Assembly (NCBI GenBank): GCA_000802095.1
Contig: JUEB01000017.1
Coordinates: 124,001-188,000, forward strand
From: Peptococcaceae bacterium BICA1-7
GTDB lineage: Bacteria > Bacillota > Desulfotomaculia > Desulfotomaculales > Desulfocucumaceae
Length of the DNA stretch: 64,000 nt
Direction: 5' to 3'
Shown: positions 1-64,000 of the stretch, piece after piece
Layout of the letters: each line of letters opens with the position of its first letter
Position numbering within the stretch: the first letter of the stretch is position 1
Notes under the pieces: model-generated
The model's database searches: none
Told to the model about the DNA's origin: nothing
The model's input: only the letters and a program-made list of their open reading frames with translations
Translations under genes and position numbers: made by a program

Positions 1-1
1 A

Positions 2-832
2 TGGAGCTTCAACCTTAAAAGGTCTATAGACCCGTCCAGCCCCCGGGAAAATTTCGACCCGGTGATATTTATTACTGTTTTGGTTGTGTTGAATATTGTC
101 TACACCCTTTTCTCACTGATACAGTTCTCTTATCTGTACGGAGGTCAGGATAACAGCCTGCCCGCAAGCTTTACCTACGCCCAGTATGCCAGAAAGGGCT
201 TTTTCGAGCTTGTGGCCGTAACAATAATCAATCTTTCAATCTTTCTGGCAGGAATAAGGCACACACGTTATGACAACAAGACAACCGACACTTTGATGAA
301 GGTATTTTTAAGCCTTCTCATCATGTTTACTATAAACATGCTATTTTCCGCCCATTTTAAAATGTCCCTTTACGAGGACGCATATGGGCTCACCTATTTA
401 AGAGTTTTCGTCCATGCCTTTATATTGCTGCTTTTCCTGCTGCTGGCAGTTGGGCTTATTAAAATATGGAGAAGGGATATACCTCTTGTTAAGCTGTATA
501 TTGCTATTGCCGTCACTTTTTATACAGCTCTGAATTTTATCAATGTAGACCGTCTAATAATAAAAAGTAATATACAGCTTTATCAAAAGACAGGTCATAT
601 TGATATGGATTATCTGTCAGGCCTGTCCTATGACGCGGTCCCTGAGCTGACCCAATTCTTACGGCAAAACCCGGGGCTTTCCGATACAGGCTACGAGCCG
701 GTTGATGATACTCTGGCCCGCAAATACGATGAGCTTCAAAAACAAAGCCTGCACTGGCAATCCTTTAATTACTCAAAACTAAAGGCCAGACAGGGGCTTG
801 AGTCTTATTTAGGTTTAACGGGGACATCTTAA
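2..832 (+). CDS. DUF4173-like membrane protein, 5'-truncated by window edge
   Basis: The frame is already open at base 2, so the true start lies left of the window; the first internal GTG/ATG codons are not convincing starts. The visible part has about four hydrophobic segments (near codons 20-40, 65-85, 100-120 and 135-165) and then a soluble tail with an N-I-N-V-D stretch and a Y-D-A-V-P motif. Those features resemble the C-terminal part of DUF4173/DUF4153 integral membrane proteins of unknown function. The gene is followed by a hairpin terminator and is not obviously linked to the peptide cluster. Confidence 0.7.
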   Translation, partial: WSFNLKRSIDPSSPRENFDPVIFITVLVVLNIVYTLFSLIQFSYLYGGQDNSLPASFTYAQYARKGFFELVAVTIINLSIFLAGIRHTRYDNKTTDTLMKVFLSLLIMFTINMLFSAHFKMSLYEDAYGLTYLRVFVHAFILLLFLLLAVGLIKIWRRDIPLVKLYIAIAVTFYTALNFINVDRLIIKSNIQLYQKTGHIDMDYLSGLSYDAVPELTQFLRQNPGLSDTGYEPVDDTLARKYDELQKQSLHWQSFNYSKLKARQGLESYLGLTGTS

Positions 833-862
833 ACTGAATTACCGTGTTACCTTTTACTTTAA

Positions 863-890
863 AAAGCTTCCATAACTGAAGGCTTTTTTG
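863..890 (+). terminator. Rho-independent terminator after the DUF4173-like gene
   Basis: AAGCTTC and GAAGGCTT form a short stem with one bulge around a seven-base loop, followed by a run of T. It sits 30 bases after the stop codon of the upstream gene. Confidence 0.65.
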
Positions 891-1057
891 TCTTAAAAAA
901 ATAACAGGTGACTGTATTTTGCTTTCATATTTCAATCCCATTTCATTTCGGGGAAAAAGTGTTTATACTCTCTGTGAGGGAGGTTTGCCTCGGCCTTTCA
1001 AAAGGCCAACGGCTCATGCCCCTCAAAATATAGGGAACAGATAAGGGGGCCGGGTAT

Positions 1058-1585
1058 TTGAAAGAGAAACCTGTAATCATATATCATTGGTCGGTGAAGT
1101 ATAATAACTGGACCTTTGGGCTGGCAGCCACCGGCCAGGGGCTTTGCCGTGTGCTGCAGCCCCATGAGCCGCTGCAGGTGCTGGAGCATTGGGCGGCCAG
1201 GAACTTTCCCGCCTCTTTGCTGGTCCGGGATGAACACCGCCTAACCCCGTATGCCGCCCAGTTTGAAGAGTATTTTACCGGCTCCCGGAAAATATTTGAC
1301 CTGCCGCTGGACCTCCACGGCACCGCCTTTCAGCTATCAGTGTGGAAGGCTCTCCTGCAAATACCCTACGGTATTACAAAGACCTATTCTGAAATTGCCT
1401 CTCAAATCAGCCGCCCGGCAGCCGTCCGCGCCGTAGGAGCGGCCAATGGGGCCAACCCAATACCTATAGTGGCGCCCTGTCACCGGGTGATAGGCAAAAA
1501 CGGTCTCTTAACCGGCTACCGGGGTGGGCTGGAAGTAAAAAAAGAGCTGCTTGCCCTGGAAGGCATAACCGGAATCAGCTCCTAG
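1058..1585 (+). CDS. ogt: methylated-DNA--protein-cysteine methyltransferase (Ogt/MGMT)
   Basis: Suicide repair enzyme that moves an alkyl group from O6-alkylguanine in DNA to its own cysteine. The 175-residue product has the family active site P-C-H-R-V with Cys141, preceded by the DNA-binding segment (P-Y-G near 103 and R-A-V-G-A-A-N near 124) and followed by G-Y-R-G-G. Length is normal. The start is TTG, eight bases after a GGGGG ribosome site. Its stop codon overlaps tail-to-tail by four bases with the stop of the convergent SLC13 transporter gene, so it marks the left edge of the peptide cluster rather than a member of it. Confidence 0.93.
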   Translation: MKEKPVIIYHWSVKYNNWTFGLAATGQGLCRVLQPHEPLQVLEHWAARNFPASLLVRDEHRLTPYAAQFEEYFTGSRKIFDLPLDLHGTAFQLSVWKALLQIPYGITKTYSEIASQISRPAAVRAVGAANGANPIPIVAPCHRVIGKNGLLTGYRGGLEVKKELLALEGITGISS

Positions 1586-3447
1586 AGCAGTCCCATAGCC
1601 TTCCAGAAAGGAAACGAGACGCACACTGCAATAAGGCATATGACGACATAGATAAATGACCCTTTAATGACCTGATCGTGCCGGAACAACCTTTCTTCAG
1701 TACCGTTAAGAATGGTTAAATACATTATATTCTGGTGGGGAAAAAACCAGGAATTGCTTGAGAGCAGGGCAACCAGGCCCACAGCAAAGGGGTTTATGCC
1801 TATTGCCGAGGAAAAGGGCGCAATTGACAGCATGGTCACCAAAAGCGCCGGTGTGATTGGTAAAAAGAGTCTCAGCACCACCACAAACAGCACCACCATC
1901 AAAAGGAAAATGAGCCTGCTGTTCATAAAATACTGCAGGTAGGGAGCTATTTGATCCGATACGGCGGCGGTCAGTCCGCTGGAGGAAAGGGCATTCCCAA
2001 AGCCTATCAGGGCCCCGAAGGAAATGAGCAGATTCCAGTCTATCTCGGACCGCACATCCTGGTCCTTTAAAACCGAGCTCCCGTAGACCAGTATGAAGCT
2101 GACCAGGGCAATCCAGGCCCCGTTTACATGGTGCCAGCCTTCAGTCAAAAAGCCCAGCAGGGACACACCTATGGCCAGCAGGGCCAGTTTCTCACTTTGT
2201 GTCAGGGGTCCCAGCAGCTTCAATTGAGCCTCAATAATTTCCGGCCTGAGATTAAACCTTTCATTATAACGGTATAAAAATAAAATGGAGATATAAGAAA
2301 GCGCAAGAAAAGTAAGGGCCAGCGGCAGCGCCGCCTTAAACCAGTACCCGTAATTAATTGCACCGGCCACCCCGGGCGGCAGCAGGCCCAAAACAAGGTA
2401 GCAGACGGCGGCCCCATTCATAAACAAAACCGACATGTGGCCGAAGCCTAACAGGCAGGACATGGCCAGCCCGGCCGACCCGGGGCTGCGCCCTTTAAAA
2501 TTCAGTGTTTCAAATAGCTCCAGCAGCATGGGGCTGACCAGTGCCGCCCTGCCGTTGGAGGAGGGAATAACCGGGGTGAGAATTGTGCCCGCCAGGGTCC
2601 AGGCCAGAGTCTGCCCGGTGTAACTGGCCGGGAAGCGGCTTATCACCAGCAGCGCCAGACGGTACATCAGTCCTGTTTTGGATATGGCCGCGGTGATAGC
2701 CAGTACCCCCAGTATCAAAAACCAGGAGGGGCTTGAAAAGCCGGCGAAGGCCCTGTCGGGGCCGGCAGCCTGGAAAATCACCGCCAGCAAGGGCATGGCT
2801 AAGGATATTACGTGAGGGGAGAAAACATTCAGACCCCAGAGGGCGGTAGCCCCAAAAACTATAGTGGTTAGAACGGCATGGGAATTTTTAAGACCCAGGT
2901 GTTCCAGCAGCAAATACACTACAGCGCTCAAAGACAATACCAGGCCCAGGGCCGGTAGTCTTTTGTCCCTGAGCGGCTTTACCGCCGTTGTGGCTAAAAG
3001 GGCCTTTAACCTTTTGGGAGAACTTTCACCAGGGATGGAGGGGCTGGAGCCCGTGGTGGTGGCCAGCCTCCTGGACAGCAGTCCGGCAAAATACACCGCC
3101 AGGGAGTGGTGCTTCTCCAATAAGGAGTCGAAGCTGCTTTTGGAAAGCCTTAAAACACTAAGATCAGTGGCCGCCCTTATCCCTGCCGAGCGGGGGCTGC
3201 CGGTCAAAAGTGACATTTCGCCAAAGCACTCCCCCTCCCCCATCTGTCTTATCTCACTACCCTTTTCCGAAATTACGCTGACAGTCCCTTCAGCAACTAT
3301 GTACATGGAATCGCCGAAGTCACCGCTGCGAAAGAGCATTTCGCCCTCCCTGTAGCTCACTTCATCAAGCTCAGGCAGAATTTTAGCCCGGTCCACCCTG
3401 TCAAGGCCCGAAAAAAGGGGAATACCAAGCAATCTCAGTTTATCCAT
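1582..3447 (-). CDS. SLC13/DASS-type transporter with N-terminal cyclic-nucleotide-binding domain
   Basis: Predicted inner-membrane anion or dicarboxylate transporter. From the chosen start, residues about 10-125 form a cNMP/CRP-type sensor fold (G-D-F-G-D-S-M-Y, then C-F-G-E-M-S-L-L-T-G). The remaining ~480 residues have about 12 hydrophobic helices with P-S-S-N-G and T-P-A-L-L motifs typical of SLC13/ArsB-like permeases. The longest frame starts at 3519 and overlaps the upstream gene; the ATG at 3447 follows GGGAGG by 12 bases and begins directly at the sensor domain, so it is preferred. It is last in the NHLM export operon. The fusion suggests transport gated by cAMP, cGMP or another nucleotide. 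The substrate is unknown. Confidence 0.8.
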   Translation of the reverse strand: MDKLRLLGIPLFSGLDRVDRAKILPELDEVSYREGEMLFRSGDFGDSMYIVAEGTVSVISEKGSEIRQMGEGECFGEMSLLTGSPRSAGIRAATDLSVLRLSKSSFDSLLEKHHSLAVYFAGLLSRRLATTTGSSPSIPGESSPKRLKALLATTAVKPLRDKRLPALGLVLSLSAVVYLLLEHLGLKNSHAVLTTIVFGATALWGLNVFSPHVISLAMPLLAVIFQAAGPDRAFAGFSSPSWFLILGVLAITAAISKTGLMYRLALLVISRFPASYTGQTLAWTLAGTILTPVIPSSNGRAALVSPMLLELFETLNFKGRSPGSAGLAMSCLLGFGHMSVLFMNGAAVCYLVLGLLPPGVAGAINYGYWFKAALPLALTFLALSYISILFLYRYNERFNLRPEIIEAQLKLLGPLTQSEKLALLAIGVSLLGFLTEGWHHVNGAWIALVSFILVYGSSVLKDQDVRSEIDWNLLISFGALIGFGNALSSSGLTAAVSDQIAPYLQYFMNSRLIFLLMVVLFVVVLRLFLPITPALLVTMLSIAPFSSAIGINPFAVGLVALLSSNSWFFPHQNIMYLTILNGTEERLFRHDQVIKGSFIYVVICLIAVCVSFPFWKAMGLL

Positions 3448-3500
3448 AAGAAGAAATAACCTCCCAGTTTGAACAGGCCTTATACACTTCTTTTTGGCTG

Positions 3501-4637
3501 TCACTCCGGCAAATCCCACCCAGTACCAGAAACATTGCCGGAAGCCAGATCTATTATAGTTGTCCCTGTTAAAAAAAGAAGAATTCCCAGCTTTGCCTCT
3601 TCTGAGGTTTTGCCCTCCATGTATTGGCGGCAGATATGTTCAATATATTCTGAAGCCCTTTTTACCAGTGTCTGAAGAATTATAAAGGCCCCGGGGGAAA
3701 GGGGCGGACTCCCCATATAGTTGGCCAGCCTCCCACCTTCCCGGAAGCGGGGGTAGCCCTCCAGTCCCATGAAGAGTAAAAACCAGTCCGGCCGGTAGTT
3801 TCCGGCAGCCGCCATAATCCCCATACAGTCTGCAATAAGCTCATCCAGTATATTGTTACGGGCTGATCCGAGAACCCTGCGGGTAAAATAATGGGTGGCC
3901 TCATGCTCCCTCCGTATAGTCAGTGACATATCCAGCCACTCCTTGTGGCCCAGCCCCATTTCCCCGGCGGGGACACCGCTGTACTCCTGGCGGCTTAATA
4001 TTATAAAGGTGTCCCGGTATAATTCCTTCCTGGGAATTATACTTTTAAACTCCTCCTGCCAGTCTATTTCGGTGTATGAGGGGTTTTCACCCAGCCATTT
4101 TTTACGGTAGGACCTTATCCTGTCCCAGTTGTTGTAGCCGCTGACCAGGCAGGCCCCCATGGAGGCCGGAATATTTTCAGGCTCATTGCGGGCGGTGAAG
4201 GCCTGCACCAGCCTGACAAAATCAGGCCTGTGCCCGGCCACCAGGACAGGTATCTTTCCTGCCGGAGTCTGATACATTGATATTTGCAGCTCCCCGGGGC
4301 ATTCCAGTCCCAGACCCCGGGCCTCGGTCATTCCCTCAATGGGGGTTCCTCTTAAGGTGGCTGCCCGGTAGTTTTCAGTCAGGCTAATCCCTTCACTGAC
4401 GGGAAAGTCAAGCTGTATAAAGCGGCCATGGAGTGTATTCCAGGCTCCTGCCTCCCCGGCCTCCCGGACATACCCCGCCCAGGCCTCCACAAAGGGCTCG
4501 TCGGCCAGGGGGAAGGAGCGGTCCTCACCGGGGCTGCTTTTAAAAACACTTTTGTTGTATTCCAGCAATTCAGCCACTTCTCCGGCCCCGGCGCCTAAAG
4601 AGGCCAGAAACTCTTGCTGGCTATACAGGCAAGCCAT
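3501..4637 (-). CDS. unrecognised HEXXH (gluzincin-like) protein of the export operon
   Basis: I do not recognise a named family. The 378-residue protein has no signal peptide or membrane helix. It carries a zinc-protease motif H245-E-A-T-H249 followed by D-E-L-I-A-D with E266 and D270, that is HEXXH then ExxxD, the arrangement of gluzincin metallopeptidases. It starts seven bases after a perfect AGGAGG. It lies 20 bases downstream of the second ABC exporter and upstream of the SLC13 transporter, all one strand, so co-transcription is very likely. By inference it could be a cytoplasmic protease that trims or degrades leader or modified peptide, or an immunity factor. The substrate is not shown by sequence. 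Confidence 0.6.
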   Translation of the reverse strand: MACLYSQQEFLASLGAGAGEVAELLEYNKSVFKSSPGEDRSFPLADEPFVEAWAGYVREAGEAGAWNTLHGRFIQLDFPVSEGISLTENYRAATLRGTPIEGMTEARGLGLECPGELQISMYQTPAGKIPVLVAGHRPDFVRLVQAFTARNEPENIPASMGACLVSGYNNWDRIRSYRKKWLGENPSYTEIDWQEEFKSIIPRKELYRDTFIILSRQEYSGVPAGEMGLGHKEWLDMSLTIRREHEATHYFTRRVLGSARNNILDELIADCMGIMAAAGNYRPDWFLLFMGLEGYPRFREGGRLANYMGSPPLSPGAFIILQTLVKRASEYIEHICRQYMEGKTSEEAKLGILLFLTGTTIIDLASGNVSGTGWDLPE

Positions 4638-4657
4638 TATCCATCCTCCTATAAAAC

Positions 4658-7369
4658 CTAGGCCAGCTGTCTCCTGGCCAGTTCGGTAAAGACCCCGTTC
4701 CGGTCCATCAGCTCCGCATAGGTTCCTTCCTCCACTATTCTCCCCTTATCCATTACCACGATCCTATCGCAGTTTAAGATGGTGCTCAGGCGGTGGGCTA
4801 TGACCACCCGGGTGGCTCTCAGGCTATCCAGACTCTGGCTGACAATGGCCTGGGTGCGGTTATCCAGGGCGCTAGTGGCCTCATCGAAAAATAATATTTT
4901 GGGCCTGCTGACAATGGCCCGGGCTATTAAAAGCCTCTGCCTCTGTCCCCCGGAAAATGTGCCGGCCCCTTCGCTGATCACGGTGTGCATGCCCATGGGC
5001 ATATCTTCTATGTCTTTATCCAGTCCCGCCATTTTTGCCGCCTCCATGGCGTCATCCAGGGTGAGATTGGGGTTGGACCCCACAATATTGGTGAATATGT
5101 CTCCGGCCATAAGCTTACCGTTTTGCAGCACAACTCCCAGCTGCCTGCGCAGTGACCTTATATCCACCTTATCCATGTCGTGCCCGTTATAGTAAACACT
5201 GCCGGACTGGGGCCTTTCAAAGCCCAGCAGCACGCGGAAAAGTGTGGATTTCCCGCTGCCCGACGGCCCCACCAGCCCCACGTACTCGCCCTCACTGATG
5301 TGCAGGCTGACATCGTCCAGGGCCAGGGGACCGTCTTCCCTATACCGGAAGCAAAGGTGGCTTACCTCTATATCTCCGCTCAGAGTGCCCGGGTCAGCCT
5401 TGGCCTCGCTGTATTCAGGCATGGTTTCCAGAATGGGCTTGGCCTTTTCATAGAGGGGAACTATCATATTAACGACCATAAAGGACTGGGACAGGGCAAC
5501 CATGGCGGTCAGGAAAGTTGTAAAGGCACTGTTGAAGGCTATAAATTTCCCCGGTGATAAAGTAGAGCCGGTAGCACTGGCCACAGTATAAAAAAGTATC
5601 ATTGAGGCTATCACAGGGAAAAGAGCGTTAAAGGTATTCAGGTGATTGGCGATGTTTTCTTTTTTAAAGGCTATGGTTCTCTCCCTGTTGAATTCTCCGG
5701 ACCAGCGGTAAAAAGCCCTTTTCTCAGCCCCCGCCACCTTAAATTTGGCGATCCCCCCGATCAGCTGAAGAACCATACCGGATATTTTATTGGAGATGTC
5801 CACCAGCAGCCGCTCGTACCTTATCTGGGCGTAGCTCAGGGAAAGCATGATCACCAGGGCCACTGCGGTAATAGCGGTGGCGATAAACGCCAGCTTCACA
5901 TCGTAGTAAAAGATCAGTCCCAGGTTAAAAATAGAGAATATACTGGATAAAATGGTGGTAATGGTTATACCGGACACGAGGCTGTAGATGGCGCTGATGC
6001 CCAGGGCCCGCATGGCCAGCTCCCCGGCGGAGAATTGTTTAAAAAAAGGCACCGGGAGGCTTAAAAGCCTGTCCCAGACAGCGGCCTGGGTACAGCCCTC
6101 CATCTTTCCCTGAACTCTTAGCATGGCAAAGGAGCGGGTCAGCTGAAAAATCATCTCGGCAAAGGCCACTGTCCCCAGAAAAAAGGCTATTTGCAGCAGC
6201 TGCGCCCTTTCCCCCCCGGGAATAACGGTGTCAAAGACAATCCCCGTGGCAACGGGCACAACCATCCCTAAAAGGCCTCCCAGGAGCCCCATGATCAAAA
6301 TCATGGACAGGTCTCTCTTCCAGGTGCTTTCAACAGAAAATAGCAGCAGGTCTTTTATGGTCATTACCTTATCCGGAAAAGGCCGGTAAAAGGAGAATGC
6401 AAAGGGCTTAACCCCACCGGCCACACCGGCGTCAATTTTTACACCTTTCCTGCCGGTGGGGTCATAAAGCTCATAGTCCGATGGCGACAGGGGGATCAGC
6501 GCCACCGGCCTGCCGTCCTCCTCCATGTAGGCCAGCAGGGGGCCGTTATCCCTCCTCCACCACTCACCCTTTAGGGCCACCTGCCGTGTCCTGAAGCGTG
6601 AAACCCTGGCTATGTCCCCCAGCGGGTCTTTGGAGGGGTTTTCCCTGATGGCCGGGGGCAATGGCACTATTCTCATCTTCATCATACTTCCCACCCGCAG
6701 GCAGGCCTGAAAAAGGGGGTCTTCCGTAGTGTCTTCGGGGTGCTCCCCCTTTTTTTTCCTCTCTGTTACAGAAACCAGCCGGGCTATGGCAGTATCCATA
6801 AAGGCGCGGTCATTCTCCACCCTTGCCTGAATACGGTCGGTATCCTCCTGCTCCCGGCTTTGCCGAAGGCTTACAGCCCGGGAGAGGGCCAGGCTGTGAT
6901 AACTGCCCAGTGTCATCTCTGTCCCGTCTTCGGTGGCCCCAGTCACCAGTAAACCTCCACCGGAGGGATCAAAGTGAGCCCCGGGTGATTCTTTCAGGTC
7001 CAGAGCCCCGGCTAAAGCCTTCAGCCAGCCATTTACCAGCGCCAATATCTGGTTCCCGGACTCTTCCCCTCGGGCCAACTGATAAAAATTTTCCAGGGTC
7101 AGCCGCCCAAGGCTTGTCCCGGTAAGTCCTGCGGCCAATAGACCTGTTTTTTCTTCCGGGTCCCCGATGCCAAAAAGTAGGTCCCCTTCCCGGGCATCAA
7201 AAAGATAGTGCCTTGATCCCATCGGTCGGTTATCTTCAAGGGGCACAGAAAAAACCGCTAGCTTACCGCCGGCCACAAACCAGACAGAGCCCGGGTCGGT
7301 CAATAAAACCGGCTTGTTCCCTTCCACCGGAATGGTCCCCTCTTTTACAAAGCTATTGGCCAACGACAT
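4658..7369 (-). CDS. NHLM-type bacteriocin ABC exporter, ATP-binding/permease subunit without C39 peptidase
   Basis: Half-transporter predicted to pair with the neighbouring peptidase-ABC protein in exporting leader-cleaved peptide. The ~330-residue N-terminal part is soluble and unusual (a sensor-like region where C39 normally sits). A six-helix permease domain follows at roughly 350-620, then a nucleotide-binding domain with Walker A G-P-S-G-S-G-K-S-T, signature S-G-G-Q-R-Q-R, Walker B L-F-F-D-E-A-T-S-A-L-D and switch I-A-H-R. At 903 residues it matches the long second ABC protein of NHLM clusters. It starts 15 bases after the previous stop, and the ribosome site is weak (AGCAGGGA). Confidence 0.9.
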   Translation of the reverse strand: MSLANSFVKEGTIPVEGNKPVLLTDPGSVWFVAGGKLAVFSVPLEDNRPMGSRHYLFDAREGDLLFGIGDPEEKTGLLAAGLTGTSLGRLTLENFYQLARGEESGNQILALVNGWLKALAGALDLKESPGAHFDPSGGGLLVTGATEDGTEMTLGSYHSLALSRAVSLRQSREQEDTDRIQARVENDRAFMDTAIARLVSVTERKKKGEHPEDTTEDPLFQACLRVGSMMKMRIVPLPPAIRENPSKDPLGDIARVSRFRTRQVALKGEWWRRDNGPLLAYMEEDGRPVALIPLSPSDYELYDPTGRKGVKIDAGVAGGVKPFAFSFYRPFPDKVMTIKDLLLFSVESTWKRDLSMILIMGLLGGLLGMVVPVATGIVFDTVIPGGERAQLLQIAFFLGTVAFAEMIFQLTRSFAMLRVQGKMEGCTQAAVWDRLLSLPVPFFKQFSAGELAMRALGISAIYSLVSGITITTILSSIFSIFNLGLIFYYDVKLAFIATAITAVALVIMLSLSYAQIRYERLLVDISNKISGMVLQLIGGIAKFKVAGAEKRAFYRWSGEFNRERTIAFKKENIANHLNTFNALFPVIASMILFYTVASATGSTLSPGKFIAFNSAFTTFLTAMVALSQSFMVVNMIVPLYEKAKPILETMPEYSEAKADPGTLSGDIEVSHLCFRYREDGPLALDDVSLHISEGEYVGLVGPSGSGKSTLFRVLLGFERPQSGSVYYNGHDMDKVDIRSLRRQLGVVLQNGKLMAGDIFTNIVGSNPNLTLDDAMEAAKMAGLDKDIEDMPMGMHTVISEGAGTFSGGQRQRLLIARAIVSRPKILFFDEATSALDNRTQAIVSQSLDSLRATRVVIAHRLSTILNCDRIVVMDKGRIVEEGTYAELMDRNGVFTELARRQLA

Positions 7370-7384
7370 ACAATCACATCCCTG

Positions 7385-9556
7385 CTAGCCGGCGTTGATC
7401 AGGCCGGAGTAATGCCCTTCGATATTGATAAGCTCTTCATGGGGTCCCCGCTGGACCACCCTGCCTTTTTCCAGCACTATTATCTCATCGCAGTCCCTTA
7501 TGGTGCTAAGGCGGTGGGCCACAATAACACAGGTGCACCCACGTCTTCTTATGTTTTCGTCAACCAGTTTTTCAGTAAGGGGGTCCAGTGCGCTGGTAGC
7601 CTCATCCATCACCAGTATAGAAGGATTGCCGGCCAGGGCCCGGGCAATTTCCAGCCTCTGCCTCTGCCCGCCGCTAAAATTAGTCCCCCCCTCATCCATT
7701 AAGGCGTCGTAGCCCCCTGGCCTGGAGGTAATATCGTCATGTATGCAGGCGTCCTTGGCCGCCCGAACAATGTCCAGCTCGGAGATGGAATGGTCCCATA
7801 GTGTAATATTATCCCGTACACTCCCCTCGAACATGGAAATCTCCTGGTCCACCACCGCCAGGGAGTTGTTCAGCGCCGCCCTGGGCAGTTCCTTTCTTAC
7901 CCGGCCGTCAAGAAATATTTCACCGGACCAGGGCTGGTAAAGGCCGGCTATTATTTTGGCCACTGTTGACTTTCCGCTGCCCGATCCTCCCACCAGGGCC
8001 ACCCGGGACCCCGGGCTCAGACTTATACTAAAATCCTCCAGCAGGGGAGGCTCCAGCCTGCTGTATCCAAAGCTCACCGCCCGCAGCTCCACATAGCCCT
8101 GAAGTTTTCTGATGCCTCCGGGGGGAGTGCCGGACTGATCCTCCCCGGCCTGCACATCCACGGGGTATTTCATTACATCGTCCAGGCGGTTCATATCCCC
8201 TTCCATTTCCTGAAGCTGCCCGCCCAGTCCCACCAGGCCTATAACAGGGGTCATAAAGCTGGTCATCAGGCTCTGAAAGGCCACCAGCCCCCCTATGGTC
8301 AATTTGCCGCTCAGCACAATATAGCCCCCAAAAACAAGGACCACGGCGTTGGTTATGGCGTTTAAGAAGGTGGGAATAGCCGAGAGAAGCTGGGTGGGCA
8401 CCCCTGACTCCTGCTCGGAGTTCAGCAGCTTGGCCTGTTGCCCTGCCCATTTGGAGAAAAAGTCCGACTCCGATCCTGTTGCCTTCAAAGTCTCTATTAT
8501 CTGCAGACCGGACATGGAGGTTCCGTAAAATGCCCCCCTGTCATTTAACAGTCTGCGGTTAAGGTCGGTCCTTTTTTCAGAAACATATTTAAGATAGGCC
8601 ACATTGGCTGCGGCTGTGACCACACCCACCAGGGCCAGCGGCACACTGAACTGGACCATGAGGAAAAAGTAAAATACTATAGTGATAAGGTTTAGCACAT
8701 TGGTGGCCAATTGTCCGGTAAGCAGATCGGCCACCCTGTCATTACTCTTTACCCGGGAGCTGATGTCACCGGCGTAGCGCTGGGAGAAAAACTCCACCGG
8801 AAGCCGGAGTATATGCCACAGAAACTGACCGGAGGAGCTTAAGGCCACCTTTGTTTTCAGCCTCAGCAGATAATAGCTCTGCAGCCAGGTCAAAACACCC
8901 CTTAAAGCCGCGGTCATACCCATTCCCAGCAACAGGGGCATCAGCCAGCTGTCCTTTCCCCCCAGCAGAATGTCATCCACAAAAATTTTAGAAAAGATAG
9001 GTATAACCAGACCCGGAATGACCATGGCCAGCCCCACCAGTATCACGTAGGTAAGGGCGGTCTCGGACCCCTTAAGCCTTTTCTTGAGAGCTGTGACTAT
9101 ATGCGGCCTGTCCCCGCCCGCCTTAAAATCAGGCCCCGGCTGAAAGGTCAGCACAATGCCGGTAAAGGCCTCATCAAACTCCTCCTCGGAAACAGTCTTG
9201 GGTCCCTCCCCGGGGTCGTTTAAATATACCATCCCTTCCCCAAAGCCCTCCAGCACGAGGAAGTGGTTGAAATTCCAGTGTATGATCATGGGTAGAGGCA
9301 ATTCCCTAAGTGCGGCAGGCTCCTTGCGGTAGCCCTTTACCTCCAGGCCGTATTTCCGCCCGGCCTTCACCATATTGCTGGCCTTGCTGCCGTCACGGGA
9401 GACACCGCACTCTATGCGCAGTTCCTCCAGGGGCACGTATTTACCGAAGTAGCCCAGAATCATGGCCAAAGACGCCGCCCCGCACTCCACCGCCTCCATC
9501 TGAAGAACAGTGGGAACCTTGGCCCTCTTTCCCTTTTTACCGATCTTAAACAGCAC
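7385..9556 (-). CDS. NHLM-type C39 peptidase/ABC exporter
   Basis: Membrane exporter that should cut the precursors after the VAGG leader end and pump out the core. The N-terminal C39 cysteine-peptidase domain shows the catalytic Cys in Q-M-E-A-V-E-C-G-A-A-S-L-A, the His in W-N-F-N-H-F-L-V-L-E and the Asp in Y-L-N-D-P-G (34, 107 and 123 in the longest frame). Six transmembrane helices follow, then an ATPase with G-G-S-G-S-G-K-S-T, F-S-G-G-Q-R-Q-R and V-M-D-E-A-T-S-A-L-D. The longest frame begins at a TTG at 9583. The GTG at 9556, five bases after AGGGG, fits better and removes nine Arg-rich residues. The product is 723 residues long, normal for the family. Confidence 0.92.
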   Translation of the reverse strand: MLFKIGKKGKRAKVPTVLQMEAVECGAASLAMILGYFGKYVPLEELRIECGVSRDGSKASNMVKAGRKYGLEVKGYRKEPAALRELPLPMIIHWNFNHFLVLEGFGEGMVYLNDPGEGPKTVSEEEFDEAFTGIVLTFQPGPDFKAGGDRPHIVTALKKRLKGSETALTYVILVGLAMVIPGLVIPIFSKIFVDDILLGGKDSWLMPLLLGMGMTAALRGVLTWLQSYYLLRLKTKVALSSSGQFLWHILRLPVEFFSQRYAGDISSRVKSNDRVADLLTGQLATNVLNLITIVFYFFLMVQFSVPLALVGVVTAAANVAYLKYVSEKRTDLNRRLLNDRGAFYGTSMSGLQIIETLKATGSESDFFSKWAGQQAKLLNSEQESGVPTQLLSAIPTFLNAITNAVVLVFGGYIVLSGKLTIGGLVAFQSLMTSFMTPVIGLVGLGGQLQEMEGDMNRLDDVMKYPVDVQAGEDQSGTPPGGIRKLQGYVELRAVSFGYSRLEPPLLEDFSISLSPGSRVALVGGSGSGKSTVAKIIAGLYQPWSGEIFLDGRVRKELPRAALNNSLAVVDQEISMFEGSVRDNITLWDHSISELDIVRAAKDACIHDDITSRPGGYDALMDEGGTNFSGGQRQRLEIARALAGNPSILVMDEATSALDPLTEKLVDENIRRRGCTCVIVAHRLSTIRDCDEIIVLEKGRVVQRGPHEELINIEGHYSGLINAG

Positions 9557-9592
9557 TCTCACCCCTGTCCGCCGCCTCCACAATACTATAAG

Positions 9593-10912
9593 TTAAAGTG
9601 ACAGAGTCTTTTTTAATATGGGTATAACCATACTGATGGGCCGCTCCTCGCTCACAGTTACCGACCCCGTGCACAGGGTGCCGCTGTTTATTTTTAGTGG
9701 CGGCCCCTGGGAGGATGACCACTTATAGCCGCTTACCGTTGCCTCATCGGCTATGACGTTGATACGCACCTCCAGTGGAGCGCCCTGTCCCGCCAGCCTG
9801 GCGGCCAGTTCCTCATTGCCCAGCACCAGCATCATTCCCTGCATGGTGCTGGGATACTCCGACACAGAAACCACCTTGCCCAGCATGTAGCCGTGCTCTT
9901 CCTTTTTCACTGTGGTGGGGCTTACCTGGGCCTCCATGCCGGGCACTATCTTTTTGCCATCCTCAGCCGGGACGTACATAACCACTTCCAGCATCACAGT
10001 CTTACCCTCCCGCTCAAGGCTCACCAGGGATTTCCCCGGCTGGACCACATCTCCCCGGTTAACCTTCACCTCCAGCACCCGGCCGCTGATCTGGGACACT
10101 ATTGAGGAGCTGCTGTCTATCTGGTCCTGCAGCCTCTTGATCTTCTCCGTGGAGTCAGTAATCATGGTGCTCAGCTCGCCTTCCAGAAGCGAGAGGCTGT
10201 TACGGTCCTTCTCTATGTTGGCGCTATAGGAGGCAGTGAGCTGTTCCAGAGCCACCGTGGCGTCTCGCACATCCAGCTGGCACAGCTCCAGATCTTTTTC
10301 AGCCTGCAGGTACTCATCCCTGGAGACCGCCCCGGCGTTAAGCAGCTGGGTCAGTTTTTCCACCCGGTCCCTCTGGTTGTTCTCCCTGGTCCTGGCTTGC
10401 TCCAGGCTTATCCCGGCCTTTTTGATATTGCCCTGGAATTCGGCCTCCTGAATAGCCAGGTAGGACCTGGCCTGGTTAAGGCTGTCCGAAAACTCATAAA
10501 GCTCGGCGGGAAGATTCTCCCCTTCACTCCCATTATGGTTCTTAAGATTTTTCAGCTGCTCCAGCCTGGTTTTTTCATCATTTATCTTAATTATTAATTC
10601 GGGCTGGTCAATCCTGGCCACCACATCCCCGGCCCTTACCCTATCCCCGGCGGCCACCCTTATATCGGTAACCTGGCCGGTGTCCGAGTGAACCACGTTA
10701 AATATCCCGCCGCCCTTTATCAATATGCCCTGCCCGTTTATCTTGGTGGGAATGCTGCCAAAAATTCCCCATATAACAGCCGCCACCAGTATGAACCCTA
10801 TGGCTAAAAGAGACAGCCAGGCCTTGGGAGTGGTCACCGTAATAAGCTTGTCCAGCTGCTCCGGAGATGACAGCTTATCCAAAGACACCTTGCGAAAGAG
10901 ATCCTGCTTCAA
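9593..10912 (-). CDS. HlyD-type membrane fusion protein (NHLM secretion protein)
   Basis: Adaptor of the peptide exporter. The 439-residue protein has a short cytoplasmic N-terminus, one membrane helix at about 33-53, and a biotinyl-lipoyl-like half-motif (G-D-R-V-R-A-G-D-V-V-A-R-I-D). A long Glu/Gln/Lys-rich coiled-coil hairpin at roughly 115-265 is followed by the second half (V-N-R-G-D-V-V-Q-P-G-K-S-L) and a beta-barrel end. It precedes the peptidase-ABC gene on the same strand with a 36-base gap. The family is found in NHLM systems even in Gram-positive hosts. Confidence 0.9.
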   Translation of the reverse strand: MKQDLFRKVSLDKLSSPEQLDKLITVTTPKAWLSLLAIGFILVAAVIWGIFGSIPTKINGQGILIKGGGIFNVVHSDTGQVTDIRVAAGDRVRAGDVVARIDQPELIIKINDEKTRLEQLKNLKNHNGSEGENLPAELYEFSDSLNQARSYLAIQEAEFQGNIKKAGISLEQARTRENNQRDRVEKLTQLLNAGAVSRDEYLQAEKDLELCQLDVRDATVALEQLTASYSANIEKDRNSLSLLEGELSTMITDSTEKIKRLQDQIDSSSSIVSQISGRVLEVKVNRGDVVQPGKSLVSLEREGKTVMLEVVMYVPAEDGKKIVPGMEAQVSPTTVKKEEHGYMLGKVVSVSEYPSTMQGMMLVLGNEELAARLAGQGAPLEVRINVIADEATVSGYKWSSSQGPPLKINSGTLCTGSVTVSEERPISMVIPILKKTLSL

Positions 10913-10954
10913 ACCGCTTTCCCCCTTAATCAGTCAACCGGCCTGCCGGTGCAG

Positions 10955-12076
10955 CTACTCTATTACCTCCAGCTTACCGTTTCGCAATATTTTCTTCACC
11001 ACTATAGCTCCGATCTCATCACCGTTACTGTTATGGGAATGTAAGCCGGCAGCCCCCGGCCAGTCCTTAAAGGAGCGGAGCTTTTCAGCCACCGCCGCCG
11101 GGTCTGCCGACCCGGACTGCCGGGCGGCCTCGGCCAGTATTCTTACAGCATCGTAGCCCAGGGCCGAATACTGAAGCGGCTCTTTGCCATACACCCACTG
11201 GAAGTCCTCCACAAATTTTTTGGTCTCCGGGCTGGTGTCACCAGGATTGAAAACAGTGCCCACCACCGTACCCTCGGCGGAAGTCCCGCCAATCTGCGCT
11301 AAAAGTGGCGAGTCCATGGCGTTAGTGCCCAGGAAAGGCACGTCAATCCCTACCTTCCCAGCGTCGGCTATGAACTGGGCCCCCTCAGGCATGGCCTGGG
11401 CCACAAAAATACCGTCCAAATCCAGTGCCTTCCACTTCTGTTGCAGTCTGGCCAGCCCCTTTACATCTCCATAATAGGAAGCCCTGTCCACAATGGCTAT
11501 CCCCGACTCCCTGGCGTGGTCCTCAAAGGCGTTGGCCAGGCTTATGCCGTAGGAGTCCTCGGTGTAATAGATAACCATCCTCTTATGCCCGTTTGCAGCG
11601 GCGTGCAGGGTTAGCTGCCGGGTGATGGCGCCAACATCCGGTATATTGCGAAAAACGTACCTATACCCCTTTTGTGTTAAATCCGGTGCTGTGCTGCCCG
11701 AAGACAGCATAATGATTCCCGCGTCCTCATAAATCTTTGACGTGGGAATGGACACAGGTGAGCTTCTGTGGCCTATCACCGCCATCACCTCACCACTTTC
11801 CGCAAAGGACTCGGCAATGGACATGCCTTTCACCACAGAGGCCTCGTCATCAACTTTTACAAGGCGGATCATGCGGCCATTTACACCGCCGCTTTCATTT
11901 ATCTGCTTGACGGCCAGGTCAGCCCCTTCACCAAAAAGGCTGCTGTTAGACTCAAAGGGCCAGACCGCTCCGATCAGTATTTCCCCGGAGGCCTTCTGGT
12001 TTATACAGCCCGCCGCAAACACCATTAAAGCCGCTAAAACAAGGCCTGCCCTAAGAAACCTCAGCTTAAACACCAT
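10955..12076 (-). CDS. branched-chain-amino-acid-type substrate-binding lipoprotein, first gene of the export operon
   Basis: Periplasmic-binding-protein type I fold, like LivJ, AmiC or receptor ligand-binding domains. A lipoprotein signal is visible: K-L-R-F-L-R then a hydrophobic run ending A-A-G-C at residue 24, so it should be anchored outside the membrane. The mature part begins I-L-I-G-A-V-W-P-F and keeps V-I-G-H-R-S-S-P-V-S and G-Y-D-A-V-R-I-L-A-E-A family landmarks. It is the first gene of the leftward operon, 42 bases before the HlyD gene. No Liv permease or ATPase is nearby, so it may sense a ligand or peptide, or aid export or immunity, rather than feed an importer. Confidence 0.85.
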   Translation of the reverse strand: MVFKLRFLRAGLVLAALMVFAAGCINQKASGEILIGAVWPFESNSSLFGEGADLAVKQINESGGVNGRMIRLVKVDDEASVVKGMSIAESFAESGEVMAVIGHRSSPVSIPTSKIYEDAGIIMLSSGSTAPDLTQKGYRYVFRNIPDVGAITRQLTLHAAANGHKRMVIYYTEDSYGISLANAFEDHARESGIAIVDRASYYGDVKGLARLQQKWKALDLDGIFVAQAMPEGAQFIADAGKVGIDVPFLGTNAMDSPLLAQIGGTSAEGTVVGTVFNPGDTSPETKKFVEDFQWVYGKEPLQYSALGYDAVRILAEAARQSGSADPAAVAEKLRSFKDWPGAAGLHSHNSNGDEIGAIVVKKILRNGKLEVIE

Positions 12077-12142
12077 TAACCCCTCGTCCCCCTATATAAA
12101 CATTTACTGTCAACATTCCCTTTATTACTATAATAATCTTTA

Positions 12143-12160
12143 CATAACACATAATAACAC
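12143..12160. promoter_or_regulatory. 18-bp repeat with two ATAACAC half-sites, copy 1
   Basis: This 18-bp block holds two ATAACAC repeats ten bases apart and occurs identically at 16592-16609. It lies in the 352-base gap between the leftward lipoprotein gene and the rightward GNAT gene. Similarity to the second site continues for roughly 90 bases (AGGTATG, a T-tract, TGTTAA, ACTGT, CTACnTAA). A half-site (ATAACACCA) also lies ahead of lanM near 21661. Candidate operator or promoter element of the cluster; the rest of the gap is AT-rich and holds no gene. Confidence 0.5.
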
Positions 12161-12354
12161 TTTTTTTTGACACCAGGTATGGGTAAAATTTTTTTTTGTT
12201 AAAAATTACTGTGATAGAATTACTACTTAATTGTATAAACTAATGAGCATTGATCTAAGGTCAAAAAGCATATAATAGTCCGACCATAATAATGGGCCTT
12301 AAGGGTTTACCGGCAAAAAAAAAATGTCAGGGGCAGGTATAAATTTATATATAT

Positions 12355-12376
12355 TGAAATATTATTGTCGAATAGT
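12355..12376 (+). promoter_or_regulatory. Spo0A-box-like site upstream of the GNAT/precursor operon
   Basis: TGTCGAA at 12366-12372 matches the Spo0A box consensus (TGNCGAA). The flanking ATTGAA, AT-rich spacer and AGT are shared with the site at 16819, upstream of precursor 7. It lies 57 bases before the chosen GNAT start. Spo0A control is an inference from the match and its repetition. Confidence 0.5.
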
Positions 12377-12428
12377 TGGATATGGTAATTATCATTGAGA
12401 TATTATGGAAAAAGTGGGAGATTGTCAG

Positions 12429-13340
12429 ATGTATTGCCTGGTGGAACTTAAAAAAGAGAATAAGTTGGACTTTAAAAGGTTTGTACGGCCTTTTTTTGAG
12501 GGCCAATTTGAAAAATTGGATGAGGACCAGTCTGTTTGCGGGGCCGGGGCCACTTTTTTCGGTGATCCGGTGGGACTGGCCCTCTGCCATAACTATTACG
12601 AAAATAACTGGAATGTAATCATTGTCTATGTTGTTCCCAAATTCAGAAATATGGGCATTGGGACAGCCCTGATGACAAATGTTGAAGCTATGGTTAGCCA
12701 AAGGGACGGCCGTAAAATGCTGTTCAGCTACCAGTCCGATAACACCACCCGGTTACCGGTGGAAAAGGTGCTGGCCCGGCGCGGCTTCCCCGAACCACTG
12801 CCGGAGGTAAACTTCTACCGGACAGAAATAGAAAAGCTGTGTGACCTGGGCTGGATTAAAAAGTATGTATTAGCCGAGGCACTGGAAAAGAGCACTGTTT
12901 TCTACCGTGAATACGAGATTTTCCGGTGGGCTGAATTAAATGACCGGGACAGGGACATGCTTCTGGCGAGCCGGGGCAGTATCTATAGCCGGGATGTATC
13001 ACCCCTGGAAATGGCTGAGAAAATTGATGGACAGCTTAGCCTGGGCGTCCGTCATAACGGTGATCTCATAGGTTGGCTGGTGACCATGAAATCCGGGGAT
13101 GACAACCTGTATATAAAAGCTTCCTTTTTAAAAGAGGAGTACCGGGGCACCTCCCTTTACGTGGTTTTATTCTCCACCATCATGAATCTGCAAAAAAAGG
13201 CCGGCATTCCCTATACCACCACCGAGGTCCGGACCGACAACAAAAGAATGATCAGATTTATGAACCACGCCCTGGCCGACGCCGGCTACACCAGGACCGA
13301 GAGTCTGTCAACCTTAAAGAATTTGGCCCCAACTCTGTAA
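12429..13340 (+). CDS. tandem-GNAT-fold protein heading the precursor operon
   Basis: Two N-acetyltransferase-like folds appear in about 303 residues. The first has the acetyl-CoA loop region V-V-P-K-F-R-N-M-G-I-G-T-A-L; the second, from about residue 160, has weaker motifs (F-L-K-E-E-Y-R-G-T-S-L-Y) and may be structural. The longest frame starts at 12405, but ATG 12429 lies eight bases after GGGAG and is preferred. The stop is only 55 bases before precursor 1, same strand, with no terminator, so the two are probably one transcript. A possible role is acetylating the peptide (Lys, N-terminus or Tyr) or self-protection. The acceptor cannot be read from sequence. Confidence 0.78.
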   Translation: MYCLVELKKENKLDFKRFVRPFFEGQFEKLDEDQSVCGAGATFFGDPVGLALCHNYYENNWNVIIVYVVPKFRNMGIGTALMTNVEAMVSQRDGRKMLFSYQSDNTTRLPVEKVLARRGFPEPLPEVNFYRTEIEKLCDLGWIKKYVLAEALEKSTVFYREYEIFRWAELNDRDRDMLLASRGSIYSRDVSPLEMAEKIDGQLSLGVRHNGDLIGWLVTMKSGDDNLYIKASFLKEEYRGTSLYVVLFSTIMNLQKKAGIPYTTTEVRTDNKRMIRFMNHALADAGYTRTESLSTLKNLAPTL

Positions 13341-13395
13341 AAGGCTCTATTAGTTAAATGGAATAAGCTTAATAAAAAAACTGGGAGGGTTTACA

Positions 13396-13707
13396 ATGAC
13401 TAACTGGACCGAAGAGGAAGTACAAAAGGTTGTGGCCGAAATTGGTAAAAAGGCGGCCGCCGACCCGGCCTTCCGCAAATTATGCCTGGAAAACCCGGCT
13501 GAAGCGGTAAAAAGGGTGGGCGGCAAGGATCTGCCCCAGGGGCTGAAGGTGAGGTTTGTAGAAAATGCCGGGGCCCACATGACCTTTGTGCTGCCTGATC
13601 CTGCCGGCCCCGGGGAGCTTGCCGAGGCGGACCTGGACAAGGTGGCCGGGGGAGCCGAGCCCGGGGATACTCAATCATCAAAAACGTGTTACGGCTACGG
13701 TTATTAG
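13396..13707 (+). CDS. NHLP-leader RiPP precursor 1
   Basis: The 103-residue precursor has a leader resembling the nitrile hydratase alpha subunit (N-W-T-E-E-E-V-Q-K near the start, A-D-P-A-F-R-K-L-C, K-V-R-F-V-E-N, H-M-T-F-V-L-P). It ends in V-A-G-G, the double-glycine site for the C39 exporter. The core is AEPGDTQSSKTCYGYGY: four Ser/Thr, one Cys and a Y-G-Y-G-Y end. ATG start ten bases after GGGAGGG. Likely LanM chemistry is dehydration of Thr/Ser and a thioether to the Cys. The two Y-G pairs could be radical SAM targets. It is the first precursor after the GNAT gene. Confidence 0.92.
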   Translation: MTNWTEEEVQKVVAEIGKKAAADPAFRKLCLENPAEAVKRVGGKDLPQGLKVRFVENAGAHMTFVLPDPAGPGELAEADLDKVAGGAEPGDTQSSKTCYGYGY

Positions 13708-13746
13708 AAAGCCAAATCTAACTTCAAATAGAATGGGGGCCAATAA

Positions 13747-14046
13747 TTGAATAACTGGACCGAAGAAGAAGTACAAAAAGTGGTAGCTGAAATTGGTAAA
13801 AAGGCGGCAGCCGACCCGGCTTTCCGCAAATTATGCCTGGCCAACCCGACCGGAGCGGTGAAGGAAGTCAGCGGCAAGGATTTGCCCCAGGGGCTGAAGG
13901 TGCGGTTTGTGGAAAATGAGGGAGCTCACATGACCTTTGTGCTTCCTGATCCTGCCGGCTCCGGGGAGCTTGGCGAGGAAGACCTGAACAGAGTAGCCGG
14001 AGGAGCCGGGGAAACTCAAGGGAAATGTTATGGTTTCGGTTATTAG
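13747..14046 (+). CDS. NHLP-leader RiPP precursor 2
   Basis: The 99-residue precursor has a TTG start after GGGGG (nine-base spacing) and the same NHLP leader ending V-A-G-G. The core is AGETQGKCYGFGY, identical to that of precursor 5. It has a single Thr four residues before a single Cys, which fits one methyllanthionine ring, followed by Y-G-F-G-Y. Small differences in the leader (A-N-P-T-G-A-V-K-E-V) distinguish it from precursor 1. Confidence 0.92.
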   Translation: MNNWTEEEVQKVVAEIGKKAAADPAFRKLCLANPTGAVKEVSGKDLPQGLKVRFVENEGAHMTFVLPDPAGSGELGEEDLNRVAGGAGETQGKCYGFGY

Positions 14047-14086
14047 AAAGCTAAATCCAACTTTAAACAGGATAGGGGGTCATTGA

Positions 14087-14395
14087 TTGACTAACTGGAC
14101 CGAAGAGGAAGTACAAAAAGTGGTGGCCGAAATTGGTAAAAAGGCGGCCGCCGACCCGGCATTCCGGAAATTATGTCTGGAAAACCCGGCTGAAGCGGTG
14201 AAAAAGGTGAGCGGCAAGGATCTGCCCCAGGGGCTGAGGGTGAGGTTTGTAGAAAACGCCGGAGCCCACATGACTTTTGTGCTGCCTGATCCCGCCGGCC
14301 CCGGGGAGCTTGGCGAGGCAGACCTGGACAGAGTAGCCGGGGGAGCCGGAGAATCGACTGGATCAAGGAAAATGTGTTACGGTTACGGTTACTAA
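14087..14395 (+). CDS. NHLP-leader RiPP precursor 3
   Basis: The 102-residue precursor has a TTG start after GATAGGGGG. The leader ends V-A-G-G and the core is AGESTGSRKMCYGYGY, with Ser, Thr and Ser available for dehydration, one Cys, and the Y-G-Y-G-Y end. The Arg-Lys pair makes this core more basic than the others. It uses the TAATAA double stop. Confidence 0.92.
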   Translation: MTNWTEEEVQKVVAEIGKKAAADPAFRKLCLENPAEAVKKVSGKDLPQGLRVRFVENAGAHMTFVLPDPAGPGELGEADLDRVAGGAGESTGSRKMCYGYGY

Positions 14396-14437
14396 TAAGC
14401 TAATTTCTAACTTTAGATAGAAGATGGGGGATACAAA

Positions 14438-14740
14438 ATGACTAACTGGACCGAAGAGGAAGTACAAAAGGTTATAGCAGAAATAGGCAAAAAGGCGGCC
14501 GCCGAACCGGCCTTCCGCAAATTATGCCTGGAAAACCCCGCTGAGGCGGTGAAAAAGGTGAGCGGCAAGGACCTGCCCCAGGGGCTAAAGGTCAGGTTTG
14601 TGGAAAATGCCGGCGCCCACATGACTTTTGTGCTGCCAGATCCTGCCGGCCCCGGGGAGCTTGGCGAGGCAGATCTGGACAAGGTGGCCGGGGGCGGGGG
14701 AGACACCGGACCAAAAGTGTGCTTCGGTTACGGTTATTAG
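14438..14740 (+). CDS. NHLP-leader RiPP precursor 4
   Basis: The 100-residue precursor has an ATG start after GGGGG. The leader ends V-A-G-G and the core is GGDTGPKVCFGYGY, with one Thr five residues before the only Cys. The residue after Cys is Phe, and only one Y-G pair remains before the final Tyr. A-A-E-P replaces A-A-D-P in the leader. Confidence 0.92.
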   Translation: MTNWTEEEVQKVIAEIGKKAAAEPAFRKLCLENPAEAVKKVSGKDLPQGLKVRFVENAGAHMTFVLPDPAGPGELGEADLDKVAGGGGDTGPKVCFGYGY

Positions 14741-14780
14741 AAAGCCAAGCATTACCTTAAATAGAACGGAGGGAGAATTA

Positions 14781-15080
14781 TTGACCAACTGGACCGAAGA
14801 GGAAGTGCAAAAAGTGGTGGCCCAAATTGGTAAAAAGGCGACCGCCGACCAGGCCTTCCGGAAATTATGCCTGGAAAATCCGGCCGGAGCGGTTAAGGAA
14901 GTAGGCGGCAAGGACCTGCCCCAGGGACTGAAGGTCAGGTTTGTGGAAAACGAGGGGGCACACATGACCTTTGTGCTGCCTGATATGGTTAACGCCGGGG
15001 AGCTTGGCGAGGAAGACCTGAACAGAGTAGCCGGAGGAGCCGGGGAAACTCAAGGGAAATGTTATGGTTTCGGTTATTAG
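14781..15080 (+). CDS. NHLP-leader RiPP precursor 5
   Basis: The open frame extends upstream to 14628 through precursor 4. The real start is the TTG at 14781, which aligns with the other precursors and follows GGAGGGA. The 99-residue product has a leader with D-M-V-N-A in place of D-P-A-G-P. The core is AGETQGKCYGFGY, identical to precursor 2. The identical 3' end and spacer argue for recent gene conversion. Confidence 0.9.
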   Translation: MTNWTEEEVQKVVAQIGKKATADQAFRKLCLENPAGAVKEVGGKDLPQGLKVRFVENEGAHMTFVLPDMVNAGELGEEDLNRVAGGAGETQGKCYGFGY

Positions 15081-15119
15081 AAAGCTAAACCAACTTTAAA
15101 CAGGATAGGGGGCCATTAA

Positions 15120-15416
15120 TTGAATAACTGGACCGAAGAAGAAGTACAAAAAGTGGTAGCTGAAATTGGTAAAAAGGCGACCGCCGATCCTGCCTTCCGC
15201 AAATTATGCCTGGAAAACGCAGCCGAGGCGGTAAAAAAGGTAAGCGGCAAGGAGCTTCCCAAAGGAATGAAGTTAAAGTTTGTCGAAAATGAGGGGGCCC
15301 ACATGACCTTTGTGCTGCCTGATCCTGCCGTTTCCGGGGAGCTTGGCCTGGAAGACCTGGACAGGGTGGCCGGGGGCAAGGCTCCTAATGGTACTGGTTA
15401 CTCTTTTGGCTACTAA
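15120..15416 (+). CDS. NHLP-leader RiPP precursor 6 (Cys-less core)
   Basis: The 98-residue precursor has a TTG start after GATAGGGGG. The leader diverges in the middle (K-E-L-P-K-G-M-K-L-K) and ends V-A-G-G. The core is KAPNGTGYSFGY. It has no Cys, so no thioether can form within the core. It still ends F-G-Y and has Thr and Ser that could be dehydrated. It is last in the array and is followed by a terminator, and could be a drifting copy or one modified only by the other enzymes. Confidence 0.9.
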   Translation: MNNWTEEEVQKVVAEIGKKATADPAFRKLCLENAAEAVKKVSGKELPKGMKLKFVENEGAHMTFVLPDPAVSGELGLEDLDRVAGGKAPNGTGYSFGY

Positions 15417-15458
15417 GCCAATTCACAACAGAGTAATAATATATTCATCCCAATAGGA

Positions 15459-15493
15459 GGAGTTCCGGGCAACCATTCCCGGAATTCTTTTTA
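15459..15493 (+). terminator. terminator of the precursor array
   Basis: AGTTCCGGG and CCCGGAATT form a stem over an eight-base loop, followed by CTTTTT. A very similar hairpin (AGAGTTCCG...CGGAACTCT) follows precursor 7, showing that the 3' flank was duplicated together with the precursor. Confidence 0.8.
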
Positions 15494-15519
15494 TTAACAC
15501 TGTATAATTTAGGGGGCTA

Positions 15520-16545
15520 TCAAAGCCTTATGTCGCTGTCTACAAAGTTGATAATGCCACTGCTTTTACAGATGTCTTCATCAAATTGTGAGAAGTACTC
15601 CAGTATCCGGGGGTTGTTATCCAGTAAAAGTGATTTCTTTTGCCATATGGCCGTAAAGGGCTCTTCCAGTATATTGCCCAGCACAAAGGGCGCGGCGCAG
15701 TTTATCCTTATATCCCCGCTGGGCCTTATTATTATAAATCTGCCCGAGGAGGACGGAATATACCCATAGATGAAGGATTGACCGGTCATATAGGACACTC
15801 CTATAGTATTCTGTGCATTCAGCCGGCAGGCTTCCACCTGTAAACGGTTTAGCTGTTCATTATTTAAAAACAGCTCCTGGTGATTTATGCTCCTGCCACT
15901 GTACATAACCGGGGAAAAACCAATAGCAACTGCTCCCACGCGGCCGGCCAGGTCCACCATTTGCTCCATACTATCAAGGTTTTCCGGCGTAACCATGCTG
16001 GTGATGCTTAAGGTCATTCCCGCTTCGGCAAAAAGCTCCGCCGCCCGGACGGCCCTTTGAAAGCTGCCTTTTTTTTGCCGGAGCCTGTCATGGACCTCCC
16101 CGATGCCGTCTATAGAAACCTGGACATAGGAGTAGTTGAATTTGGACAGCTTTTTTACCCAGCCCTCATCCACCAGGTAACCGTTGGTGTTCAGTATGAA
16201 TATAGTGCCATCCTGGTGGAGCACATCCATTATCTTTATCAGGTCATCGCCCAGCAGCAGGGGCTCTCCTCCGGAGAGGTTGCACAAAAACACCCCGCCG
16301 CTGTCTACCAGCTCCCGGCAGAGTCCCAACCAGTGGGCGGCCTTCAGGGCGGTCTTCTGGTCCGCATCCCCGGACTTGTTGTAGCAGTGCAGGCAGCGCA
16401 TATTACAGCCTGCTGTCAGGTCGAACTCAATATACAGGGGCAGGCGGAACCGCCCGGGATAAAGCCCGTCCCGGCGAAGGCTGTTTATATATTGGTATTT
16501 TTTATCCAGCTTTTCTTTCAGTGCTGCCCATTTTTCTGCTTTCAT
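15520..16545 (-). CDS. radical SAM peptide-modifying enzyme 1
   Basis: The 341-residue radical SAM enzyme has the [4Fe-4S]/SAM motif C47-N-M-R-C51-L-H-C54-Y, followed by G-G-E-P (S-G-G-E-P-L-L). The C-terminal part has R-P-S-G-D-I-R-I-N-C-A-A-P-F and a G-N-I-L-E-E-P segment, the shape of a SPASM/twitch end, but with few Cys, so auxiliary clusters may be reduced. The start at 16545 follows GGGAGG by four bases; the longer frame to 16578 lacks a site. It is divergent from precursor 7 and convergent with the array. Candidate for Tyr-Gly chemistry or Cys linkage on the cores. Confidence 0.88.
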   Translation of the reverse strand: MKAEKWAALKEKLDKKYQYINSLRRDGLYPGRFRLPLYIEFDLTAGCNMRCLHCYNKSGDADQKTALKAAHWLGLCRELVDSGGVFLCNLSGGEPLLLGDDLIKIMDVLHQDGTIFILNTNGYLVDEGWVKKLSKFNYSYVQVSIDGIGEVHDRLRQKKGSFQRAVRAAELFAEAGMTLSITSMVTPENLDSMEQMVDLAGRVGAVAIGFSPVMYSGRSINHQELFLNNEQLNRLQVEACRLNAQNTIGVSYMTGQSFIYGYIPSSSGRFIIIRPSGDIRINCAAPFVLGNILEEPFTAIWQKKSLLLDNNPRILEYFSQFDEDICKSSGIINFVDSDIRL

Positions 16546-16591
16546 CTTTCCTCCCTGTGATGATGTATCCGCCAGCAAGTATTAATTCTGT

Positions 16592-16609
16592 CATAACACA
16601 TAATAACAC
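16592..16609. promoter_or_regulatory. 18-bp repeat with two ATAACAC half-sites, copy 2
   Basis: Exact second copy of the block at 12143-12160. It is placed 47 bases upstream of radical SAM gene 1 in the 408-base divergent gap before precursor 7. The remainder of this gap is AT-rich, with no gene seen and only the Spo0A-like site described separately. Confidence 0.5.
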
Positions 16610-16806
16610 CCTTTTTACTAAAAAAGGTATGCCATTTTTTTTGTTAATTAACTGTAATGGATTTTCTACCTAAACGTAATAAACCAATAGATATTAATAC
16701 AAGTCCTACAGGTGCTGTTGAGCAGTCCACCAACACTCTTAATAGCGGAACTTTAATGGTTTATTGTATAAAATTTTTGGTATATGCAGGGTTATAATTT
16801 ACTTTT

Positions 16807-16829
16807 ATTGAATAATATTGTCGAACAGT
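16807..16829 (+). promoter_or_regulatory. Spo0A-box-like site upstream of precursor 7
   Basis: TGTCGAA at 16819-16825 is a perfect Spo0A-box match within a ~22-base block (ATTGAA, ATATTG, TCGAAC, AGT) that recurs at 12355-12376. It is 129 bases before the precursor 7 start. Confidence 0.5.
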
Positions 16830-16953
16830 CAGGGAAGATAATTCTCTGTGTATGGGAGCAGGCGGGTGATTATCATACTTACTGCCTTAAAAGAGAATAA
16901 ATCTTGAGACGAATTAAGATGTTAACTCTATAAAAAAATTGGGAGGTTTTACA

Positions 16954-17271
16954 ATGAATAACTGGACCGAAGAGGAAGTGCAAAAAGTGGTGGCCCAAAT
17001 TGGCCAAAGGGCGGCCAGCGACCCTGCCTTTCGCAAATTGTGCCTGGCCGACCCCGCCGGGGCGGTGAAGGAAGTGAGTGGCAAGGACCTGCCCCAGGGG
17101 CTGAAGGTGCGGTTTGTGGAAAATGAGGGAGCTCACATGACCTTTGTGCTGCCTGACCCCGCCGGCCCCGGGGAACTTGGCGAGGAGGACCTGGACAAGG
17201 TGGCCGGGGGAAATTTACCGGGAGACGGGAACGGGGTCACTTATGTAAGTAAGTGCGGTTTTGGCTACTAA
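16954..17271 (+). CDS. NHLP-leader RiPP precursor 7 (separate from the array)
   Basis: The 105-residue precursor has an ATG start nine bases after GGGAGG; the frame opens at 16939, but that extension is not conserved. The leader is close to that of precursor 2 (V-K-E-V-S-G-K-D-L-P) and ends V-A-G-G. The core NLPGDGNGVTYVSKCGFGY is the longest, with Thr and Ser ahead of one Cys and a C-G-F-G-Y end that lacks any Y-G. It has its own promoter region copied from the one ahead of the GNAT/array operon, and its own terminator, and lies divergent to radical SAM gene 1. Confidence 0.92.
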   Translation: MNNWTEEEVQKVVAQIGQRAASDPAFRKLCLADPAGAVKEVSGKDLPQGLKVRFVENEGAHMTFVLPDPAGPGELGEEDLDKVAGGNLPGDGNGVTYVSKCGFGY

Positions 17272-17311
17272 GCCAACTAACAGAGAATATTAGAACCTTT
17301 TCATAATAGTA

Positions 17312-17348
17312 AGAGTTCCGGCATTCATTTTCGGAACTCTTTTTCTTT
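17312..17348 (+). terminator. terminator after precursor 7
   Basis: AGAGTTCCG and CGGAACTCT make a perfect nine-base stem, followed by TTTTTC. It is related to the terminator after the six-gene array. Confidence 0.85.
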
Positions 17349-17367
17349 CATAGCTTTTTTATGGTCC

Positions 17368-17501
17368 TCAAAGCCTTATAAGGTTTAGCTGCTCGCTGTT
17401 TAAAAACAGCCCCGGGATACCGCCCACCCGGCGAAGACTGTCTATGTATTGGTAATTTTTGTCCAGCTCTTCTTCAGTGCCGCCCAGGCTTCTTCTTTCA
17501 T
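17368..17501 (-). pseudogene. collapsed remnant of a third radical SAM gene
   Basis: Read leftward, the segment starts with a ribosome site and ATG like radical SAM gene 1, then codes M-K-E-E-A-W-A-A-L-K before a one-base deletion shifts the frame. The bases continue to match the first ~30 codons of that gene, then jump to a piece matching its L-F-L-N-N-E-Q-L-N codons, and end with the same TCAAAGCCTTAT tail. A whole paralogue has therefore lost its middle and been frameshifted. It is followed at once by the PqqD-like gene on the same strand. Confidence 0.75.
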
Positions 17502-17522
17502 GTTCCTCCCTGTAATGCGCTA

Positions 17523-17903
17523 TCACTCCAGCCTGATCAGCCCGTACTTTTCCAGGGTATAGGTCAGTACTCTCAAATCACTGTCCAACCGGTTCTTTTC
17601 CACATCATAAAGGCCTGCCAGTTCCTCCGCTACCCCAGCCAGGTTTCTCTGTCCGTCCATAAGAATAAAGGCCCTCCAGGCAGTCCTGTTCAGAAAATAA
17701 AGCAGCAGGTTCCCGGCCATCACTATTAAAAAGTCTCCGTCCTCCCTGGTTTTACGCACATTGTGCACCGGCTTCAAGCCCCTCGAAGCCTCCCACCAAA
17801 CTTCCACCAACTGGATTTGGGGGCTGAAAGGCACCGCCCCAATTTCCGGGTCCGGTATTACCGACGGCGCTGTGTATTCCATCATTTCCAAAAGCAGTCT
17901 CAC
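17523..17903 (-). CDS. PqqD-like peptide-recognition (RRE) protein
   Basis: A small protein of about 120 residues with the PqqD/RRE-type pattern: a strand-rich N-terminal half, L-L-L-Y-F-L-N-R-T-A-W-R-A-F-I-L-M-D-G then A-G-V-A-E-E-L-A and a helical end. Such proteins bind leader peptides and hand them to radical SAM enzymes. It is downstream of radical SAM gene 2 on the same strand (gap 153). The GTG at 17903 overlaps its own AAAGGAG site, so translation probably begins at the TTG at 17891 or the ATG at 17885. It resembles the small partner of splicease and mycofactocin-type radical SAM enzymes by role and size. Confidence 0.72.
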   Translation of the reverse strand: MRLLLEMMEYTAPSVIPDPEIGAVPFSPQIQLVEVWWEASRGLKPVHNVRKTREDGDFLIVMAGNLLLYFLNRTAWRAFILMDGQRNLAGVAEELAGLYDVEKNRLDSDLRVLTYTLEKYGLIRLE

Positions 17904-18056
17904 TCCTTTTATAATGGATCAGATTGTTAACAAGACACTCTTGCCGCCAACAGCAGCAGAGGCTGATAATAGGAATGCCCGGATATTCTGGAATCTGGAT
18001 TCTGGATTCCGACCGGCAAGAATTTCAGTATAAGTATTTCAGAGTAGCCCGCGCTT

Positions 18057-19088
18057 TCATAAAAGTATGTCTTTATCCCAGTGATTTGCCCTGCCATCGT
18101 ACTCTGCGGTAACCTGGTCCACACCCTCCAAAAATCTGACCACCTGGGGGTGTCTCCAGGCTGTGACAGCCTTTTTTCTCCATATGTCGGCTATGGACTC
18201 CCGCTGCACATTGCCCACTATAAACGGGGCGCTGCAGGTCAGCCTGACATCGCCGTCGGGCCTGATCACCAGGTTTTTGCAGGGATGCCCGGACAGGTGG
18301 TACTGCACCGCATAATACCCCGTTCCATAGCCCAGAGGCAGTGAGTATTTTCCCTTAAGGGCAACATATTTTTGGGCCAGCAGCTCCTGCTGCTCACGGT
18401 TTAAGGCCAGCTGCCTGTTTTTCACCGCCCGCCCGCTGAAGAGCACCATTTCCAGCCCCAGGCCTCTGGCCCCCAGGCCTTGGGCCAGCCTTACCATTTC
18501 CTCCAGGCTGCCCAGGCTTTCCGGTGTGACGCAGGTGGAAATATCAAAGGGTATGCCGGCCCCGGAGCAGAGCCCGGCGGCCCTGACCACCCTCGCAAAG
18601 CTGCCGGGAACCTGCCTCAGGCCATCGTGCAGCTCTTCTGTGCTACCGTCGATGGACAGCCTCAGGGTGAGGTCTTTATACCGGGAAAGGCTGGAGATCC
18701 AGCCCTCATCCAGCAGAAAGCCGTTGCTTATAAGTGTAATGGGGGTGCCGTCGGCGGCGAAAAGGTCCATTATCTCAAAGAGCCCCTCCCCTATTAAGAG
18801 TGGCTCCCCCCCGGACAATATAATATTGAATACCCCTCCGCTATCGATCAGCTCCCGGGTGATCCTTAGCCAGTCACTGAGCTGCAGGGTGGTTTTTTTA
18901 CCCGGCCCCCCCGAGTCGTTATAGCAGTGCAGGCACTTTAGATTGCAGCTGGCGGTAAGCTCATACTGCACTCCCAGGGGCAGGGCAAAGGCGGTGGGAA
19001 AGCTGCCTTTTTGCTGCTGCTCCCGGATATGCCCGCTGACCGCCTCAAATTGGCTTTTTTCATATTTTCGAAGTTCCTCCAGCATCAT
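18057..19088 (-). CDS. radical SAM peptide-modifying enzyme 2
   Basis: The 343-residue paralogue of radical SAM enzyme 1 has C48-N-L-K-C52-L-H-C55-Y and S-G-G-E-P. The C-terminal region has H-P-C-K-N-L-V-I-R-P-D-G-D-V-R-L-T-C, so it keeps a Cys pair that enzyme 1 lacks, which may bind an auxiliary cluster. GGAGG lies three bases before the first ATG and six before a second, so the start may be 19085. It lies 15 bases after the hydrolase gene, same strand, in an operon with the PLP enzyme and the PqqD-like protein. Confidence 0.88.
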   Translation of the reverse strand: MMLEELRKYEKSQFEAVSGHIREQQQKGSFPTAFALPLGVQYELTASCNLKCLHCYNDSGGPGKKTTLQLSDWLRITRELIDSGGVFNIILSGGEPLLIGEGLFEIMDLFAADGTPITLISNGFLLDEGWISSLSRYKDLTLRLSIDGSTEELHDGLRQVPGSFARVVRAAGLCSGAGIPFDISTCVTPESLGSLEEMVRLAQGLGARGLGLEMVLFSGRAVKNRQLALNREQQELLAQKYVALKGKYSLPLGYGTGYYAVQYHLSGHPCKNLVIRPDGDVRLTCSAPFIVGNVQRESIADIWRKKAVTAWRHPQVVRFLEGVDQVTAEYDGRANHWDKDILL

Positions 19089-19103
19089 GGGCCTCCATTT
19101 TAC

Positions 19104-20174
19104 TTAAATATCCATCTGATCCAGCAGGTCGCAGGCAATCTCCTCAGGAAAGACCGGGGTAAAAACATTGCCCAGCAGCACAATAAGCTGGCGGCTGTTG
19201 GTAATCCTGAGAATAAGGGTGCAAAAGCCCGCAATCTTCCCCCTGTGCACTATGCAGGTGACGGCATTTTCTCCTCCCTGGCTTTTGTAGTCAAGGGGGT
19301 CCACCATGAACTCCTTTATTTTGCCGGGGCTTATGTCCACCCGCACCCAGCCGAAGGCGTAATTGCCAATATAGGGTGTGAACAGCATTTCCCGGTGCCT
19401 TTGGCTTAAGAGCCTGTCGGTGTACAGTGCCTGATCCCAGAGATACATGTCCTCCACGGTGGAATAGATGTTACCGGCCGCAAAGGAAGCACGGCTGTCC
19501 AGCATTTCCTCAGGCGCGAGGCCCCTTTCCCCATAGGAATAGCTGCGGGCGAAGTCCACCGATGAGCAACCGTCATCATAATAGCCGCTGTTCTGCATCC
19601 CCAGAGGCTGCATTATGTTGTCCCGCAGCGCCTCGGGGTAGGTTTTTCCGGTGACTTCCTCGATAATGTTTCCCAGAAGGCAGTATCCGGTGTTGCAGTA
19701 CTTGAACCTAGACCCGGGCGGAAATTCCAGCCGGTCCCGGGTTACCCCGCTGTTTATCCTGCCTATGGCGTGTGGTTGGTAAGGCTTGCCGGACTCAAAG
19801 GAGGGCTGGTGGAACAGGTCCGGTAATCCGGAGGTGTGGGTAAGCAGGTGCCTTACCGTAATGCCGCTGCCCAGGTCACCTGAAAAGCCCGGCAGGTAGC
19901 GGGAGATTTCCCCGTCCAGCCGGACCAGGCCCTTTTCCACCAGCTGCATTACCAAAAGGGAAGTAAACTGCTTGGTGTTAGACCCCAGCATAAACCTGGT
20001 GTCCGGCCGGTTAGGCACGCGCCAGGCCCTGTCGGCATAGCCGAAGCTTTTCTTATAGATTATTTCTCCCCGGTGGGCTACCAGAGCACTGCCGTTAAAG
20101 CTCCCCTCTTTATAGCAGCCGGTCATTACCCGGTCTATAGCATTTTCCAGTGCCTCCCCGGATCTGTTCTGCAT
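19104..20174 (-). CDS. cytoplasmic S12-family (beta-lactamase/DD-peptidase-like) serine hydrolase
   Basis: The 356-residue protein has the serine beta-lactamase/DD-peptidase fold motifs: S65-N-T-K68 (SxxK nucleophile) and Y159-C-N161 (YxN). The third motif near the end is H-R-G-K-I-A, not the usual KTG. No signal peptide is present, so unlike penicillin-binding relatives it should act inside the cell. ATG start nine bases after AGGAG. It sits between the PLP enzyme and radical SAM gene 2 in one operon. It could hydrolyse, amidate, cyclise or cut D-residue-containing or modified peptides. A housekeeping cell-wall role is unlikely given the location. Confidence 0.82.
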   Translation of the reverse strand: MQNRSGEALENAIDRVMTGCYKEGSFNGSALVAHRGEIIYKKSFGYADRAWRVPNRPDTRFMLGSNTKQFTSLLVMQLVEKGLVRLDGEISRYLPGFSGDLGSGITVRHLLTHTSGLPDLFHQPSFESGKPYQPHAIGRINSGVTRDRLEFPPGSRFKYCNTGYCLLGNIIEEVTGKTYPEALRDNIMQPLGMQNSGYYDDGCSSVDFARSYSYGERGLAPEEMLDSRASFAAGNIYSTVEDMYLWDQALYTDRLLSQRHREMLFTPYIGNYAFGWVRVDISPGKIKEFMVDPLDYKSQGGENAVTCIVHRGKIAGFCTLILRITNSRQLIVLLGNVFTPVFPEEIACDLLDQMDI

Positions 20175-20210
20175 GGCTTAGCTCTCCTGTTATTATGTTT
20201 TAAGTCATAT

Positions 20211-21488
20211 CTAGCGTCTGGTAAAAAGTGATTTCCAGGCATTTAATGAGTCCGCATGGTTCTTATAGACCTTCATGGCCTCTTCAAACACATTTAAGGT
20301 ATAGTCCACATCCTGGTCGGTGTGAGTATAGCAGGGGAATACGGTCCAGCCGATAAACACCCCTCTTTTCACACACTCCTGTAAAAAGATATTTTTTCCG
20401 TTAAAGTCATAGTTGCCCCCGCTATCTTTAAAGAAAAACATCAGCCTGGGCGCGTATCCCCGCAGGCTAATGTTGACCCCCAGCCGCTCCGCCATTTTGT
20501 TGGTCTCGGACTTCAGCCTGCCGCCTATGGCCATTATTCTCTCATTGACAGCCTTATCCCGCAGCTCTTTGATTACCGCAATACCGGCGGCCAGGGAAAG
20601 CCTCTCCCCGCCGAAGGTGGTAAAGAGGTATACGTCTTTATCCACAGCATCCATTATTTCTTTAGGGCCGGTCACGAAGGACAGCGGCATACCGTTGGCG
20701 GCCGCCTTGCCGAAGGCCGCCAGGTCCGGTGTCAGACCCAGTACCTTCTGGGCTCCACCAATATCAAACCGGAATCCGGTGACCACCTCATCGAAGATGA
20801 GTAAGGCCCCGTTGGCGTGGCAGAAATCCAGCAGGTTATGGAGAAAGTTGTTTTGGGGCTCATCTATGATTAACGGCTCTATTATTACCGCCGCCACATC
20901 GCCCCTGTTCTTTTCAAATATGCTCTCAAAGGCGTCAAAGTCGTTATACCGGCAGGTGTGGATGTATTGTCTCACCTCCGGCAGTATTCCCCCCTGCCTG
21001 TAGCCCTCGGCGGCAATGGTCCACTCGTGCCAGCCGTGATACTCACCGCGAATGATATGCTTTTTCCCGGTATAGGCTCTGGCCACCCGGACAGCGGCCT
21101 CGGCCGCAGAGGAGCCGGTCTTTAAAAACCGCACCTTTTCGGCGCAGGGAATATGCTCACAGACCAGCTCGGCATACTCCACCTCCTGGGGGCTGACCAG
21201 TGAAAACTCCATTCCCAGCCCCAGTTGGTCCATTACCGCCCGGTCCACCGGGTCGTAGCAGTAGCCCAGCAGTATTGGCCCCAGTCCCATGTCGTAGTCT
21301 ATATACTCATTGCCGTCCATATCCCATATGTGGCCGTGCTTACCCCTTTTTATAAACCGGGGATAGCTGCCCCGCACATGGCTTCCGGAACCCTCGTCAT
21401 AAAGCTGGACCAGGGAGAAAATAGTCTTTTCCGCCCTACTCCAGTATTCTTCGGATATATCAAGTTTTTTAATGTTATTTTTCAACAA
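20211..21488 (-). CDS. class-III PLP aminotransferase/GSA-aminomutase-like enzyme
   Basis: Fold-type I PLP enzyme related to glutamate-1-semialdehyde aminomutase: N-G-x-E-Y-I-D-Y-D, T-G-S-S-A-A-E-A-A-V-R-V-A-R, F-D-E-V-V-T-G-F-R (cofactor Asp) and the Schiff-base Lys in A-A-F-G-K-A-A-A-N-G. The longest frame starts at a TTG (21515) that overlaps a TATAAT box. The TTG at 21488, five bases after GAGGGGG, is the better start and gives 425 residues. It is first in the operon with hydrolase, radical SAM 2 and PqqD-like protein, divergent from lanM. The context points to peptide tailoring rather than heme synthesis, but the substrate is unknown. Confidence 0.85.
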   Translation of the reverse strand: MLKNNIKKLDISEEYWSRAEKTIFSLVQLYDEGSGSHVRGSYPRFIKRGKHGHIWDMDGNEYIDYDMGLGPILLGYCYDPVDRAVMDQLGLGMEFSLVSPQEVEYAELVCEHIPCAEKVRFLKTGSSAAEAAVRVARAYTGKKHIIRGEYHGWHEWTIAAEGYRQGGILPEVRQYIHTCRYNDFDAFESIFEKNRGDVAAVIIEPLIIDEPQNNFLHNLLDFCHANGALLIFDEVVTGFRFDIGGAQKVLGLTPDLAAFGKAAANGMPLSFVTGPKEIMDAVDKDVYLFTTFGGERLSLAAGIAVIKELRDKAVNERIMAIGGRLKSETNKMAERLGVNISLRGYAPRLMFFFKDSGGNYDFNGKNIFLQECVKRGVFIGWTVFPCYTHTDQDVDYTLNVFEEAMKVYKNHADSLNAWKSLFTRR

Positions 21489-21514
21489 TGCAGCCCCCTC
21501 ATGCTTACCTGCCA

Positions 21515-21523
21515 ATTATACCA
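21515..21523 (-). promoter_or_regulatory. extended -10 promoter of the PLP/hydrolase/radical SAM operon
   Basis: TGGTATAAT on the minus strand is an exact extended -10 (TGnTATAAT). No good -35 is visible. Its position shows that translation cannot start at the TTG at 21515 and supports the start at 21488. Confidence 0.55.
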
Positions 21524-21698
21524 CATATAAGTGGCTTAATTGGCGCTTTTAGAGGCTTAAATGGGAAATTACTCTAAAATAAAAATATTTTAAAAACTTC
21601 TCACGGTTTATGTAGGAATATTGGCAATGCCCCAACGAATTCTATACTGGATAATGACTTATAACACCATTTATTAAAGCTCTCAGAGGTAGCGCAAA

Positions 21699-24600
21699 AT
21701 GCAAAGAATAAAAGATATTCTGGCGGACATAGCATTAGGCTCCCGCACCCTTTACGAAAGACTGGGGGACGGCCGGCCCGCCCCGGCGCCGGACCAGCGG
21801 GAAAAAGTCTCCCCCCTAAGGGAGATGTGGATAGAGTACTCTGCCGAAAAGGATGAGTTTTTATTCGCCAGGAGGCTTAAGTGGGACGGCCTTGCCGAGA
21901 CTGACCTTAACCGTCTGCAGGGAGGCGGGCAGCCGCCGGGGAGCAAAAGTGAGCCCCTCTGGCTGGCACTGCTGGAGGAGTTACTGGAGCGGGCCGGTGC
22001 CACCCCGATGGAAGAGCTAAGGCAGAGTTCCTTTTTGAAGGAGGACAGTAGGCTTCCCTTTGAGGAGATACTCTCTTTATTTGTGCTCTGCGGGACAGAC
22101 AGGCTTTCCCCGGGCATGGGGAGCGCTGGGACATTGCTGACAGGGGCCGCCCTGACAGATTTTCAGAGACACCTCATCAAAAGGCTGGTTTTTGTATCAC
22201 AGCAGGTATTATTCCAGGAGTTTTGCCATAGCCGGGATAAAGGCCCGGCCCTGCAGCCGGTTAACCCTGCCTCCCCTGCCGGGGTTGCGGGATCAACCCC
22301 GGAGTGGCTGAGGATCTGGACCGGGCAGAGCCCCTCAGACCGGGATTACCTGGCCTTTATCCGGGAGCTCCTGGCCGGAGGGCTGGCGAATTTGTTTTCC
22401 CGGTACCCCGTTATGGCCAGGCTGATGGCTGAAGTCACCTGCTACTGGGTGAACAGCACGTTAAAATTTGTTGAGGCCCTGGCCAGTGACCGGCAGAAAA
22501 TAGCCCACACCTTTTCCGCCGGGAAAGACCCGGGACAGGTGGTTTCGGTAAACTGCGGGCTGTCGGACCCCCATAACCGGGGGCGGTCCGTCATGCTGCC
22601 AGAGTTTGCCAGCGGCCTGAAACTGGTTTACAAGCCCCGGAATCTGGGCATTGAGGAGGCCTATTTTGGTTTCCTGTCCTGGCTTAACCACCGGGGGGGG
22701 GAAAGTATGTTTAAAATACTTAAAACCCTCAGCCAGAAAAACCATGGGTGGGTCGAGTTTTGCCCGCACCTGCCCTGCCGGAGCCCTGAAGAGGTGAGCA
22801 TGTATTACAGGCGCAGCGGCATGCTGCTGGGTGTGCTGCATGCCCTGGCGGGGTCGGACTTTCACCTGGAGAACATCATCGCCAGCGGCCCATACCCTGT
22901 GGCTGTGGATCTGGAGGTGCTGCTGCAGCCGGAGCCGGCTGAGCCCGGACCTGTGCAGCTCCGGCCCGATGTAATACAGACTATGCTGCTGCCCTATATG
23001 TACAAAAAGGAGGCCGACGTGCTTTACACAGTTGGCGGGCTGGGCAACGGGCTGCCGGACCGGGAAAGGGTATCCCTGTGGAAGGATATTAATACAGACA
23101 GCATGCGGCTGGAGGAAAGCTCTAATGAGAATACCGTTTCCACCAACTGCGTGTGCTTAAACGGGGAAAAGGTTGCCGCCACCGGCTACGCTAAGGAGAT
23201 AATCCATGGCTTCGCCAGTATTTACCGGCTTTTTCTGGCCAACCGGGAACAAATACAGGCCTCCGGCGGCCCTTTGCATCTTTTTGAAGGCCGGCAGGTC
23301 CGCCATGTGCTGAGAAGCACCCAGACCTATTTTGATCTGATGTACAACTCTCTGCTGCCTCGCTATATGAAGAACGGCGCCTGGCGCAGCGCAAGGCTCG
23401 ATAAAATAAGCCGGCCCCTGGTAAAAAAGAATAAAAGGCCTGCCGTCTGGAGTTCCTTGAAGTACGAACACCTGGCCCTGGACAGGGTGGATGTGCCCCT
23501 GTTTTATATAAATACCGGAAGTCCTGACCTGGAGCTTCCACCCGGAGGCCGGATAAAGGATTACTTCCGGGAAACACCGCTGGAGGCCTCCGCCCGGCGC
23601 ATCCAGTCCTTTGGCAGCAGTGATCTGGACAGACAGATAGCTCTAATCCGGGCCAGCCTGGATATACAGGAAAGAATGAGTGCCTCGGTATCCCTCCCCT
23701 CCTTTGACAAACCAGTGGAAAGCATTGTCCCTGCCGGTAAAAATGAACTGCTGGCCGCAGCGGGCAGGATTGTCCGGGAGGTGGTGGAGGGAGCCGTAGG
23801 GCTGCCCGGTGAGGCTTCCTGGGTGCAGCTGGAGGAAGAGGAAAAAAGCTGCCGGCTTATTCTCACAGGCAGTGACCTCTATTCCGGCAGCGCCGGGATA
23901 CTGCTCTTCCTGGCGGCCTGGGCCGGTGTCACCGGCCAGAGAGAGCCTTTTGAGAGCCTTGCCGCCCCTGTCAGGCTGTCCACCGCTGCTCAGTGGGCTC
24001 AAAGCCCGGGGCAGGAGGGTATGGATCTGGGAGCCGGTTCCGGGCTAGGGGGAATCATCTACTCCTTTGCAAAGATATGGAGGCTGACCGGGGACCAGTC
24101 CTTTCTGGACGTGGCCGGTGGGCTGGCCCGCTCGGCCACCGGTGAATATATTGAGCGTGACCGGCATTACGATATTATCTCCGGGTCCTCCGGGCTGCTG
24201 CTGGGCCTCCTGGAGCTATACCGGGCTGAAAAAGATAAAGAGGTGCTGCAGGCCGCCCTCAAGTGCGGGGATCACCTGCTCAACGGCCGGACAGCCGGTG
24301 AGTCCGGGTATAGGGCCTGGAAGGTCCAGGGCCTGCCGACTCATAATGCAAAGCCTTTACTGGGTTTTTCCCACGGTGCGGCGGGCATCGGCCACGCCCT
24401 GGGACGCCTTTACCGGGTAACCGGGGAAGCCAGGTTCATGGAAGGGGCCCGGGAGGCGGCGCTTTACGAGGACAGTCTTTTCTCGGCAGAGGAGGGCAAC
24501 TGGCCTGACCTGAGGCTGAAGGACAGCGGTGAGCCCTCCGGCTTTACCCGGTCCTGGTGCCACGGCGGGCCGGGAATAGTCCTGCCCCGCCTGGAGGCCG

Positions 24601-24950
24601 GGGGGATCATGGAGGAGAAACTGCGCCAAAGCGACATAGCCTCCGCCCTGAAGACAGTGACCACAAGCCCCCTGTCCGGGGCCGGGGATTTATGCTGCGG
24701 GCAGTTTGGGCTCATTGACATTTTACTTACTGCGTCTCTAAAATTGGGCAGGCAGGACCTGTACACCGAGGCGGTAAGGAGGGCCTCCTGGCTTCTGGAC
24801 CGGGAGAGGGAGACAGGAATATTATTAACCACACCGGACTCTCCCCGGGGTGTCTGTAACTTTTCCCTTTTTAAGGGCATATCCGGCGCAGGGTACGCCC
24901 TGCTGAGGCTGGCGCACCCTGCGCTTCCGTCGGTGCTGACCTTTGAGTAG
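21699..24950 (+). CDS. lanM: class II lanthipeptide synthetase LanM, CCG zinc-ligand type
   Basis: The 1083-residue bifunctional enzyme should phosphorylate and eliminate Ser/Thr in the cores, then add Cys to make (methyl)lanthionine. The N-terminal DUF4135 dehydratase half holds D-F-H-L-E-N-I-I (about 386) and A-V-D-L-E-V-L. The LanC-like half, from about 720, holds G-F-S-H-G-A-A-G-I-G-H (888), S-W-C-H-G-G-P-G-I (~953) and D-L-C-C-G-Q-F-G (~998). The last motif is C-C-G in place of the usual C-H-G, the three-Cys zinc site seen in promiscuous synthetases such as ProcM, which also use NHLP/Nif11-type leaders. Ribosome site AGAGGT. It is the likely partner of all seven precursors. Confidence 0.95.
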   Translation: MQRIKDILADIALGSRTLYERLGDGRPAPAPDQREKVSPLREMWIEYSAEKDEFLFARRLKWDGLAETDLNRLQGGGQPPGSKSEPLWLALLEELLERAGATPMEELRQSSFLKEDSRLPFEEILSLFVLCGTDRLSPGMGSAGTLLTGAALTDFQRHLIKRLVFVSQQVLFQEFCHSRDKGPALQPVNPASPAGVAGSTPEWLRIWTGQSPSDRDYLAFIRELLAGGLANLFSRYPVMARLMAEVTCYWVNSTLKFVEALASDRQKIAHTFSAGKDPGQVVSVNCGLSDPHNRGRSVMLPEFASGLKLVYKPRNLGIEEAYFGFLSWLNHRGGESMFKILKTLSQKNHGWVEFCPHLPCRSPEEVSMYYRRSGMLLGVLHALAGSDFHLENIIASGPYPVAVDLEVLLQPEPAEPGPVQLRPDVIQTMLLPYMYKKEADVLYTVGGLGNGLPDRERVSLWKDINTDSMRLEESSNENTVSTNCVCLNGEKVAATGYAKEIIHGFASIYRLFLANREQIQASGGPLHLFEGRQVRHVLRSTQTYFDLMYNSLLPRYMKNGAWRSARLDKISRPLVKKNKRPAVWSSLKYEHLALDRVDVPLFYINTGSPDLELPPGGRIKDYFRETPLEASARRIQSFGSSDLDRQIALIRASLDIQERMSASVSLPSFDKPVESIVPAGKNELLAAAGRIVREVVEGAVGLPGEASWVQLEEEEKSCRLILTGSDLYSGSAGILLFLAAWAGVTGQREPFESLAAPVRLSTAAQWAQSPGQEGMDLGAGSGLGGIIYSFAKIWRLTGDQSFLDVAGGLARSATGEYIERDRHYDIISGSSGLLLGLLELYRAEKDKEVLQAALKCGDHLLNGRTAGESGYRAWKVQGLPTHNAKPLLGFSHGAAGIGHALGRLYRVTGEARFMEGAREAALYEDSLFSAEEGNWPDLRLKDSGEPSGFTRSWCHGGPGIVLPRLEAGGIMEEKLRQSDIASALKTVTTSPLSGAGDLCCGQFGLIDILLTASLKLGRQDLYTEAVRRASWLLDRERETGILLTTPDSPRGVCNFSLFKGISGAGYALLRLAHPALPSVLTFE

Positions 24951-25000
24951 CTATCCTTATTTTAAATATAATCTATAAAAATAATAGCGGGCGGTGACCT

Positions 25001-26455
25001 ATGAATTACGGGGACAAGCAGGAATCTTTCATAATAGACAACATGAAGGAAGGCATCCTAACCATAGACTTCAAGGGGATAATCACCTCACTAAACCCGG
25101 CGGCGGAAAGAATACTGGAAATAAAGCGTGAAGACGTGGTTAACAGTACTCTTGCCGAGACCTTCTTCGGCCTTGAGGAAAACGACGATTTTAACCAGAC
25201 CATTCTTGATGCTGTGTATGAGACCTCAGTAACCCACAACAGGGTTGTCAGCTATTGTACCGGGCAAAAAACCAAAACATTGTTTTTGACCACTTCCTTC
25301 TTGCAGTCGGTGGAGGGCGGCAAGGTGCAAAGAAAAGGGGTTGTGGCGGTTTTTAACGACATAACCGAGCTTCAGGAGCTCAGGGACGCGGTAAAGGCCA
25401 TGGAAAAGATTAAAGAGCTGAACCGTGATCTGGAGCTGCGCAACAGGTTTATAAGCGAAACCTTTGGCCGCTATCTCTCGGACGAGGTTGTCAGAAATCT
25501 CATAAGCCAGCCCGGGACATTAAAACTGGGCGGTGAAAAGAGGCTTGTAACCATTGTATTAACCGACCTGAGAGGCTTTACCTCCATGTCCGGGGAACTG
25601 GCGCCGGACACCGTGGTGACAATACTGAACAACTACCTCGGGGTAATGGTGGATATTATTCTCAAATATAATGGCACCATACTGGAGTTTATCGGTGACA
25701 GCATACTGGCAATCTTCGGAGCGCCTGTCAGCACCGAAGATCACGCCGCCCTGGCGGTGGCCTGCTGCATTGAGATGCAGCAGGCCATGGGAAAGGTTAA
25801 CCAGTGGAACTTTGAAAATGGTTTTTCGGAAATGGAGATGGGCATAGGAATCAATACCGGGCAGGTTGTGGTTGGAAATATAGGCTCCGAAAGGAGAACC
25901 AAGTACGGGGTAGTGGGCAGCCAGGTAAATCTGGCCGCCCGCATTGAATCTTACACGGTGGGGGGGCAAATTCTGGCCTCAGGTGAAACCATACAGTCAG
26001 CCGGCTCGCCGGTAAAAATCAATTCTTCCCTGGAGGTTCATCCCAAGGGGATAGAGGAAGCCATTACAATTTACGAAATAGGCGGCATAGGAGAACCCTA
26101 TAACCTATACCTTGCCGGACAAAATTCCGAGCTGAAGACTCTGGCAAAAAAAATACCGGTGCGTATCTTCACCCTTAACGATAAGCACTGTGAAGAAAAC
26201 TTTATCAGCGGATACCTGGTGAAGCTTTCTTTAAAGGAAGCGGAGCTTTGGTCCGGCATAAAAATGGCCCCCATGGCCAATATTAAAGTACTCATTCCTG
26301 ATCAAAAAGGCCATATACTGGCCGGTGAAATCTATGCCAAGGTAAGAAAGGCAGAAATAAATAACACCTTTATGGTTAGGTTTACTTCGGTTTCCCGGGA
26401 AGCCAAAAAGTATTTTCTGGGTATTTTGGAGCAGGAGACAAGCCAGCCGGGGTAA
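25001..26455 (+). CDS. PAS-domain class III nucleotide cyclase
   Basis: The 484-residue signalling protein has a PAS fold at about 8-120 (I-I-D-N-M-K-E-G-I-L-T-I-D, then N-P-A-A-E-R-I-L), a coiled linker and a class III adenylate/guanylate cyclase at about 175-360. In the cyclase, metal-binding Asp residues appear in V-L-T-D-L-R-G-F-T and F-I-G-D-S-I-L-A, with K-Y-G-V-V-G-S-Q-V-N-L-A-A-R. The C-terminal ~110 residues resemble a PilZ-like end (M-V-R-F-T-S-V-S). It starts 50 bases after lanM with no terminator between. With the cNMP-domain transporter at the other cluster end, a cyclic-nucleotide link is possible. Confidence 0.85.
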   Translation: MNYGDKQESFIIDNMKEGILTIDFKGIITSLNPAAERILEIKREDVVNSTLAETFFGLEENDDFNQTILDAVYETSVTHNRVVSYCTGQKTKTLFLTTSFLQSVEGGKVQRKGVVAVFNDITELQELRDAVKAMEKIKELNRDLELRNRFISETFGRYLSDEVVRNLISQPGTLKLGGEKRLVTIVLTDLRGFTSMSGELAPDTVVTILNNYLGVMVDIILKYNGTILEFIGDSILAIFGAPVSTEDHAALAVACCIEMQQAMGKVNQWNFENGFSEMEMGIGINTGQVVVGNIGSERRTKYGVVGSQVNLAARIESYTVGGQILASGETIQSAGSPVKINSSLEVHPKGIEEAITIYEIGGIGEPYNLYLAGQNSELKTLAKKIPVRIFTLNDKHCEENFISGYLVKLSLKEAELWSGIKMAPMANIKVLIPDQKGHILAGEIYAKVRKAEINNTFMVRFTSVSREAKKYFLGILEQETSQPG

Positions 26456-26481
26456 AAACCATATCCCGGCTGACTATATAC

Positions 26482-27609
26482 TTAAAAAACAGGTGTGGGC
26501 ACATTTTCATATCTGATCCTTTCAGGGGTATCTTTAATCTCAGTCACCTTATTACTTTCCAGGTCAACAGTGACCTCAACCAGGGGGGTCAGCCCGGAGG
26601 CGCGCAGGATTATTTCTTTTCCCTGCACATCCTCCTGTGTGTTCAATTCAGTGCGGGTGAACACTATTTTATAAAGACTGCGGTTATAGCCGCCGGGGGA
26701 GTAATGCCCTCTGCCCTCGATATCATTCATGGGTATTTCGGCCACATACCAGTCAGCCGGAAGAACATAGCTGATAAACCTGCTGTCAGGCCCTTTCTTA
26801 ATGACCCTGCTGCGCACACTTTCATCTGAAAGGGCCAAATCGGTAATTCTCCTCAATTGTCCTGACTCTACCTCAGATAAGGAAATGTACGCTGAATCCC
26901 TGGCATAAAGTATATACATATTGTCCAGGGCATAGTTCTTCTGCCAGTTGGCCGCCCCTATGCCGGCGGCGGTGACAGTCAGAAAAACCGCGGCCAGGGA
27001 CAGGTATCTCAGCGCCCCTGACTTCGGAAAGGACCGGAGCCGGTCCGGCAGGTTAATTCTGACCGGTAGGAACATGCCGGTGCGGCCTTTATAATCATTG
27101 TAACTTTCCCCGAATTTGGCCAGACACTCCCTTTCCTCAGCCCGGGCCAGGAAATAGTAGGCGAACAGCATGGCTGTGTAGGTAATCAGCACCAGGTACC
27201 TGGGCCATAACAGCAGCATGCCGAAGCCGCTGACTGCCAGAGCCGCATACTGGGGGTGCCTGATATGGTTGTATATTCCTCCTGTCACAGCCCCCCTGCC
27301 GGTGAATTTGTGGTAATAAATCTGTGCCGCCCCGCACAAAAACACCAGAAAGCCCGCCGCTGCCAGTATTCCTCCTATATAATTGTGCATATCCAGCCAG
27401 TGCGATTTGGTTTCCACTACAATATGGGGCAAAAAGAAACTGGCCAGCCATTTGGTAACAAGGCTGCTGTTTAATAAGTCCAAACCCTTTCCGTATACTG
27501 AGTAATAATATAGGGCGAAGGGGCTGACCATATAGAATATCTCAAAGGCGATCAGAAAATAAAAAACCAGCACCACCCACCATCTTTTTTTGCCTTCCGC
27601 TTTTTCCAT
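26482..27609 (-). CDS. ICMT/PEMT-like membrane methyltransferase with C-terminal extension
   Basis: The first ~190 residues have four or five membrane helices and the isoprenylcysteine-methyltransferase/phospholipid-methyltransferase signature G-G-I-Y-N-H-I-R-H-P-Q-Y-A then E-E-R-E-C-L. After another membrane helix at about 197-215, the remaining ~155 residues form a soluble, strand-rich domain that I do not recognise, probably outside the membrane. GAGGA precedes the start. Convergent with the cyclase gene. The methyl acceptor is unknown. Peptide carboxyls are conceivable but not shown. Confidence 0.75.
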   Translation of the reverse strand: MEKAEGKKRWWVVLVFYFLIAFEIFYMVSPFALYYYSVYGKGLDLLNSSLVTKWLASFFLPHIVVETKSHWLDMHNYIGGILAAAGFLVFLCGAAQIYYHKFTGRGAVTGGIYNHIRHPQYAALAVSGFGMLLLWPRYLVLITYTAMLFAYYFLARAEERECLAKFGESYNDYKGRTGMFLPVRINLPDRLRSFPKSGALRYLSLAAVFLTVTAAGIGAANWQKNYALDNMYILYARDSAYISLSEVESGQLRRITDLALSDESVRSRVIKKGPDSRFISYVLPADWYVAEIPMNDIEGRGHYSPGGYNRSLYKIVFTRTELNTQEDVQGKEIILRASGLTPLVEVTVDLESNKVTEIKDTPERIRYENVPTPVF

Positions 27610-27669
27610 AGAAAATTCCTCCTCTTTAAGTAAGGGCCCGTTATTTTGCAGGACCCCTTCTATTTACCT

Positions 27670-28119
27670 TTAATTCTTCCGGACTGCCGACATGATGCTC
27701 CTTCGCTGCCGGGCCAGGTGTCTTAGTACCAGCACCAGCATTGCAAAGGCTCCTGCCCCGTGAAGATGCCGCCAGCCATGGTCGGGCCGGCACCAGATAT
27801 AGACCCCGGACACCGCCATCAGGAGAAAAACAACGGCCAGCCCCATTTCCAGAGATACCTTGCGGCACTGCCCGGGCTTTGGACTTACCGCCCGGATCAG
27901 TTTGGCCCTGATACTATTCCGGTGCCAGGCCAGATGGACCGCCAGGCACAGCAGCATGGCCAGTCCGGCCCCCGCATGTGCCCACACCCAGACATCCCCT
28001 GTCAGGCCCCGGAAGCCATTTTCCCCCTCGAACAGGTGGGCAGCCACTGCGCTGAAAACCACCGCCGCAAATTGCAGCAAGATAAGCATATCAAGAAAAA
28101 GGTTTTTATTTCTGTTCAC
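27670..28119 (-). CDS. DUF4405-like four-helix membrane protein
   Basis: The 149-residue protein has four hydrophobic helices and paired His residues (W-A-H-A-G-A-G and A-V-H-L-A-W-H in the first half; W-R-H-L-H-G-A-G and L-R-H-L in the second). This pattern fits a cytochrome-b-like, haem-binding DUF4405 protein. The GGGAGG ahead of the start supports it. Same strand as the methyltransferase gene, 60 bases upstream. Confidence 0.7.
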   Translation of the reverse strand: MNRNKNLFLDMLILLQFAAVVFSAVAAHLFEGENGFRGLTGDVWVWAHAGAGLAMLLCLAVHLAWHRNSIRAKLIRAVSPKPGQCRKVSLEMGLAVVFLLMAVSGVYIWCRPDHGWRHLHGAGAFAMLVLVLRHLARQRRSIMSAVRKN

Positions 28120-28260
28120 CCCAGAGTCCTCCCCTCTCCTCCACCGATAAAGGCTTCCCTTTAGCCGGTGAGCCGCCTTTTACTAAAGTTTAACGGACCG
28201 TTCAGTTTTAGGGAGGTGTATAAGGGCTGTTTTTATGGCAGTAAAGGTCATAAAAAGATA

Positions 28261-28284
28261 GCCGGAGGTAACATTACCTCCGGC
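28261..28284. repeat. perfect 11-bp inverted repeat ahead of the NarL-type two-component genes
   Basis: GCCGGAGGTAA and TTACCTCCGGC are separated by two bases. On the minus strand it is followed by a T-rich stretch, so it could be a leftward terminator, but no leftward gene feeds into it. It could equally be an operator for the kinase gene that starts 25-80 bases downstream. Confidence 0.55.
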
Positions 28285-28308
28285 CTATAACTACTGTCCT
28301 GGGACACA

Positions 28309-29628
28309 TTGAACATGTTTTTTCCAGGGTGTATACTAAAAGCTGCAGGAGTGGTGATATTTATGATTTACCTTAAGATTGGCGGCCTGGCCCGGTATGA
28401 ATATTTACCGGCGGCTTTATTCTATAGCGCCGTTTTAGGCCTGTACATTAATTTTACCGTTACCGGCTTTTATCGTTTTACAGCAACCCTGCCTGGAGGG
28501 GCCGCAGTTATCCTGGGGATGGCCATACTGGTCGCTTTTGACTGTATGGAATACCGGCGGCAGAGCAGGGAGCTTTCCCGGCCGGCCACTGCCGTCCTGC
28601 AGCTTACCCGGGCGGCGGCCATAGTAATATTCAGCTTCTGCGACGGGCTGGGCTTTATTCCGGAGCCCGCTATAATACTTATAATTTTCTTTTCTATATT
28701 CTTTATATTAGGCAAAAGCTATTACCTCACAGGCCTGGTCTGGTTCCTGTACCTGATCTCCAGGGCACACATTTTTTCCAGCCTTGGAGGGGATTGGCTT
28801 ACACTCCATACCTACATTTTCACCAAGCATATAACCATGGCGCTAATTCTGGCGCTGACCATAGCCTTTATTCTTTCCATCGCCTACCGGGCCAGAAGTG
28901 AGCGGGCCCACCGCCTCCGGCTGGAAAAGCTTTTTAGCCAGTTGGAGACATCCCACCGGCAGCTGCAGGAATACTCCGATAAGGTGGCCGATCTGGCCGC
29001 CACCGAGGAGCGCAACCGCCTGGCCAGGGACATCCACGACAGCCTGGGCCACTACCTGACGGTAATCAATATTCAGCTGGAAAAGGCTCTGGCCTTCAGG
29101 GAGAGAAATCCCCTGGAGGCGGACCAGTCGGTGAGGGATGCCAAGCGCCTGGCTGGCGAGGCACTGCAGGATATCCGCCGCTCGGTAAGCGCCCTGCGCA
29201 GCAACGATCTGCCCTTTTCCATTGTTGAGGGGCTGACCGGCCTGACCGGCAATATGCGCAGAAGTGATTTTTCTATTGATCTTGTTATTGAAGGAAATGA
29301 GAAAGGCTACTCCCGGCAGGCCCTGATGGCCCTGTACAGGGCCGCCCAGGAGGGACTGACCAATGTTCAAAAGCACTCCCGGGCCACCGAGGTCACTGTA
29401 AGCCTTATGTTTCTTCCCCACCAGGCGGATTTATGCATTGCCGACAATGGCCGGGGCTTTGACCCTGTCAGCCAGGACCAAAACAGCTCTCATTACGGCT
29501 TCCTGGGGGTCCGGGAGCGGCTGGAGCTGGTCCGGGGGTCTGTAAGACTGGAAACTGCCCCGGGAAAAGGAACAAGGCTTTACATTTCAGTACCCAGAGA
29601 TCCCCGGGTACTGCCGGAGGAAGACTAG
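28309..29628 (+). CDS. sensor histidine kinase, NarL/LiaS-type (HisKA_3)
   Basis: About six membrane helices in the first ~190 residues are followed by a coiled linker. The dimerisation/phosphoacceptor box has R-L-A-R-D-I-H-D-S-L-G-H with the phospho-His, then a HATPase domain with A-L-Y-R-A-A-Q-E-G-L-T-N (N-box), D-N-G-R-G-F-D and G-F-L-G-V-R-E-R-L. The start at 28309 has no ribosome site. ATG 28363, 11 bases after AGGAG, is an equally good choice and would drop 18 residues. The partner regulator follows 50 bases later. The signal is unknown. Confidence 0.88.
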   Translation: MNMFFPGCILKAAGVVIFMIYLKIGGLARYEYLPAALFYSAVLGLYINFTVTGFYRFTATLPGGAAVILGMAILVAFDCMEYRRQSRELSRPATAVLQLTRAAAIVIFSFCDGLGFIPEPAIILIIFFSIFFILGKSYYLTGLVWFLYLISRAHIFSSLGGDWLTLHTYIFTKHITMALILALTIAFILSIAYRARSERAHRLRLEKLFSQLETSHRQLQEYSDKVADLAATEERNRLARDIHDSLGHYLTVINIQLEKALAFRERNPLEADQSVRDAKRLAGEALQDIRRSVSALRSNDLPFSIVEGLTGLTGNMRRSDFSIDLVIEGNEKGYSRQALMALYRAAQEGLTNVQKHSRATEVTVSLMFLPHQADLCIADNGRGFDPVSQDQNSSHYGFLGVRERLELVRGSVRLETAPGKGTRLYISVPRDPRVLPEED

Positions 29629-29678
29629 CCGGGTAAGTCCGGAAAGCAGCTCCGGCTACGGGGTGCAAGGAGGCTATT

Positions 29679-30395
29679 ATGACTGAGCAAACAGGAAAAA
29701 AGGTCCGGGTGCTGGTGGTTGACGACCAGGAGCTTATGAGGGACGGCCTGGCCTCCCTGCTGGGCATTCAGGAGGGCATAGAGGTGGCGGGCACTGCCGC
29801 CAACGGGCAGGAGGCCATCGACAGGGCGGTGGATCTGCTGCCCGATATAGTACTGATGGATATAAGGATGCCGGTAATGGACGGAATCACCGCCACCGGT
29901 CACCTCCGACGCCAGCTGCCCCAGTGCCGTGTGATCATGCTCACCACCTTTAACGATGAGGAGTATATAGTCAAGGCGCTTATCTCCGGGGCGGTGGGCT
30001 ACCTGCTAAAGGACATTCCCGCCCGGGATCTGGCCCGGGCAGTTCAGCTGGCCCACCTGGGCATCTACCAGCTGGAGCCCTCGGTGGCCGGAAAGCTGGT
30101 GGGAACAATAATAAGCTCTTCCCAGGCCGGACACCCCCCGGCGGCAGGCAGCCTGCAGGAAAAGATACCGTCAGGCCTGCCCCGGCCAGCCTTGCCCGAT
30201 ACCACGGGCCTTAAAGACCGTGAACTGGAAGTTCTCCGTCTGATCGCCACCGGGGCAACCAACCGGGAAATAGCCGTAAAGCTCTATATAAGTGAGGGCA
30301 CGGTTAAAAACCATGTCTCCAGTATACTCAACTGCCTGGGCCTGAGGGACCGCACCCAGGCGGCCATTTATGCCTTTGAAAACAAGCTGGTTTAA
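29679..30395 (+). CDS. NarL/LuxR-type response regulator
   Basis: The 238-residue protein has an N-terminal receiver with D-D-Q-E, phospho-acceptor Asp in V-L-M-D-I-R-M-P, and the conserved Thr and Lys (L-T-T-F, L-L-K-D). The C-terminal LuxR helix-turn-helix has L-K-D-R-E-L-E-V-L-R-L-I-A-T-G-A-T-N-R-E-I-A and G-T-V-K-N-H-V. The linker of about 45 residues is Pro-rich and longer than usual. Strong GGAGG site. Cognate to the preceding kinase. Confidence 0.93.
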   Translation: MTEQTGKKVRVLVVDDQELMRDGLASLLGIQEGIEVAGTAANGQEAIDRAVDLLPDIVLMDIRMPVMDGITATGHLRRQLPQCRVIMLTTFNDEEYIVKALISGAVGYLLKDIPARDLARAVQLAHLGIYQLEPSVAGKLVGTIISSSQAGHPPAAGSLQEKIPSGLPRPALPDTTGLKDRELEVLRLIATGATNREIAVKLYISEGTVKNHVSSILNCLGLRDRTQAAIYAFENKLV

Positions 30396-30467
30396 AGGTA
30401 TTAAACAGTTAGTCAATTAACCGGACTCTATATCCTGTTTCCAGATTGCCCTAAATTTATTTGATCT

Positions 30468-30486
30468 TTGTTACAGATTTGTGACA
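30468..30486 (+). promoter_or_regulatory. putative OmpR-type direct-repeat site, copy 1
   Basis: TTGTTACAGATTTGTGACA contains two related half-sites eleven bases apart and ends ten bases before a TATATT box. Related sites lie at 32806, 33196 and 35979. It is in the 240-base gap before the OmpR-type regulator, so autoregulation is suggested. Confidence 0.45.
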
Positions 30487-30635
30487 TATGAATGCTATAT
30501 TATTTGTAGCCCCGGTTTATCCGGGTCCTTTTAATATTATCGATAAATAAGCAGTGCACCGGGTTATTATACAGAATAAATTCTGTGCCCGGAGATGCCT
30601 CCGGGTTAAATAATATTGGAAAGGATAGTAGGCAA

Positions 30636-31334
30636 ATGAAAATACTGGTGGTTGATGACGAGGATAAAATACGAAATATTATTAGGATGTATTTTACCAG
30701 GGAGGGCTATGGCATTGGAGAGGCAGCCAACGGCAGGGAAGCCCTTGATAGATTTAAAGAGGAAAAGTATGACCTGATTGTTTTAGATATAATGATGCCG
30801 GACATGGACGGCTGGGAGGTTTGCCGCCGGGTTCGGGCCGGGTCCTCGGTCCCCATAATTATGCTTACCGCCAAAGGAGAGGAAGTAGACAGAATTGTCG
30901 GGCTTGAGATGGGGGCAGACGATTATATGGTAAAGCCTTTCAGCCCCCGCGAGCTCCTGGCCAGGGTCAAGGCGGTGCTGCGCCGCACAGCCCGGGACCC
31001 GGACAGCGGGGGAAACAATGAGCTAAAGGCTGCCGGCGCTAAAGCAGCAGTGCAGATAAATATCGAGACCCGGAGCGTCACTGTCTGCGGGCAGACTGTG
31101 CCCCTTACGGTAAAGGAGTTTGACCTTATGTGCTACATGAGCAGGCACCCCGGCAGGGCCTACACCAGGGATGAACTGCTGCAGGGAGTTTGGGGGTTTG
31201 ATTATTACGGTGACACCAGGACGGTGGACACCCATATAAACAGGCTCAGGGACAAGCTCAATAAAGTGCCCGGCTGCCCTGATGTAATCAGGACTGTATG
31301 GGGAGTGGGCTATAAATTTGAGGTGGTGGAATGA
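30636..31334 (+). CDS. OmpR/PhoB-type response regulator
   Basis: The 232-residue protein has a receiver with D-D-E, phospho-acceptor V-L-D-I-M-M-P-D, M-L-T-A-K-G and V-K-P-F-S-P-R-E-L. The winged-helix C-terminus has L-T-V-K-E-F-D-L, R-A-Y-T-R-D-E-L-L and R-T-V-D-T-H-I-N-R-L-R-D-K. The frame opens at 30585, but the ATG at 30636 begins exactly at M-K-I-L-V-V-D-D and has an AAGGA-like site. Its stop overlaps the kinase start by four bases, so the two are co-translated. Confidence 0.93.
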   Translation: MKILVVDDEDKIRNIIRMYFTREGYGIGEAANGREALDRFKEEKYDLIVLDIMMPDMDGWEVCRRVRAGSSVPIIMLTAKGEEVDRIVGLEMGADDYMVKPFSPRELLARVKAVLRRTARDPDSGGNNELKAAGAKAAVQINIETRSVTVCGQTVPLTVKEFDLMCYMSRHPGRAYTRDELLQGVWGFDYYGDTRTVDTHINRLRDKLNKVPGCPDVIRTVWGVGYKFEVVE

Positions 31335-32788
31335 ATTTTCTTAAAAAAAGTATAGTCACCAAGTTATGGCTGGCCATGGTGCTGCTGGTGCTGGTAATCA
31401 CCTGGACCACCGGTATGGTGCAGTCAAATATAATTAAGAAGGTTTACTATAAGCAGCAAACCGACAGCATTCTCCGCCAGGGAAACGATATAGCCGCCGC
31501 CATGAGCAGCGGGGCAAGCCGGGAAAAAATAACACTGCTTTCTCAAATGACACACACCAATATAATGCTGGTGGACCCGGAGGGCTTTATACTGGAATGT
31601 CACGGCATGGGCATGAACATGAGTTCCACCGGGATCAGCATACTTGACCACCATGACGGCCTGATAACCCTGGCTGATTTTGAAAAGGTACTGGCCGGGG
31701 AGAGAGTGCTGAAAAGCGGCGCCAATGACATCATAGGCGAAAATGTGCTGTCTGTATTGGTGCCGGTTACTACCGGAGAGAATACAACCGGCGCCATAAT
31801 AGTGAGCCATTCCATTGCCGCCATCGAGGGACAGCTGTTGGAGTACCAGAGTATTATTCTAAACGTAGGGATAGGCGGAATAATTCTGGCCACCTTCCTG
31901 AGCCTTCTTTTCTCAAGATCTTTATCCAGGCCCCTTATCCAGATGAACAGGGTGGCCCGGGCACTGGCCAGGGGAGACTACAACAGGAAAGTGGTTTTTG
32001 AGTCCCAGGACGAAATAGGTGTCCTGGCCAGCTCACTAAACACTCTGTCCGGAGAGCTGCAGGAAAAAATAGCCACCCTGGAGAGGATGGATCAAACCAG
32101 AAAAGATTTTGTCGCCGGGGTCTCCCATGAATTAAGGACTCCCCTGACTATTATTCAGGGCTATGCCGAGGCCTTAAAAGACAATGTGGCAGAGAGTGAA
32201 GAAGACCGCCGGGACTGTATAGAGGGAATTGTTGAGGAAACAGACAGGCTAAAAAGACTGGTTTTTGATTTGCTTGATTTGAGGAGAATTGAGTCCGGTC
32301 AGGAGAGCATTGAGCTCACAGAGTTTGATATGACCCCTGTTTTATTAAAAGCAGCTGAAAAAATGGGGGTTTTTATTGAACAGAAAGGAATTGCCCTGGA
32401 CCTTGCTATTTCTGAAGAGCTCCCTCCTGTGCTGGCCAATCCGGACCGTTTGCAGCAAATACTGTTCAATCTTTTGGAAAATGCCGTGAGATATACCCCC
32501 ACAGGCGGGACTGTCAGGGTAAATACAGCTGTCCTCAGTGGCAATGTAAAAGTCAGCGTAACAGACAGCGGCCCCGGTATACCGGCAGACCAGCAGGAAT
32601 TTATCTGGGAAAAATTCTATAAGGTTGACAAGTCCAGAGCCAGAAGAGAAGGCGGCGGAACAGGTCTGGGGCTGGCCATAGTAAAACGGCTGGCTGAACA
32701 AATGGGCGGGCTGGTATACGTGGAAAGCGCCCCCGGCCAGGGAACAACCTTTTCATTTACACTAAGGACAGGAGTAGAAAAAACGTGA
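31331..32788 (+). CDS. membrane sensor histidine kinase with HAMP domain
   Basis: The 485-residue protein has a membrane helix at about 12-30, an extracellular sensor of ~130 residues with a Met-rich patch (G-M-G-M-N-M), a second helix at about 170-190 and HAMP at 190-245. HisKA has phospho-His in S-H-E-L-R-T-P-L and HATPase has [15 protein letters not shown] and G-T-G-L-G-L-A-I-V. It overlaps the regulator gene. The Met patch and the metal-rich neighbours make a metal or redox signal plausible; this is inference. Confidence 0.92.
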
Positions 32789-32805
32789 TAATTTTGTCAT
32801 ATATC

Positions 32806-32824
32806 CGTTAAAGGTTTGTAAAAC
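32806..32824 (+). promoter_or_regulatory. putative OmpR-type direct-repeat site, copy 2
   Basis: CGTTAAAGGTTTGTAAAAC resembles the other sites and lies nine bases before TATGAT, a likely -10 for the small membrane protein gene. It is the weakest match of the four. Confidence 0.35.
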
Positions 32825-32871
32825 CTGTCTGGTATGATTAAATCATAACAAACACGAAAAGGAGTGATACC

Positions 32872-33027
32872 ATGTTCGGAGGAGTATTCGGGGGTACTTT
32901 CTGGGGCATCTGGATGCTGCTGCACATGCTTATACCCATATTGGTTATTATTTTGGCAGTATCACTGGGCGCGGGACTGTGGGACAGGCACAGGAAGAAA
33001 AAGCGCTATGCCAGAGGAGAAATATAG
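32872..33027 (+). CDS. small single-helix membrane protein (51 aa)
   Basis: Starts eight bases after AAAAGGAG. It begins M-F-G-G-V-F-G-G-T-F-W-G-I-W, has one strong hydrophobic helix (about residues 11-36), then a basic tail W-D-R-H-R-K-K-K-R, so the C-terminus is probably cytoplasmic. Small SHOCT-less relatives of this kind are common next to two-component systems. No family is recognised. It follows the kinase gene after a putative regulated promoter. Confidence 0.65.
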   Translation: MFGGVFGGTFWGIWMLLHMLIPILVIILAVSLGAGLWDRHRKKKRYARGEI

Positions 33028-33063
33028 AGGGTCCAAAAAACTACCACTGGAGGTGAGAAAAGG

Positions 33064-33138
33064 ATGTACAGAAAGCGCTGGATGCTGCGACAGGTGGCGC
33101 ACTGCAAGGGCGGATGCAGTACTTGGTCCCGGGCATGA
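33064..33138 (+). CDS. possible 24-residue peptide with two Cys
   Basis: ATG follows a strong GGAGGTGA site by eight bases. It reads M-Y-R-K-R-W-M-L-R-Q then H-C-K-G-G-C-S-T-W and stops 21 bases before a terminator. The position, ribosome site and terminator suggest it is translated, but the length leaves this uncertain. The C-K-G-G-C pair might bind a metal or form a disulfide. Confidence 0.35.
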   Translation: MYRKRWMLRQVAHCKGGCSTWSRA

Positions 33139-33158
33139 CATAAAACTGCCCTTTTTTT

Positions 33159-33187
33159 AAAGAGGCTGTTAAGGCCTCTTTTTTTTA
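33159..33187 (+). terminator. terminator after the small membrane protein/24-residue peptide genes
   Basis: AAGAGGC and GCCTCTT form a stem over a seven-base loop and continue into eight T. Confidence 0.8.
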
Positions 33188-33195
33188 TTAAAAAT

Positions 33196-33214
33196 TTGTT
33201 AAAGAAATGTGATA
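33196..33214 (+). promoter_or_regulatory. putative OmpR-type direct-repeat site, copy 3
   Basis: TTGTTAAAGAAATGTGATA is close to copies 1 and 4. It lies in the 255-base gap before the His-rich protein gene, with a TAAAAT box about 17 bases further on. The gap also holds a 30-codon reading frame from 33267 that I do not trust as a gene. Confidence 0.45.
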
Positions 33215-33393
33215 TTTCCGGGACAGTTATGTAAAATCTCCACATTACAATGAATATAAGTGCCCAATGAAAGGAGGAAAAAAAACGAAGAAGAGGCCGG
33301 CAGTGGCACTGGTGGGAATTTTCGCACTGCCCCGGCCCGGTATGGTGGATACTTTTTAACTTCAGCAAACAGGACTTGAAAGGGGAGAATTTT

Positions 33394-33789
33394 ATGGTGG
33401 CCAGGAGTTTTGCCACAACAGTGATCGCCCTACTATTTTTTTTAATCAGTTTACCGGGATACTCTCTGGCTGCCGGTGAGCATGCCGGACAGGACGGAAC
33501 GCCTGCCGGCAGCCACTCCCAGGGAGAAGCAGTGAATCACCAACAGCATGGTTCCGGCCAGGACGAGCATGACCAGGCAGTATCAGAACACTCCCAGGAC
33601 AGCTCAGGGCACGGAAATCAAGGCCAGGATCACGGAGATCAGAGCCAGGGCCATGGTGACTCCGGCGCAGGGGAGGCTGATCCGGCGGTAAGAAACCTTC
33701 TGGTTGGTGGTTTTGCAGGAATTAACGCCCTTATCATAGGCATTGCTCTATACATGAAAAAGAGGCTGCAAAGGGGGGTAACAGGATGA
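33394..33789 (+). CDS. secreted or membrane-anchored His-rich protein
   Basis: From ATG 33394 (after GGGGAG) the ~131-residue protein has a signal sequence (V-A-R-S-F then a hydrophobic run to S-L-A-A-G). It then has a ~65-residue hydrophilic stretch packed with His, Gln, Asp and Gly, and a membrane helix near the C-terminus ending K-K-R-L-Q-R. The frame opens at a TTG at 33376, less well placed. The His/Asp stretch suggests binding of a metal such as Cu, Zn or Ni outside the membrane. The stop overlaps the polyferredoxin start. Confidence 0.75.
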   Translation: MVARSFATTVIALLFFLISLPGYSLAAGEHAGQDGTPAGSHSQGEAVNHQQHGSGQDEHDQAVSEHSQDSSGHGNQGQDHGDQSQGHGDSGAGEADPAVRNLLVGGFAGINALIIGIALYMKKRLQRGVTG

Positions 33790-35111
33790 ATCTGCTAAAT
33801 CTGAAGGTAGTAAGAAATATTTTTAATAGCCAGTGGTTTCCCGGCCTGTTACAGTGGCCCACCGCCTTTGTATTCGCCGTGGTTGTTTACCAGCTCCTGT
33901 ATGGCCCTGGCTCCTCCCACGACAACTTCGGCACCGCTATGACCTGGGTGCTCTGGTGGCCCATTATTCCCCTTGTTTTCTTATTGGTGGGGAGATTCTG
34001 GTGCGCCATCTGCCCCTTTGCCACCCTGAGCGACCTGGTGCAGAAATGGGTGGGCCTCAGGCGTCCGGTTCCGATCTTTTTAAAGAAATATGGCATCTGG
34101 ATAATTGACGCCATTTTTATTTTGATAACCTGGGCAGACCATGTTTTCGGAATTGTTGAATCTCCTCTGGGCTCCGGTATTCTCCTGCTGCTTATCATTA
34201 CCGGGGTAGTGTTTTCAGGAGCCTTTTTCGAACGCAGAACCTGGTGCAGGTACCTTTGCTTCCTGGGCGGCCTGTCGGGCAACTACTCCCGGGCAGGAGC
34301 ACTTGAACTGCGGGCCGACCGGGATAAATGCAGCAAATGCAGGGATAAATACTGCTATAAGGGAAAAGGCGGAGTTCCGGGCTGTCCCATGTTTGAACTG
34401 CCGGGGCAGATGGACTCCAGCGCCAAATGCAACCTGTGCGGCAACTGTGTAAAAGTATGTGCAAACAACTCGGTGAGCATAACGGCCAGGGTACCCTCCA
34501 AAGAGCTCTGGTTTATAAAAAGACCCAAAATAGAAGAGTCCTTCCTCGCCATAATAATAATGGGCATCGTTTTCGTGCAGAACATTACCATGCTGGATAT
34601 CTGGCAGGGGGCCCAGAGATTCATTGAAGGGGTCACCGGCACAACCAGCTATACCGTTACCTTTACCATAACCTTTATTATCGCCATGGCCGTTCCGGTG
34701 CTGGCCTTGTATCTGACCAGCCTGCTGGCGGCAGCCCTGAACAAAGAAAGCGCTATTGCAAACTTCACCAGGTTCGGCTACGCGCTGATCCCCCTGGACC
34801 TGGCGGGCCACCTGGCGCACAACCTCTTCCACCTGCTGGCCGAGGGGAAATCAGTGCTTTACACCGGGATTGCCCTGATCATACCAGGCTTTGAAGGAGG
34901 CTCTCCGGCCCTGGTTTCCAACCAATTAATTCAGGTAATGCAGTTTGTATTGATCGGACTTGGACTGGCGGCGTCTATTTATACTGCTTACAGAATCAGC
35001 AAGAGCAACTTGAAAAATACATCAGCCTTCCTTCTATATACAGCTCTACTGGTGATTCTTTCTGCTGTGAACGTGTATCTGTTTACACTGCCAATGAGCA
35101 TGAGAATGTAG
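33786..35111 (+). CDS. membrane polyferredoxin (NapH/CcoG-like 4Fe-4S protein)
   Basis: The 441-residue protein has about nine membrane helices. The first half has paired C-x2-C-P and C-x3-C motifs at helix ends (F-W-C-A-I-C-P-F; W-C-R-Y-L-C-F-L), as in NapH/NosR-type proteins. A soluble part then has C-S-K-C-R-D-K-Y-C with G-C-P-M-F and C-N-L-C-G-N-C-V-K-V-C, two ferredoxin-like clusters. Predicted role is electron transfer across or at the membrane. The four-base overlap with the His-rich protein gene suggests a metal reduction or metal-enzyme partner role. Confidence 0.85.
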   Translation: MNLLNLKVVRNIFNSQWFPGLLQWPTAFVFAVVVYQLLYGPGSSHDNFGTAMTWVLWWPIIPLVFLLVGRFWCAICPFATLSDLVQKWVGLRRPVPIFLKKYGIWIIDAIFILITWADHVFGIVESPLGSGILLLLIITGVVFSGAFFERRTWCRYLCFLGGLSGNYSRAGALELRADRDKCSKCRDKYCYKGKGGVPGCPMFELPGQMDSSAKCNLCGNCVKVCANNSVSITARVPSKELWFIKRPKIEESFLAIIIMGIVFVQNITMLDIWQGAQRFIEGVTGTTSYTVTFTITFIIAMAVPVLALYLTSLLAAALNKESAIANFTRFGYALIPLDLAGHLAHNLFHLLAEGKSVLYTGIALIIPGFEGGSPALVSNQLIQVMQFVLIGLGLAASIYTAYRISKSNLKNTSAFLLYTALLVILSAVNVYLFTLPMSMRM

Positions 35112-35147
35112 CTTTAAAGTTTCCAGTTGCTACAAGACTACTATTAC

Positions 35148-35190
35148 AAGAGTCGGTAAAACTGTTCTTTTTACCGGCTCTTTGTGTTTT
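35148..35190 (+). terminator. terminator after the polyferredoxin gene
   Basis: AAGAGTCGGTAAAA pairs with TTTTTACCGGCTCTT (one mismatch) over a short loop and is followed by TTTGTGTTTT. Confidence 0.85.
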
Positions 35191-35248
35191 ATGGGGCGAC
35201 TTCCATGCCCTAAGAGAAACCGCCATATAATTATAGGATAGAGTTATA

Positions 35249-35255
35249 TTCGACA
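35249..35255 (-). promoter_or_regulatory. Spo0A-box-like site before the ferritin-like gene
   Basis: TTCGACA is the reverse complement of TGTCGAA, 28 bases before the open frame of the ferritin-like gene. A seven-base match alone is weak evidence; it is listed because the same box occurs twice in the peptide cluster. Confidence 0.3.
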
Positions 35256-35282
35256 GTGCCGCTTAATATTATATTTTTGTAG

Positions 35283-35894
35283 TTGCATGCCTTTTTAGCC
35301 CGGAAAGATTCTGAAGGGAGCGTGAAAGACCTGACACAAATAAACAGTGATAAAACCACCAGAGCTAACCAGGACCCGCACTTGAACAGGTGGTGCGCCC
35401 TGCCCGGCCCTTACCCGGAGCCCAGGGTGGTCCGCCAGAATCATTATTACGCCATGCTCCTGCTGGAGGACTACGTGGGGGCGGTCAGTGAGATGTCCGC
35501 CATAAACCAGTACTTCTATCATCATATTACCTTTGGGAGTTATCCCGATCTGGCCCGGCTGGAGGAATGCATTTCAATCATCGAAATGCATCATCTTGCC
35601 CTTTTGGGAGATACCATTCTGCTGTTGGGGGTGGCTCCCCAGTACAGAACTCTCACCAATAACCGGACACAATACTGGGATGCCTCTTACGTTTATTACG
35701 GAAGCAATATTTGCGACAGGCTGGCCTCCGACATAGCCGCGGAAAAAGCCGCCATTCAGCAGTACAGGTATCACCAGTACCTTATCGACGACCCTAATAT
35801 TAAGGAGCTTTTGGAAAGGATCATAAAGGACGAGGAATACCACTTGAAACTTTTTAACGAGGCCGCGGCAAAATACTGTCCGGGCATTAAGTGA
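35283..35894 (+). CDS. ferritin-like/rubrerythrin-fold diiron protein
   Basis: The 203-residue, mostly helical protein shows carboxylate/His ligand pairs: E-D-Y-V-G-A-V-S-E, then C-I-S-I-I-E-M-H-H and K-D-E-E-Y-H-L (two ExxH motifs), typical of the ferritin/rubrerythrin superfamily. The N-terminal ~40 residues are polar. The TTG at 35283 has no ribosome site, so the true start may be the GTG at 35322 or the CTG at 35331, which follow GGGAG. Possible roles are peroxide or iron handling, or a spore-coat relative of CotJC. Confidence 0.75.
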   Translation: MHAFLARKDSEGSVKDLTQINSDKTTRANQDPHLNRWCALPGPYPEPRVVRQNHYYAMLLLEDYVGAVSEMSAINQYFYHHITFGSYPDLARLEECISIIEMHHLALLGDTILLLGVAPQYRTLTNNRTQYWDASYVYYGSNICDRLASDIAAEKAAIQQYRYHQYLIDDPNIKELLERIIKDEEYHLKLFNEAAAKYCPGIK

Positions 35895-35978
35895 TCGCTA
35901 TACAATAATATGATTAGTTAAAGGCATGGTAGAGTATGTGATGGTCAGGCATACTCTCTTTTCTTTTTTGTGATAAAG

Positions 35979-35997
35979 TTGTTAAACTTTCGTGACC
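35979..35997 (+). promoter_or_regulatory. putative OmpR-type direct-repeat site, copy 4
   Basis: TTGTTAAACTTTCGTGACC lies upstream of the secreted Gly/Met-rich protein gene, six bases before a TAAAAT box. Confidence 0.45.
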
Positions 35998-36062
35998 GGG
36001 CTGTAAAATGTCCTTGCTATTATTAATACATAGAAAAAACATAAACAAAAGGAGGACACAAA

Positions 36063-36422
36063 ATGAAAAAAAGATTCTGGGTTCTAGTGGCGGCGGGTAT
36101 TCTTGTGGTGGCCCTGGCGGCTCCGGCGGCCTTCGGTGCAATAGCGGGCAATGGCCAGGGAGACCAAAGCCAGCAGTTTTACAACCAGATGTTCGACTGG
36201 CACCAAAAATGGCTTGACCAGGCCCAGGAAGACGGGCAGGTTACCCCGGAGCAGGCCAAAGCCTGGCAGGACCACTTCAACTACATGCGTGAATTCCACA
36301 GCCAAAACGGCTTCGGCCCCATGGGGAATATGATGGGCGGGGGCGGCTTCAACGGAATGATGGGGGGCTCCGGCTACGGATTCGGAGGCATGATGAACTG
36401 GGGAAATACTGACAACCAATAG
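36063..36422 (+). CDS. secreted Gly/Met-rich small protein (YckD/DUF2680-like)
   Basis: The 119-residue protein has an excellent AGGAGG site and a clear signal peptide (K-K-R-F-W-V-L then a hydrophobic run to A-F-G-A). The middle has Q-A-Q-E-D-G-Q-V-T-P-E-Q-A-K-A-W, as in DUF2680-type small exported proteins. The tail is Gly/Met/Asn-rich (N-M-M-G-G-G-G-F-N-G-M-M), which could bind Cu or other soft metals. It has its own promoter with the shared direct-repeat site and is followed by a stable hairpin. Confidence 0.75.
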   Translation: MKKRFWVLVAAGILVVALAAPAAFGAIAGNGQGDQSQQFYNQMFDWHQKWLDQAQEDGQVTPEQAKAWQDHFNYMREFHSQNGFGPMGNMMGGGGFNGMMGGSGYGFGGMMNWGNTDNQ

Positions 36423-36430
36423 TGTAAGCC

Positions 36431-36462
36431 GGGCTGTCCCCGGGTGAACCTGGGGGCAGCCC
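36431..36462. terminator. strong hairpin between the secreted protein gene and the tail locus
   Basis: GGGCTGTCCCCGGG pairs with CCTGGGGGCAGCCC. There is no T-run on either side, so termination is likely but not canonical. It separates two convergent genes. Confidence 0.5.
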
Positions 36463-36475
36463 AACGTTTATAGGC

Positions 36476-36658
36476 CTACCATTTACCTATAGTATCCGGC
36501 ACCTTCTTCATCCCCAAGCCGCCGGCCACCAGCCAGAAGATGTTTTGCAAAAGAGCCGGAACTTCTTTATCAGCTGCGGCCATAAAGCAAATTGTCCCCA
36601 ATACTATTAAAAAGCCGCCCAGCAGGGCAGCATCCACGCAGTCAAACTTCTTTTCCAT
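36476..36658 (-). CDS. small two-helix membrane protein of the lysis cassette
   Basis: From ATG 36658 (after GGAAAGAAG) the 60-residue product starts M-E-K-K-F-D-C-V-D-A and has two hydrophobic helices. It lies last in the leftward tail locus, right after the amidase, so a holin or antiholin role is likely but unproven. Confidence 0.6.
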   Translation of the reverse strand: MEKKFDCVDAALLGGFLIVLGTICFMAAADKEVPALLQNIFWLVAGGLGMKKVPDTIGKW

Positions 36659-36677
36659 TCTTCTTTCCTCCAAATTT

Positions 36678-37328
36678 CTATTCTTTAGACAGCAATTCAT
36701 TGATCACCCGGCGGAGCCGGCTGACATCGGCCTCAATTTTCTGGAGGTCGCACAGTATTTCCGTAAGACCCGTGCCACAGGCCTCTTCTTTTATAAGATC
36801 CTGCGGGCTTAAGTCCAACCCCATGGCCCGGGCTATAGACCAGGCTATTTCGTTGCCTATCCCCGGCAGGCCGCCCCGGAGGAAAGCCGCATCCACCGGG
36901 CTGTCGATAAACAGGTTTTCCAGCAGCACCGCAGGCATCCGGGTTTCCCTCAGCACCCCAAAATTGGACCTCTTCAGTCCCCGGTCGGCAAAGCCTTTCT
37001 CTCTATAATAAACAGCCAGTATGCTATGCATTGACCTGGCAATGGACAGTGTTTTTTCAGAGGCCCCGGGATGTATATGAGACTCGTACCCGGTCCCTCC
37101 CCCTGCATTAACATGTATGCTTACAAATAAATCAGCCCCCGCACTGTTGGCGAAGGCCGCCCTCTCTGAAAGTGTCCCCCGGGGAGCAAGGATCACCTCT
37201 GCATTATAGCCGGAAAGCTTTTCCACTACAATAAGCCCCAGCTGGCCGGTCAGTACCGCCTCTGTAAGGCCATTGCCCACTGCCCCCGGATCACTGCCCC
37301 CGTGGCCCTGGTCTATAACAATTTTCAT
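36678..37328 (-). CDS. N-acetylmuramoyl-L-alanine amidase (Amidase_3)
   Basis: Zinc amidase that cuts the peptide from peptidoglycan. From ATG 37328 it begins K-I-V-I-D-Q-G-H-G-G-S-D-P-G-A, with the first His ligand, and later has L-F-V-S-I-H-V-N-A-G with the second, and L-L-E-N-L-F for the catalytic Glu. The 216-residue product ends in a charged helix. The frame opens at 37433 but the upstream part is shadow. The start overlaps the stop of the holin-like gene. Endolysin of the tail locus. Confidence 0.9.
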   Translation of the reverse strand: MKIVIDQGHGGSDPGAVGNGLTEAVLTGQLGLIVVEKLSGYNAEVILAPRGTLSERAAFANSAGADLFVSIHVNAGGGTGYESHIHPGASEKTLSIARSMHSILAVYYREKGFADRGLKRSNFGVLRETRMPAVLLENLFIDSPVDAAFLRGGLPGIGNEIAWSIARAMGLDLSPQDLIKEEACGTGLTEILCDLQKIEADVSRLRRVINELLSKE

Positions 37329-37609
37329 CAGCCGGGTACCCCCTTCGTCAGCACAAAAACAGCCAGCCCCACACTGACCGAAAAGAGCACCGTCACCCAG
37401 GCCGGATACCCCTTCTGGCACTCCCTCCGGCACTGCTCACAATCCCTTCGTGAAACCGGGTCCCTCTGGGCCAGGTCATCAAACCGCAGGTGCAGCCGCC
37501 GTATATTCTCGCTGTTTTCCTTCCGCATGTCCCTAATCTGGTCCTTAAGCTCCTTTATGTCTTCCTGCATGGCATTTATCAATGCTGTCATCACCTCTTC
37601 GGGCGGCAA
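37328..37609 (-). CDS. XhlA-like haemolysin/holin accessory protein
   Basis: The 93-residue protein has an amphipathic helical N-terminus (M-Q-E-D-I-K-E-L-K-D-Q-I), a C-E-Q-C-R-R-E-C cluster and one C-terminal membrane helix. The layout matches PBSX XhlA and related phage lysis proteins, except for the Cys cluster. It overlaps the amidase start by ATGA. Confidence 0.7.
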   Translation of the reverse strand: MPPEEVMTALINAMQEDIKELKDQIRDMRKENSENIRRLHLRFDDLAQRDPVSRRDCEQCRRECQKGYPAWVTVLFSVSVGLAVFVLTKGVPG

Positions 37610-37666
37610 AGAATATCACCTCCGGGGTAAACTGTACTTAATTAGTTGTTGCACATTTGACCTTTA

Positions 37667-37792
37667 TTATGCCGCGAGGTATCCCAGTTCCAGAACCTCC
37701 AGTTCTGCCTTTACAGCATCCTTCATTAGGTCGGGAACCTGGGCAAATGTTTTATAGCCTCTGATAATAAGGGTTACGTATACAGTTACCAT
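37667..37792 (-). CDS. small phage protein, CD1375-like (41 aa)
   Basis: From ATG 37792, seven bases after AGGAGGTG, it reads M-V-T-V-Y-V-T-L-I-I-R-G-Y-K-T-F and V-P-D-L-M-K-D-A-V-K. This is the pattern of short conserved proteins found at the end of contractile-tail gene clusters. Function unknown. Confidence 0.65.
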   Translation of the reverse strand: MVTVYVTLIIRGYKTFAQVPDLMKDAVKAELEVLELGYLAA

Positions 37793-37826
37793 GATTTCAC
37801 CTCCTCCTATTAGCCATAATAAAAGC

Positions 37827-37937
37827 CTAAGCATTGTGATCATCCAGCAGGGCCTGTACCTCTGCCTGAAGGTTGGCCGGTACCCCGTCAATTGTTTCTA
37901 GCCCGGCTTTTACCAATTTGTAGTAGACGTATGCCAC
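37827..37937 (-). CDS. small phage protein (36 aa), same family as its neighbour
   Basis: GTG start after AGGAGGGG. It reads M-A-Y-V-Y-Y-K-L-V-K-A-G-L-E-T-I and V-P-A-N-L-Q-A-E-V, clearly parallel to the CD1375-like protein downstream (Y-V-T-L-I-x-x-G...V-P-x-x-x-x-x-x-V). The pair therefore probably arose by duplication. Confidence 0.6.
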   Translation of the reverse strand: MAYVYYKLVKAGLETIDGVPANLQAEVQALLDDHNA

Positions 37938-37938
37938 T

Positions 37939-38415
37939 TTAAGCCCCTCCTACAATCATTTCGTATACTTCAGCCAGTGCCAACATCGTGTTAAGATTAT
38001 CGGTTTCCGCCTGCTGTAGTCTGGCTTGCAGGTCTGCAATTTCCTGGTCCTTTGTCTTTGGCAGCTGCGTTCTGGTATCCGTTAACGTCGCCGGGTCTAT
38101 CGTGTAACCTTCTCCGATTTCCGGGCCGCCTTCGGCCAGAATAACCTTAATTACTTCCCGCTGGCCTGTGACAACCGGTTTCATTTCCGGGGTCGGTTCC
38201 CCGTCGACTTCTTCAACGCTGGGGACTTCCCGGACTTCGTCTTCCTGGTAAATGTTCACGGCGAAGGGACTAATAACTTTTATCCCGGCCTTTGCGGTAT
38301 CAATCCCGACGGCTGCGCGGCTTTTGCCGAAGATACCGGTTTCCGTGACTTCCAGGACGTCGGGGACTATAAGTAATATTTGGTTGTCTGCTAACTGGTA
38401 AACAATCCCGGTCAT
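37939..38415 (-). CDS. phage tail-locus protein, XkdW-like
   Basis: The 158-residue protein has an N-terminal strand-rich half (Q-L-L-I-V-P-like core: Q-I-L-L-I-V-P-D-V-L) and a coiled C-terminus (K-T-K-D-Q-E-I-A-D-L-Q-A-R-L-Q-Q). Position after the fibre gene and the coil suggest an XkdW-type fibre accessory or chaperone. The stop lies one base from the next start. Confidence 0.5.
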   Translation of the reverse strand: MTGIVYQLADNQILLIVPDVLEVTETGIFGKSRAAVGIDTAKAGIKVISPFAVNIYQEDEVREVPSVEEVDGEPTPEMKPVVTGQREVIKVILAEGGPEIGEGYTIDPATLTDTRTQLPKTKDQEIADLQARLQQAETDNLNTMLALAEVYEMIVGGA

Positions 38416-38431
38416 TTTATCCCGCCTTTCG

Positions 38432-39886
38432 TTAAGCTACAATCTGGCCGCCGGTGCCGGTCGATTCGGCTGTCGTTCCGGCTGGCTGGGTGCCACTCTT
38501 ACCAATTTTTGCCACATTTTCCGCCCTTAATGCTGTAGTGTTGCCGGTGCCGCTGTTAGCGTTACTGAATACACGGCTACCAAGCGCCCGGATACCATAC
38601 AATCTATTAGACACAAGGCTGTTTTCAATTCGGACAACGCTGTTCCATAGTACGTCAAACCCAGGATAGGAAGCTGCTGCATCGTTTTTACAATAATCAA
38701 AAAGAACGTAAACGCAGCCGTTAGCGCAGAAGGCTTTATCCGTGGTTACTGTACCTTTTAAACCCCTGACTATTACATATACTTCGCATTGTATTACGTG
38801 GACCTTGTTAACGACGTAACTGTCAGAAAGTACAGAAGCCCCTATTACTTGCAGCAAACCTTTTCCGGTAAAGCCCTGGATGTAAACGTCTTCGTTAAAG
38901 GTTCCAGCTACGACGTTAACCGTAACTGTATGGTTAACAATACGCGGAATTCGGTTAATAGCTTCCTGGATAGTTTTTAAAGCGTGTGCCGCATCATTAG
39001 CACTTCCGTCATTATCGTCGCTACCATCCGGGCGAACATAAAGGTTTGTAGTGTTTATGGTTACCCCCGGAAGTACAATACCACCGGATTCCCAAACATT
39101 TGTTATGCCGCGTATAACTTTAAAATAAGTGTTACCTCCAGACTGGTCCACTACCGCGCCCATCGAAGCCCTGACGCCTGTACTATTGTTATTGCCGTAA
39201 GTTTCCGCGTCGCAACTTACAAAAGACTTATACGCGCTTAGACCGTACGCCGTGTGATTTGAAACTACGCAGCCCACTAAATTACATATGGTGTTAGACA
39301 CATATACACCAATGTTAGACGTTGTTTCCGCCCGGCAGTAATTAAAGAAAACGACAAGACTGTCATTTGCTCTAAATTCTCCGTACTGTACGGTATTATC
39401 GGTTCCTTTAAACCCTTGTACGACCACCTTACAAGCACAAGTAAAAACTTCTACTTTATTGACAAGATAGTTAACGGCATCAGCAGTCGTGGCCCCTCCC
39501 TGCAGCGTAAATGTCCCGCTACCCACGAAACCTTCTATTCTTACGGTTTCCGGGTACGTTCCTGCGGCTACACTTACGGTCACAGCATGGACAAGGTATT
39601 TCGGGACCTTATTAACCGCTGCCTGGATAGTTGCCAGGGCGGTCCCGGCGGTCAGACCGTCGTTTGCATCATTACCCAGAGCCGCGTCTACATAAAGGGT
39701 AAGGTTGGCGGTCGTCGCTATACCGTGAACCCCTTCCGGCATACCTTCGGCCAAATGCGCAGTATGGTCAGAAGACTTTACGGCGTTCTGATCGATGATA
39801 TCCAGGTTTTCATTGTATGCAGCCCTTGTAACCGCTTCATTACTCAACGGTTTTTTTAACCCTAGTCGTGGTGTAATCTCAGGCAT
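38432..39886 (-). CDS. tail fibre with right-handed beta-helix, internally duplicated
   Basis: The 484-residue protein has an N-terminal adaptor K-P-L-S-N-E-A...N-L-D-I-I-D-Q then A-H-L-A-E-G-M-P, shared with the short protein at 44804-45046. Two copies of a ~150-residue module follow, each starting L-Y-V-(D/R) then N-D-x-N-D-G and T-I-Q-A/E-A-(V/I)-N-(K/R)-(V/I)-P, then rungs of a pectate-lyase-like beta-helix. Likely receptor-binding or polysaccharide-binding fibre. Confidence 0.75.
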   Translation of the reverse strand: MPEITPRLGLKKPLSNEAVTRAAYNENLDIIDQNAVKSSDHTAHLAEGMPEGVHGIATTANLTLYVDAALGNDANDGLTAGTALATIQAAVNKVPKYLVHAVTVSVAAGTYPETVRIEGFVGSGTFTLQGGATTADAVNYLVNKVEVFTCACKVVVQGFKGTDNTVQYGEFRANDSLVVFFNYCRAETTSNIGVYVSNTICNLVGCVVSNHTAYGLSAYKSFVSCDAETYGNNNSTGVRASMGAVVDQSGGNTYFKVIRGITNVWESGGIVLPGVTINTTNLYVRPDGSDDNDGSANDAAHALKTIQEAINRIPRIVNHTVTVNVVAGTFNEDVYIQGFTGKGLLQVIGASVLSDSYVVNKVHVIQCEVYVIVRGLKGTVTTDKAFCANGCVYVLFDYCKNDAAASYPGFDVLWNSVVRIENSLVSNRLYGIRALGSRVFSNANSGTGNTTALRAENVAKIGKSGTQPAGTTAESTGTGGQIVA

Positions 39887-40096
39887 TTAACGTCCCTCCA
39901 TTAACAGCTTCAATATTTCTAGCTGCCGATTTTCAATCCTGGCCTGATTCTCCAAAATGTCCATTTGGGCCTGATACAAAATTTCCAGGGTAACGGTTTT
40001 CGGTATCCCGGATTCCTTCCTGGTCCTCTGGCGGACCTTAATCTCATCCAAAGCGACGCGATGAGGGTCGGCTGGTATGTTTATGCTCTTAGGCAC
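39887..40096 (-). CDS. small coiled phage protein (69 aa)
   Basis: Begins P-K-S-I-N-I-P-A-D-P-H and ends with a helix (I-L-Y-Q-A-Q-M-D-I-L-E-N-Q-A-R). A shorter paralogue is at 43759-43905. The start overlaps the end of the upstream gene. Probably a fibre assembly or accessory protein; function unknown. Confidence 0.6.
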   Translation of the reverse strand: MPKSINIPADPHRVALDEIKVRQRTRKESGIPKTVTLEILYQAQMDILENQARIENRQLEILKLLMEGR

Positions 40097-40466
40097 TCAC
40101 AACCACCTCCAGGGCAGCGTTATCCACGCCAGGATTAAGGGTCTTTATGGTATAGATTCCCGGTTCGGCGATTGTAAAGGTCAGGGTGTCCATTCCGTCT
40201 ACTGGCTCCATTGTATCAGGGGCCTGGTCGTTAATTTTGAAGGTTATAGGATCGGCTGCGGGGTCGTTTTCGTAGGCTTCATGTGCCAGGCTAAAACGCT
40301 GCCATTGGAAGGCAATGGTAAGCTGTTCGCCTGCTGTTATGCTAGTTCTCGGAGCTGATACAGTGATTTTCCGCAGCATGCAATAATGCCTTTTAACTAT
40401 AGCGTTTTGCTTTAAAGTCTTTACTTCTTCGACTGTTAAAATCTCAAGGTCAACAAGTTCTAACAT
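40089..40466 (-). CDS. phage tail-locus protein with Ig-like fold
   Basis: The 125-residue protein opens M-L-E-L-V-D-L-E-I-L-T-V-E-E-V. The rest is strand-rich (I-S/T-V-S-A-P-R, A-F-Q-W, G-I-Y-T-I-K-T), like an Ig-type or bacterial surface domain. GGAGG precedes the start. Likely part of tail fibre cassette A; no closer assignment. Confidence 0.5.
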   Translation of the reverse strand: MLELVDLEILTVEEVKTLKQNAIVKRHYCMLRKITVSAPRTSITAGEQLTIAFQWQRFSLAHEAYENDPAADPITFKINDQAPDTMEPVDGMDTLTFTIAEPGIYTIKTLNPGVDNAALEVVVSA

Positions 40467-40481
40467 GCTCTAACCTCCTTG

Positions 40482-41048
40482 CTAGTCTAATACAACCCTT
40501 GCTATATTGCCGTTGTTGGCGGACATTTTTACGACGCAGCTTGTTTCAAATCTCGCTCCTATAAAAGCTATACCTAGAGATAAAACGAAAACCCTAGTAG
40601 ACCCGCCGTCTATAGTATATGCTCCATTACCACCATTACTAGAACAGGAGATAAACATCAGGAAACCACTCCCGGTTACGCTTAATAATGTATTGACGTC
40701 AGGAGCTGTATAGTTTGCCCCGCCATATTGGCTAGTGCCACCCGGCAGGGCTTTCAATGCGGGTATTTGGTCTAAATACCCGGCCCTAGTCGCTGTAAGT
40801 CTGGTATTAAGTGTCTCATAGTTTAGCTTTCCAAACTCCATAAGCGTACCCTGGCCCCCTGCAACTGGATATGCAGACCCTACTAAGTCCAACTTCCCCG
40901 CCCTTGTAGTCGTCAGCCTGGCTAAAAGCTCCGCTAACCTGGCAAGGGCTGTACCTGTAGCGTTTGCGGAGTCATTTAGTGCCCCTAAAAGTGCTTTAAG
41001 GTCAGCTATATCCTTACTTGAAAAAGTTCCCGGCGCTGATATCGTCAT
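40482..41048 (-). CDS. tail fibre tip protein, cassette A
   Basis: From ATG 41048 (overlapping the TAA of the upstream gene) the 188-residue protein has an N-terminal helical module (A-T-G-T-A-L-A-R-L-A-E-L-L-A-R-L), paralogous to the start of the protein at 44145-44804. A strand-rich C-terminus ends V-V-L-D. The C-terminal domains of the two paralogues differ, as expected for receptor-binding tips. Confidence 0.6.
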   Translation of the reverse strand: MTISAPGTFSSKDIADLKALLGALNDSANATGTALARLAELLARLTTTRAGKLDLVGSAYPVAGGQGTLMEFGKLNYETLNTRLTATRAGYLDQIPALKALPGGTSQYGGANYTAPDVNTLLSVTGSGFLMFISCSSNGGNGAYTIDGGSTRVFVLSLGIAFIGARFETSCVVKMSANNGNIARVVLD

Positions 41049-41413
41049 TAAGCCACCCCCAGGACTGTTATTTTCGGGGTTCCGCTGGAAATGGCGTGTA
41101 CTACGGTTCCCCTCACCGGCAAGGGCTGGCAGACCCCTTCTTTTACGGGTATGCAACCCGCGCCCTCTATGCTTGAGGCCCCATCTACTTTAACCCAGGC
41201 ATCTCCTGGGCCGAAGTTCCAGACGGTAAATCCCTCCTGTTTTGTGCCGCCTGTGTTGAATGTCGTATCTGTGGCGGCCACCAGGGTTTTTGTCTCCCCG
41301 TTCATGGCTTCGTAACCAGTGTCCTGGGTTGGCACGGTAAATTCACTACCGGCGCTTATCTCTTTTACTGCGCCCGCTTTGTTATTGCTATCTACAGGAA
41401 ACGTATACGGCAA
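41048..41413 (-). CDS. phage tail-locus protein of unknown function
   Basis: The 121-residue, strand-rich protein (P-Y-T-F-P-V-D-S-N at the start, A-W-V-K-V-D-G-A and P-L-P-V-R-G in the middle) is predicted soluble. It resembles small beta-sandwich fibre or carbohydrate-facing proteins. Overlap with the next start suggests translational coupling. Confidence 0.5.
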   Translation of the reverse strand: MPYTFPVDSNNKAGAVKEISAGSEFTVPTQDTGYEAMNGETKTLVAATDTTFNTGGTKQEGFTVWNFGPGDAWVKVDGASSIEGAGCIPVKEGVCQPLPVRGTVVHAISSGTPKITVLGVA

Positions 41414-41427
41414 TTTTTACCCCTCCT

Positions 41428-42048
41428 CTATGGTTCACAGAATGTGCAGGTTACTGATGACCGCACAAATCCCCCGGCGTTCCAGATCTCAAATTCCTCC
41501 CAGGTCATCTGCAGGTCGTCCATGTCGTTCCAGGTGATCTCCGCCCCGTCAAGCTCCGACCAGATAAGGTAGTTGTAGTCGAATTCCAACCCCAAATGGG
41601 CCGGGACAACCTCCCTCACCGCCGCCCTGAGGTTGTCAAGGTTTGGCGGTATGCCTGCTGTGTCCACAAATTTTATAATCAATTTATAAAGGCTGTGGTC
41701 CTGAATAACCTCCACAGCCCCCTTTTCGTAGGCCCCGGCCACATGTTTCACCAGGCTTATGGTGCAGGTGCCGTAGCCCCTGAGCTTGGCCACAATCCGG
41801 TCCCGGCGCTCCTGGTCGCTTAAGGCGGGCTCAGGCTGCAGATTCAGCTCTTTCTCCCAATCGTCCAGACCCCAGGTGGCTGTCCTGGCGAAGAACTGGT
41901 CCAGGGTCTGGTCCAGCGCCCCGGTCAGTTCATCTAATTCCTCTCCCCTGGCCTGGGAAAGTGCCCTGAATATCCGGCTGGTCTCGTAATACCCGGGGAC
42001 ATAGCCCATTATCCTCTTACCGGCTGTGCTGTTTACCGGATAGTCCAT
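41428..42048 (-). CDS. DUF2313/YmfQ-like baseplate protein, copy A
   Basis: The 206-residue protein has the family pattern Y-E-T-S-R-I-F-R-A-L, D-Q-T-L-D-Q-F-F-A-R-T-A-T-W-G-L-D-D-W-E-K-E-L and R-I-V-A-K-L-R-G-Y-G-T, and is paralogous to copy B at 45060-45629. YmfQ/XkdT-adjacent proteins link the baseplate wedge to the fibre. Its C-terminus has an added N-D-M-D-D-L-Q-M-T-W stretch. Confidence 0.85.
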   Translation of the reverse strand: MDYPVNSTAGKRIMGYVPGYYETSRIFRALSQARGEELDELTGALDQTLDQFFARTATWGLDDWEKELNLQPEPALSDQERRDRIVAKLRGYGTCTISLVKHVAGAYEKGAVEVIQDHSLYKLIIKFVDTAGIPPNLDNLRAAVREVVPAHLGLEFDYNYLIWSELDGAEITWNDMDDLQMTWEEFEIWNAGGFVRSSVTCTFCEP

Positions 42049-43653
42049 CTAAAAAGTCACCGTCCCCTTTACAGCCACCGCCTGAGAGCCTATGGCGATA
42101 TTGGCCGTCCCCTCGTTAACCAGGAGGTTCTGGTAGTCCTCCACCCCTTCGGTGTCCAGTATGGCGTTGGCTATCCGGGCATACCTCACATCGTTTTCGG
42201 TACCTTTAAGGGGATCGTTTACTCCCCGGAAGGCCAGGCCTTTAAGGTACTCCTCTATGGCCACCTCAGCCGAGGCCTTTACTGCCGCCGGGTCATACCC
42301 GGACATAAATGTTAGGCTGGCCGCAACGTTAATTTCTACCGGCTCCGCCGGCTCCACAAACACCGCCACCCCCACCGGAGACCTGCTCTCTCCTGTGTCT
42401 TTGCTAAAGGTTGACAGGTACCTTATCTGGTCAACCCATACATCGGTGTCTGTATCACTCTGCAACCGGGTTATCCGAAGTTCCAGGCTGTCGCTGCCGT
42501 TCCAGTAGAATTGCCGGGATACATACCCGAAGGCAAGGCCTAAGTCGCTACCCCGGTAAACTGTTGACGCGCCATCTGCTCCCGGATCTGATGCTATACT
42601 TGCCACGGACCCGGTGGTATTGTTCCACACCTCCACCTTAAGCAGTTCATTTATACCGGTATTGTCGCTCACCTTAACCCTGGGCCTGGCCTGCCATATA
42701 CCCGGCCTGTCCAGCAGCATGTGCATATCCGGATGGACAACTCCTGTTCCGGCAACCATTTTTACCGATGTGCCGCTGCCGTCAGGCTGGCTGTCGTCGA
42801 TGGATGTACCGCTCCCACTCACAGTCATATCTTCGGCCTCCAGGACATGCTGCCAGGGGGGAGCTATATAGTCCTGCACCAGGTCCACCAGATCCTGCCC
42901 GGCAGGTAGGCCCTGGGTGTCAATTATGGCCACACTGACGGTGCCGTTGCCATACTTCACCGGCGCCACCGACACCCCGCCCACCCCGGCCATCTCTCCG
43001 GCCCAGTTTATATAATCAGCCCTGTTACCACCTGCGCTGGGATTCCTTACCTTCTGTAAAAACCTTGCCAGCAGCCCGGCATCGTCTTCCTGATCAGCTC
43101 CCCCGCTTAAGGGGGCATTGTTTATTACAGCATTTACTCCCGGCAGAGGCGTTACCACCACAAAAACCGGCCCGGCCGGGACATTGCCCCCCGCCCCAGC
43201 CTCCACCGCCTCTATGTCGGCATACCCGCTGCCGGTAGGTCCGATGACACACTGGGCCGTGGTCACAAACTCCACCGAGGGGGTGCCGGTCACCGGGTCC
43301 GCCGGTGTGGCCACCCTGAACCCGGCAGCGATCACTGTGCCCTCTGTTCCCGTAATGGTCAGCTGGTTGCCCTTCCCGGCTGTCCCGGTGGCCTTTTGGG
43401 CAGCCCGCCTGAAAATGCCGTGCTCCTCGCACCGCAGGTTCAGATACTCCCCAAAAGTAGTGGAGGCAAACCCCCTCCGCAAGGCCTCCCGCACCCACAA
43501 AGCAGCCTGGGTCAGCTCAATGGCCACCGGGGCTATAGAGTCCCAAATATAAGAGCCCTCCGACCTGTCAAGGTCGGAGGGCAGCCTGTCCATCATCCTT
43601 TGCCTGATGGCCTCTTCAGTTTGTTCAGTAAGATAGTCCGGTAAACCGGTCAT
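42049..43653 (-). CDS. baseplate J-like protein, copy A, with inserted domain
   Basis: The 534-residue J-like wedge protein opens L-P-D-Y-L-T-E-Q-T-E-E-A-I-R-Q-R and has G-E-Y-L-N-L-R-C-E-E-H-G. Against copy B (369 residues) it aligns at both ends but carries ~160 extra residues, coded about 42395-42855, between D-Y-I-A-P-P and S-P-V-G-V. The insert is strand-rich with W-x-G-x-D-S-L-E-L-R, like a carbohydrate-binding or jelly-roll module. Confidence 0.85.
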   Translation of the reverse strand: MTGLPDYLTEQTEEAIRQRMMDRLPSDLDRSEGSYIWDSIAPVAIELTQAALWVREALRRGFASTTFGEYLNLRCEEHGIFRRAAQKATGTAGKGNQLTITGTEGTVIAAGFRVATPADPVTGTPSVEFVTTAQCVIGPTGSGYADIEAVEAGAGGNVPAGPVFVVVTPLPGVNAVINNAPLSGGADQEDDAGLLARFLQKVRNPSAGGNRADYINWAGEMAGVGGVSVAPVKYGNGTVSVAIIDTQGLPAGQDLVDLVQDYIAPPWQHVLEAEDMTVSGSGTSIDDSQPDGSGTSVKMVAGTGVVHPDMHMLLDRPGIWQARPRVKVSDNTGINELLKVEVWNNTTGSVASIASDPGADGASTVYRGSDLGLAFGYVSRQFYWNGSDSLELRITRLQSDTDTDVWVDQIRYLSTFSKDTGESRSPVGVAVFVEPAEPVEINVAASLTFMSGYDPAAVKASAEVAIEEYLKGLAFRGVNDPLKGTENDVRYARIANAILDTEGVEDYQNLLVNEGTANIAIGSQAVAVKGTVTF

Positions 43654-43758
43654 TTATTAATCACCACATTTCTATACAGGTATCCAGCTATAAAAAGCAC
43701 CTCTATCGTAAGAATAAAACAACCGCTTAACTCAGCGTTTATTGCGCATTTGACCTTT

Positions 43759-43905
43759 TTAACGCATCTTGGACAGGAGTTCCCGAAACATATTTTCCTG
43801 CCGGGCCTGATTTTCCAAGATATCAATTTGCGCCTGGTATATCATTTCCAGGGTTACGTTTTTCGGTGTCCCTAGGCTGGAAGTCCCACCGCTCAATAAA
43901 AACAT
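43759..43905 (-). CDS. short paralogue of the 69-aa coiled protein (48 aa)
   Basis: ATG start; reads F-L-L-S-G-G-T-S-S-L-G-T-P-K-N-V-T then E-M-I-Y-Q-A-Q-I-D-I-L-E-N-Q-A-R and ends S-K-M-R. The helix matches the protein at 39887-40096. It belongs to cassette B. The N-terminal half is replaced, so it may be partly decayed. Bases 43654-43758 just upstream of baseplate J copy A hold no gene. Confidence 0.55.
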   Translation of the reverse strand: MFLLSGGTSSLGTPKNVTLEMIYQAQIDILENQARQENMFRELLSKMR

Positions 43906-43966
43906 CCTTAAACATTTAAACTTCCTCCCTCAGTACATGACTTATTGGTTCCCTTTCAATAACTTT

Positions 43967-44131
43967 TTAATCGCTTAATATTTTAAGAATAATCTCTAAC
44001 AGTTCATATATATCCTCATTGGTTATTTTCTCACTTCCATTTCTTTTGTTTTTAGTGTTTTCCATTTTGTTTTTTTCATTTTCGTCAAACTCAATGATAA
44101 TTCTATTATCCCTCCAGATTTTTTTTGGCAT
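43967..44131 (-). CDS. small highly charged protein (54 aa)
   Basis: ATG follows GGGAGG by eight bases. It begins P-K-K-I-W-R-D-N-R-I-I-I-E-F-D-E-N-E-K-N-K, has a Lys/Asn/Glu-rich middle and a helix I-T-N-E-D-I-Y-E-L-L-E-I-I-L. It is AT-rich compared with its neighbours. No family is recognised; cassette B member. Confidence 0.5.
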   Translation of the reverse strand: MPKKIWRDNRIIIEFDENEKNKMENTKNKRNGSEKITNEDIYELLEIILKILSD

Positions 44132-44144
44132 TTATTAACCTCCC

Positions 44145-44804
44145 TTAAATTGCACCGGCAGAGTTTTGAAGAACTGTAGGTATTGACTCTTGAGTTATGT
44201 CGTAACAAATACGGACATTTCTAAGATAAGATGTTGCAACACCACTTATACGCTGATAGACTTGTATGCAGTCGCCCGGGGTTACATCTAAATCGATAGA
44301 AAATTGAGTATAATTAGTTAAACCAGTATTATTATTATTTACTGCTGTTCCATTTCTACGTACTTCAATATAAGTAGTGATGTTAGTGACTGAAGATTTT
44401 GTTTCAAATTTAACCCTTATCCTGCCGCCATATTTAATGCGGAATTCCTTTGCTTTGACGTAAGAAGTGTTAGTTGTATAACATTCTCCGTCAGCACTTA
44501 GTTGTATTGTATCAGACTCTATTGACCCCCAGTTAGACGCCAAACTAACGGGGATATCTAACTTATCAAGGTTGGTCGCCCTGGCCGCAGTCCACGTAGC
44601 CGTTGACAGGGCTGTGCTGGCGGGTGCCCTGGAGGATACAGCCACATCCAGAAAAGCTGCCCGTGCCGCCGTCAGCCTATTGGTAAGTATTTCGGCCAAC
44701 CTTGCGAAGATAGACCCTAAAGCATTCGCAGCATCTCCGGTGGCACCTACTTTTGTGTTAACCAAATCCAGAGTAGTTTTGTCAGCTATTGGTAATTGTG
44801 GCAT
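44145..44804 (-). CDS. tail fibre tip protein, cassette B
   Basis: The 219-residue protein has an N-terminal helical module (A-L-G-S-I-F-A-R-L-A-E-I-L, R-L-T-A-A-R-A) shared with cassette A. Its C-terminal strand-rich domain (Y-I-E-V-R-R-N-G-T-A-V-N-N, Q-V-Y-Q-R-I-S-G) is unlike that of cassette A. Likely the second receptor-binding tip. The start overlaps the upstream stop by one base. Confidence 0.65.
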   Translation of the reverse strand: MPQLPIADKTTLDLVNTKVGATGDAANALGSIFARLAEILTNRLTAARAAFLDVAVSSRAPASTALSTATWTAARATNLDKLDIPVSLASNWGSIESDTIQLSADGECYTTNTSYVKAKEFRIKYGGRIRVKFETKSSVTNITTYIEVRRNGTAVNNNNTGLTNYTQFSIDLDVTPGDCIQVYQRISGVATSYLRNVRICYDITQESIPTVLQNSAGAI

Positions 44805-45046
44805 TATACCACCTCCTCATAAACAAAATTTACAACCCCGTCAATGACAGCAAGGCCCCAGCGGTATGTTGTTGCCCCATCGGTAAATTGGTGTGGCATA
44901 GTCTCGGCCAAATGCGCAGCAACTGCATTGGCATTCTGAAGCATCTGGCCGTCTATTATATCCATATTCTGATTGATATCCGCAATATCGGCTGTTTCAT
45001 TGTCCAAAGGCTTAATAAGGTTATAGTTTGTTGTGTATTCAGGCAT
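44804..45046 (-). CDS. short fibre adaptor protein (80 aa)
   Basis: Reads Y-N-L-I-K-P-L-D-N-E-T-A-D and N-M-D-I-I-D-G-Q, then A-A-H-L-A-E-T-M-P. This is the same N-terminal adaptor as the beta-helix fibre at 38432-39886, but it ends soon after. It may be the retained base of a fibre whose distal part was lost or is supplied by the next gene. GGAGG precedes the start. Confidence 0.65.
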   Translation of the reverse strand: MPEYTTNYNLIKPLDNETADIADINQNMDIIDGQMLQNANAVAAHLAETMPHQFTDGATTYRWGLAVIDGVVNFVYEEVV

Positions 45047-45059
45047 AGCCTAACACCTC

Positions 45060-45629
45060 CTATATAAACTGCCTGGTTTTCAATTCTCCCCAAGTACCCG
45101 TCTTCACCATTGCCCAGGTTGTGTTCCTTACCTCTCCCCAGGTGGTATAAGTGAATTGATACATCACCGTCAAATGGGCCGGTTTAATCTCCTCAACGGC
45201 AGCCTGAAGGTCCTCCAGGTTGGGCGGAACGCCCCGGGTATCGACAAATTTGACGGTAAAGCCGTATTGGGCCGGACTGACCGTAACCTCCACCGCGCTG
45301 TACACATAGCTTTCGGCCACGTTTTTGATGAGACTCACTGTCGTTGTCCCCACGCCCCGAAGTCTCGAAATTATCCGGCTGCGGCGCTGGTCGTCGGGCT
45401 TTCCGGCATAGCTGGACAAACCCAGCTCCTTCTCCCAGGTATCCAGGCCCCAGGTGGCGGTGTTGACATAAAACTGGTCCAGTGTCTCATCCAGGGCCTG
45501 GTGGAATTTGTCCATCTCCGTTCCCTGGGCCTGGAGGATTGACCCCATGACCCGGCTTGTCTCATAATAGCGGGGCAGGTAGGACAGCATGGCCCGGCCA
45601 CTATCAGAGGTTAGCGGAATGCTGATCAT
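45060..45629 (-). CDS. DUF2313/YmfQ-like baseplate protein, copy B
   Basis: The 189-residue protein has Y-E-T-S-R-V-M-G-S-I-L, D-E-T-L-D-Q-F-Y-V-N-T-A-T-W-G-L-D-T-W-E-K-E-L and R-I-I-S-R-L-R-G-V-G-T-T-T, matching copy A through most of its length. It overlaps baseplate J copy B by four bases. Confidence 0.87.
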   Translation of the reverse strand: MISIPLTSDSGRAMLSYLPRYYETSRVMGSILQAQGTEMDKFHQALDETLDQFYVNTATWGLDTWEKELGLSSYAGKPDDQRRSRIISRLRGVGTTTVSLIKNVAESYVYSAVEVTVSPAQYGFTVKFVDTRGVPPNLEDLQAAVEEIKPAHLTVMYQFTYTTWGEVRNTTWAMVKTGTWGELKTRQFI

Positions 45630-46735
45630 GACAGGGCCACCGCCCCTTTTACACCAACCTCACCGGTGTTGATGGTTATATTCACCTTTTCTCCGTTTAT
45701 CGTATAATTGGGGCAATCCTTGACTCCATCGGTATCAATAAGGAGTGAGCCAATTCGGATATAACTCACCGTAGGATCATTAGTAAATGCAATGCTGCTG
45801 AGATATTCAATCAAAGACTTTTCAAAGGCCGCAGTTACCTCGGCCATTGTTTTCGTCCCGGTCAGCACCATTGAAGCGGTCACGTTGATATCTACCTTGG
45901 TGGCGTAAACAACCGTCACGTCGGCCCCAATGGGGGCCTTTCCCTCTCCGGCTCCGTCCGCCGGGGCTATGTAGTTCTGCACATTTGTTACTGTTACAGA
46001 GTCGGCAGGCTGCTTGTCCGTCCCCAGAAGAACCACCTTTACCGTCCCCGCCCCGTTCCAGAGGGGAATCACCTGGACGGCCCCCACCCCGGGCACCTCC
46101 AGTGCCCAGTTGATATAGTCGGCCTTATTGCCGGAGGTCCCCGGTGTCTGCACCCTGGCGTAATACCGGGCCAGCAGCGAGGCGTCGCTTTCGGTGTCTG
46201 TGCCCCCGGTGGTGGCGGCTGTATTGGTAACAGAAGTCACCCCGGGCACAGGGTTAACCAGAATGCTGATGGCTCCCGTGATCACATTGCCGCCGGCCCC
46301 TGCCTCTACGGCAACAATATTTAGGTCATAGTTACCTTCCTCTTCTATAGTAATACCGGCAGCCGTGGCAAATACCCTGGACTCCTCACCGGCTACAGGG
46401 TCGGCAGGGGTGGCCACCAGGGTGCCGGCGGGAATATACGTATTCCCTGACACCGTAAAAGTAACCTGCCCGGCTGCCTTTACAGCCCCCCGCCTGGTCA
46501 GCCCGTGCTCCCCGCACCTGAGGTCCAGGTATTCCCCGAAGGTGGTGGAGGCAAAGCCCCTCTGCAGCACCTCTTGAGCCCACAGGGCGGCCTGGGTAAG
46601 CTCTATGGCCGCCGGGGAGAGGGCATCCCAGATATAGGAGCCCTCGGCCTTATCAAGGCCCGGGGGCAGGCTGTCCAGCATTCTCTGCCTGATTGCTTCT
46701 TCCTTCTGCTCGATCAGGTATTCCGGCAGTGACAT
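45626..46735 (-). CDS. baseplate J-like protein, copy B
   Basis: The 369-residue protein has normal J-family length. It opens L-P-E-Y-L-I-E-Q-K-E-E-A-I-R-Q-R with G-E-Y-L-D-L-R-C-G-E-H-G, and Q-N-Y-I-A-P-A-D runs straight into K-A-P-I-G-A, showing the uninterrupted form of the region that is expanded in copy A. Confidence 0.9.
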   Translation of the reverse strand: MSLPEYLIEQKEEAIRQRMLDSLPPGLDKAEGSYIWDALSPAAIELTQAALWAQEVLQRGFASTTFGEYLDLRCGEHGLTRRGAVKAAGQVTFTVSGNTYIPAGTLVATPADPVAGEESRVFATAAGITIEEEGNYDLNIVAVEAGAGGNVITGAISILVNPVPGVTSVTNTAATTGGTDTESDASLLARYYARVQTPGTSGNKADYINWALEVPGVGAVQVIPLWNGAGTVKVVLLGTDKQPADSVTVTNVQNYIAPADGAGEGKAPIGADVTVVYATKVDINVTASMVLTGTKTMAEVTAAFEKSLIEYLSSIAFTNDPTVSYIRIGSLLIDTDGVKDCPNYTINGEKVNITINTGEVGVKGAVALS

Positions 46736-46736
46736 A

Positions 46737-47189
46737 TCAGATCACCACGCTCCCGTTTATTTTTACCTCTTCATTATGAATACTGGCCACCTCGCAGCTA
46801 AAAATGCAGGCGTCATATTCCCACCGGAAGGTGAAATTGCCCACGCTTCTGGTCCTGGGGTCCACCATCAGGCACTGGGTGGCAATGCGCTTTATTTCCA
46901 GCTCATTTCCGGCCCTGGTCAGCCCCCTGGTGATCAGCCCCTCAAACTCCTGCCCGTGGTTGCGGCTGTATACCAGATATCTGTACCGCTCGGTAAGCAG
47001 CGCTTTCTTACACCACTCTGCCCAGGCGTCGGTATAGGCTGCTTCCGCTACCCTGCCGGTGGGAGTCATCACAAAATCCCCCCTGTCAAAGTCAAAGCGC
47101 CAGCTCTTGCCGAATTTTACCGGACCGGCCTTTATTTCAGACGTTTCGGGCCGGGGGTCCACTGTCTGGGTAGGAAAAAGGCTGGGCAT
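46737..47189 (-). CDS. DUF2634-like baseplate protein (XkdS/gp25-like)
   Basis: The 150-residue protein has F-G-K-S-W-R-F-D-F-D-R-G-D-F, W-C-K-K-A-L-L-T-E-R-Y-R-Y-L-V-Y-S, and I-N-G-S-V-V-I at the end. These match DUF2634, the gp25-like wedge initiator of PBSX-type tails. Immediately downstream of DUF2577. Confidence 0.85.
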   Translation of the reverse strand: MPSLFPTQTVDPRPETSEIKAGPVKFGKSWRFDFDRGDFVMTPTGRVAEAAYTDAWAEWCKKALLTERYRYLVYSRNHGQEFEGLITRGLTRAGNELEIKRIATQCLMVDPRTRSVGNFTFRWEYDACIFSCEVASIHNEEVKINGSVVI

Positions 47190-47190
47190 A

Positions 47191-47604
47191 TCAGCTCACC
47201 ACCTTGCAGATTATTACGGCCTCCCGGCCTCCGTTTACCGGCACGGCCAGCACCCGGTCACCGGCCCTGAGGCCGGACTTTAATTCCAGCCGCACAGCCT
47301 CCACCTGGCCGGGATTAAAATCGTACCTTGTCAGCTGGCTGGTGGAAGCCCCCGGCAAATTATTACCCTGATCGTCCACTGGGCTGGTAGCCTTTCCTAA
47401 AAGCTTAAAGGGCAGCGTAAAGTGTACTTTAACCAGCCAGTCGGCCACCAGGTAATCCTGTATCTCATGTTTAAAACTATCCAGGACCAGCCCCGACCCG
47501 GTGAAAGTGCCCAGCTCGCAGGACAGTCCCGCAATGGCCGTGGAGGCAATTCCCGATATGCGGGCGTCCAAAATTGAAGCCAGTCCTTTATAGGGATCAG
47601 CCAT
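47191..47604 (-). CDS. DUF2577-like phage protein (XkdR-like)
   Basis: The 137-residue protein has Y-L-V-A-D-W-L-V-K-V-H-F, G-D-R-V-L-A-V-P-V-N-G-G-R and I-C-K-V-V near the end, as in DUF2577. It overlaps the XkdQ-like gene by eight bases. Baseplate hub region; precise role unknown in the family. Confidence 0.8.
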   Translation of the reverse strand: MADPYKGLASILDARISGIASTAIAGLSCELGTFTGSGLVLDSFKHEIQDYLVADWLVKVHFTLPFKLLGKATSPVDDQGNNLPGASTSQLTRYDFNPGQVEAVRLELKSGLRAGDRVLAVPVNGGREAVIICKVVS

Positions 47605-48592
47605 AATACCGCCTCCTTACAACCTCTTCCGGGGCCAGCTCCAGGAACATTCGCCCGGGCAGGCCCAGCTCGTGACGCACTGAGGTTACCAGCCACTCAT
47701 TGCCGTTAAGCACCAGCCTGTCCCCCGCCCGGACGGTGTTTATATCCAGGCAGGTGATGCTCACTGTTTCATCCTCACCGGCCAGCATTTCCCTGGCTTT
47801 TTTCCTGGCTGTTCCGGCATCGGTTATGCTGCTGTCTGACAGCACCCTCTGCAGTGTGCCGTATTTGCCTGTTTCTCCGGTTTCCACCGCCAGCACCGGG
47901 CTGCGGCCCTCCCCGGAGGCATTGCCCAGCACTTTTACCCGGGTCACCGCCCCGTCCAGCGTCCTGTGCTGAGTAATCTCCTCCACGTTCTGATCTGTTT
48001 CCAGCGCCCAGACCTCCTGGTTGCTCCCCAGCTTGTACAGCTCCAGCCCGTCCGGTGTCATCCTGGGCCGGTACATGTCTCCCCCACCGGACACCGTATG
48101 TCTCAAATCCTCCTGGATCATGGAATAAATGGACCGCGCCCTGTATACCTCCTTGGCCAGGGGCACCCCGGTGTCCGGGACCGATAAAAGTTTTATACCC
48201 CAGTCGGCTGCGTATTTTTTCAGCCTCTGGGAGGCGGTCTGCCCGGCGGGGAAAAGGTACTCATCCTCGCTTCTAGATATAAAAATGGTTCTGTCGTATA
48301 TAGTGACATTTATATGCTTTTGAATTCTGGAGGAGCTGCTGCAGTCCCACACCACCCCGGGGTGCAGCAGGTAAACCATACCGGTTCCCCCGAAGGGTAT
48401 GCCCGATACCCTTATTTCCTGGCCCGGGGAGATACCGATACTCTGGAAGTCATCGGTGGCCGCCAGGCGTATGGTGGCCCGCAGGGCTATTTCATCCAGG
48501 GAGTCCTCCAGGGTAATACTCTCCACCAATTCCCGCAGGTAGTGCTTATCCGCCAGCACCACCTCGTACCTGTTGCCTCCGGGTGTAATCAC
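47597..48592 (-). CDS. XkdQ-like baseplate hub protein (phage late control D family)
   Basis: The 331-residue protein has a beta-rich N-terminal domain (D-S-L-D-E-I-A-L-R-A-T-I, I-S-P-G-Q-E-I-R-V), S-A-S-Q-R-L-K-K-Y-A, and a C-terminal OB-like part with N-T-V-R-A-G-D-R-L-V-L-N-G-N-E-W. It matches XkdQ of PBSX-type contractile tails, the hub that ends the tube. Overlaps the LysM gene by four bases. Confidence 0.85.
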   Translation of the reverse strand: MITPGGNRYEVVLADKHYLRELVESITLEDSLDEIALRATIRLAATDDFQSIGISPGQEIRVSGIPFGGTGMVYLLHPGVVWDCSSSSRIQKHINVTIYDRTIFISRSEDEYLFPAGQTASQRLKKYAADWGIKLLSVPDTGVPLAKEVYRARSIYSMIQEDLRHTVSGGGDMYRPRMTPDGLELYKLGSNQEVWALETDQNVEEITQHRTLDGAVTRVKVLGNASGEGRSPVLAVETGETGKYGTLQRVLSDSSITDAGTARKKAREMLAGEDETVSITCLDINTVRAGDRLVLNGNEWLVTSVRHELGLPGRMFLELAPEEVVRRRYYG

Positions 48593-49242
48593 CGGGGCAT
48601 CACCAGCCTCTGTCCCGGCTTGATCATGTGCGGGGACGGCCCGATCACATCCCTGTTGGCGTTGAATATGTCGCTGTACCTGCTGCCGTCGCCGTATTGA
48701 CGTTTTGCTATGGCCCAGAGGGTGTCGCCTGGCTTGACGGTATAAGTCAATTCAACCGACATGGTGTCCTGCTGGGGCCTCTGGGCGCCGCCTGCGGATG
48801 ATGATCCGGCCGTCGCCGCTTCCGCCGCCGTCCTGACCTTTATTTCCCTCCAGGTCCGGCAGGTCAGGTCGAAATACACATCCCCCGGGTGACCCCCCTT
48901 AAAGCTGGTGGTATGGGCCGAAACGAGCACCAGGGCATTTATAATGGTTTCGGTGATCATCAGCCGCACCGGCTTTTTGCTGATGGCCCAGGCCGTCAGC
49001 CTGTTCATGGCCTCCTGGGGGTCCGGGATATCCGGGAAGCGGCAGTAAGAAGGATCGTACTCCTTTGGAAAAAATGAAGAGAAGGTTATCTCCTTTACCT
49101 TCTCTCCCTGGGCGAAGTCAATTTCGCCTATATTCATTATATTTACTGTCTCAAACTGCTTTTCCCGGCGGATTGTAATTTCTCCGGGATTTACGGGAAG
49201 CTGCAGCTTTGGACTGCCTTGGCCTTCAAATGTAATATCCAA
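48589..49242 (-). CDS. XkdP-like LysM baseplate protein
   Basis: The 217-residue protein opens with the tail-specific domain (L-Q-L-P-V-N-P-G-E-I, Y-C-R-F-P-D-I-P-D-P). It ends with one LysM repeat (Y-T-V-K-P-G-D-T-L-W-A-I-A-K-R-Q-Y-G-D ... I-K-P-G-Q-R-L-V-M-P) that can bind peptidoglycan. Role: joins tape measure, hub and cell wall. Confidence 0.9.
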   Translation of the reverse strand: MDITFEGQGSPKLQLPVNPGEITIRREKQFETVNIMNIGEIDFAQGEKVKEITFSSFFPKEYDPSYCRFPDIPDPQEAMNRLTAWAISKKPVRLMITETIINALVLVSAHTTSFKGGHPGDVYFDLTCRTWREIKVRTAAEAATAGSSSAGGAQRPQQDTMSVELTYTVKPGDTLWAIAKRQYGDGSRYSDIFNANRDVIGPSPHMIKPGQRLVMPR

Positions 49243-49257
49243 AGCACCATACCTCCT

Positions 49258-50814
49258 TTATGTGCCACAGGCACAGTACGCAGGGGTTGTATTCTGCGTA
49301 ATCTTGCGCACCTCTGCCGCAATTCTTTCAGCCACAAACTGGGCCAGTTCCACCCTGTCCATATCGCTATCGACGGTTACATTAATTGTCAGGTTTTGGG
49401 TAACTCCACCCAGGTTTCCTGCATTCTCTTCGTTCTGTGCACTTTCAGCCGGAAACGAAGGAGGGGCCGCCGGAGTAGACATGCCATTGGCGCCATATGG
49501 GTTGGCTGACACTTCAGCGGCCCCGGACCTTACTTTATCCACCGCCTTGCCTGCGAGCCAATCACCTCCAAAGCTGCCGGCAATCCCACCAAGTATCCCG
49601 CCAAAAACTGTACCTACTATAGGGACCACTGAGCCAACGGCCGCTCCCAACGCCGCGCCCGCCATTGCCCCGCCCGTTCCTCCTGCTGCCTGCGCGGTTG
49701 CTTTTACTTTGTCATCGGAGGTGGCTATATCGATCACATCCAGCACTTCACCTACGAAAGGAATACCTTTTGCACCTTTTGACACGCTTTTTAATAAGTC
49801 GGCCGCCCCATCCGGTGCCCCATTCACCATCTTTTTACCGAAATCGATTATTCCGGAACCTATCTCTGTTAAGGGTTTACCCCCTATCCAAGTATCCAGG
49901 CCTGCGCCACTTCTATTTTTCCTGTTTTCCATTGTGCCTGAAGGCATCCTGTCTTGCCTTTCCCTTGACCCACCACCAGATCTATTCCTGCCTTCACTTC
50001 TGCCCCGGGTCCTTTCATCCGTGCTTCTCCTGGACCCGCCTCTCTGTTTACCTCTGCCTTTACTCCTGCCACTGGTCCTTTCACCCATGCTTCCTCCTGA
50101 CCCACCGCCCTTGCAGTTACATATGCAGGTGCAGACACAGGAGCAGTCGCTTTTGGATTTGTCCTCACCCTTCTCCCCGGGAAAAAGTTTATCCAAAGCC
50201 TGTTCTAGTTTTTTAAAGGCATAGTCAGCGGGAAACTTTTTTGCTTTTTCTTTAAAATTTCCCCATACAGTCTTTTCTTTTTCCTCGGTATTTTGATTAC
50301 TGCTTTGTCCACCCGCACCTAAATTATTGATGAAAGCTATTACTCTATGCTCAACCAGAAGCTTCCCTGCGACATCCAACTCAAAATTCAGTTTATCCAG
50401 AAACATCTTCCTTATTTTCGCATAAGCCCTCTGGAACTCGCTTAGCACCCTCTCCGCCGCTTCCCTGCCGGCCTGTATGAGGCTGCTCTTCCACCAGTCC
50501 ACCTTTGACCGGCAAAAGTCAAACCAGTCTGTTATACTGTCAAATACCGGCTTTAGCGACTCTGTAATGCCCGTTCCGGCATTCCTGAACACTTTCTCGT
50601 ACATGCCGCCTGCCCGTTTCAGGTCTGATCTTACCGACCTGAGAGGGGAGGAAATCCGGTCGTCAATGGCTATGGCAGGGCTTATCTTCAGCCGGTTCAG
50701 GGCAGCCGCCCGGGACCTGGCGCTTTCCATAAATCTCTCCAGAGCCTTTAACCTTTCTTTTGCCTCCCCGTCACCGCTGACGGCAACTTTGACATCCAGG
50801 CCGTACTCACTCAT
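49258..50814 (-). CDS. tail tape measure protein with Cys-zipper insert
   Basis: The 518-residue protein has a helical N-terminal part (A-K-E-R-L-K-A-L-E-R-F-M-E) and a C-terminal Gly/Ala-rich stretch typical of tape measures (G-A-M-A-G-A-A-L-G-A-A-V-G-S). Between them lies C-S-C-V-C-T-C-I-C-N-C-K, six alternating Cys, and a ~70-residue Arg/Gly/Ser low-complexity run. It is short for a tape measure, which predicts a short tail. The ATG overlaps the frameshift-frame stop by ATGA. Confidence 0.8.
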   Translation of the reverse strand: MSEYGLDVKVAVSGDGEAKERLKALERFMESARSRAAALNRLKISPAIAIDDRISSPLRSVRSDLKRAGGMYEKVFRNAGTGITESLKPVFDSITDWFDFCRSKVDWWKSSLIQAGREAAERVLSEFQRAYAKIRKMFLDKLNFELDVAGKLLVEHRVIAFINNLGAGGQSSNQNTEEKEKTVWGNFKEKAKKFPADYAFKKLEQALDKLFPGEKGEDKSKSDCSCVCTCICNCKGGGSGGSMGERTSGRSKGRGKQRGGSRRSTDERTRGRSEGRNRSGGGSRERQDRMPSGTMENRKNRSGAGLDTWIGGKPLTEIGSGIIDFGKKMVNGAPDGAADLLKSVSKGAKGIPFVGEVLDVIDIATSDDKVKATAQAAGGTGGAMAGAALGAAVGSVVPIVGTVFGGILGGIAGSFGGDWLAGKAVDKVRSGAAEVSANPYGANGMSTPAAPPSFPAESAQNEENAGNLGGVTQNLTINVTVDSDMDRVELAQFVAERIAAEVRKITQNTTPAYCACGT

Positions 50815-50983
50815 ACCCTCTCCCCCTCCCTTCTTGCCTTTATTTCCGCTTCCATTTCCAGCTCCAGGCTGGCCATAAGAAAAAGCTGCTCACCCCTGGG
50901 CAGCCTCCAAAATTCTCCGGGGCGCAGGTGGTGCCGCACCCATATTGAGTGCAGCACCCCCGGCAGGCCGCCGGACTGAATCA
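50811..50983 (-). CDS. -1 frame extension of the tail assembly chaperone (gpGT-like)
   Basis: Continuing in the -1 frame from AAAAAAC at 50984-50990 gives an uninterrupted 57-codon reading frame. It begins L-I-Q-S-G-G-L-P-G-V and includes W-V-R-H-H-L-R-P-G-E-F-W-R-L-P-R-G-E-Q-L-F-L-M-A-S. It ends at the TGA that overlaps the tape measure start. It has no start of its own. Such T-type extensions recruit the tape measure and are made by frameshifting on the upstream mRNA. Confidence 0.8.
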
Positions 50984-51385
50984 GTTTTTTAAGTCATCCA
51001 GGGATATATTAAAGCCGCTCAAATCCAGCACGGCATCGCCCAGGGCCGAAAGCTCCCCGGCCAGCAAAAGCCTCTTGATCACCTCTTCGGGCCCCGAGGC
51101 CTGGAATTTGGCCTTCAGCTTGGGGTCACCCCAGTTTGGCGACACCGTAGCCGACTCCACCAGGGCCACGTTGAATTCTTCCTCATCCAGTCTTTCGGTA
51201 ACCTGCCCCCGGCGCTCCTTGCGCTCGGTGCAGCGCTCCCGGATGCCAAACACCTGCTTCCCGGTAAGGCCCCTCAAGGTCACCGGAATACCCAGGCGGG
51301 GCAGGGTAACCGTCTTTTCCGGGAGGTTTTCCACCTCCAAAAGCCTCTGTATTACCTGCTCCTCGGACATCTTTTCAAAATCCAT
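50981..51385 (-). CDS. tail assembly chaperone, zero-frame product (XkdN/gpG-like)
   Basis: The 134-residue protein is helical and acidic (E-K-M-S-E-E-Q-V-I-Q-R-L-L-E, R-E-R-C-T-E-R-K-E-R-R-G). It sits between tail tube and tape measure, as XkdN in PBSX. It ends in a slippery heptamer. AGGAGG precedes the start. Confidence 0.85.
   Translation of the reverse strand: MDFEKMSEEQVIQRLLEVENLPEKTVTLPRLGIPVTLRGLTGKQVFGIRERCTERKERRGQVTERLDEEEFNVALVESATVSPNWGDPKLKAKFQASGPEEVIKRLLLAGELSALGDAVLDLSGFNISLDDLKN
50984..50990 (-). promoter_or_regulatory. -1 ribosomal frameshift site AAAAAAC
   Basis: The last codons of the chaperone gene are TTA AAA AAC TGA, so A-AAA-AAC sits exactly in X-XXY-YYZ phase two codons before the stop. 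Slippage opens the long -1 frame described above. Position before the tape measure gene is where tail phages use this device. Confidence 0.8.
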
Positions 51386-51401
51386 TTTTTATCCTCCTAA
51401 A

Positions 51402-51809
51402 TTAAGCCACGATGGGGTCCAGGAGCTCGAATTCCTCAAAGGTGAATTTAACCTCTTCCTCCACCATCTCCCCGGCCTTCCAGTTGGCCAGCTGCAGCCC
51501 GTCCACCAGCACATTTTTGATCCTTATTCTTTCAAAGCCCTGGGATTCGGGGTCGGCCAGCTTGGATATGATCTCAAATTTGCCAAAGCCCCTCTGCAGC
51601 ATGGAGCTGGTTACCTTAAAGCCACCCATTGTTCCGGAGCCCTTAAGGGGGCCCTTTTTAAACCTCTTCCAGCTGTCGCCGGAGAGCAGCAGCTCTTTTT
51701 TATCCATTTCCACATTGGCCTCCAGCCTGTTGAAGTTGGTCTGCCACTCACCGTCTATGAATACCTGGCCGTAACTGCCCAGTATAGTCCTGCTCGCGTC
51801 AAGAGACAA
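51402..51809 (-). CDS. tail tube protein (XkdM/DUF2001-like)
   Basis: The 135-residue protein opens L-D-A-S-R-T-I-L-G-S-Y-G-Q-V-F-I-D-G-E-W and has strand-rich W-K-R-F-K-K-G-P-L-K-G-S-G-T-M-G-G-F-K, with E-V-K-F-T-F-E-E-F-E at the end. This is the pattern of contractile tail tubes of the XkdM type. Directly after the sheath gene with a 12-base gap. Confidence 0.88.
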   Translation of the reverse strand: MSLDASRTILGSYGQVFIDGEWQTNFNRLEANVEMDKKELLLSGDSWKRFKKGPLKGSGTMGGFKVTSSMLQRGFGKFEIISKLADPESQGFERIRIKNVLVDGLQLANWKAGEMVEEEVKFTFEEFELLDPIVA

Positions 51810-51821
51810 TCAAGCCACCTC

Positions 51822-53291
51822 CTATTTCACTTTAAAAGTGCTGAATATTTGTTCCATAACATCCGTCAGCCTGGCCTCCCACTTAAGGTAAACCTGGTCC
51901 GGCTCGGGAGTGTAAACAGCCCCCTGGCCGTAGTAGTAGGGATCGGGATAAACATCCCAGCCTGCGCCCTCAATAACTCCACCGCCGGCCAGGGTCTGCA
52001 TGTACTGCTTGCAGGCCCCTATCAGCGCCAGCCTGCCCTCCTCGGTATTGTTCACCTTGCCTATGTAGTTGTCCTCGGCGGCCCGCACCAGGTCGGAGTT
52101 TATGGAGTCCATGACCCGGATGGTGCGTATCTTCTTCCAGGAGTTGTTCTGGCCCTGGCGCAGGGTGACCAGGGTGTTCATACCCCGCAGTGCCTTTACC
52201 AGCAGGCCGTCATGGAAAAAGAGGAATACCCCGCCGGTGACTGCCTGCTCCATCTCAGACCTGGTCCAGCGTCTGGTCACATCGTCAAAGGGTGTGGCGG
52301 CGTAGGTGGTGGACTCGCTGAGCTTCTGCCCGGCGATGAGGCCGGCCACATATGGGGCCGCCTGGGCGCTGGAGTAGCTGGTCCCGTCCAGCACCACACC
52401 GGAGCCCACGTTAACAACCCCCTCGTGATTAAAGCCTGTACTCCTGGCCACAGCCCGGCTTACCGCGTCACTGGCGGTGTCGTCGGCGGCCGACCCGCCC
52501 AGCACCGCCATAATACCCTTGCCCTCGCCCCGCAGCCGCTCAACCCAGGCTTTAACCGTTGTCTGAATGGCCGGGTCATACTTCCCGTCCAGAGTAATTA
52601 TATTAAACTCCCGGGCCTCGAAAACAGCCAGGGCATTGGTATAATCCTCTGCGTCCGCAGCGGTCCCCGAGTTGCCCCCGGAAAAAATCTGATCGGTACC
52701 ATTCTGAACTGTACCGTTTCCGGCGGTCAGCTTTACAGCGGTAATCCAGACATTGGAAGAATCATCGTTTATGGCGGCAACAGCATTGTCTACTACGCCC
52801 ACGCCCTTGTCAAAAGTGAAAGTCCGCAGTTCAGCGGTGCCCTCGAACAGTACAATATCCTGCTTTCCGGCCGCGTCCACCGGGTTGTCCCGGACAGTCA
52901 CCTTAAAGTTATTGCCCCTGGCGCCCTCATACCTGGCGGCCAGAGACAGCACATCGGTGCCCGCGCCGTCTTTAAGGTTTTTGCTGGCCCTGGCGGCGCT
53001 GTCATCAGCCAGCCGGTAGGCCAGTATCTTTTTGGCCCCGCCCAGCAGGGCCATGCGCAGTGTGGTCCGGGCGGTTGCCCCGTTGGTTTCGTCGTCGGTG
53101 TATTTCTCGGTAATGCCCGATTCGCTGGTTATTTCCACCAGCTCTCTCACCGGGCCCCAGTGAGCCTTCACCGGTGCAATCACCACTCCCCGGGAGCCCG
53201 GCTGAATAGAAGCCAGGGCCGCAGCCTCGAAATTAAGGTAAAATCCCGGTAAAACCGGTTTGTCTGTAGGACTCCAAGATCCTCCTGCCAA
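51822..53291 (-). CDS. contractile tail sheath protein (XkdK-like)
   Basis: The 489-residue protein has P-G-F-Y-L-N-F-E-A-A-A at the N-terminus, S-S-A-Q-A-A-P-Y-V-A-G-L-I-A-G in the middle, and a conserved C-terminal sheath domain with V-R-T-I-R-V-M-D-S-I-N-S-D and Y-I-G-K-V-N-N-T-E-E-G-R-L. Its presence makes the locus a contractile (myovirus-type) tail. Confidence 0.92.
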   Translation of the reverse strand: MAGGSWSPTDKPVLPGFYLNFEAAALASIQPGSRGVVIAPVKAHWGPVRELVEITSESGITEKYTDDETNGATARTTLRMALLGGAKKILAYRLADDSAARASKNLKDGAGTDVLSLAARYEGARGNNFKVTVRDNPVDAAGKQDIVLFEGTAELRTFTFDKGVGVVDNAVAAINDDSSNVWITAVKLTAGNGTVQNGTDQIFSGGNSGTAADAEDYTNALAVFEAREFNIITLDGKYDPAIQTTVKAWVERLRGEGKGIMAVLGGSAADDTASDAVSRAVARSTGFNHEGVVNVGSGVVLDGTSYSSAQAAPYVAGLIAGQKLSESTTYAATPFDDVTRRWTRSEMEQAVTGGVFLFFHDGLLVKALRGMNTLVTLRQGQNNSWKKIRTIRVMDSINSDLVRAAEDNYIGKVNNTEEGRLALIGACKQYMQTLAGGGVIEGAGWDVYPDPYYYGQGAVYTPEPDQVYLKWEARLTDVMEQIFSTFKVK

Positions 53292-53483
53292 TTAATTCAC
53301 CCTCCTCTTTAAAAATTTACCTATAAGTTTTTTAACCTGCCCAATGGTCAGCTGGGTGGCCCCGCAGCCGTGCAGCGCCCCCGCCACCACCTCGGGCTTT
53401 ACATTAAAAAGAGCCCCGGCCTTGGCCTGAAGCTCCCCAATGTCATACTTTTGGCCGTCTCCGGCCTCTCCTTTGGGAGCCAT
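53292..53483 (-). CDS. small tail-locus protein (63 aa)
   Basis: Reads K-Y-D-I-G-E-L-Q-A-K-A-G-A-L-F-N-V-K-P-E-V-V-A then L-T-I-G-Q-V-K-K-L-I-G-K-F. It abuts the sheath gene with no gap. It resembles the short YqbN/phage-locus proteins before sheath genes; function unknown. Confidence 0.65.
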   Translation of the reverse strand: MAPKGEAGDGQKYDIGELQAKAGALFNVKPEVVAGALHGCGATQLTIGQVKKLIGKFLKRRVN

Positions 53484-53492
53484 TAAATCACC

Positions 53493-54371
53493 TCATTCTA
53501 TTAGTCCGGCGTTATGAACCGCCGCCATCAGCGGCCCAGCCGCAGCGGTTTTTTCCGTTAAACCGCTCAATACAACAGTCAGCTGTCCGGCGCTAAACGG
53601 GTCCAGCATGTAGTCGGCCGCCGGGGCGCTCACCGCGCAATACCCTGCTTCCCCCTGGCCGATAGCTATCCTCACCGCTTTGCCCAATTCCCGGGCCAAT
53701 ACCAACGCCCCCTCCAACTCCTGATTGTTGGTGCTTCCCAGCACGTGGCCGGCCATTTTTTTTCTTACCTCGAACAGAGAGCCCGATTTCTCCCTGACTT
53801 CGACTCCGGCCATCCTCCACAGCACTGAAGGGCAATTATATCCCGTTGGCAGTATATTGCGGTAGACCGACCACCCCGCCCCCAGCAGTTCCCCGGTCCA
53901 GAGGGCCAGGGCCTCCAGCCACGGGTCGTTGGCCGTTGCTTCAGCCGGGGTTAAAGGCTGAACCGCCGGTATAAAAAACTGCAGCCCCCGTGTTATTGCC
54001 TGCAGCTGGGCATCAACATAATCGCCGTTAACTGTGCCGGCGTATCTGCATGTATCACCTCCCGAAATGGTGCCGGCATATCTGCAGGTAAACTTATCAC
54101 CTCCCGAAGTGGTCATTTGCTGTCTGTCCAGGGCAGCCACCACCTTGCCCGCCAATTCATCCAGGCTTTGATAATCGGACTGCTGCTCATTGTAGGGCCA
54201 AACCTCGATGAACCGCTTAAAGCCTGTCCATACCCTATCCAGAGCCTCCTCCCCCTGCCGCAAAACCATAAAAGGCTTGACCGTGGTGGTGGCGGCCAGC
54301 TGAGGGTCCAGTACCCTGCCCCCAATTTCCGGTATTTCATCATTTAGTTTTTGTCTGATAGCAGAACGCAT
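53493..54371 (-). CDS. tail terminator-like protein fused to a DUF6838-like second half
   Basis: The 292-residue protein begins like a tail terminator (R-S-A-I-R-Q-K-L-N-D-E-I-P-E, V-A-A-L-D-R-Q) and after about 130 residues continues into a separate domain (W-T-G-E-L-L-G-A-G-W-S-V-Y-R-N, P-S-V-L-W-R-M-A). At the junction C-R-Y-A-G-T is repeated twice about 11 residues apart. It is first in the leftward structural operon. Tail terminators cap the tube, consistent with a stand-alone tail. Confidence 0.6.
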   Translation of the reverse strand: MRSAIRQKLNDEIPEIGGRVLDPQLAATTTVKPFMVLRQGEEALDRVWTGFKRFIEVWPYNEQQSDYQSLDELAGKVVAALDRQQMTTSGGDKFTCRYAGTISGGDTCRYAGTVNGDYVDAQLQAITRGLQFFIPAVQPLTPAEATANDPWLEALALWTGELLGAGWSVYRNILPTGYNCPSVLWRMAGVEVREKSGSLFEVRKKMAGHVLGSTNNQELEGALVLARELGKAVRIAIGQGEAGYCAVSAPAADYMLDPFSAGQLTVVLSGLTEKTAAAGPLMAAVHNAGLIE

Positions 54372-54447
54372 AGATTAGACCCCCAATATGCAATATATTT
54401 ATATTATTCTTTATGACCCTATGTTATTGGCATACAATATGTATATT

Positions 54448-54939
54448 TCAAAGTAACAACATATGTTTTTGCCTGGCACCCAAAACCTCTTCACTTATAG
54501 TTTGCTTTCGTACGACGAGGGCTATCTTTTTTTCAGCCCTGTGCACAAGGTTCTGAATAGTGCCTTTAGTACATCCCATTAACATTCCGGCCTGGGAAAA
54601 TGAATAATACTCTCCCCTCACCAGCTTAAAGGCCTCTCTTTCCCTGGCGGTCAGGGATTCCAGGAGACTGTCCAGAATTATTAATACCTGTTCCGGGACC
54701 GGGCTCACAGTATCTCTGCCGGCAACATACCGGCTCATTTTCAAAGGATCCACCAGTATTTCTCTTTTTTCCCGGCTCCATCTGGAAACAGTCCATTTGG
54801 CTCCGGGTATCTGCCCGGTTTCCATATACCGTATAACCCATTCGGTGTCGGATATCATACCTGCGCGGGAAACACTGGCTACCCTGCTTTTCTTCAACAT
54901 GTTCAAGGAGCTTTTATACTGGCGGACCAGGTCTTCCAT
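54448..54939 (-). CDS. sigma-70 region 4-like positive control factor (Xpf-like)
   Basis: The 163-residue protein has a C-terminal helix-turn-helix of sigma region 4 type (L-T-A-R-E-R-E-A-F-K-L-V, Y-S-F-S-Q-A-G-M-L-M-G-C-T-K-G-T-I-Q-N-L-V) and an N-terminal helical domain (D-L-V-R-Q-Y-K-S-S-L). Proteins like B. subtilis Xpf turn on late PBSX genes. It lies 76 bases upstream of the structural operon on the same strand, fitting that role. Strong GGAGG site. Confidence 0.8.
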   Translation of the reverse strand: MEDLVRQYKSSLNMLKKSRVASVSRAGMISDTEWVIRYMETGQIPGAKWTVSRWSREKREILVDPLKMSRYVAGRDTVSPVPEQVLIILDSLLESLTAREREAFKLVRGEYYSFSQAGMLMGCTKGTIQNLVHRAEKKIALVVRKQTISEEVLGARQKHMLLL

Positions 54940-54974
54940 TTTATTTCCTCCTTAAAAAAGTGAAAGCCCGGGCA

Positions 54975-55160
54975 TTACGCCCGGGCCTCCCGTTTATTCG
55001 AGTCAGCCTTCCAAACAGTTTTTATCTCCCCCCATACGGCCCTGCCATCCTGAATCTTCAGGATAACCTCACCGTACATCAGGTGGTCAATCTCTTTTGA
55101 CTTTTTCTTAATCTCAATAATCAGTTGTTCAGAAACCTTTTCCAGATAAAACCACCCCAT
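54975..55160 (-). CDS. YezD/DUF2292-like small protein
   Basis: The 61-residue protein has L-M-Y-G-E-V-I-L-K-I-Q-D-G-R-A-V-W in its second half, the DUF2292 (YezD) core. Family function unknown. It is first gene of the leftward regulatory transcript and sits downstream of a consensus promoter and the repressor operators. Confidence 0.65.
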   Translation of the reverse strand: MGWFYLEKVSEQLIIEIKKKSKEIDHLMYGEVILKIQDGRAVWGEIKTVWKADSNKREARA

Positions 55161-55177
55161 TCAAATTGAATTCCTTA

Positions 55178-55218
55178 CACATAGCGTGTACAAGACAACC
55201 ATTTATTCACGCCATGTG
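55178..55218. promoter_or_regulatory. paired operator-like sites of the tail locus switch
   Basis: CACATAGCGTG (55178-55188) and CACGCCATGTG (55208-55218) are reverse complements with one mismatch. They lie just downstream of the leftward promoter, in the gap between the repressor and early genes. Likely targets of the XRE repressor; a third weaker relative is the TATTGTGTA near 55278. Confidence 0.5.
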
Positions 55219-55233
55219 TAGGAGGTAATTTCA

Positions 55234-55263
55234 ATTATAAATTCCACAATGCGTCAATGTCAA
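55234..55263 (-). promoter_or_regulatory. leftward consensus promoter of the tail locus
   Basis: On the minus strand TTGACA (55263-55258) and TATAAT (55239-55234) are both perfect, 18 bases apart. It would drive the YezD-like and Xpf-like genes and be blocked by a repressor bound at 55178-55218. Confidence 0.7.
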
Positions 55264-55294
55264 GGAAAAATATTGGCATATTGTGTAGTATATT

Positions 55295-55322
55295 TTACTG
55301 TCCGTGTATTATATGATATAAT
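55295..55322 (+). promoter_or_regulatory. rightward promoter of the XRE repressor
   Basis: TTACTG (55295-55300) and TATAAT (55317-55322) are 16 bases apart, 37 bases before the repressor start. Confidence 0.6.
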
Positions 55323-55358
55323 GCTTATAAAATTTTTACTAAGATGAGGTAATTATCG

Positions 55359-55943
55359 ATGAGTTTGGGAGAACGGTTAAAAAAATCACGGCAGGAAAAG
55401 GGGCTTACCCAGGTAGAAGCAGCCAGGGCACTGGGTATAACCAATACCGCACTGTCCAATTATGAGCGGGGGGAACGGGATCCTGACACCTCATTGCTCA
55501 AACGTCTTTCCGAGCTGTACGGAGTTACCGCGGACTATCTGCTGGGTAATGCTGACCCGCAGGAATTTGATCTAATGGACATTCTGGAAAATAAGGACAT
55601 TAATATCACTATTGGAAAGAGAAATCTTTCCTGGGATGAGAGGGTGAATATAATTGAAATGTTATCCAGGTTTCCCATTTTAAACACAAATAACACCTTT
55701 TCAGACAGTAATTTCACTGATTTAGTCATATCCACTGGAAAACCGGCGGAGGATAATTTATACTATTCAGATATAGACAAAAAACTGGATAAAACGGTAA
55801 TTGTTGCAAGCCACCAGGGACGCCAGGTAATGCAACAGGTGTCCCCTGTCTTACGGGAGCTGATCAAGCAGGAAATTGTTAAAATTTTGGAGGAAAGAAA
55901 AGATAAAAATCTCTCTGGTAATAAAAATGACACTGACGGCTGA
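55359..55943 (+). CDS. XRE-family phage-type repressor
   Basis: The 194-residue protein has an N-terminal helix-turn-helix (R-L-K-K-S-R-Q-E-K-G-L-T-Q-V-E-A-A-R-A-L, I-T-N-T-A-L-S-N-Y-E-R-G-E-R) and a C-terminal region without a peptidase motif. The absence of a LexA-type Ser/Lys pair suggests inactivation by the neighbouring ImmA-like protein rather than self-cleavage. Divergent from the early genes. Confidence 0.88.
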   Translation: MSLGERLKKSRQEKGLTQVEAARALGITNTALSNYERGERDPDTSLLKRLSELYGVTADYLLGNADPQEFDLMDILENKDINITIGKRNLSWDERVNIIEMLSRFPILNTNNTFSDSNFTDLVISTGKPAEDNLYYSDIDKKLDKTVIVASHQGRQVMQQVSPVLRELIKQEIVKILEERKDKNLSGNKNDTDG

Positions 55944-56003
55944 GGAGCTTGCACAAACTGTTTTTGAGGTGAATTAGATAACGACAGGCAGTCGAGGTAT
56001 CCT

Positions 56004-56513
56004 ATGGACAAAAAAATCAAAAGGCTGTGGAAAAAAACTGAAGAGGAAGGTATTGAGGTAAGGTATTCCGACTTACACAGCGCAGACCCCGGGCTGGACG
56101 GCCTGTACCTTTGTCTTGACGACCTTCCCATAATTTTGCTGGACAAGTCTCTTGAAAGCAAGCGCCAGCTTTTCAGGTGCGTGTTTGCCGAAGAAGTAGG
56201 CCACTATTTCACGGCGGCCAAATCCAATTTTTTGGTATTGCATCCAAGCTATGCGGAGGATCTAAGACTAAGTCAGGACGAGTACAGGGCCATGTGCTGG
56301 GCCACGGAATACCTGATACCTGATAAGGAACTGATTTATGCAATACAGACGGATGGTATTAATTCCTTTTTTGACCTGGCAGATTACTTCGATGTTACCC
56401 AGAGCTTTTTAATGCACAAATTTTCCATACTCAAACGGAGAAACAAGCATAACATAGAGATAAGCGACATATTTAACCTGGACGTTATTTCCTATAAGAT
56501 TTCTAAAAGCTGA
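56004..56513 (+). CDS. ImmA/IrrE-like protein with altered HEXXH
   Basis: The 169-residue protein follows the repressor by 60 bases. In the ImmA/IrrE family an H-E-x-x-H binds zinc and cuts the repressor. Here the site reads F-A-E-E-V-G-H-Y-F, so the first His is Glu. Y-R-A-M-C-W-A-T-E-Y-L-I-P downstream is the usual family sequence. It may have unusual metal ligands or act by binding only. Confidence 0.78.
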   Translation: MDKKIKRLWKKTEEEGIEVRYSDLHSADPGLDGLYLCLDDLPIILLDKSLESKRQLFRCVFAEEVGHYFTAAKSNFLVLHPSYAEDLRLSQDEYRAMCWATEYLIPDKELIYAIQTDGINSFFDLADYFDVTQSFLMHKFSILKRRNKHNIEISDIFNLDVISYKISKS

Positions 56514-56528
56514 TACGGGTCCAGAACC

Positions 56529-56555
56529 TCCCCGCCTAACCGGGCGGGGTTTTTT
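56529..56555 (+). terminator. terminator after the repressor/ImmA-like genes
   Basis: CCCCGCC pairs with GGGCGGGG over a short loop, followed by six T. Confidence 0.88.
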
Positions 56556-56585
56556 GTTCCAGCCCTGCTTCCCCGGCAATCCGTT

Positions 56586-57782
56586 TTGAAAAAGAATCTA
56601 AAGAGAGCTCTTTGGCATCACCAATGGGGTAACTCAACTATATCCGACCAGGTACTGGGAGTGGATTCAGATCCCGTGCCGTCAGCAAGTGTAGTTTTCA
56701 TTGAAGCCGGGAATGTGTCGGAGAACACGGGGCTATACACTTATTCACTGCTGGGTGACAGCATTTCCGGCATTGATATGCCTATTTCCTTAAATGTCCG
56801 CACTGTTATTCCGGACCAATCCCTGGGGTTGGATTTAAATCCCGGCCTGACCGGGGCTTTAAGTACACATGAAAATGGCGCCGGAACAGATAATACAGGG
56901 ATTAATGCATATATTACGCTCATTGAAACTGAAATCTGCAACGAAAGCATGATTTTAGCGGCTGATACTCAGGTTGCCGATATGGGCGCTTTTACCGATC
57001 TCCTTCTGCCTTTAAACATAATCTACAATATACACGACACAGGGCATGGTCAAGATGATGCCCCTCCCACGGCGAAAACATTCTTCCTTGTCGACTCCTC
57101 AAATATTCTTCACCCTCTGGGGGTAATTGTATTGCGCGGCAAGGAAGACCTCCTGCCGGACAGTAAGCTATACCGGGAAGAGATACCCGGTCGCCAGGGC
57201 TCAATTAATCTAGGCCGTTCCTTCAAACCCCGGGTATTTGAGCTAAAGGTGGCCAACAGCACCGACCCGTCCACCAGGGAAAAACTGAAACGGGCACTGG
57301 CCGGGTGGCTGAATCCGCTGAATGGGCCAAAACCTCTTGTTTTTGCCGAAGATTTGGAGAAAACATTCTATGTTAAGTATGCGGGCAGAATTGACCTTGA
57401 TCAGTGGCCCAACTGGATGGAAATTACAATTCCATTTAAGGCCGGCAACCCTTATGCTATCGGAAGCTTTGAGCAGGTCCATACCGGAAGCGGAACCATC
57501 GCCAATGAGGGAAATGTGGCCACAAGCCTTATCATTGAGCTGGCAGGATCCGCCACAAACCCTTCGGTTACGGTTGGGGACTCAGTGCTGACCTGGACGG
57601 GCACTATTCCATCCGGGCAGACTTTGCTGATTGATACCGGAAAAATGAAGGTTACCTTGAACGGGCAAAACGCCCTGGGCAATTATAGCGGAGGATTCCC
57701 AAAACTGCAGCCAGGACAAACAAGTGTCTCGGCGGACAGTCAAACGGTCTTCCGATGGAGAAGCAGGTGGTCGGGATGTTGA
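56586..57782 (+). CDS. siphophage-type distal tail (Dit-like) protein with extra N-terminal region
   Basis: The 398-residue protein is Dit-like from about residue 165 to the end: L-R-G-K-E-D-L-L-P-D, G-S-I-N-L-G-R-S, Y-V-K-Y-A-G-R-I-D-L-D-Q, then a C-terminal beta domain with N-A-L-G-N-Y-S-G-G-F-P-K-L-Q-P-G. The first ~165 residues look like repeated beta segments (L-G-V/L-D-x-N/D-P...) unlike usual Dit. The TTG start has no clear ribosome site, 30 bases after a terminator, so its start or expression is uncertain. Confidence 0.65.
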   Translation: MKKNLKRALWHHQWGNSTISDQVLGVDSDPVPSASVVFIEAGNVSENTGLYTYSLLGDSISGIDMPISLNVRTVIPDQSLGLDLNPGLTGALSTHENGAGTDNTGINAYITLIETEICNESMILAADTQVADMGAFTDLLLPLNIIYNIHDTGHGQDDAPPTAKTFFLVDSSNILHPLGVIVLRGKEDLLPDSKLYREEIPGRQGSINLGRSFKPRVFELKVANSTDPSTREKLKRALAGWLNPLNGPKPLVFAEDLEKTFYVKYAGRIDLDQWPNWMEITIPFKAGNPYAIGSFEQVHTGSGTIANEGNVATSLIIELAGSATNPSVTVGDSVLTWTGTIPSGQTLLIDTGKMKVTLNGQNALGNYSGGFPKLQPGQTSVSADSQTVFRWRSRWSGC

Positions 57783-58483
57783 TTATTAAAAACGACGGCA
57801 CAGTATACCCGCTGGATTTAAAGCTCCTGCAGGACAGCCAAATGGAACTGCTGGCCCCGGTCAGGGAGTGGACAGAGGAAATTACCGGGGCTGACGGCGG
57901 GGTTGACTTTGGATCAGAATTGGAAACCGGCAAAATGGAGCTTCGCTGCGTGAGCCCCGAAGGGCTTGCTAGAGATGAAAAGAGGCTCTTCCGGCAGGAC
58001 CTGGCGGCCAGGCTTGATATATTGAGAGACGGTGACCTGCTTGCCTGGGAAAGCGATCCCGGCCGGAGTTTGCAGGTCTGGCTGGAAGGCCGGCCGGAAA
58101 TTTAAGACCTTATTAATGCCTATCAAATCAGTATACCCCTCGGATACCAGCCCGTCTGGGTATCCACCACTGAAAAAAGCCAGAACGGCACCGGTATACT
58201 AAATAATGAAGGATCAGTTGAAGCGCCTGTCACCATCACCATAAGAGGGCCGGTCACAAATCCCCTGGTTGTGGTGGGCGGTAGCACCCTGTCCTACACT
58301 GGTTCCTTGACTTCGGCAGATGTCCTGGTGATAGACACGGAAAGCCTGACAGCCAGGTTTAACGAGTACAACGCCCTGGCCCATTACTCCGGGGGCTTCC
58401 CCAGGCTGCAGCCCGGGGATACCACCGTAACGGCGGCCGCCTCGGGCACCACAACTTTCACCTGGCGGGACCGGTGGATTTAA
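57776..58483 (+). pseudogene. second Dit-like gene interrupted by a stop codon
   Basis: From ATG 57776 the frame reads L-I-I-K-N-D-G-T-V-Y and runs to TAA at 58103-58105. It continues in the same frame without further stops to 58483, where N-A-L-A-H-Y-S-G-G-F-P-R-L-Q-P-G matches the end of the Dit gene before it. The alignment G-R-I-D-L-D-Q / G-R-P-E-I-stop-D-L-I shows one nonsense codon in an otherwise intact gene. Readthrough cannot be excluded. Confidence 0.7.
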
Positions 58484-58501
58484 TTCTGAAAGGAGTTTGT
58501 T

Positions 58502-60766
58502 ATGCTCACCATACCGGAATATATTGAAATACGCACAGCCGCCGGCGCTCCGGCGGCTTATCTGTCACCCGGGGCCGACGGCCTCAAGGACTGCTGGATA
58601 GACGCGGAACTAAACGGCCAGTGCACTCTTTCCTTTGCCCTGCCCATGACCAGCGAAAAATGGACAAATCTAACCGATGCCAACCGGATAGTCGCCGGGG
58701 GCAGGGAGTTTGTCATTATAAAGCCTGACGCAGTGGAAATATCCAGGGAAGGGCAAAAGGTCTGGGGCAAGGTCATAGCCCAGGAAAGCTGGGTACTGCT
58801 CAATAAAAAATATATAACGGTGTCAAACGACCCGGCGGACCCCACCCCCGACTGGGGAACAGTAAAAATTCTGGCCGACGGCATCCCTTTTCCCGGATGC
58901 ACGGCGGGAAGCGCCCAGTCGGCCCTTTCCTACCTCCTCCAGGGAACAGAGTGGTCCGTGGGTGTGGTGGATGTAACCGGGGCCTATGACCTGGAGACCG
59001 AAAAAGATCACCTCCTGGCCAATATCAACAAGGTGCAGGAGCTGTGGGGCGGCTATTTTGTTTGGGACAACCTTAATAAGGTGGTCCACTTAAGGTCGGA
59101 GTCGGACTGGCAGAACTACACCGGCTTCCACATCAGGTACGCCAAAAACCTTAAAAGTATTACCCGCAATGTGGACTATGATATCGTTACCCGGATCTAC
59201 CCCTTCGGGGCGGATGACCTGAATATCTCCGGCGTCAACGGCGGTGTCATATACCTTGATAACTTCCAGCACACCTCCGACATCCGGGAAGGAATATATA
59301 AAAACCAGGATATTAAGGACGCCCAGAAACTGAAGGAAAAGGCCACGGAGATTCTAAACAGCCTGTCAAGGCCCCGCTATAATTACAAGGTTAACCTGGT
59401 GGACCTGCGCACTCTTCCTGAGTACGCCCATGAGGACTTCACCCTGGGTGACCTGGTGGATGTGATTGACGAAAATATCGGTATTGATGTCAGGGTACGG
59501 CTTATCCGGCACAAGTACAATGTCTTTCAGCCCTGGGAGTGCGACCTTGAAATAGGAGACCCGCTGGAATATCTGGCCAACATGATTGCGGATTCGAAGA
59601 AAGCGGCTGAATTTGTAAAGGACGCTCTTAAGCCCAATGAAGGGATAGGCAACATTTTAAAAGGGTTTATCAACACCTTTGCCACCCAGATCAACAGCTC
59701 CAACGGCAAACTGATCTGGAACGACTCCACCTTCGAGGCCGTAGAGATTGACGGAAGCGGCAATCCCACCGGTAAAAGAGTCAGGATTACCCCCGGCGGC
59801 ATAGGGATAAGCACCGACGGCGGACAGACCTTTGTTACCGCCATGACCGGGGCCGGAATAATGGCCAACACCGTTATTGTCAATTCCCTATATGCCCTGT
59901 CCACCGACGACGGCTTTACCAAGCTGATGGCCAGCGGCCTGCACGTGTTTGACCAGAACGAGATGGAAAGACTCATTGCCGGCTGGTGGATGGATGGGGC
60001 CACAAAAAGGTTTGGTTTAAGGGTGACAGCAGCTGACGGCACCACTACCCTGTTGGATGATCAAGGTCTTTTGCAGACCTGGCAGGAGGGACGGGCGGAC
60101 AATGTTGATGATAGCCATCCGCTAATTTTGAATATATATGTGCCTGATGAAACCATTAGTATTTATAAAGGACTATTGAGATTTAAAAGGTTAGCATTTA
60201 GAGCATATGAAACTGGTGCTAGCAGTGGTGGTTCATACTCATCGACAAGAACAAGTAATAGTGGTGGTAGTGTCAGTACTGTAGCTTTATCTGGCGGTGG
60301 GGGGTATGAAACAACGACTACAGAGAAAGATTTTGGTTATTTTTCACAATTATTTTATACTGACACAGATCAGGGACACCAGCATGAGTACTGGGATGAT
60401 CCAGTTGGCTCAAATGTTACAGATTATGATGGAGTGCACAGCCACTTGGTTAATGCTCATGGGCATGATATTTATATTTCCCCTCATACTCATGATATAG
60501 AAATTCCTAGTCATACACATAATGTAAGTATTAATATTCCATCGCATTCACATGAAATATTATATGGAATTTATCAAAGTTCAATCCCATCTACTGTTAC
60601 TGTAAAAATAAATGGCACAATAGCAGGAAGTTATTCTTCAGATCAAAATTCAATTAACCTACAACCATATTTAATTATCAATCAATGGAATGCTATTGAA
60701 TTATGGGCGAACGGATTAGGCAGGATCGATGCAACTGCTTTTATTCAAGCAAAGATGGGTGTATAA
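58502..60766 (+). CDS. tail endopeptidase/tip protein (Tal-like) with HxH receptor-binding end
   Basis: The 754-residue protein has a Tal/minor structural N-terminal half (I-R-T-A-A-G-A-P-A-A-Y-L-S-P, G-R-E-F-V-I-I-K-P, W-D-N-L-N-K-V-V-H-L-R), a coiled middle near 370-420 and, from about residue 625, many H-x-H pairs (Q-H-E-Y, V-H-S-H, A-H-G-H-D, P-H-T-H-D, S-H-T-H-N, S-H-S-H-E) like metal-threaded phage fibres. From ~60120 to the end base composition turns AT-rich, suggesting a swapped tip. Confidence 0.82.
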   Translation: MLTIPEYIEIRTAAGAPAAYLSPGADGLKDCWIDAELNGQCTLSFALPMTSEKWTNLTDANRIVAGGREFVIIKPDAVEISREGQKVWGKVIAQESWVLLNKKYITVSNDPADPTPDWGTVKILADGIPFPGCTAGSAQSALSYLLQGTEWSVGVVDVTGAYDLETEKDHLLANINKVQELWGGYFVWDNLNKVVHLRSESDWQNYTGFHIRYAKNLKSITRNVDYDIVTRIYPFGADDLNISGVNGGVIYLDNFQHTSDIREGIYKNQDIKDAQKLKEKATEILNSLSRPRYNYKVNLVDLRTLPEYAHEDFTLGDLVDVIDENIGIDVRVRLIRHKYNVFQPWECDLEIGDPLEYLANMIADSKKAAEFVKDALKPNEGIGNILKGFINTFATQINSSNGKLIWNDSTFEAVEIDGSGNPTGKRVRITPGGIGISTDGGQTFVTAMTGAGIMANTVIVNSLYALSTDDGFTKLMASGLHVFDQNEMERLIAGWWMDGATKRFGLRVTAADGTTTLLDDQGLLQTWQEGRADNVDDSHPLILNIYVPDETISIYKGLLRFKRLAFRAYETGASSGGSYSSTRTSNSGGSVSTVALSGGGGYETTTTEKDFGYFSQLFYTDTDQGHQHEYWDDPVGSNVTDYDGVHSHLVNAHGHDIYISPHTHDIEIPSHTHNVSINIPSHSHEILYGIYQSSIPSTVTVKINGTIAGSYSSDQNSINLQPYLIINQWNAIELWANGLGRIDATAFIQAKMGV

Positions 60767-60792
60767 AAGGTTAAAACTATCATAAACGATGT

Positions 60793-61425
60793 TTAATTTA
60801 ATATTAATTCCACATTAGTAGGATCCCAAGAATAATTAAGAAAACCCAATTCCTTCATTTGGTTCAAAGAAAACAACATTAAATCTTCTTCGTTCATCAT
60901 AGAACGTCTAGGATAAATATTGTCACCTAGTTTGAATTCTTTTTCTGAAAACCACATATTTTGTCCCTTATATTTACTATTAATAAATTGAGCTATTACC
61001 CCTGAATGGACATAAAGATCATTGTCTTTTTCTAGCCATTTTAGGTCAGTCGGTATCCCATTAACTTTTAGTATTTTATTCTTTACCACCTTTTGATTAT
61101 TTGTGTTTAATACATTATTTGAACTTGCGCCTAAATCACTAGGAGTTCCACCAATAACATAATCACTGGTGACAACTACTGCATTTTGATTCTCATCCCA
61201 AGATACTTTCGCCCCCAGGGCCTCAGCCAGGAACCGGGCCGGGACCATGGTGCGATCGTTAATTACCTGGGGTGGGACATCGCACTGTATTTCCTTTCCG
61301 TTAACAATGAGTTTGATAGGTTGGCTAGCCAAGGCAAAACCTGTGGTGGCAAAAATAACTCCAACCCAAAATCCTATTATATACTTTTTCAACGGTCGAC
61401 CCCCTTTTCTGGCAACATTATACAT
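60793..61425 (-). CDS. secreted copper-amine-oxidase-N (stalk) domain protein
   Basis: The 210-residue protein has a signal peptide (I-G-F-W-V-G-V-I-F-A-T-T-G-F-A) and one stalk domain (I-K-L-I-V-N-G-K-E-I, V-P-A-R-F-L-A-E-A-L-G-A-K-V-S-W-D), a cell-wall-associated fold common in clostridia. The rest is AT-rich and lacks recognised motifs. The start could be 61395 (M-K-K-like) rather than 61425. Convergent with the Tal gene. Confidence 0.78.
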   Translation of the reverse strand: MYNVARKGGRPLKKYIIGFWVGVIFATTGFALASQPIKLIVNGKEIQCDVPPQVINDRTMVPARFLAEALGAKVSWDENQNAVVVTSDYVIGGTPSDLGASSNNVLNTNNQKVVKNKILKVNGIPTDLKWLEKDNDLYVHSGVIAQFINSKYKGQNMWFSEKEFKLGDNIYPRRSMMNEEDLMLFSLNQMKELGFLNYSWDPTNVELILN

Positions 61426-61469
61426 TAATGCAAGGGACTATTCAAGACAAGCCGGGTAATAAGCACAGC

Positions 61470-61514
61470 AGACCCCGCCCTATTCACTCACTACAAAGGG
61501 CGGGGTCTCTTTTT
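61470..61514. terminator. strong hairpin between stalk protein genes
   Basis: AGACCCCGCCC and GGGCGGGGTCT form an 11-base perfect stem over a 17-base loop. T-richness is on the plus side only (CTCTTTTTC), although both flanking genes read leftward, so leftward termination would be atypical. Confidence 0.6.
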
Positions 61515-61554
61515 CATGGGCTATCCGTGAAAAGTTGACCTGCATAATACCTTC

Positions 61555-62604
61555 TTATTCAACAGGCCAGATGTTTTCTTTAAGCAACCCTGCCAGGGAG
61601 GCCCGGCCAATGGTGAATTCCGGTATCCCGTAGGCATAGGGCATTATTTCGTATTGCTGGAAGTAGATGACAATGCCTTTATCGTTTACATAGAAGTCCT
61701 GGTCCGCTTTAATGGCCTCAAAGGGGTTAAGCGTCTCCATTATACCCCTCTCAGCCAGCTGGCTTTTTATTTCCCGGCTTATCAGTGAAACATAGCCGGC
61801 ATCATCCCCGAACAGGTCATTTAGCCCGTACTGCCGGCCTGTTTTGAGGTTAAAGGTGTATGAGCTCTGCACCGTGAGGCCGTGGGCCCCTCCGGTGTAC
61901 TGGTAGTTCTGGAATACCACGCTTAATATGTCATTTTGGTTGTATTTAATCCGGTAGTTGAAATAGGTTTCCGCCCTTACGTTCCTGGCTGCGGATTCCC
62001 CTGAAATTACATCTCCGTTTTTTATGCCCTCTGCCCTGGCCTGATCAGCTATTTTTTCAAACGTGCCGTTAATTTTGCTCTGTATACTTTCGTCAGCCAG
62101 CCCCTCAATCTCGGGATACTGGATATTCAGTAAAAGGCTACCGGTATCCGAAGTAATTATTTTTGTTTTTACCGTCACCGGGTTTAACTGGATACTGCTC
62201 AGAAACACCACATCATTCTCTTTATCCCACTGCACCTGAAAACCAAGATTATCGGCAATAAAGTTCTGAGGGACATAGGTCCTCCCGTCTATTAATTTAT
62301 ATCCCTCCATTAAAAAGTACTGGTGGCCGCTCACCGATACCTTCCTGTCGGTCAAGCTTAATATAATCTCCTGGCCAGGCTTGAGGAGGGTTATTTTATT
62401 GTCGGCTTCCGACCACCGCACACTGTACCCGGTGGACTCAGCCACGGCCCGCAGGGGGACAAAAAGCTCACCGTCAAAAATCAGTCCCGATCCATTAACC
62501 TTTTTCCCTTCTATTCCCGGCTGGCCCCCCTCCGCCGCCGCAGCCGGCAGAGCCATCCCCACGCATAGAAGAACAACAGCAAGTACCAGAAACCCCTTCT
62601 TCAT
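61555..62604 (-). CDS. secreted stalk-domain protein with DUF4163/DUF3298 C-terminus
   Basis: The 349-residue protein has a signal peptide ending A-A-A-A and copper-amine-oxidase-N domains (F-V-P-L-R-A-V-A-E-S-T-G-Y-S-V-R-W; Y-V-P-Q-N-F-I-A-D-N-L-G). It then has a DUF4163-like region (Y-P-E-I-E-G-L-A-D) and DUF3298 (G-G-A-H-G, L-N-D-L-F-G-D-D-A-G-Y). This architecture is seen in cell-surface proteins of spore-forming clostridia. Confidence 0.87.
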   Translation of the reverse strand: MKKGFLVLAVVLLCVGMALPAAAAEGGQPGIEGKKVNGSGLIFDGELFVPLRAVAESTGYSVRWSEADNKITLLKPGQEIILSLTDRKVSVSGHQYFLMEGYKLIDGRTYVPQNFIADNLGFQVQWDKENDVVFLSSIQLNPVTVKTKIITSDTGSLLLNIQYPEIEGLADESIQSKINGTFEKIADQARAEGIKNGDVISGESAARNVRAETYFNYRIKYNQNDILSVVFQNYQYTGGAHGLTVQSSYTFNLKTGRQYGLNDLFGDDAGYVSLISREIKSQLAERGIMETLNPFEAIKADQDFYVNDKGIVIYFQQYEIMPYAYGIPEFTIGRASLAGLLKENIWPVE

Positions 62605-62675
62605 AAGCAGATGTCCCCCTTTAAATGATCCTACCTTTCAGACGAAATATAACCACCCACTGTTCCTGGCAGCAC

Positions 62676-62697
62676 AAAAAAAGGCTCCTAAGGAGCC
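62676..62697 (-). terminator. terminator of the acyl-CoA synthetase gene
   Basis: On the minus strand GGCTCC-TTA-GGAGCC is followed by seven T. It lies 125 bases past the stop of the leftward gene at 62822. Confidence 0.85.
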
Positions 62698-62821
62698 CCA
62701 GGCTGATGACAAAGCATTATGGGGTTGTACCGGCAGGGTTTTGCAATCCGGCCGGTAAACTTAAAATATTATTCCCATTTATCCCTCATATTTTTTCAGC
62801 AAATTGAATTCCTCCAGGGCT

Positions 62822-64000
62822 TCATAAAACCGTTGTCTCTCCGGCTGCGGCGGCCATGGCGTCTACCACGAAGGCCCCCCGGCTCTCCGGCAGAACGATG
62901 AGAGGATTGATGTCAAGCTCAGCCAGTGTAGGCCAGCTTTCCGCCAGCAATGCCACCTTCAGCAAAATATCTTCCACGGCGGGCAGGTCCAAAGGGGCTT
63001 TGCCCCTGGCACCGGCCAATATGGAGAAGGCCTTTGTTTCCCTGATCATTTCCCTCACATCACCTTCATCTACCGGTAAAACCCGCATGGAGATGTCCTT
63101 TAAGGTTTCCACCCAGATGCCGCCCATGCCGAAGGTCAGGACCGGCCCGAATACCGGGTCCCGGCTTATTCCCACCAGCAGTTCCTGCCCGCCGGAGACC
63201 ATTTTTTGCACCAGCACGCCCCGAATAAGCGCCCCGTGCTGTCTTCGGGCGCCCTGGCCCGTTACCGAGGAAAAAGCCCGCCGCACCTCTTCCGGGCCGG
63301 ACAGATTAAGCCTTATCCCATCTACCTCGGTTTTATGAAGTATATCCGGGGAGTCCACCTTAACCGCCACCGGGTAGCCCAGCTCTTGCGCTGCGGCCGC
63401 CGCCTCTTCGGCTGTGGCTGCGGCTAACTCCGGCACAACCTGTATTCCGCAGGCTGTAAGTATTTCCTTGACCTCTCTTTCGGCCAGCACCGTGCCGGGC
63501 CTGAGGGACCGGTACCGGGCAGGCACAACCGGGGCAGTATGGCTGCGTGGGGAGTTATGGCCGGGATTGGACCTTGCCTTTTCGGTATACTCTACCACTT
63601 TAACCAGGGCGTTGGCGGCCACATCCGGATCGTCCATGAAGGCCACACCGCATTTGACAAGGTCCCCCGAGGCCGGCCCGGGGGTAGCCCCGGGCATGGC
63701 GCCCAACAGTGCCAGAGGCTTATCTGTAAGGCCGGCAATTGCTTTCAGCTGCCCCACGGAGTCAATTCCTTCATTTAGCCAGTGGGATAAAACCAGGGTG
63801 TCCACACCGGGGTCCTCCGCCGCAGCCGCTGCGCAGCGCTGGAAAAGCCCTGGAATAACTATATCCAGCCCGGTCAGGTCCACCGGGTTGCTCACCCCGG
63901 CAAAGGGCGGCAGCTCCCGGGCGATTTTATTCTGGATGTCAGTGCCCAGCCGGACCAGCTCCAGGCCTGCGCCGGAGTATTTATCGGCCGCTATCACCGC
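62822..64000 (-). CDS. ADP-forming acyl/acetyl-CoA synthetase, 5'-truncated by window edge
   Basis: The frame is open to the right edge, so the N-terminal CoA-binding domain is outside the window. The visible ~393 residues hold the succinyl-CoA-synthetase-like middle domain (N-P-V-D-L-T-G-L-D, L-V-L-S-H-W) and an ATP-grasp domain (V-A-V-K-V-D-S-P-D-I-L-H-K-T-E-V-D-G-I, V-L-T-F-G-M-G-G-I-W, E-L-D-I-N-P-L). It converts acyl-CoA, ADP and phosphate to acid, CoA and ATP in fermentative metabolism. Confidence 0.92.
   Translation of the reverse strand, partial: AVIAADKYSGAGLELVRLGTDIQNKIARELPPFAGVSNPVDLTGLDIVIPGLFQRCAAAAAEDPGVDTLVLSHWLNEGIDSVGQLKAIAGLTDKPLALLGAMPGATPGPASGDLVKCGVAFMDDPDVAANALVKVVEYTEKARSNPGHNSPRSHTAPVVPARYRSLRPGTVLAEREVKEILTACGIQVVPELAAATAEEAAAAAQELGYPVAVKVDSPDILHKTEVDGIRLNLSGPEEVRRAFSSVTGQGARRQHGALIRGVLVQKMVSGGQELLVGISRDPVFGPVLTFGMGGIWVETLKDISMRVLPVDEGDVREMIRETKAFSILAGARGKAPLDLPAVEDILLKVALLAESWPTLAELDINPLIVLPESRGAFVVDAMAAAAGETTVL

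Follow-up and report, generated by a model that had tools for sequence, protein, structure and literature searches.

An NHLP-leader RiPP cluster with a LanM and a transferable set of enzymes that may modify C-terminal aromatic residues

Organization of the cluster

The stretch of DNA analysed here (the window) comprises 64,000 nucleotides from the Peptococcaceae bacterium BICA1-7 (contig JUEB01000017.1, positions 124,001–188,000; genome of 4.75 Mb in 33 contigs). Spanning 3.5–24.95 kb of the window, as delineated by open reading frames and family models, is a cluster composed of an export operon, a GNAT gene, precursor genes, tailoring genes and lanM. The export operon lies on the minus strand and contains the complete set of NHLM export genes, each scoring above its own family cut-off: export ABC transporter 2 (4658–7369; TIGR03797, 993 bits, cut-off 709), the peptidase/permease/ATPase (7385–9583; TIGR03796, 1139 bits, cut-off 853) and the HlyD-type secretion protein (9593–10912; TIGR03794, 413 bits, cut-off 156). 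At its end is a DUF7005 protein gene (3501–4637; PF22541, 482 bits), and heading it is a Peripla_BP_6 gene encoding a substrate-binding protein of the branched-chain amino acid type (10955–12076, minus strand; PF13458, 177 bits). In a second genome, G051, a similar ORF occupies the same position next to an NHLM operon whose precursors are of the Nif11 type (L137:11652–11900).

Following the export operon are a double-GNAT acetyltransferase gene (12405–13340, plus strand; two stretches matching PF00583), six tandem NHLP precursor genes, the gene for radical SAM enzyme 1 (15520–16578, minus strand; PF04055, 88 bits) and a seventh precursor gene. The second part of the cluster encodes a PqqD-like protein that is likely to be a RiPP recognition element (17523–17903; PF05402, 26.7 bits, cut-off 23.4), radical SAM enzyme 2 (18057–19088), an S12 serine hydrolase (19104–20174; PF00144, 208 bits) and a class-III PLP enzyme (20211–21515; PF00202), all on the minus strand, and LanM (21699–24950, plus strand). 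Directly 3′ of lanM is a gene for a protein with PAS and guanylate/adenylate cyclase domains (25001–26455, plus strand). A preliminary description of this DNA had named the precursors, LanM, both radical SAM enzymes, the PqqD-like protein, the PLP enzyme and the hydrolase, and open reading frames and family models place every one of these families where it had put them; missing from its list was the double-GNAT, a conserved member of the cassette described below.

The seven precursors, encoded on the plus strand, score 50.0–59.6 bits with TIGR03793 (cut-off 50.9), six of them above the cut-off and the sixth, at 50 bits, slightly below; the earlier count of seven NHLP leaders holds. No others were found in a search of the genome, and a control search of 14 genomes found no NHLP precursors. 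Their proteusin-type, nitrile-hydratase-like leaders are conserved as far as VAGG, with the boundary at GG, and are followed by cores of 12–19 residues: AEPGDTQSSKTCYGYGY (precursor 1, 13396–13707), AGETQGKCYGFGY (precursor 2, 13747–14046), AGESTGSRKMCYGYGY (precursor 3, 14087–14395), GGDTGPKVCFGYGY (precursor 4, 14438–14740), AGETQGKCYGFGY again (precursor 5, 14781–15080), KAPNGTGYSFGY (precursor 6, 15120–15416) and NLPGDGNGVTYVSKCGFGY (precursor 7, 16954–17271). The cores are variable apart from the tail [Y/F]GY, which all seven share, as had been reported, with Tyr as the last residue in each; an XYG motif is present in cores 1–5 and absent from cores 6 and 7. Precursors 2 and 5 carry the same core behind differing leaders and are 88% identical at the DNA level, a pattern pointing to duplication or gene conversion while the core was held under pressure.

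LanM is full-length, with dehydratase and cyclase domains (TIGR03897, 767 bits, cut-off 304; DUF4135 and LANC_like), and no second LanM was found in a search of the genome. Its translation carries WCHGG and LCCGQ, the cyclase domain being of the CCG type. The class II lanthipeptide core requirement of Ser or Thr together with Cys is found in six of the seven cores; core 6 contains no Cys, and a lanthionine is therefore not possible for it on its own. The single thioether ring predicted earlier would thus apply, by family, to six precursors, and not to precursor 6 on its own.

The sequence TATTGTCGAAYAGT occurs in two exact copies on the plus strand, upstream of the GNAT gene (12363–12376) and of precursor 7 (16816–16829). 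No exact copy lies upstream of lanM, and the regulatory repeats that lanM had been said to share are not borne out. The interval separating precursor 7 from the PqqD-like gene holds a remnant of a radical SAM 1-like gene (approximately 17376–17515, minus strand), with 67% identity over residues 21–44 of radical SAM 1 plus a match to residues 9–26; its N-terminus is joined to a middle piece by an internal deletion, and it contains stops and a frameshift. Taken together with the two TATTGTCGAAYAGT copies and with the 3′ ends that match between precursors 6 and 7, this remnant suggests duplication of a promoter–precursor–radical SAM unit, followed by decay of one of the radical SAM copies.

A cassette common to two loci

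When relatives were searched with radical SAM 1, a single strong match emerged beyond its own genome, in G051, which belongs to the same order and another family. Encoded at this locus (L013) are, in order, YcaO, GNAT, an NHLP precursor, a PqqD-like protein, an NHLP precursor, SagB, an NHLP precursor, a class-III aminotransferase, S12 and a radical SAM enzyme. Identities to the window proteins are 39% for GNAT, 32% for the PqqD-like protein, 73% for the aminotransferase, 47% for S12 and 50% for the radical SAM enzyme, compared with radical SAM 2, the cassette member of the window. The GNAT homologue lies directly upstream of the first NHLP precursor, the S12 and radical SAM genes overlap, and YcaO and SagB score above their family cut-offs. 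Within the L013 stretch neither LanM nor an exporter was found; NHLM exporters are encoded elsewhere in the G051 genome.

Ring chemistry thus differs between the two loci, whereas five cassette genes (GNAT, PqqD-like, radical SAM, aminotransferase and S12) and the leader subfamily stay together. Because G051 has these five genes with YcaO and SagB instead, the cassette can be parted from LanM and is bound to a single NHLP-leader subfamily, the synteny resting on one comparison of two loci. The earlier reading of a hybrid RiPP cluster, with its proposal that the same enzymes be sought together around NHLP precursors in other genomes, accordingly survives in part: G051 unites three NHLP precursors with S12, PLP enzyme and radical SAM homologues, and the tail is still the likely target of the additional enzymes, but the stretch examined there holds no LanM, which is not a defining partner.

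The G051 cores (SNCMNGNCKFCTGY, YANCLGKCY and HRQGVDCKF) contain YG in none of three cases, and the ring-forming residues of the cores differ between the loci, in line with the ring enzymes. What the loci have in common is not the [Y/F]-G-Y proposed as the core motif but a C-terminal Tyr or Phe and one Lys per core. A C-terminal Tyr or Phe is found in 9 of 9 distinct cassette cores; among the remaining NHLP precursors of the class the figure is 10 of 37 (Fisher P = 8e-5, for sequences that are related). Exactly one Lys is present in all ten cores of the two loci and in 14 of 37 other NHLP tails when the last 15 residues are taken (P = 0.0015, a rougher comparison).

The cassette is rare. NHLP precursors are present in 22 of the 113 genomes of the class, and the cassette radical SAM enzyme (E < 1e-45) in two, each of which also has NHLP precursors, with leaders from one and the same subfamily; these two are likewise the only genomes of the 113 in which the aminotransferase was found at full score. 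Wide occurrence of these genes without NHLP precursors, which would have spoken against the preliminary description, was looked for in this class and not found. Against a profile built from the cassette leaders, its members score 156–182 bits (high by construction) and all other NHLP leaders of the class at most 49.

The cassette enzymes

The two radical SAM enzymes of the window are 41% identical to each other and match many RiPP and tetrapyrrole families weakly, none above its cut-off among the matches listed. Conserved in all four homologues are the CxxxCxxC motif and one Cys in the C-terminal domain, which is Cys285 in radical SAM 2 and sits at about the position of the first SPASM cysteine; the G051 homologue has five Cys in total. 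NirJ/AhbD-type relatives from neighbouring genomes have 9–11 Cys in the C-terminal domain. In a cysteine census, neither window enzyme, radical SAM 1 included, has the ligand set of SPASM or twitch auxiliary clusters. The auxiliary-cluster cysteines have thus been lost, which should leave a single cluster per enzyme: with only CxxxCxxC and one further Cys, the enzymes lack auxiliary clusters of the kind found in MftC-like decarboxylases, which speaks against oxidations that depend on such clusters, as in MftC, PqqE or PlpX. A single cluster allows redox-neutral chemistry or, as in PoyD, a Cys acting as hydrogen donor. A predicted model of radical SAM 2, of mediocre quality (pLDDT of 67), is nearest to the RiPP maturase SkfB, followed by SuiB, anSME and BlsE; the AlphaFold model of the PqqD-like protein has a pLDDT of 38.

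The class-III enzyme is similar to glutamate-1-semialdehyde aminomutase (best NCBIfam match PRK06209/HemL-like), and its motifs are intact, with the PLP lysine in FGKAAANG and a second motif, FDEVVTGFR. In a tree of 72 relatives, the window and G051 enzymes form a supported pair, next to which is L015 (from a Spirochaetota MAG), then L081 and L016. The genes of these last three adjoin genes for CMP-sugar-type cytidylyltransferases, and those of L016 and L081 also adjoin NeuB; the aminotransferase gene was probably recruited from glycan biosynthesis. A scan of genome contigs with the aminotransferase alignment gave 80 loci, the closest (L015) at 62%, and in the stretches fetched none carried NHLP or other cassette genes. 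Among relatives of solved structure is D-phenylglycine aminotransferase.

The S12 hydrolase likewise has intact motifs (SNTK, YCN and HRG). Neither a signal peptide nor a hydrophobic N-terminus was detected in it, so, in agreement with the preliminary description, it is likely to act in the cytoplasm, a compartment in which all of the peptide should still carry its leader. Relatives of solved structure include alkaline D-peptidase, DD-peptidases and DD-carboxypeptidases, D-amino acid amidase and ClbP.

Candidate chemistry at the C-terminal tail

On balance, we consider it probable that the locus is a RiPP cluster producing up to six different short peptides, in which LanM forms a ring and a portable cassette acts on the C-terminal aromatic tail. 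Judged by its family, LanM would install one lanthionine or methyllanthionine ring in the Cys-bearing cores of six of the seven precursors, and the PqqD-like protein would present the leader to the radical SAM enzyme. The cassette would act in the cytoplasm on leader-bound peptide, which the NHLM exporter would then carry out, its peptidase domain cutting the leader after GG. The tail is the probable target of the cassette, and Lys perhaps another, because a C-terminal Tyr or Phe is still common to the cores when LanM is exchanged for YcaO and SagB. Cluster content, intact motifs, synteny at two loci, common C-terminal aromatics and loss of auxiliary ligands are direct observations, from which we infer every chemical step at the tail.

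For these steps we tentatively propose a route like that of the daptides, in which the C-terminus is converted to an amine, with a slight preference over epimerization and D-specific trimming. Daptide maturation acts on a Thr that is invariant at the C-terminus and undergoes oxidative decarboxylation, transamination by a class-III enzyme and methylation; a recognition protein is present, and the clusters sometimes contain a YcaO or a lanthipeptide dehydratase (PMC10036551; PMC12338566). In the window, radical SAM chemistry would act on the peptide while it is bound to the PqqD-like protein and turn its last, aromatic residue into a carbonyl, which the aminotransferase would convert to an amine; the GNAT may acylate this amine, and the S12 hydrolase, as a guess, may trim or release the C-terminus. 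A radical SAM enzyme would thus take the place of the NAD enzyme, and the GNAT that of the methyltransferase. The shared features are the class-III aminotransferase (PF00202), the recognition protein, an invariant kind of C-terminal residue and the optional YcaO or lanthipeptide partner. Arguing against this route, at the level of sequence, are the apparent lack of MftC-like auxiliary clusters and the position of the aminotransferase closest to glycan enzymes, not RiPP enzymes. The locus is not itself a daptide cluster: all seven cores end in Tyr in place of the invariant Thr (Tyr or Phe across the cassette cores), and no NAD-dependent decarboxylase or methyltransferase is encoded, since all genes of appreciable size from 12.4 to 24.95 kb are assigned to other families.

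A somewhat less plausible alternative is that the radical SAM enzymes are single-cluster epimerases, with the lone Cys as hydrogen donor, that introduce D-residues into the tail; S12 would cut or transfer at a D-residue, and the aminotransferase would remove a released D-aromatic amino acid or act elsewhere. Compared with the daptide-like route, this is the better fit to the pattern of cysteines and to the relatives of S12. PoyD has a radical SAM cluster only, plus a strictly conserved Cys372 (PMC8326336), as the four homologues here have one conserved Cys in the C-terminal domain beside the cluster motif, a feature shared with the proteusin and epipeptide epimerases PoyD and EpeE; the PoyD substrate also has a long NHLP-type leader. 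The D-peptidases, DD-peptidases, D-amino acid amidase and ClbP related to S12, and the D-phenylglycine aminotransferase related to the class-III enzyme, point the same way. Weighing against epimerization, the best radical SAM matches include no family model of an epimerase, the window enzymes belong to another subfamily, and recognition is provided by a separate PqqD-like protein in place of the C-terminal recognition domain of PoyD-type enzymes; moreover, the Gly-rich tails offer few epimerizable residues, and the GNAT and aminotransferase are left unexplained.

It is unlikely that S12, the aminotransferase and the GNAT leave the peptide unmodified, serving immunity or the supply of building blocks, with LanM and the radical SAM enzymes alone maturing it. 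Members of the GNAT and S12 families can have a self-protective role in other peptide systems, and glycan precursors are the products of the aminotransferase's nearest relatives; yet at a locus of different ring chemistry these three genes again accompany the radical SAM, PqqD-like and NHLP genes, and S12 and radical SAM genes overlap there. Less probable still is that the aminotransferase acts on the single core Lys, by omega-transamination to allysine followed by ring closure, with the radical SAM enzymes acting separately. Class-III enzymes commonly act on omega-amines, and a lone Lys recurs in every core; the enzyme, though, is glutamate-1-semialdehyde aminomutase-like, and its closest matches are not the aminotransferases of ornithine or lysine; the Lys is also found at varying positions, and the sample, ten cores from two loci, is small.

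Excision of tyramine at X-Tyr-Gly by the radical SAM enzyme and PqqD-like protein, giving an alpha-keto-beta-amino unit that the aminotransferase could aminate, is very unlikely: PlpXY does act on XYG in NHLP/Nif11-type precursors (PMC10533398; PMC11002830), and NHLP leaders, a radical SAM enzyme with separate recognition protein and XYG in cores 1–5 recall such spliceotides, but radical SAM 1 reaches 68 bits against 725 required for PlpX (TIGR04103/IPR026482), PlpX is of the SPASM type whereas the window enzymes lack those cysteine ligands, and neither cores 6 and 7 nor any of the three cores from G051 contain YG.

Two further systems resemble parts of the cluster. Mycofactocin (MftBC) has a C-terminal Tyr, a PqqD-like partner and a similar radical SAM enzyme; the window enzymes score 104 and 94 bits with MftC (TIGR03962, cut-off 265), are without auxiliary-cluster cysteines and belong to a cassette with a lanthionine or azole partner, which excludes membership. 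The NHLP systems described in 2010 by Haft (PMC2887384) share the TIGR03793 leader, the VAGG boundary, the NHLM export trio, several precursors per cluster and a LanM or cyclodehydratase partner; the cassette of radical SAM, aminotransferase, S12 and GNAT is not described there.

Each part of the cluster is of a known kind, and neither the combination nor a published class with this gene set was found in the literature searched, which covered few subscription journals; the same statement in the preliminary description stands within that scope. Whether the five-enzyme cassette defines a new RiPP class, with an undescribed C-terminal modification of aromatic-ended NHLP peptides irrespective of LanM or YcaO/SagB, we regard as close to an even call, and it would turn on the tail chemistry proving new. 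If the cassette reading is right, a tailoring module would move between lanthipeptides and azole peptides, bringing an aminotransferase lineage of sialic-acid-like glycan pathways into peptide chemistry; its contribution would be either C-terminal amination of the daptide kind by way of radical SAM chemistry or an epimerase coupled in a new manner to a D-peptidase. Peptide engineering, too, would profit from enzymes able to rewrite C-termini.

Beyond the class, a search of 398 genomes of the phylum with the radical SAM enzyme added one genome only, G309 (7e-66), and nothing of use came from searching plasmids or from scanning viral sequences with the same enzyme. On a 9 kb contig of G309 (G309:C67, locus L099), where no precursors or other cassette genes were seen, a related single-Cys radical SAM gene is followed by a PqqD-like gene (5270–6689). 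Adjoining the pair are a B12-type radical SAM gene and an ABC transporter gene, and the pair is perhaps part of another uncharacterized peptide system.
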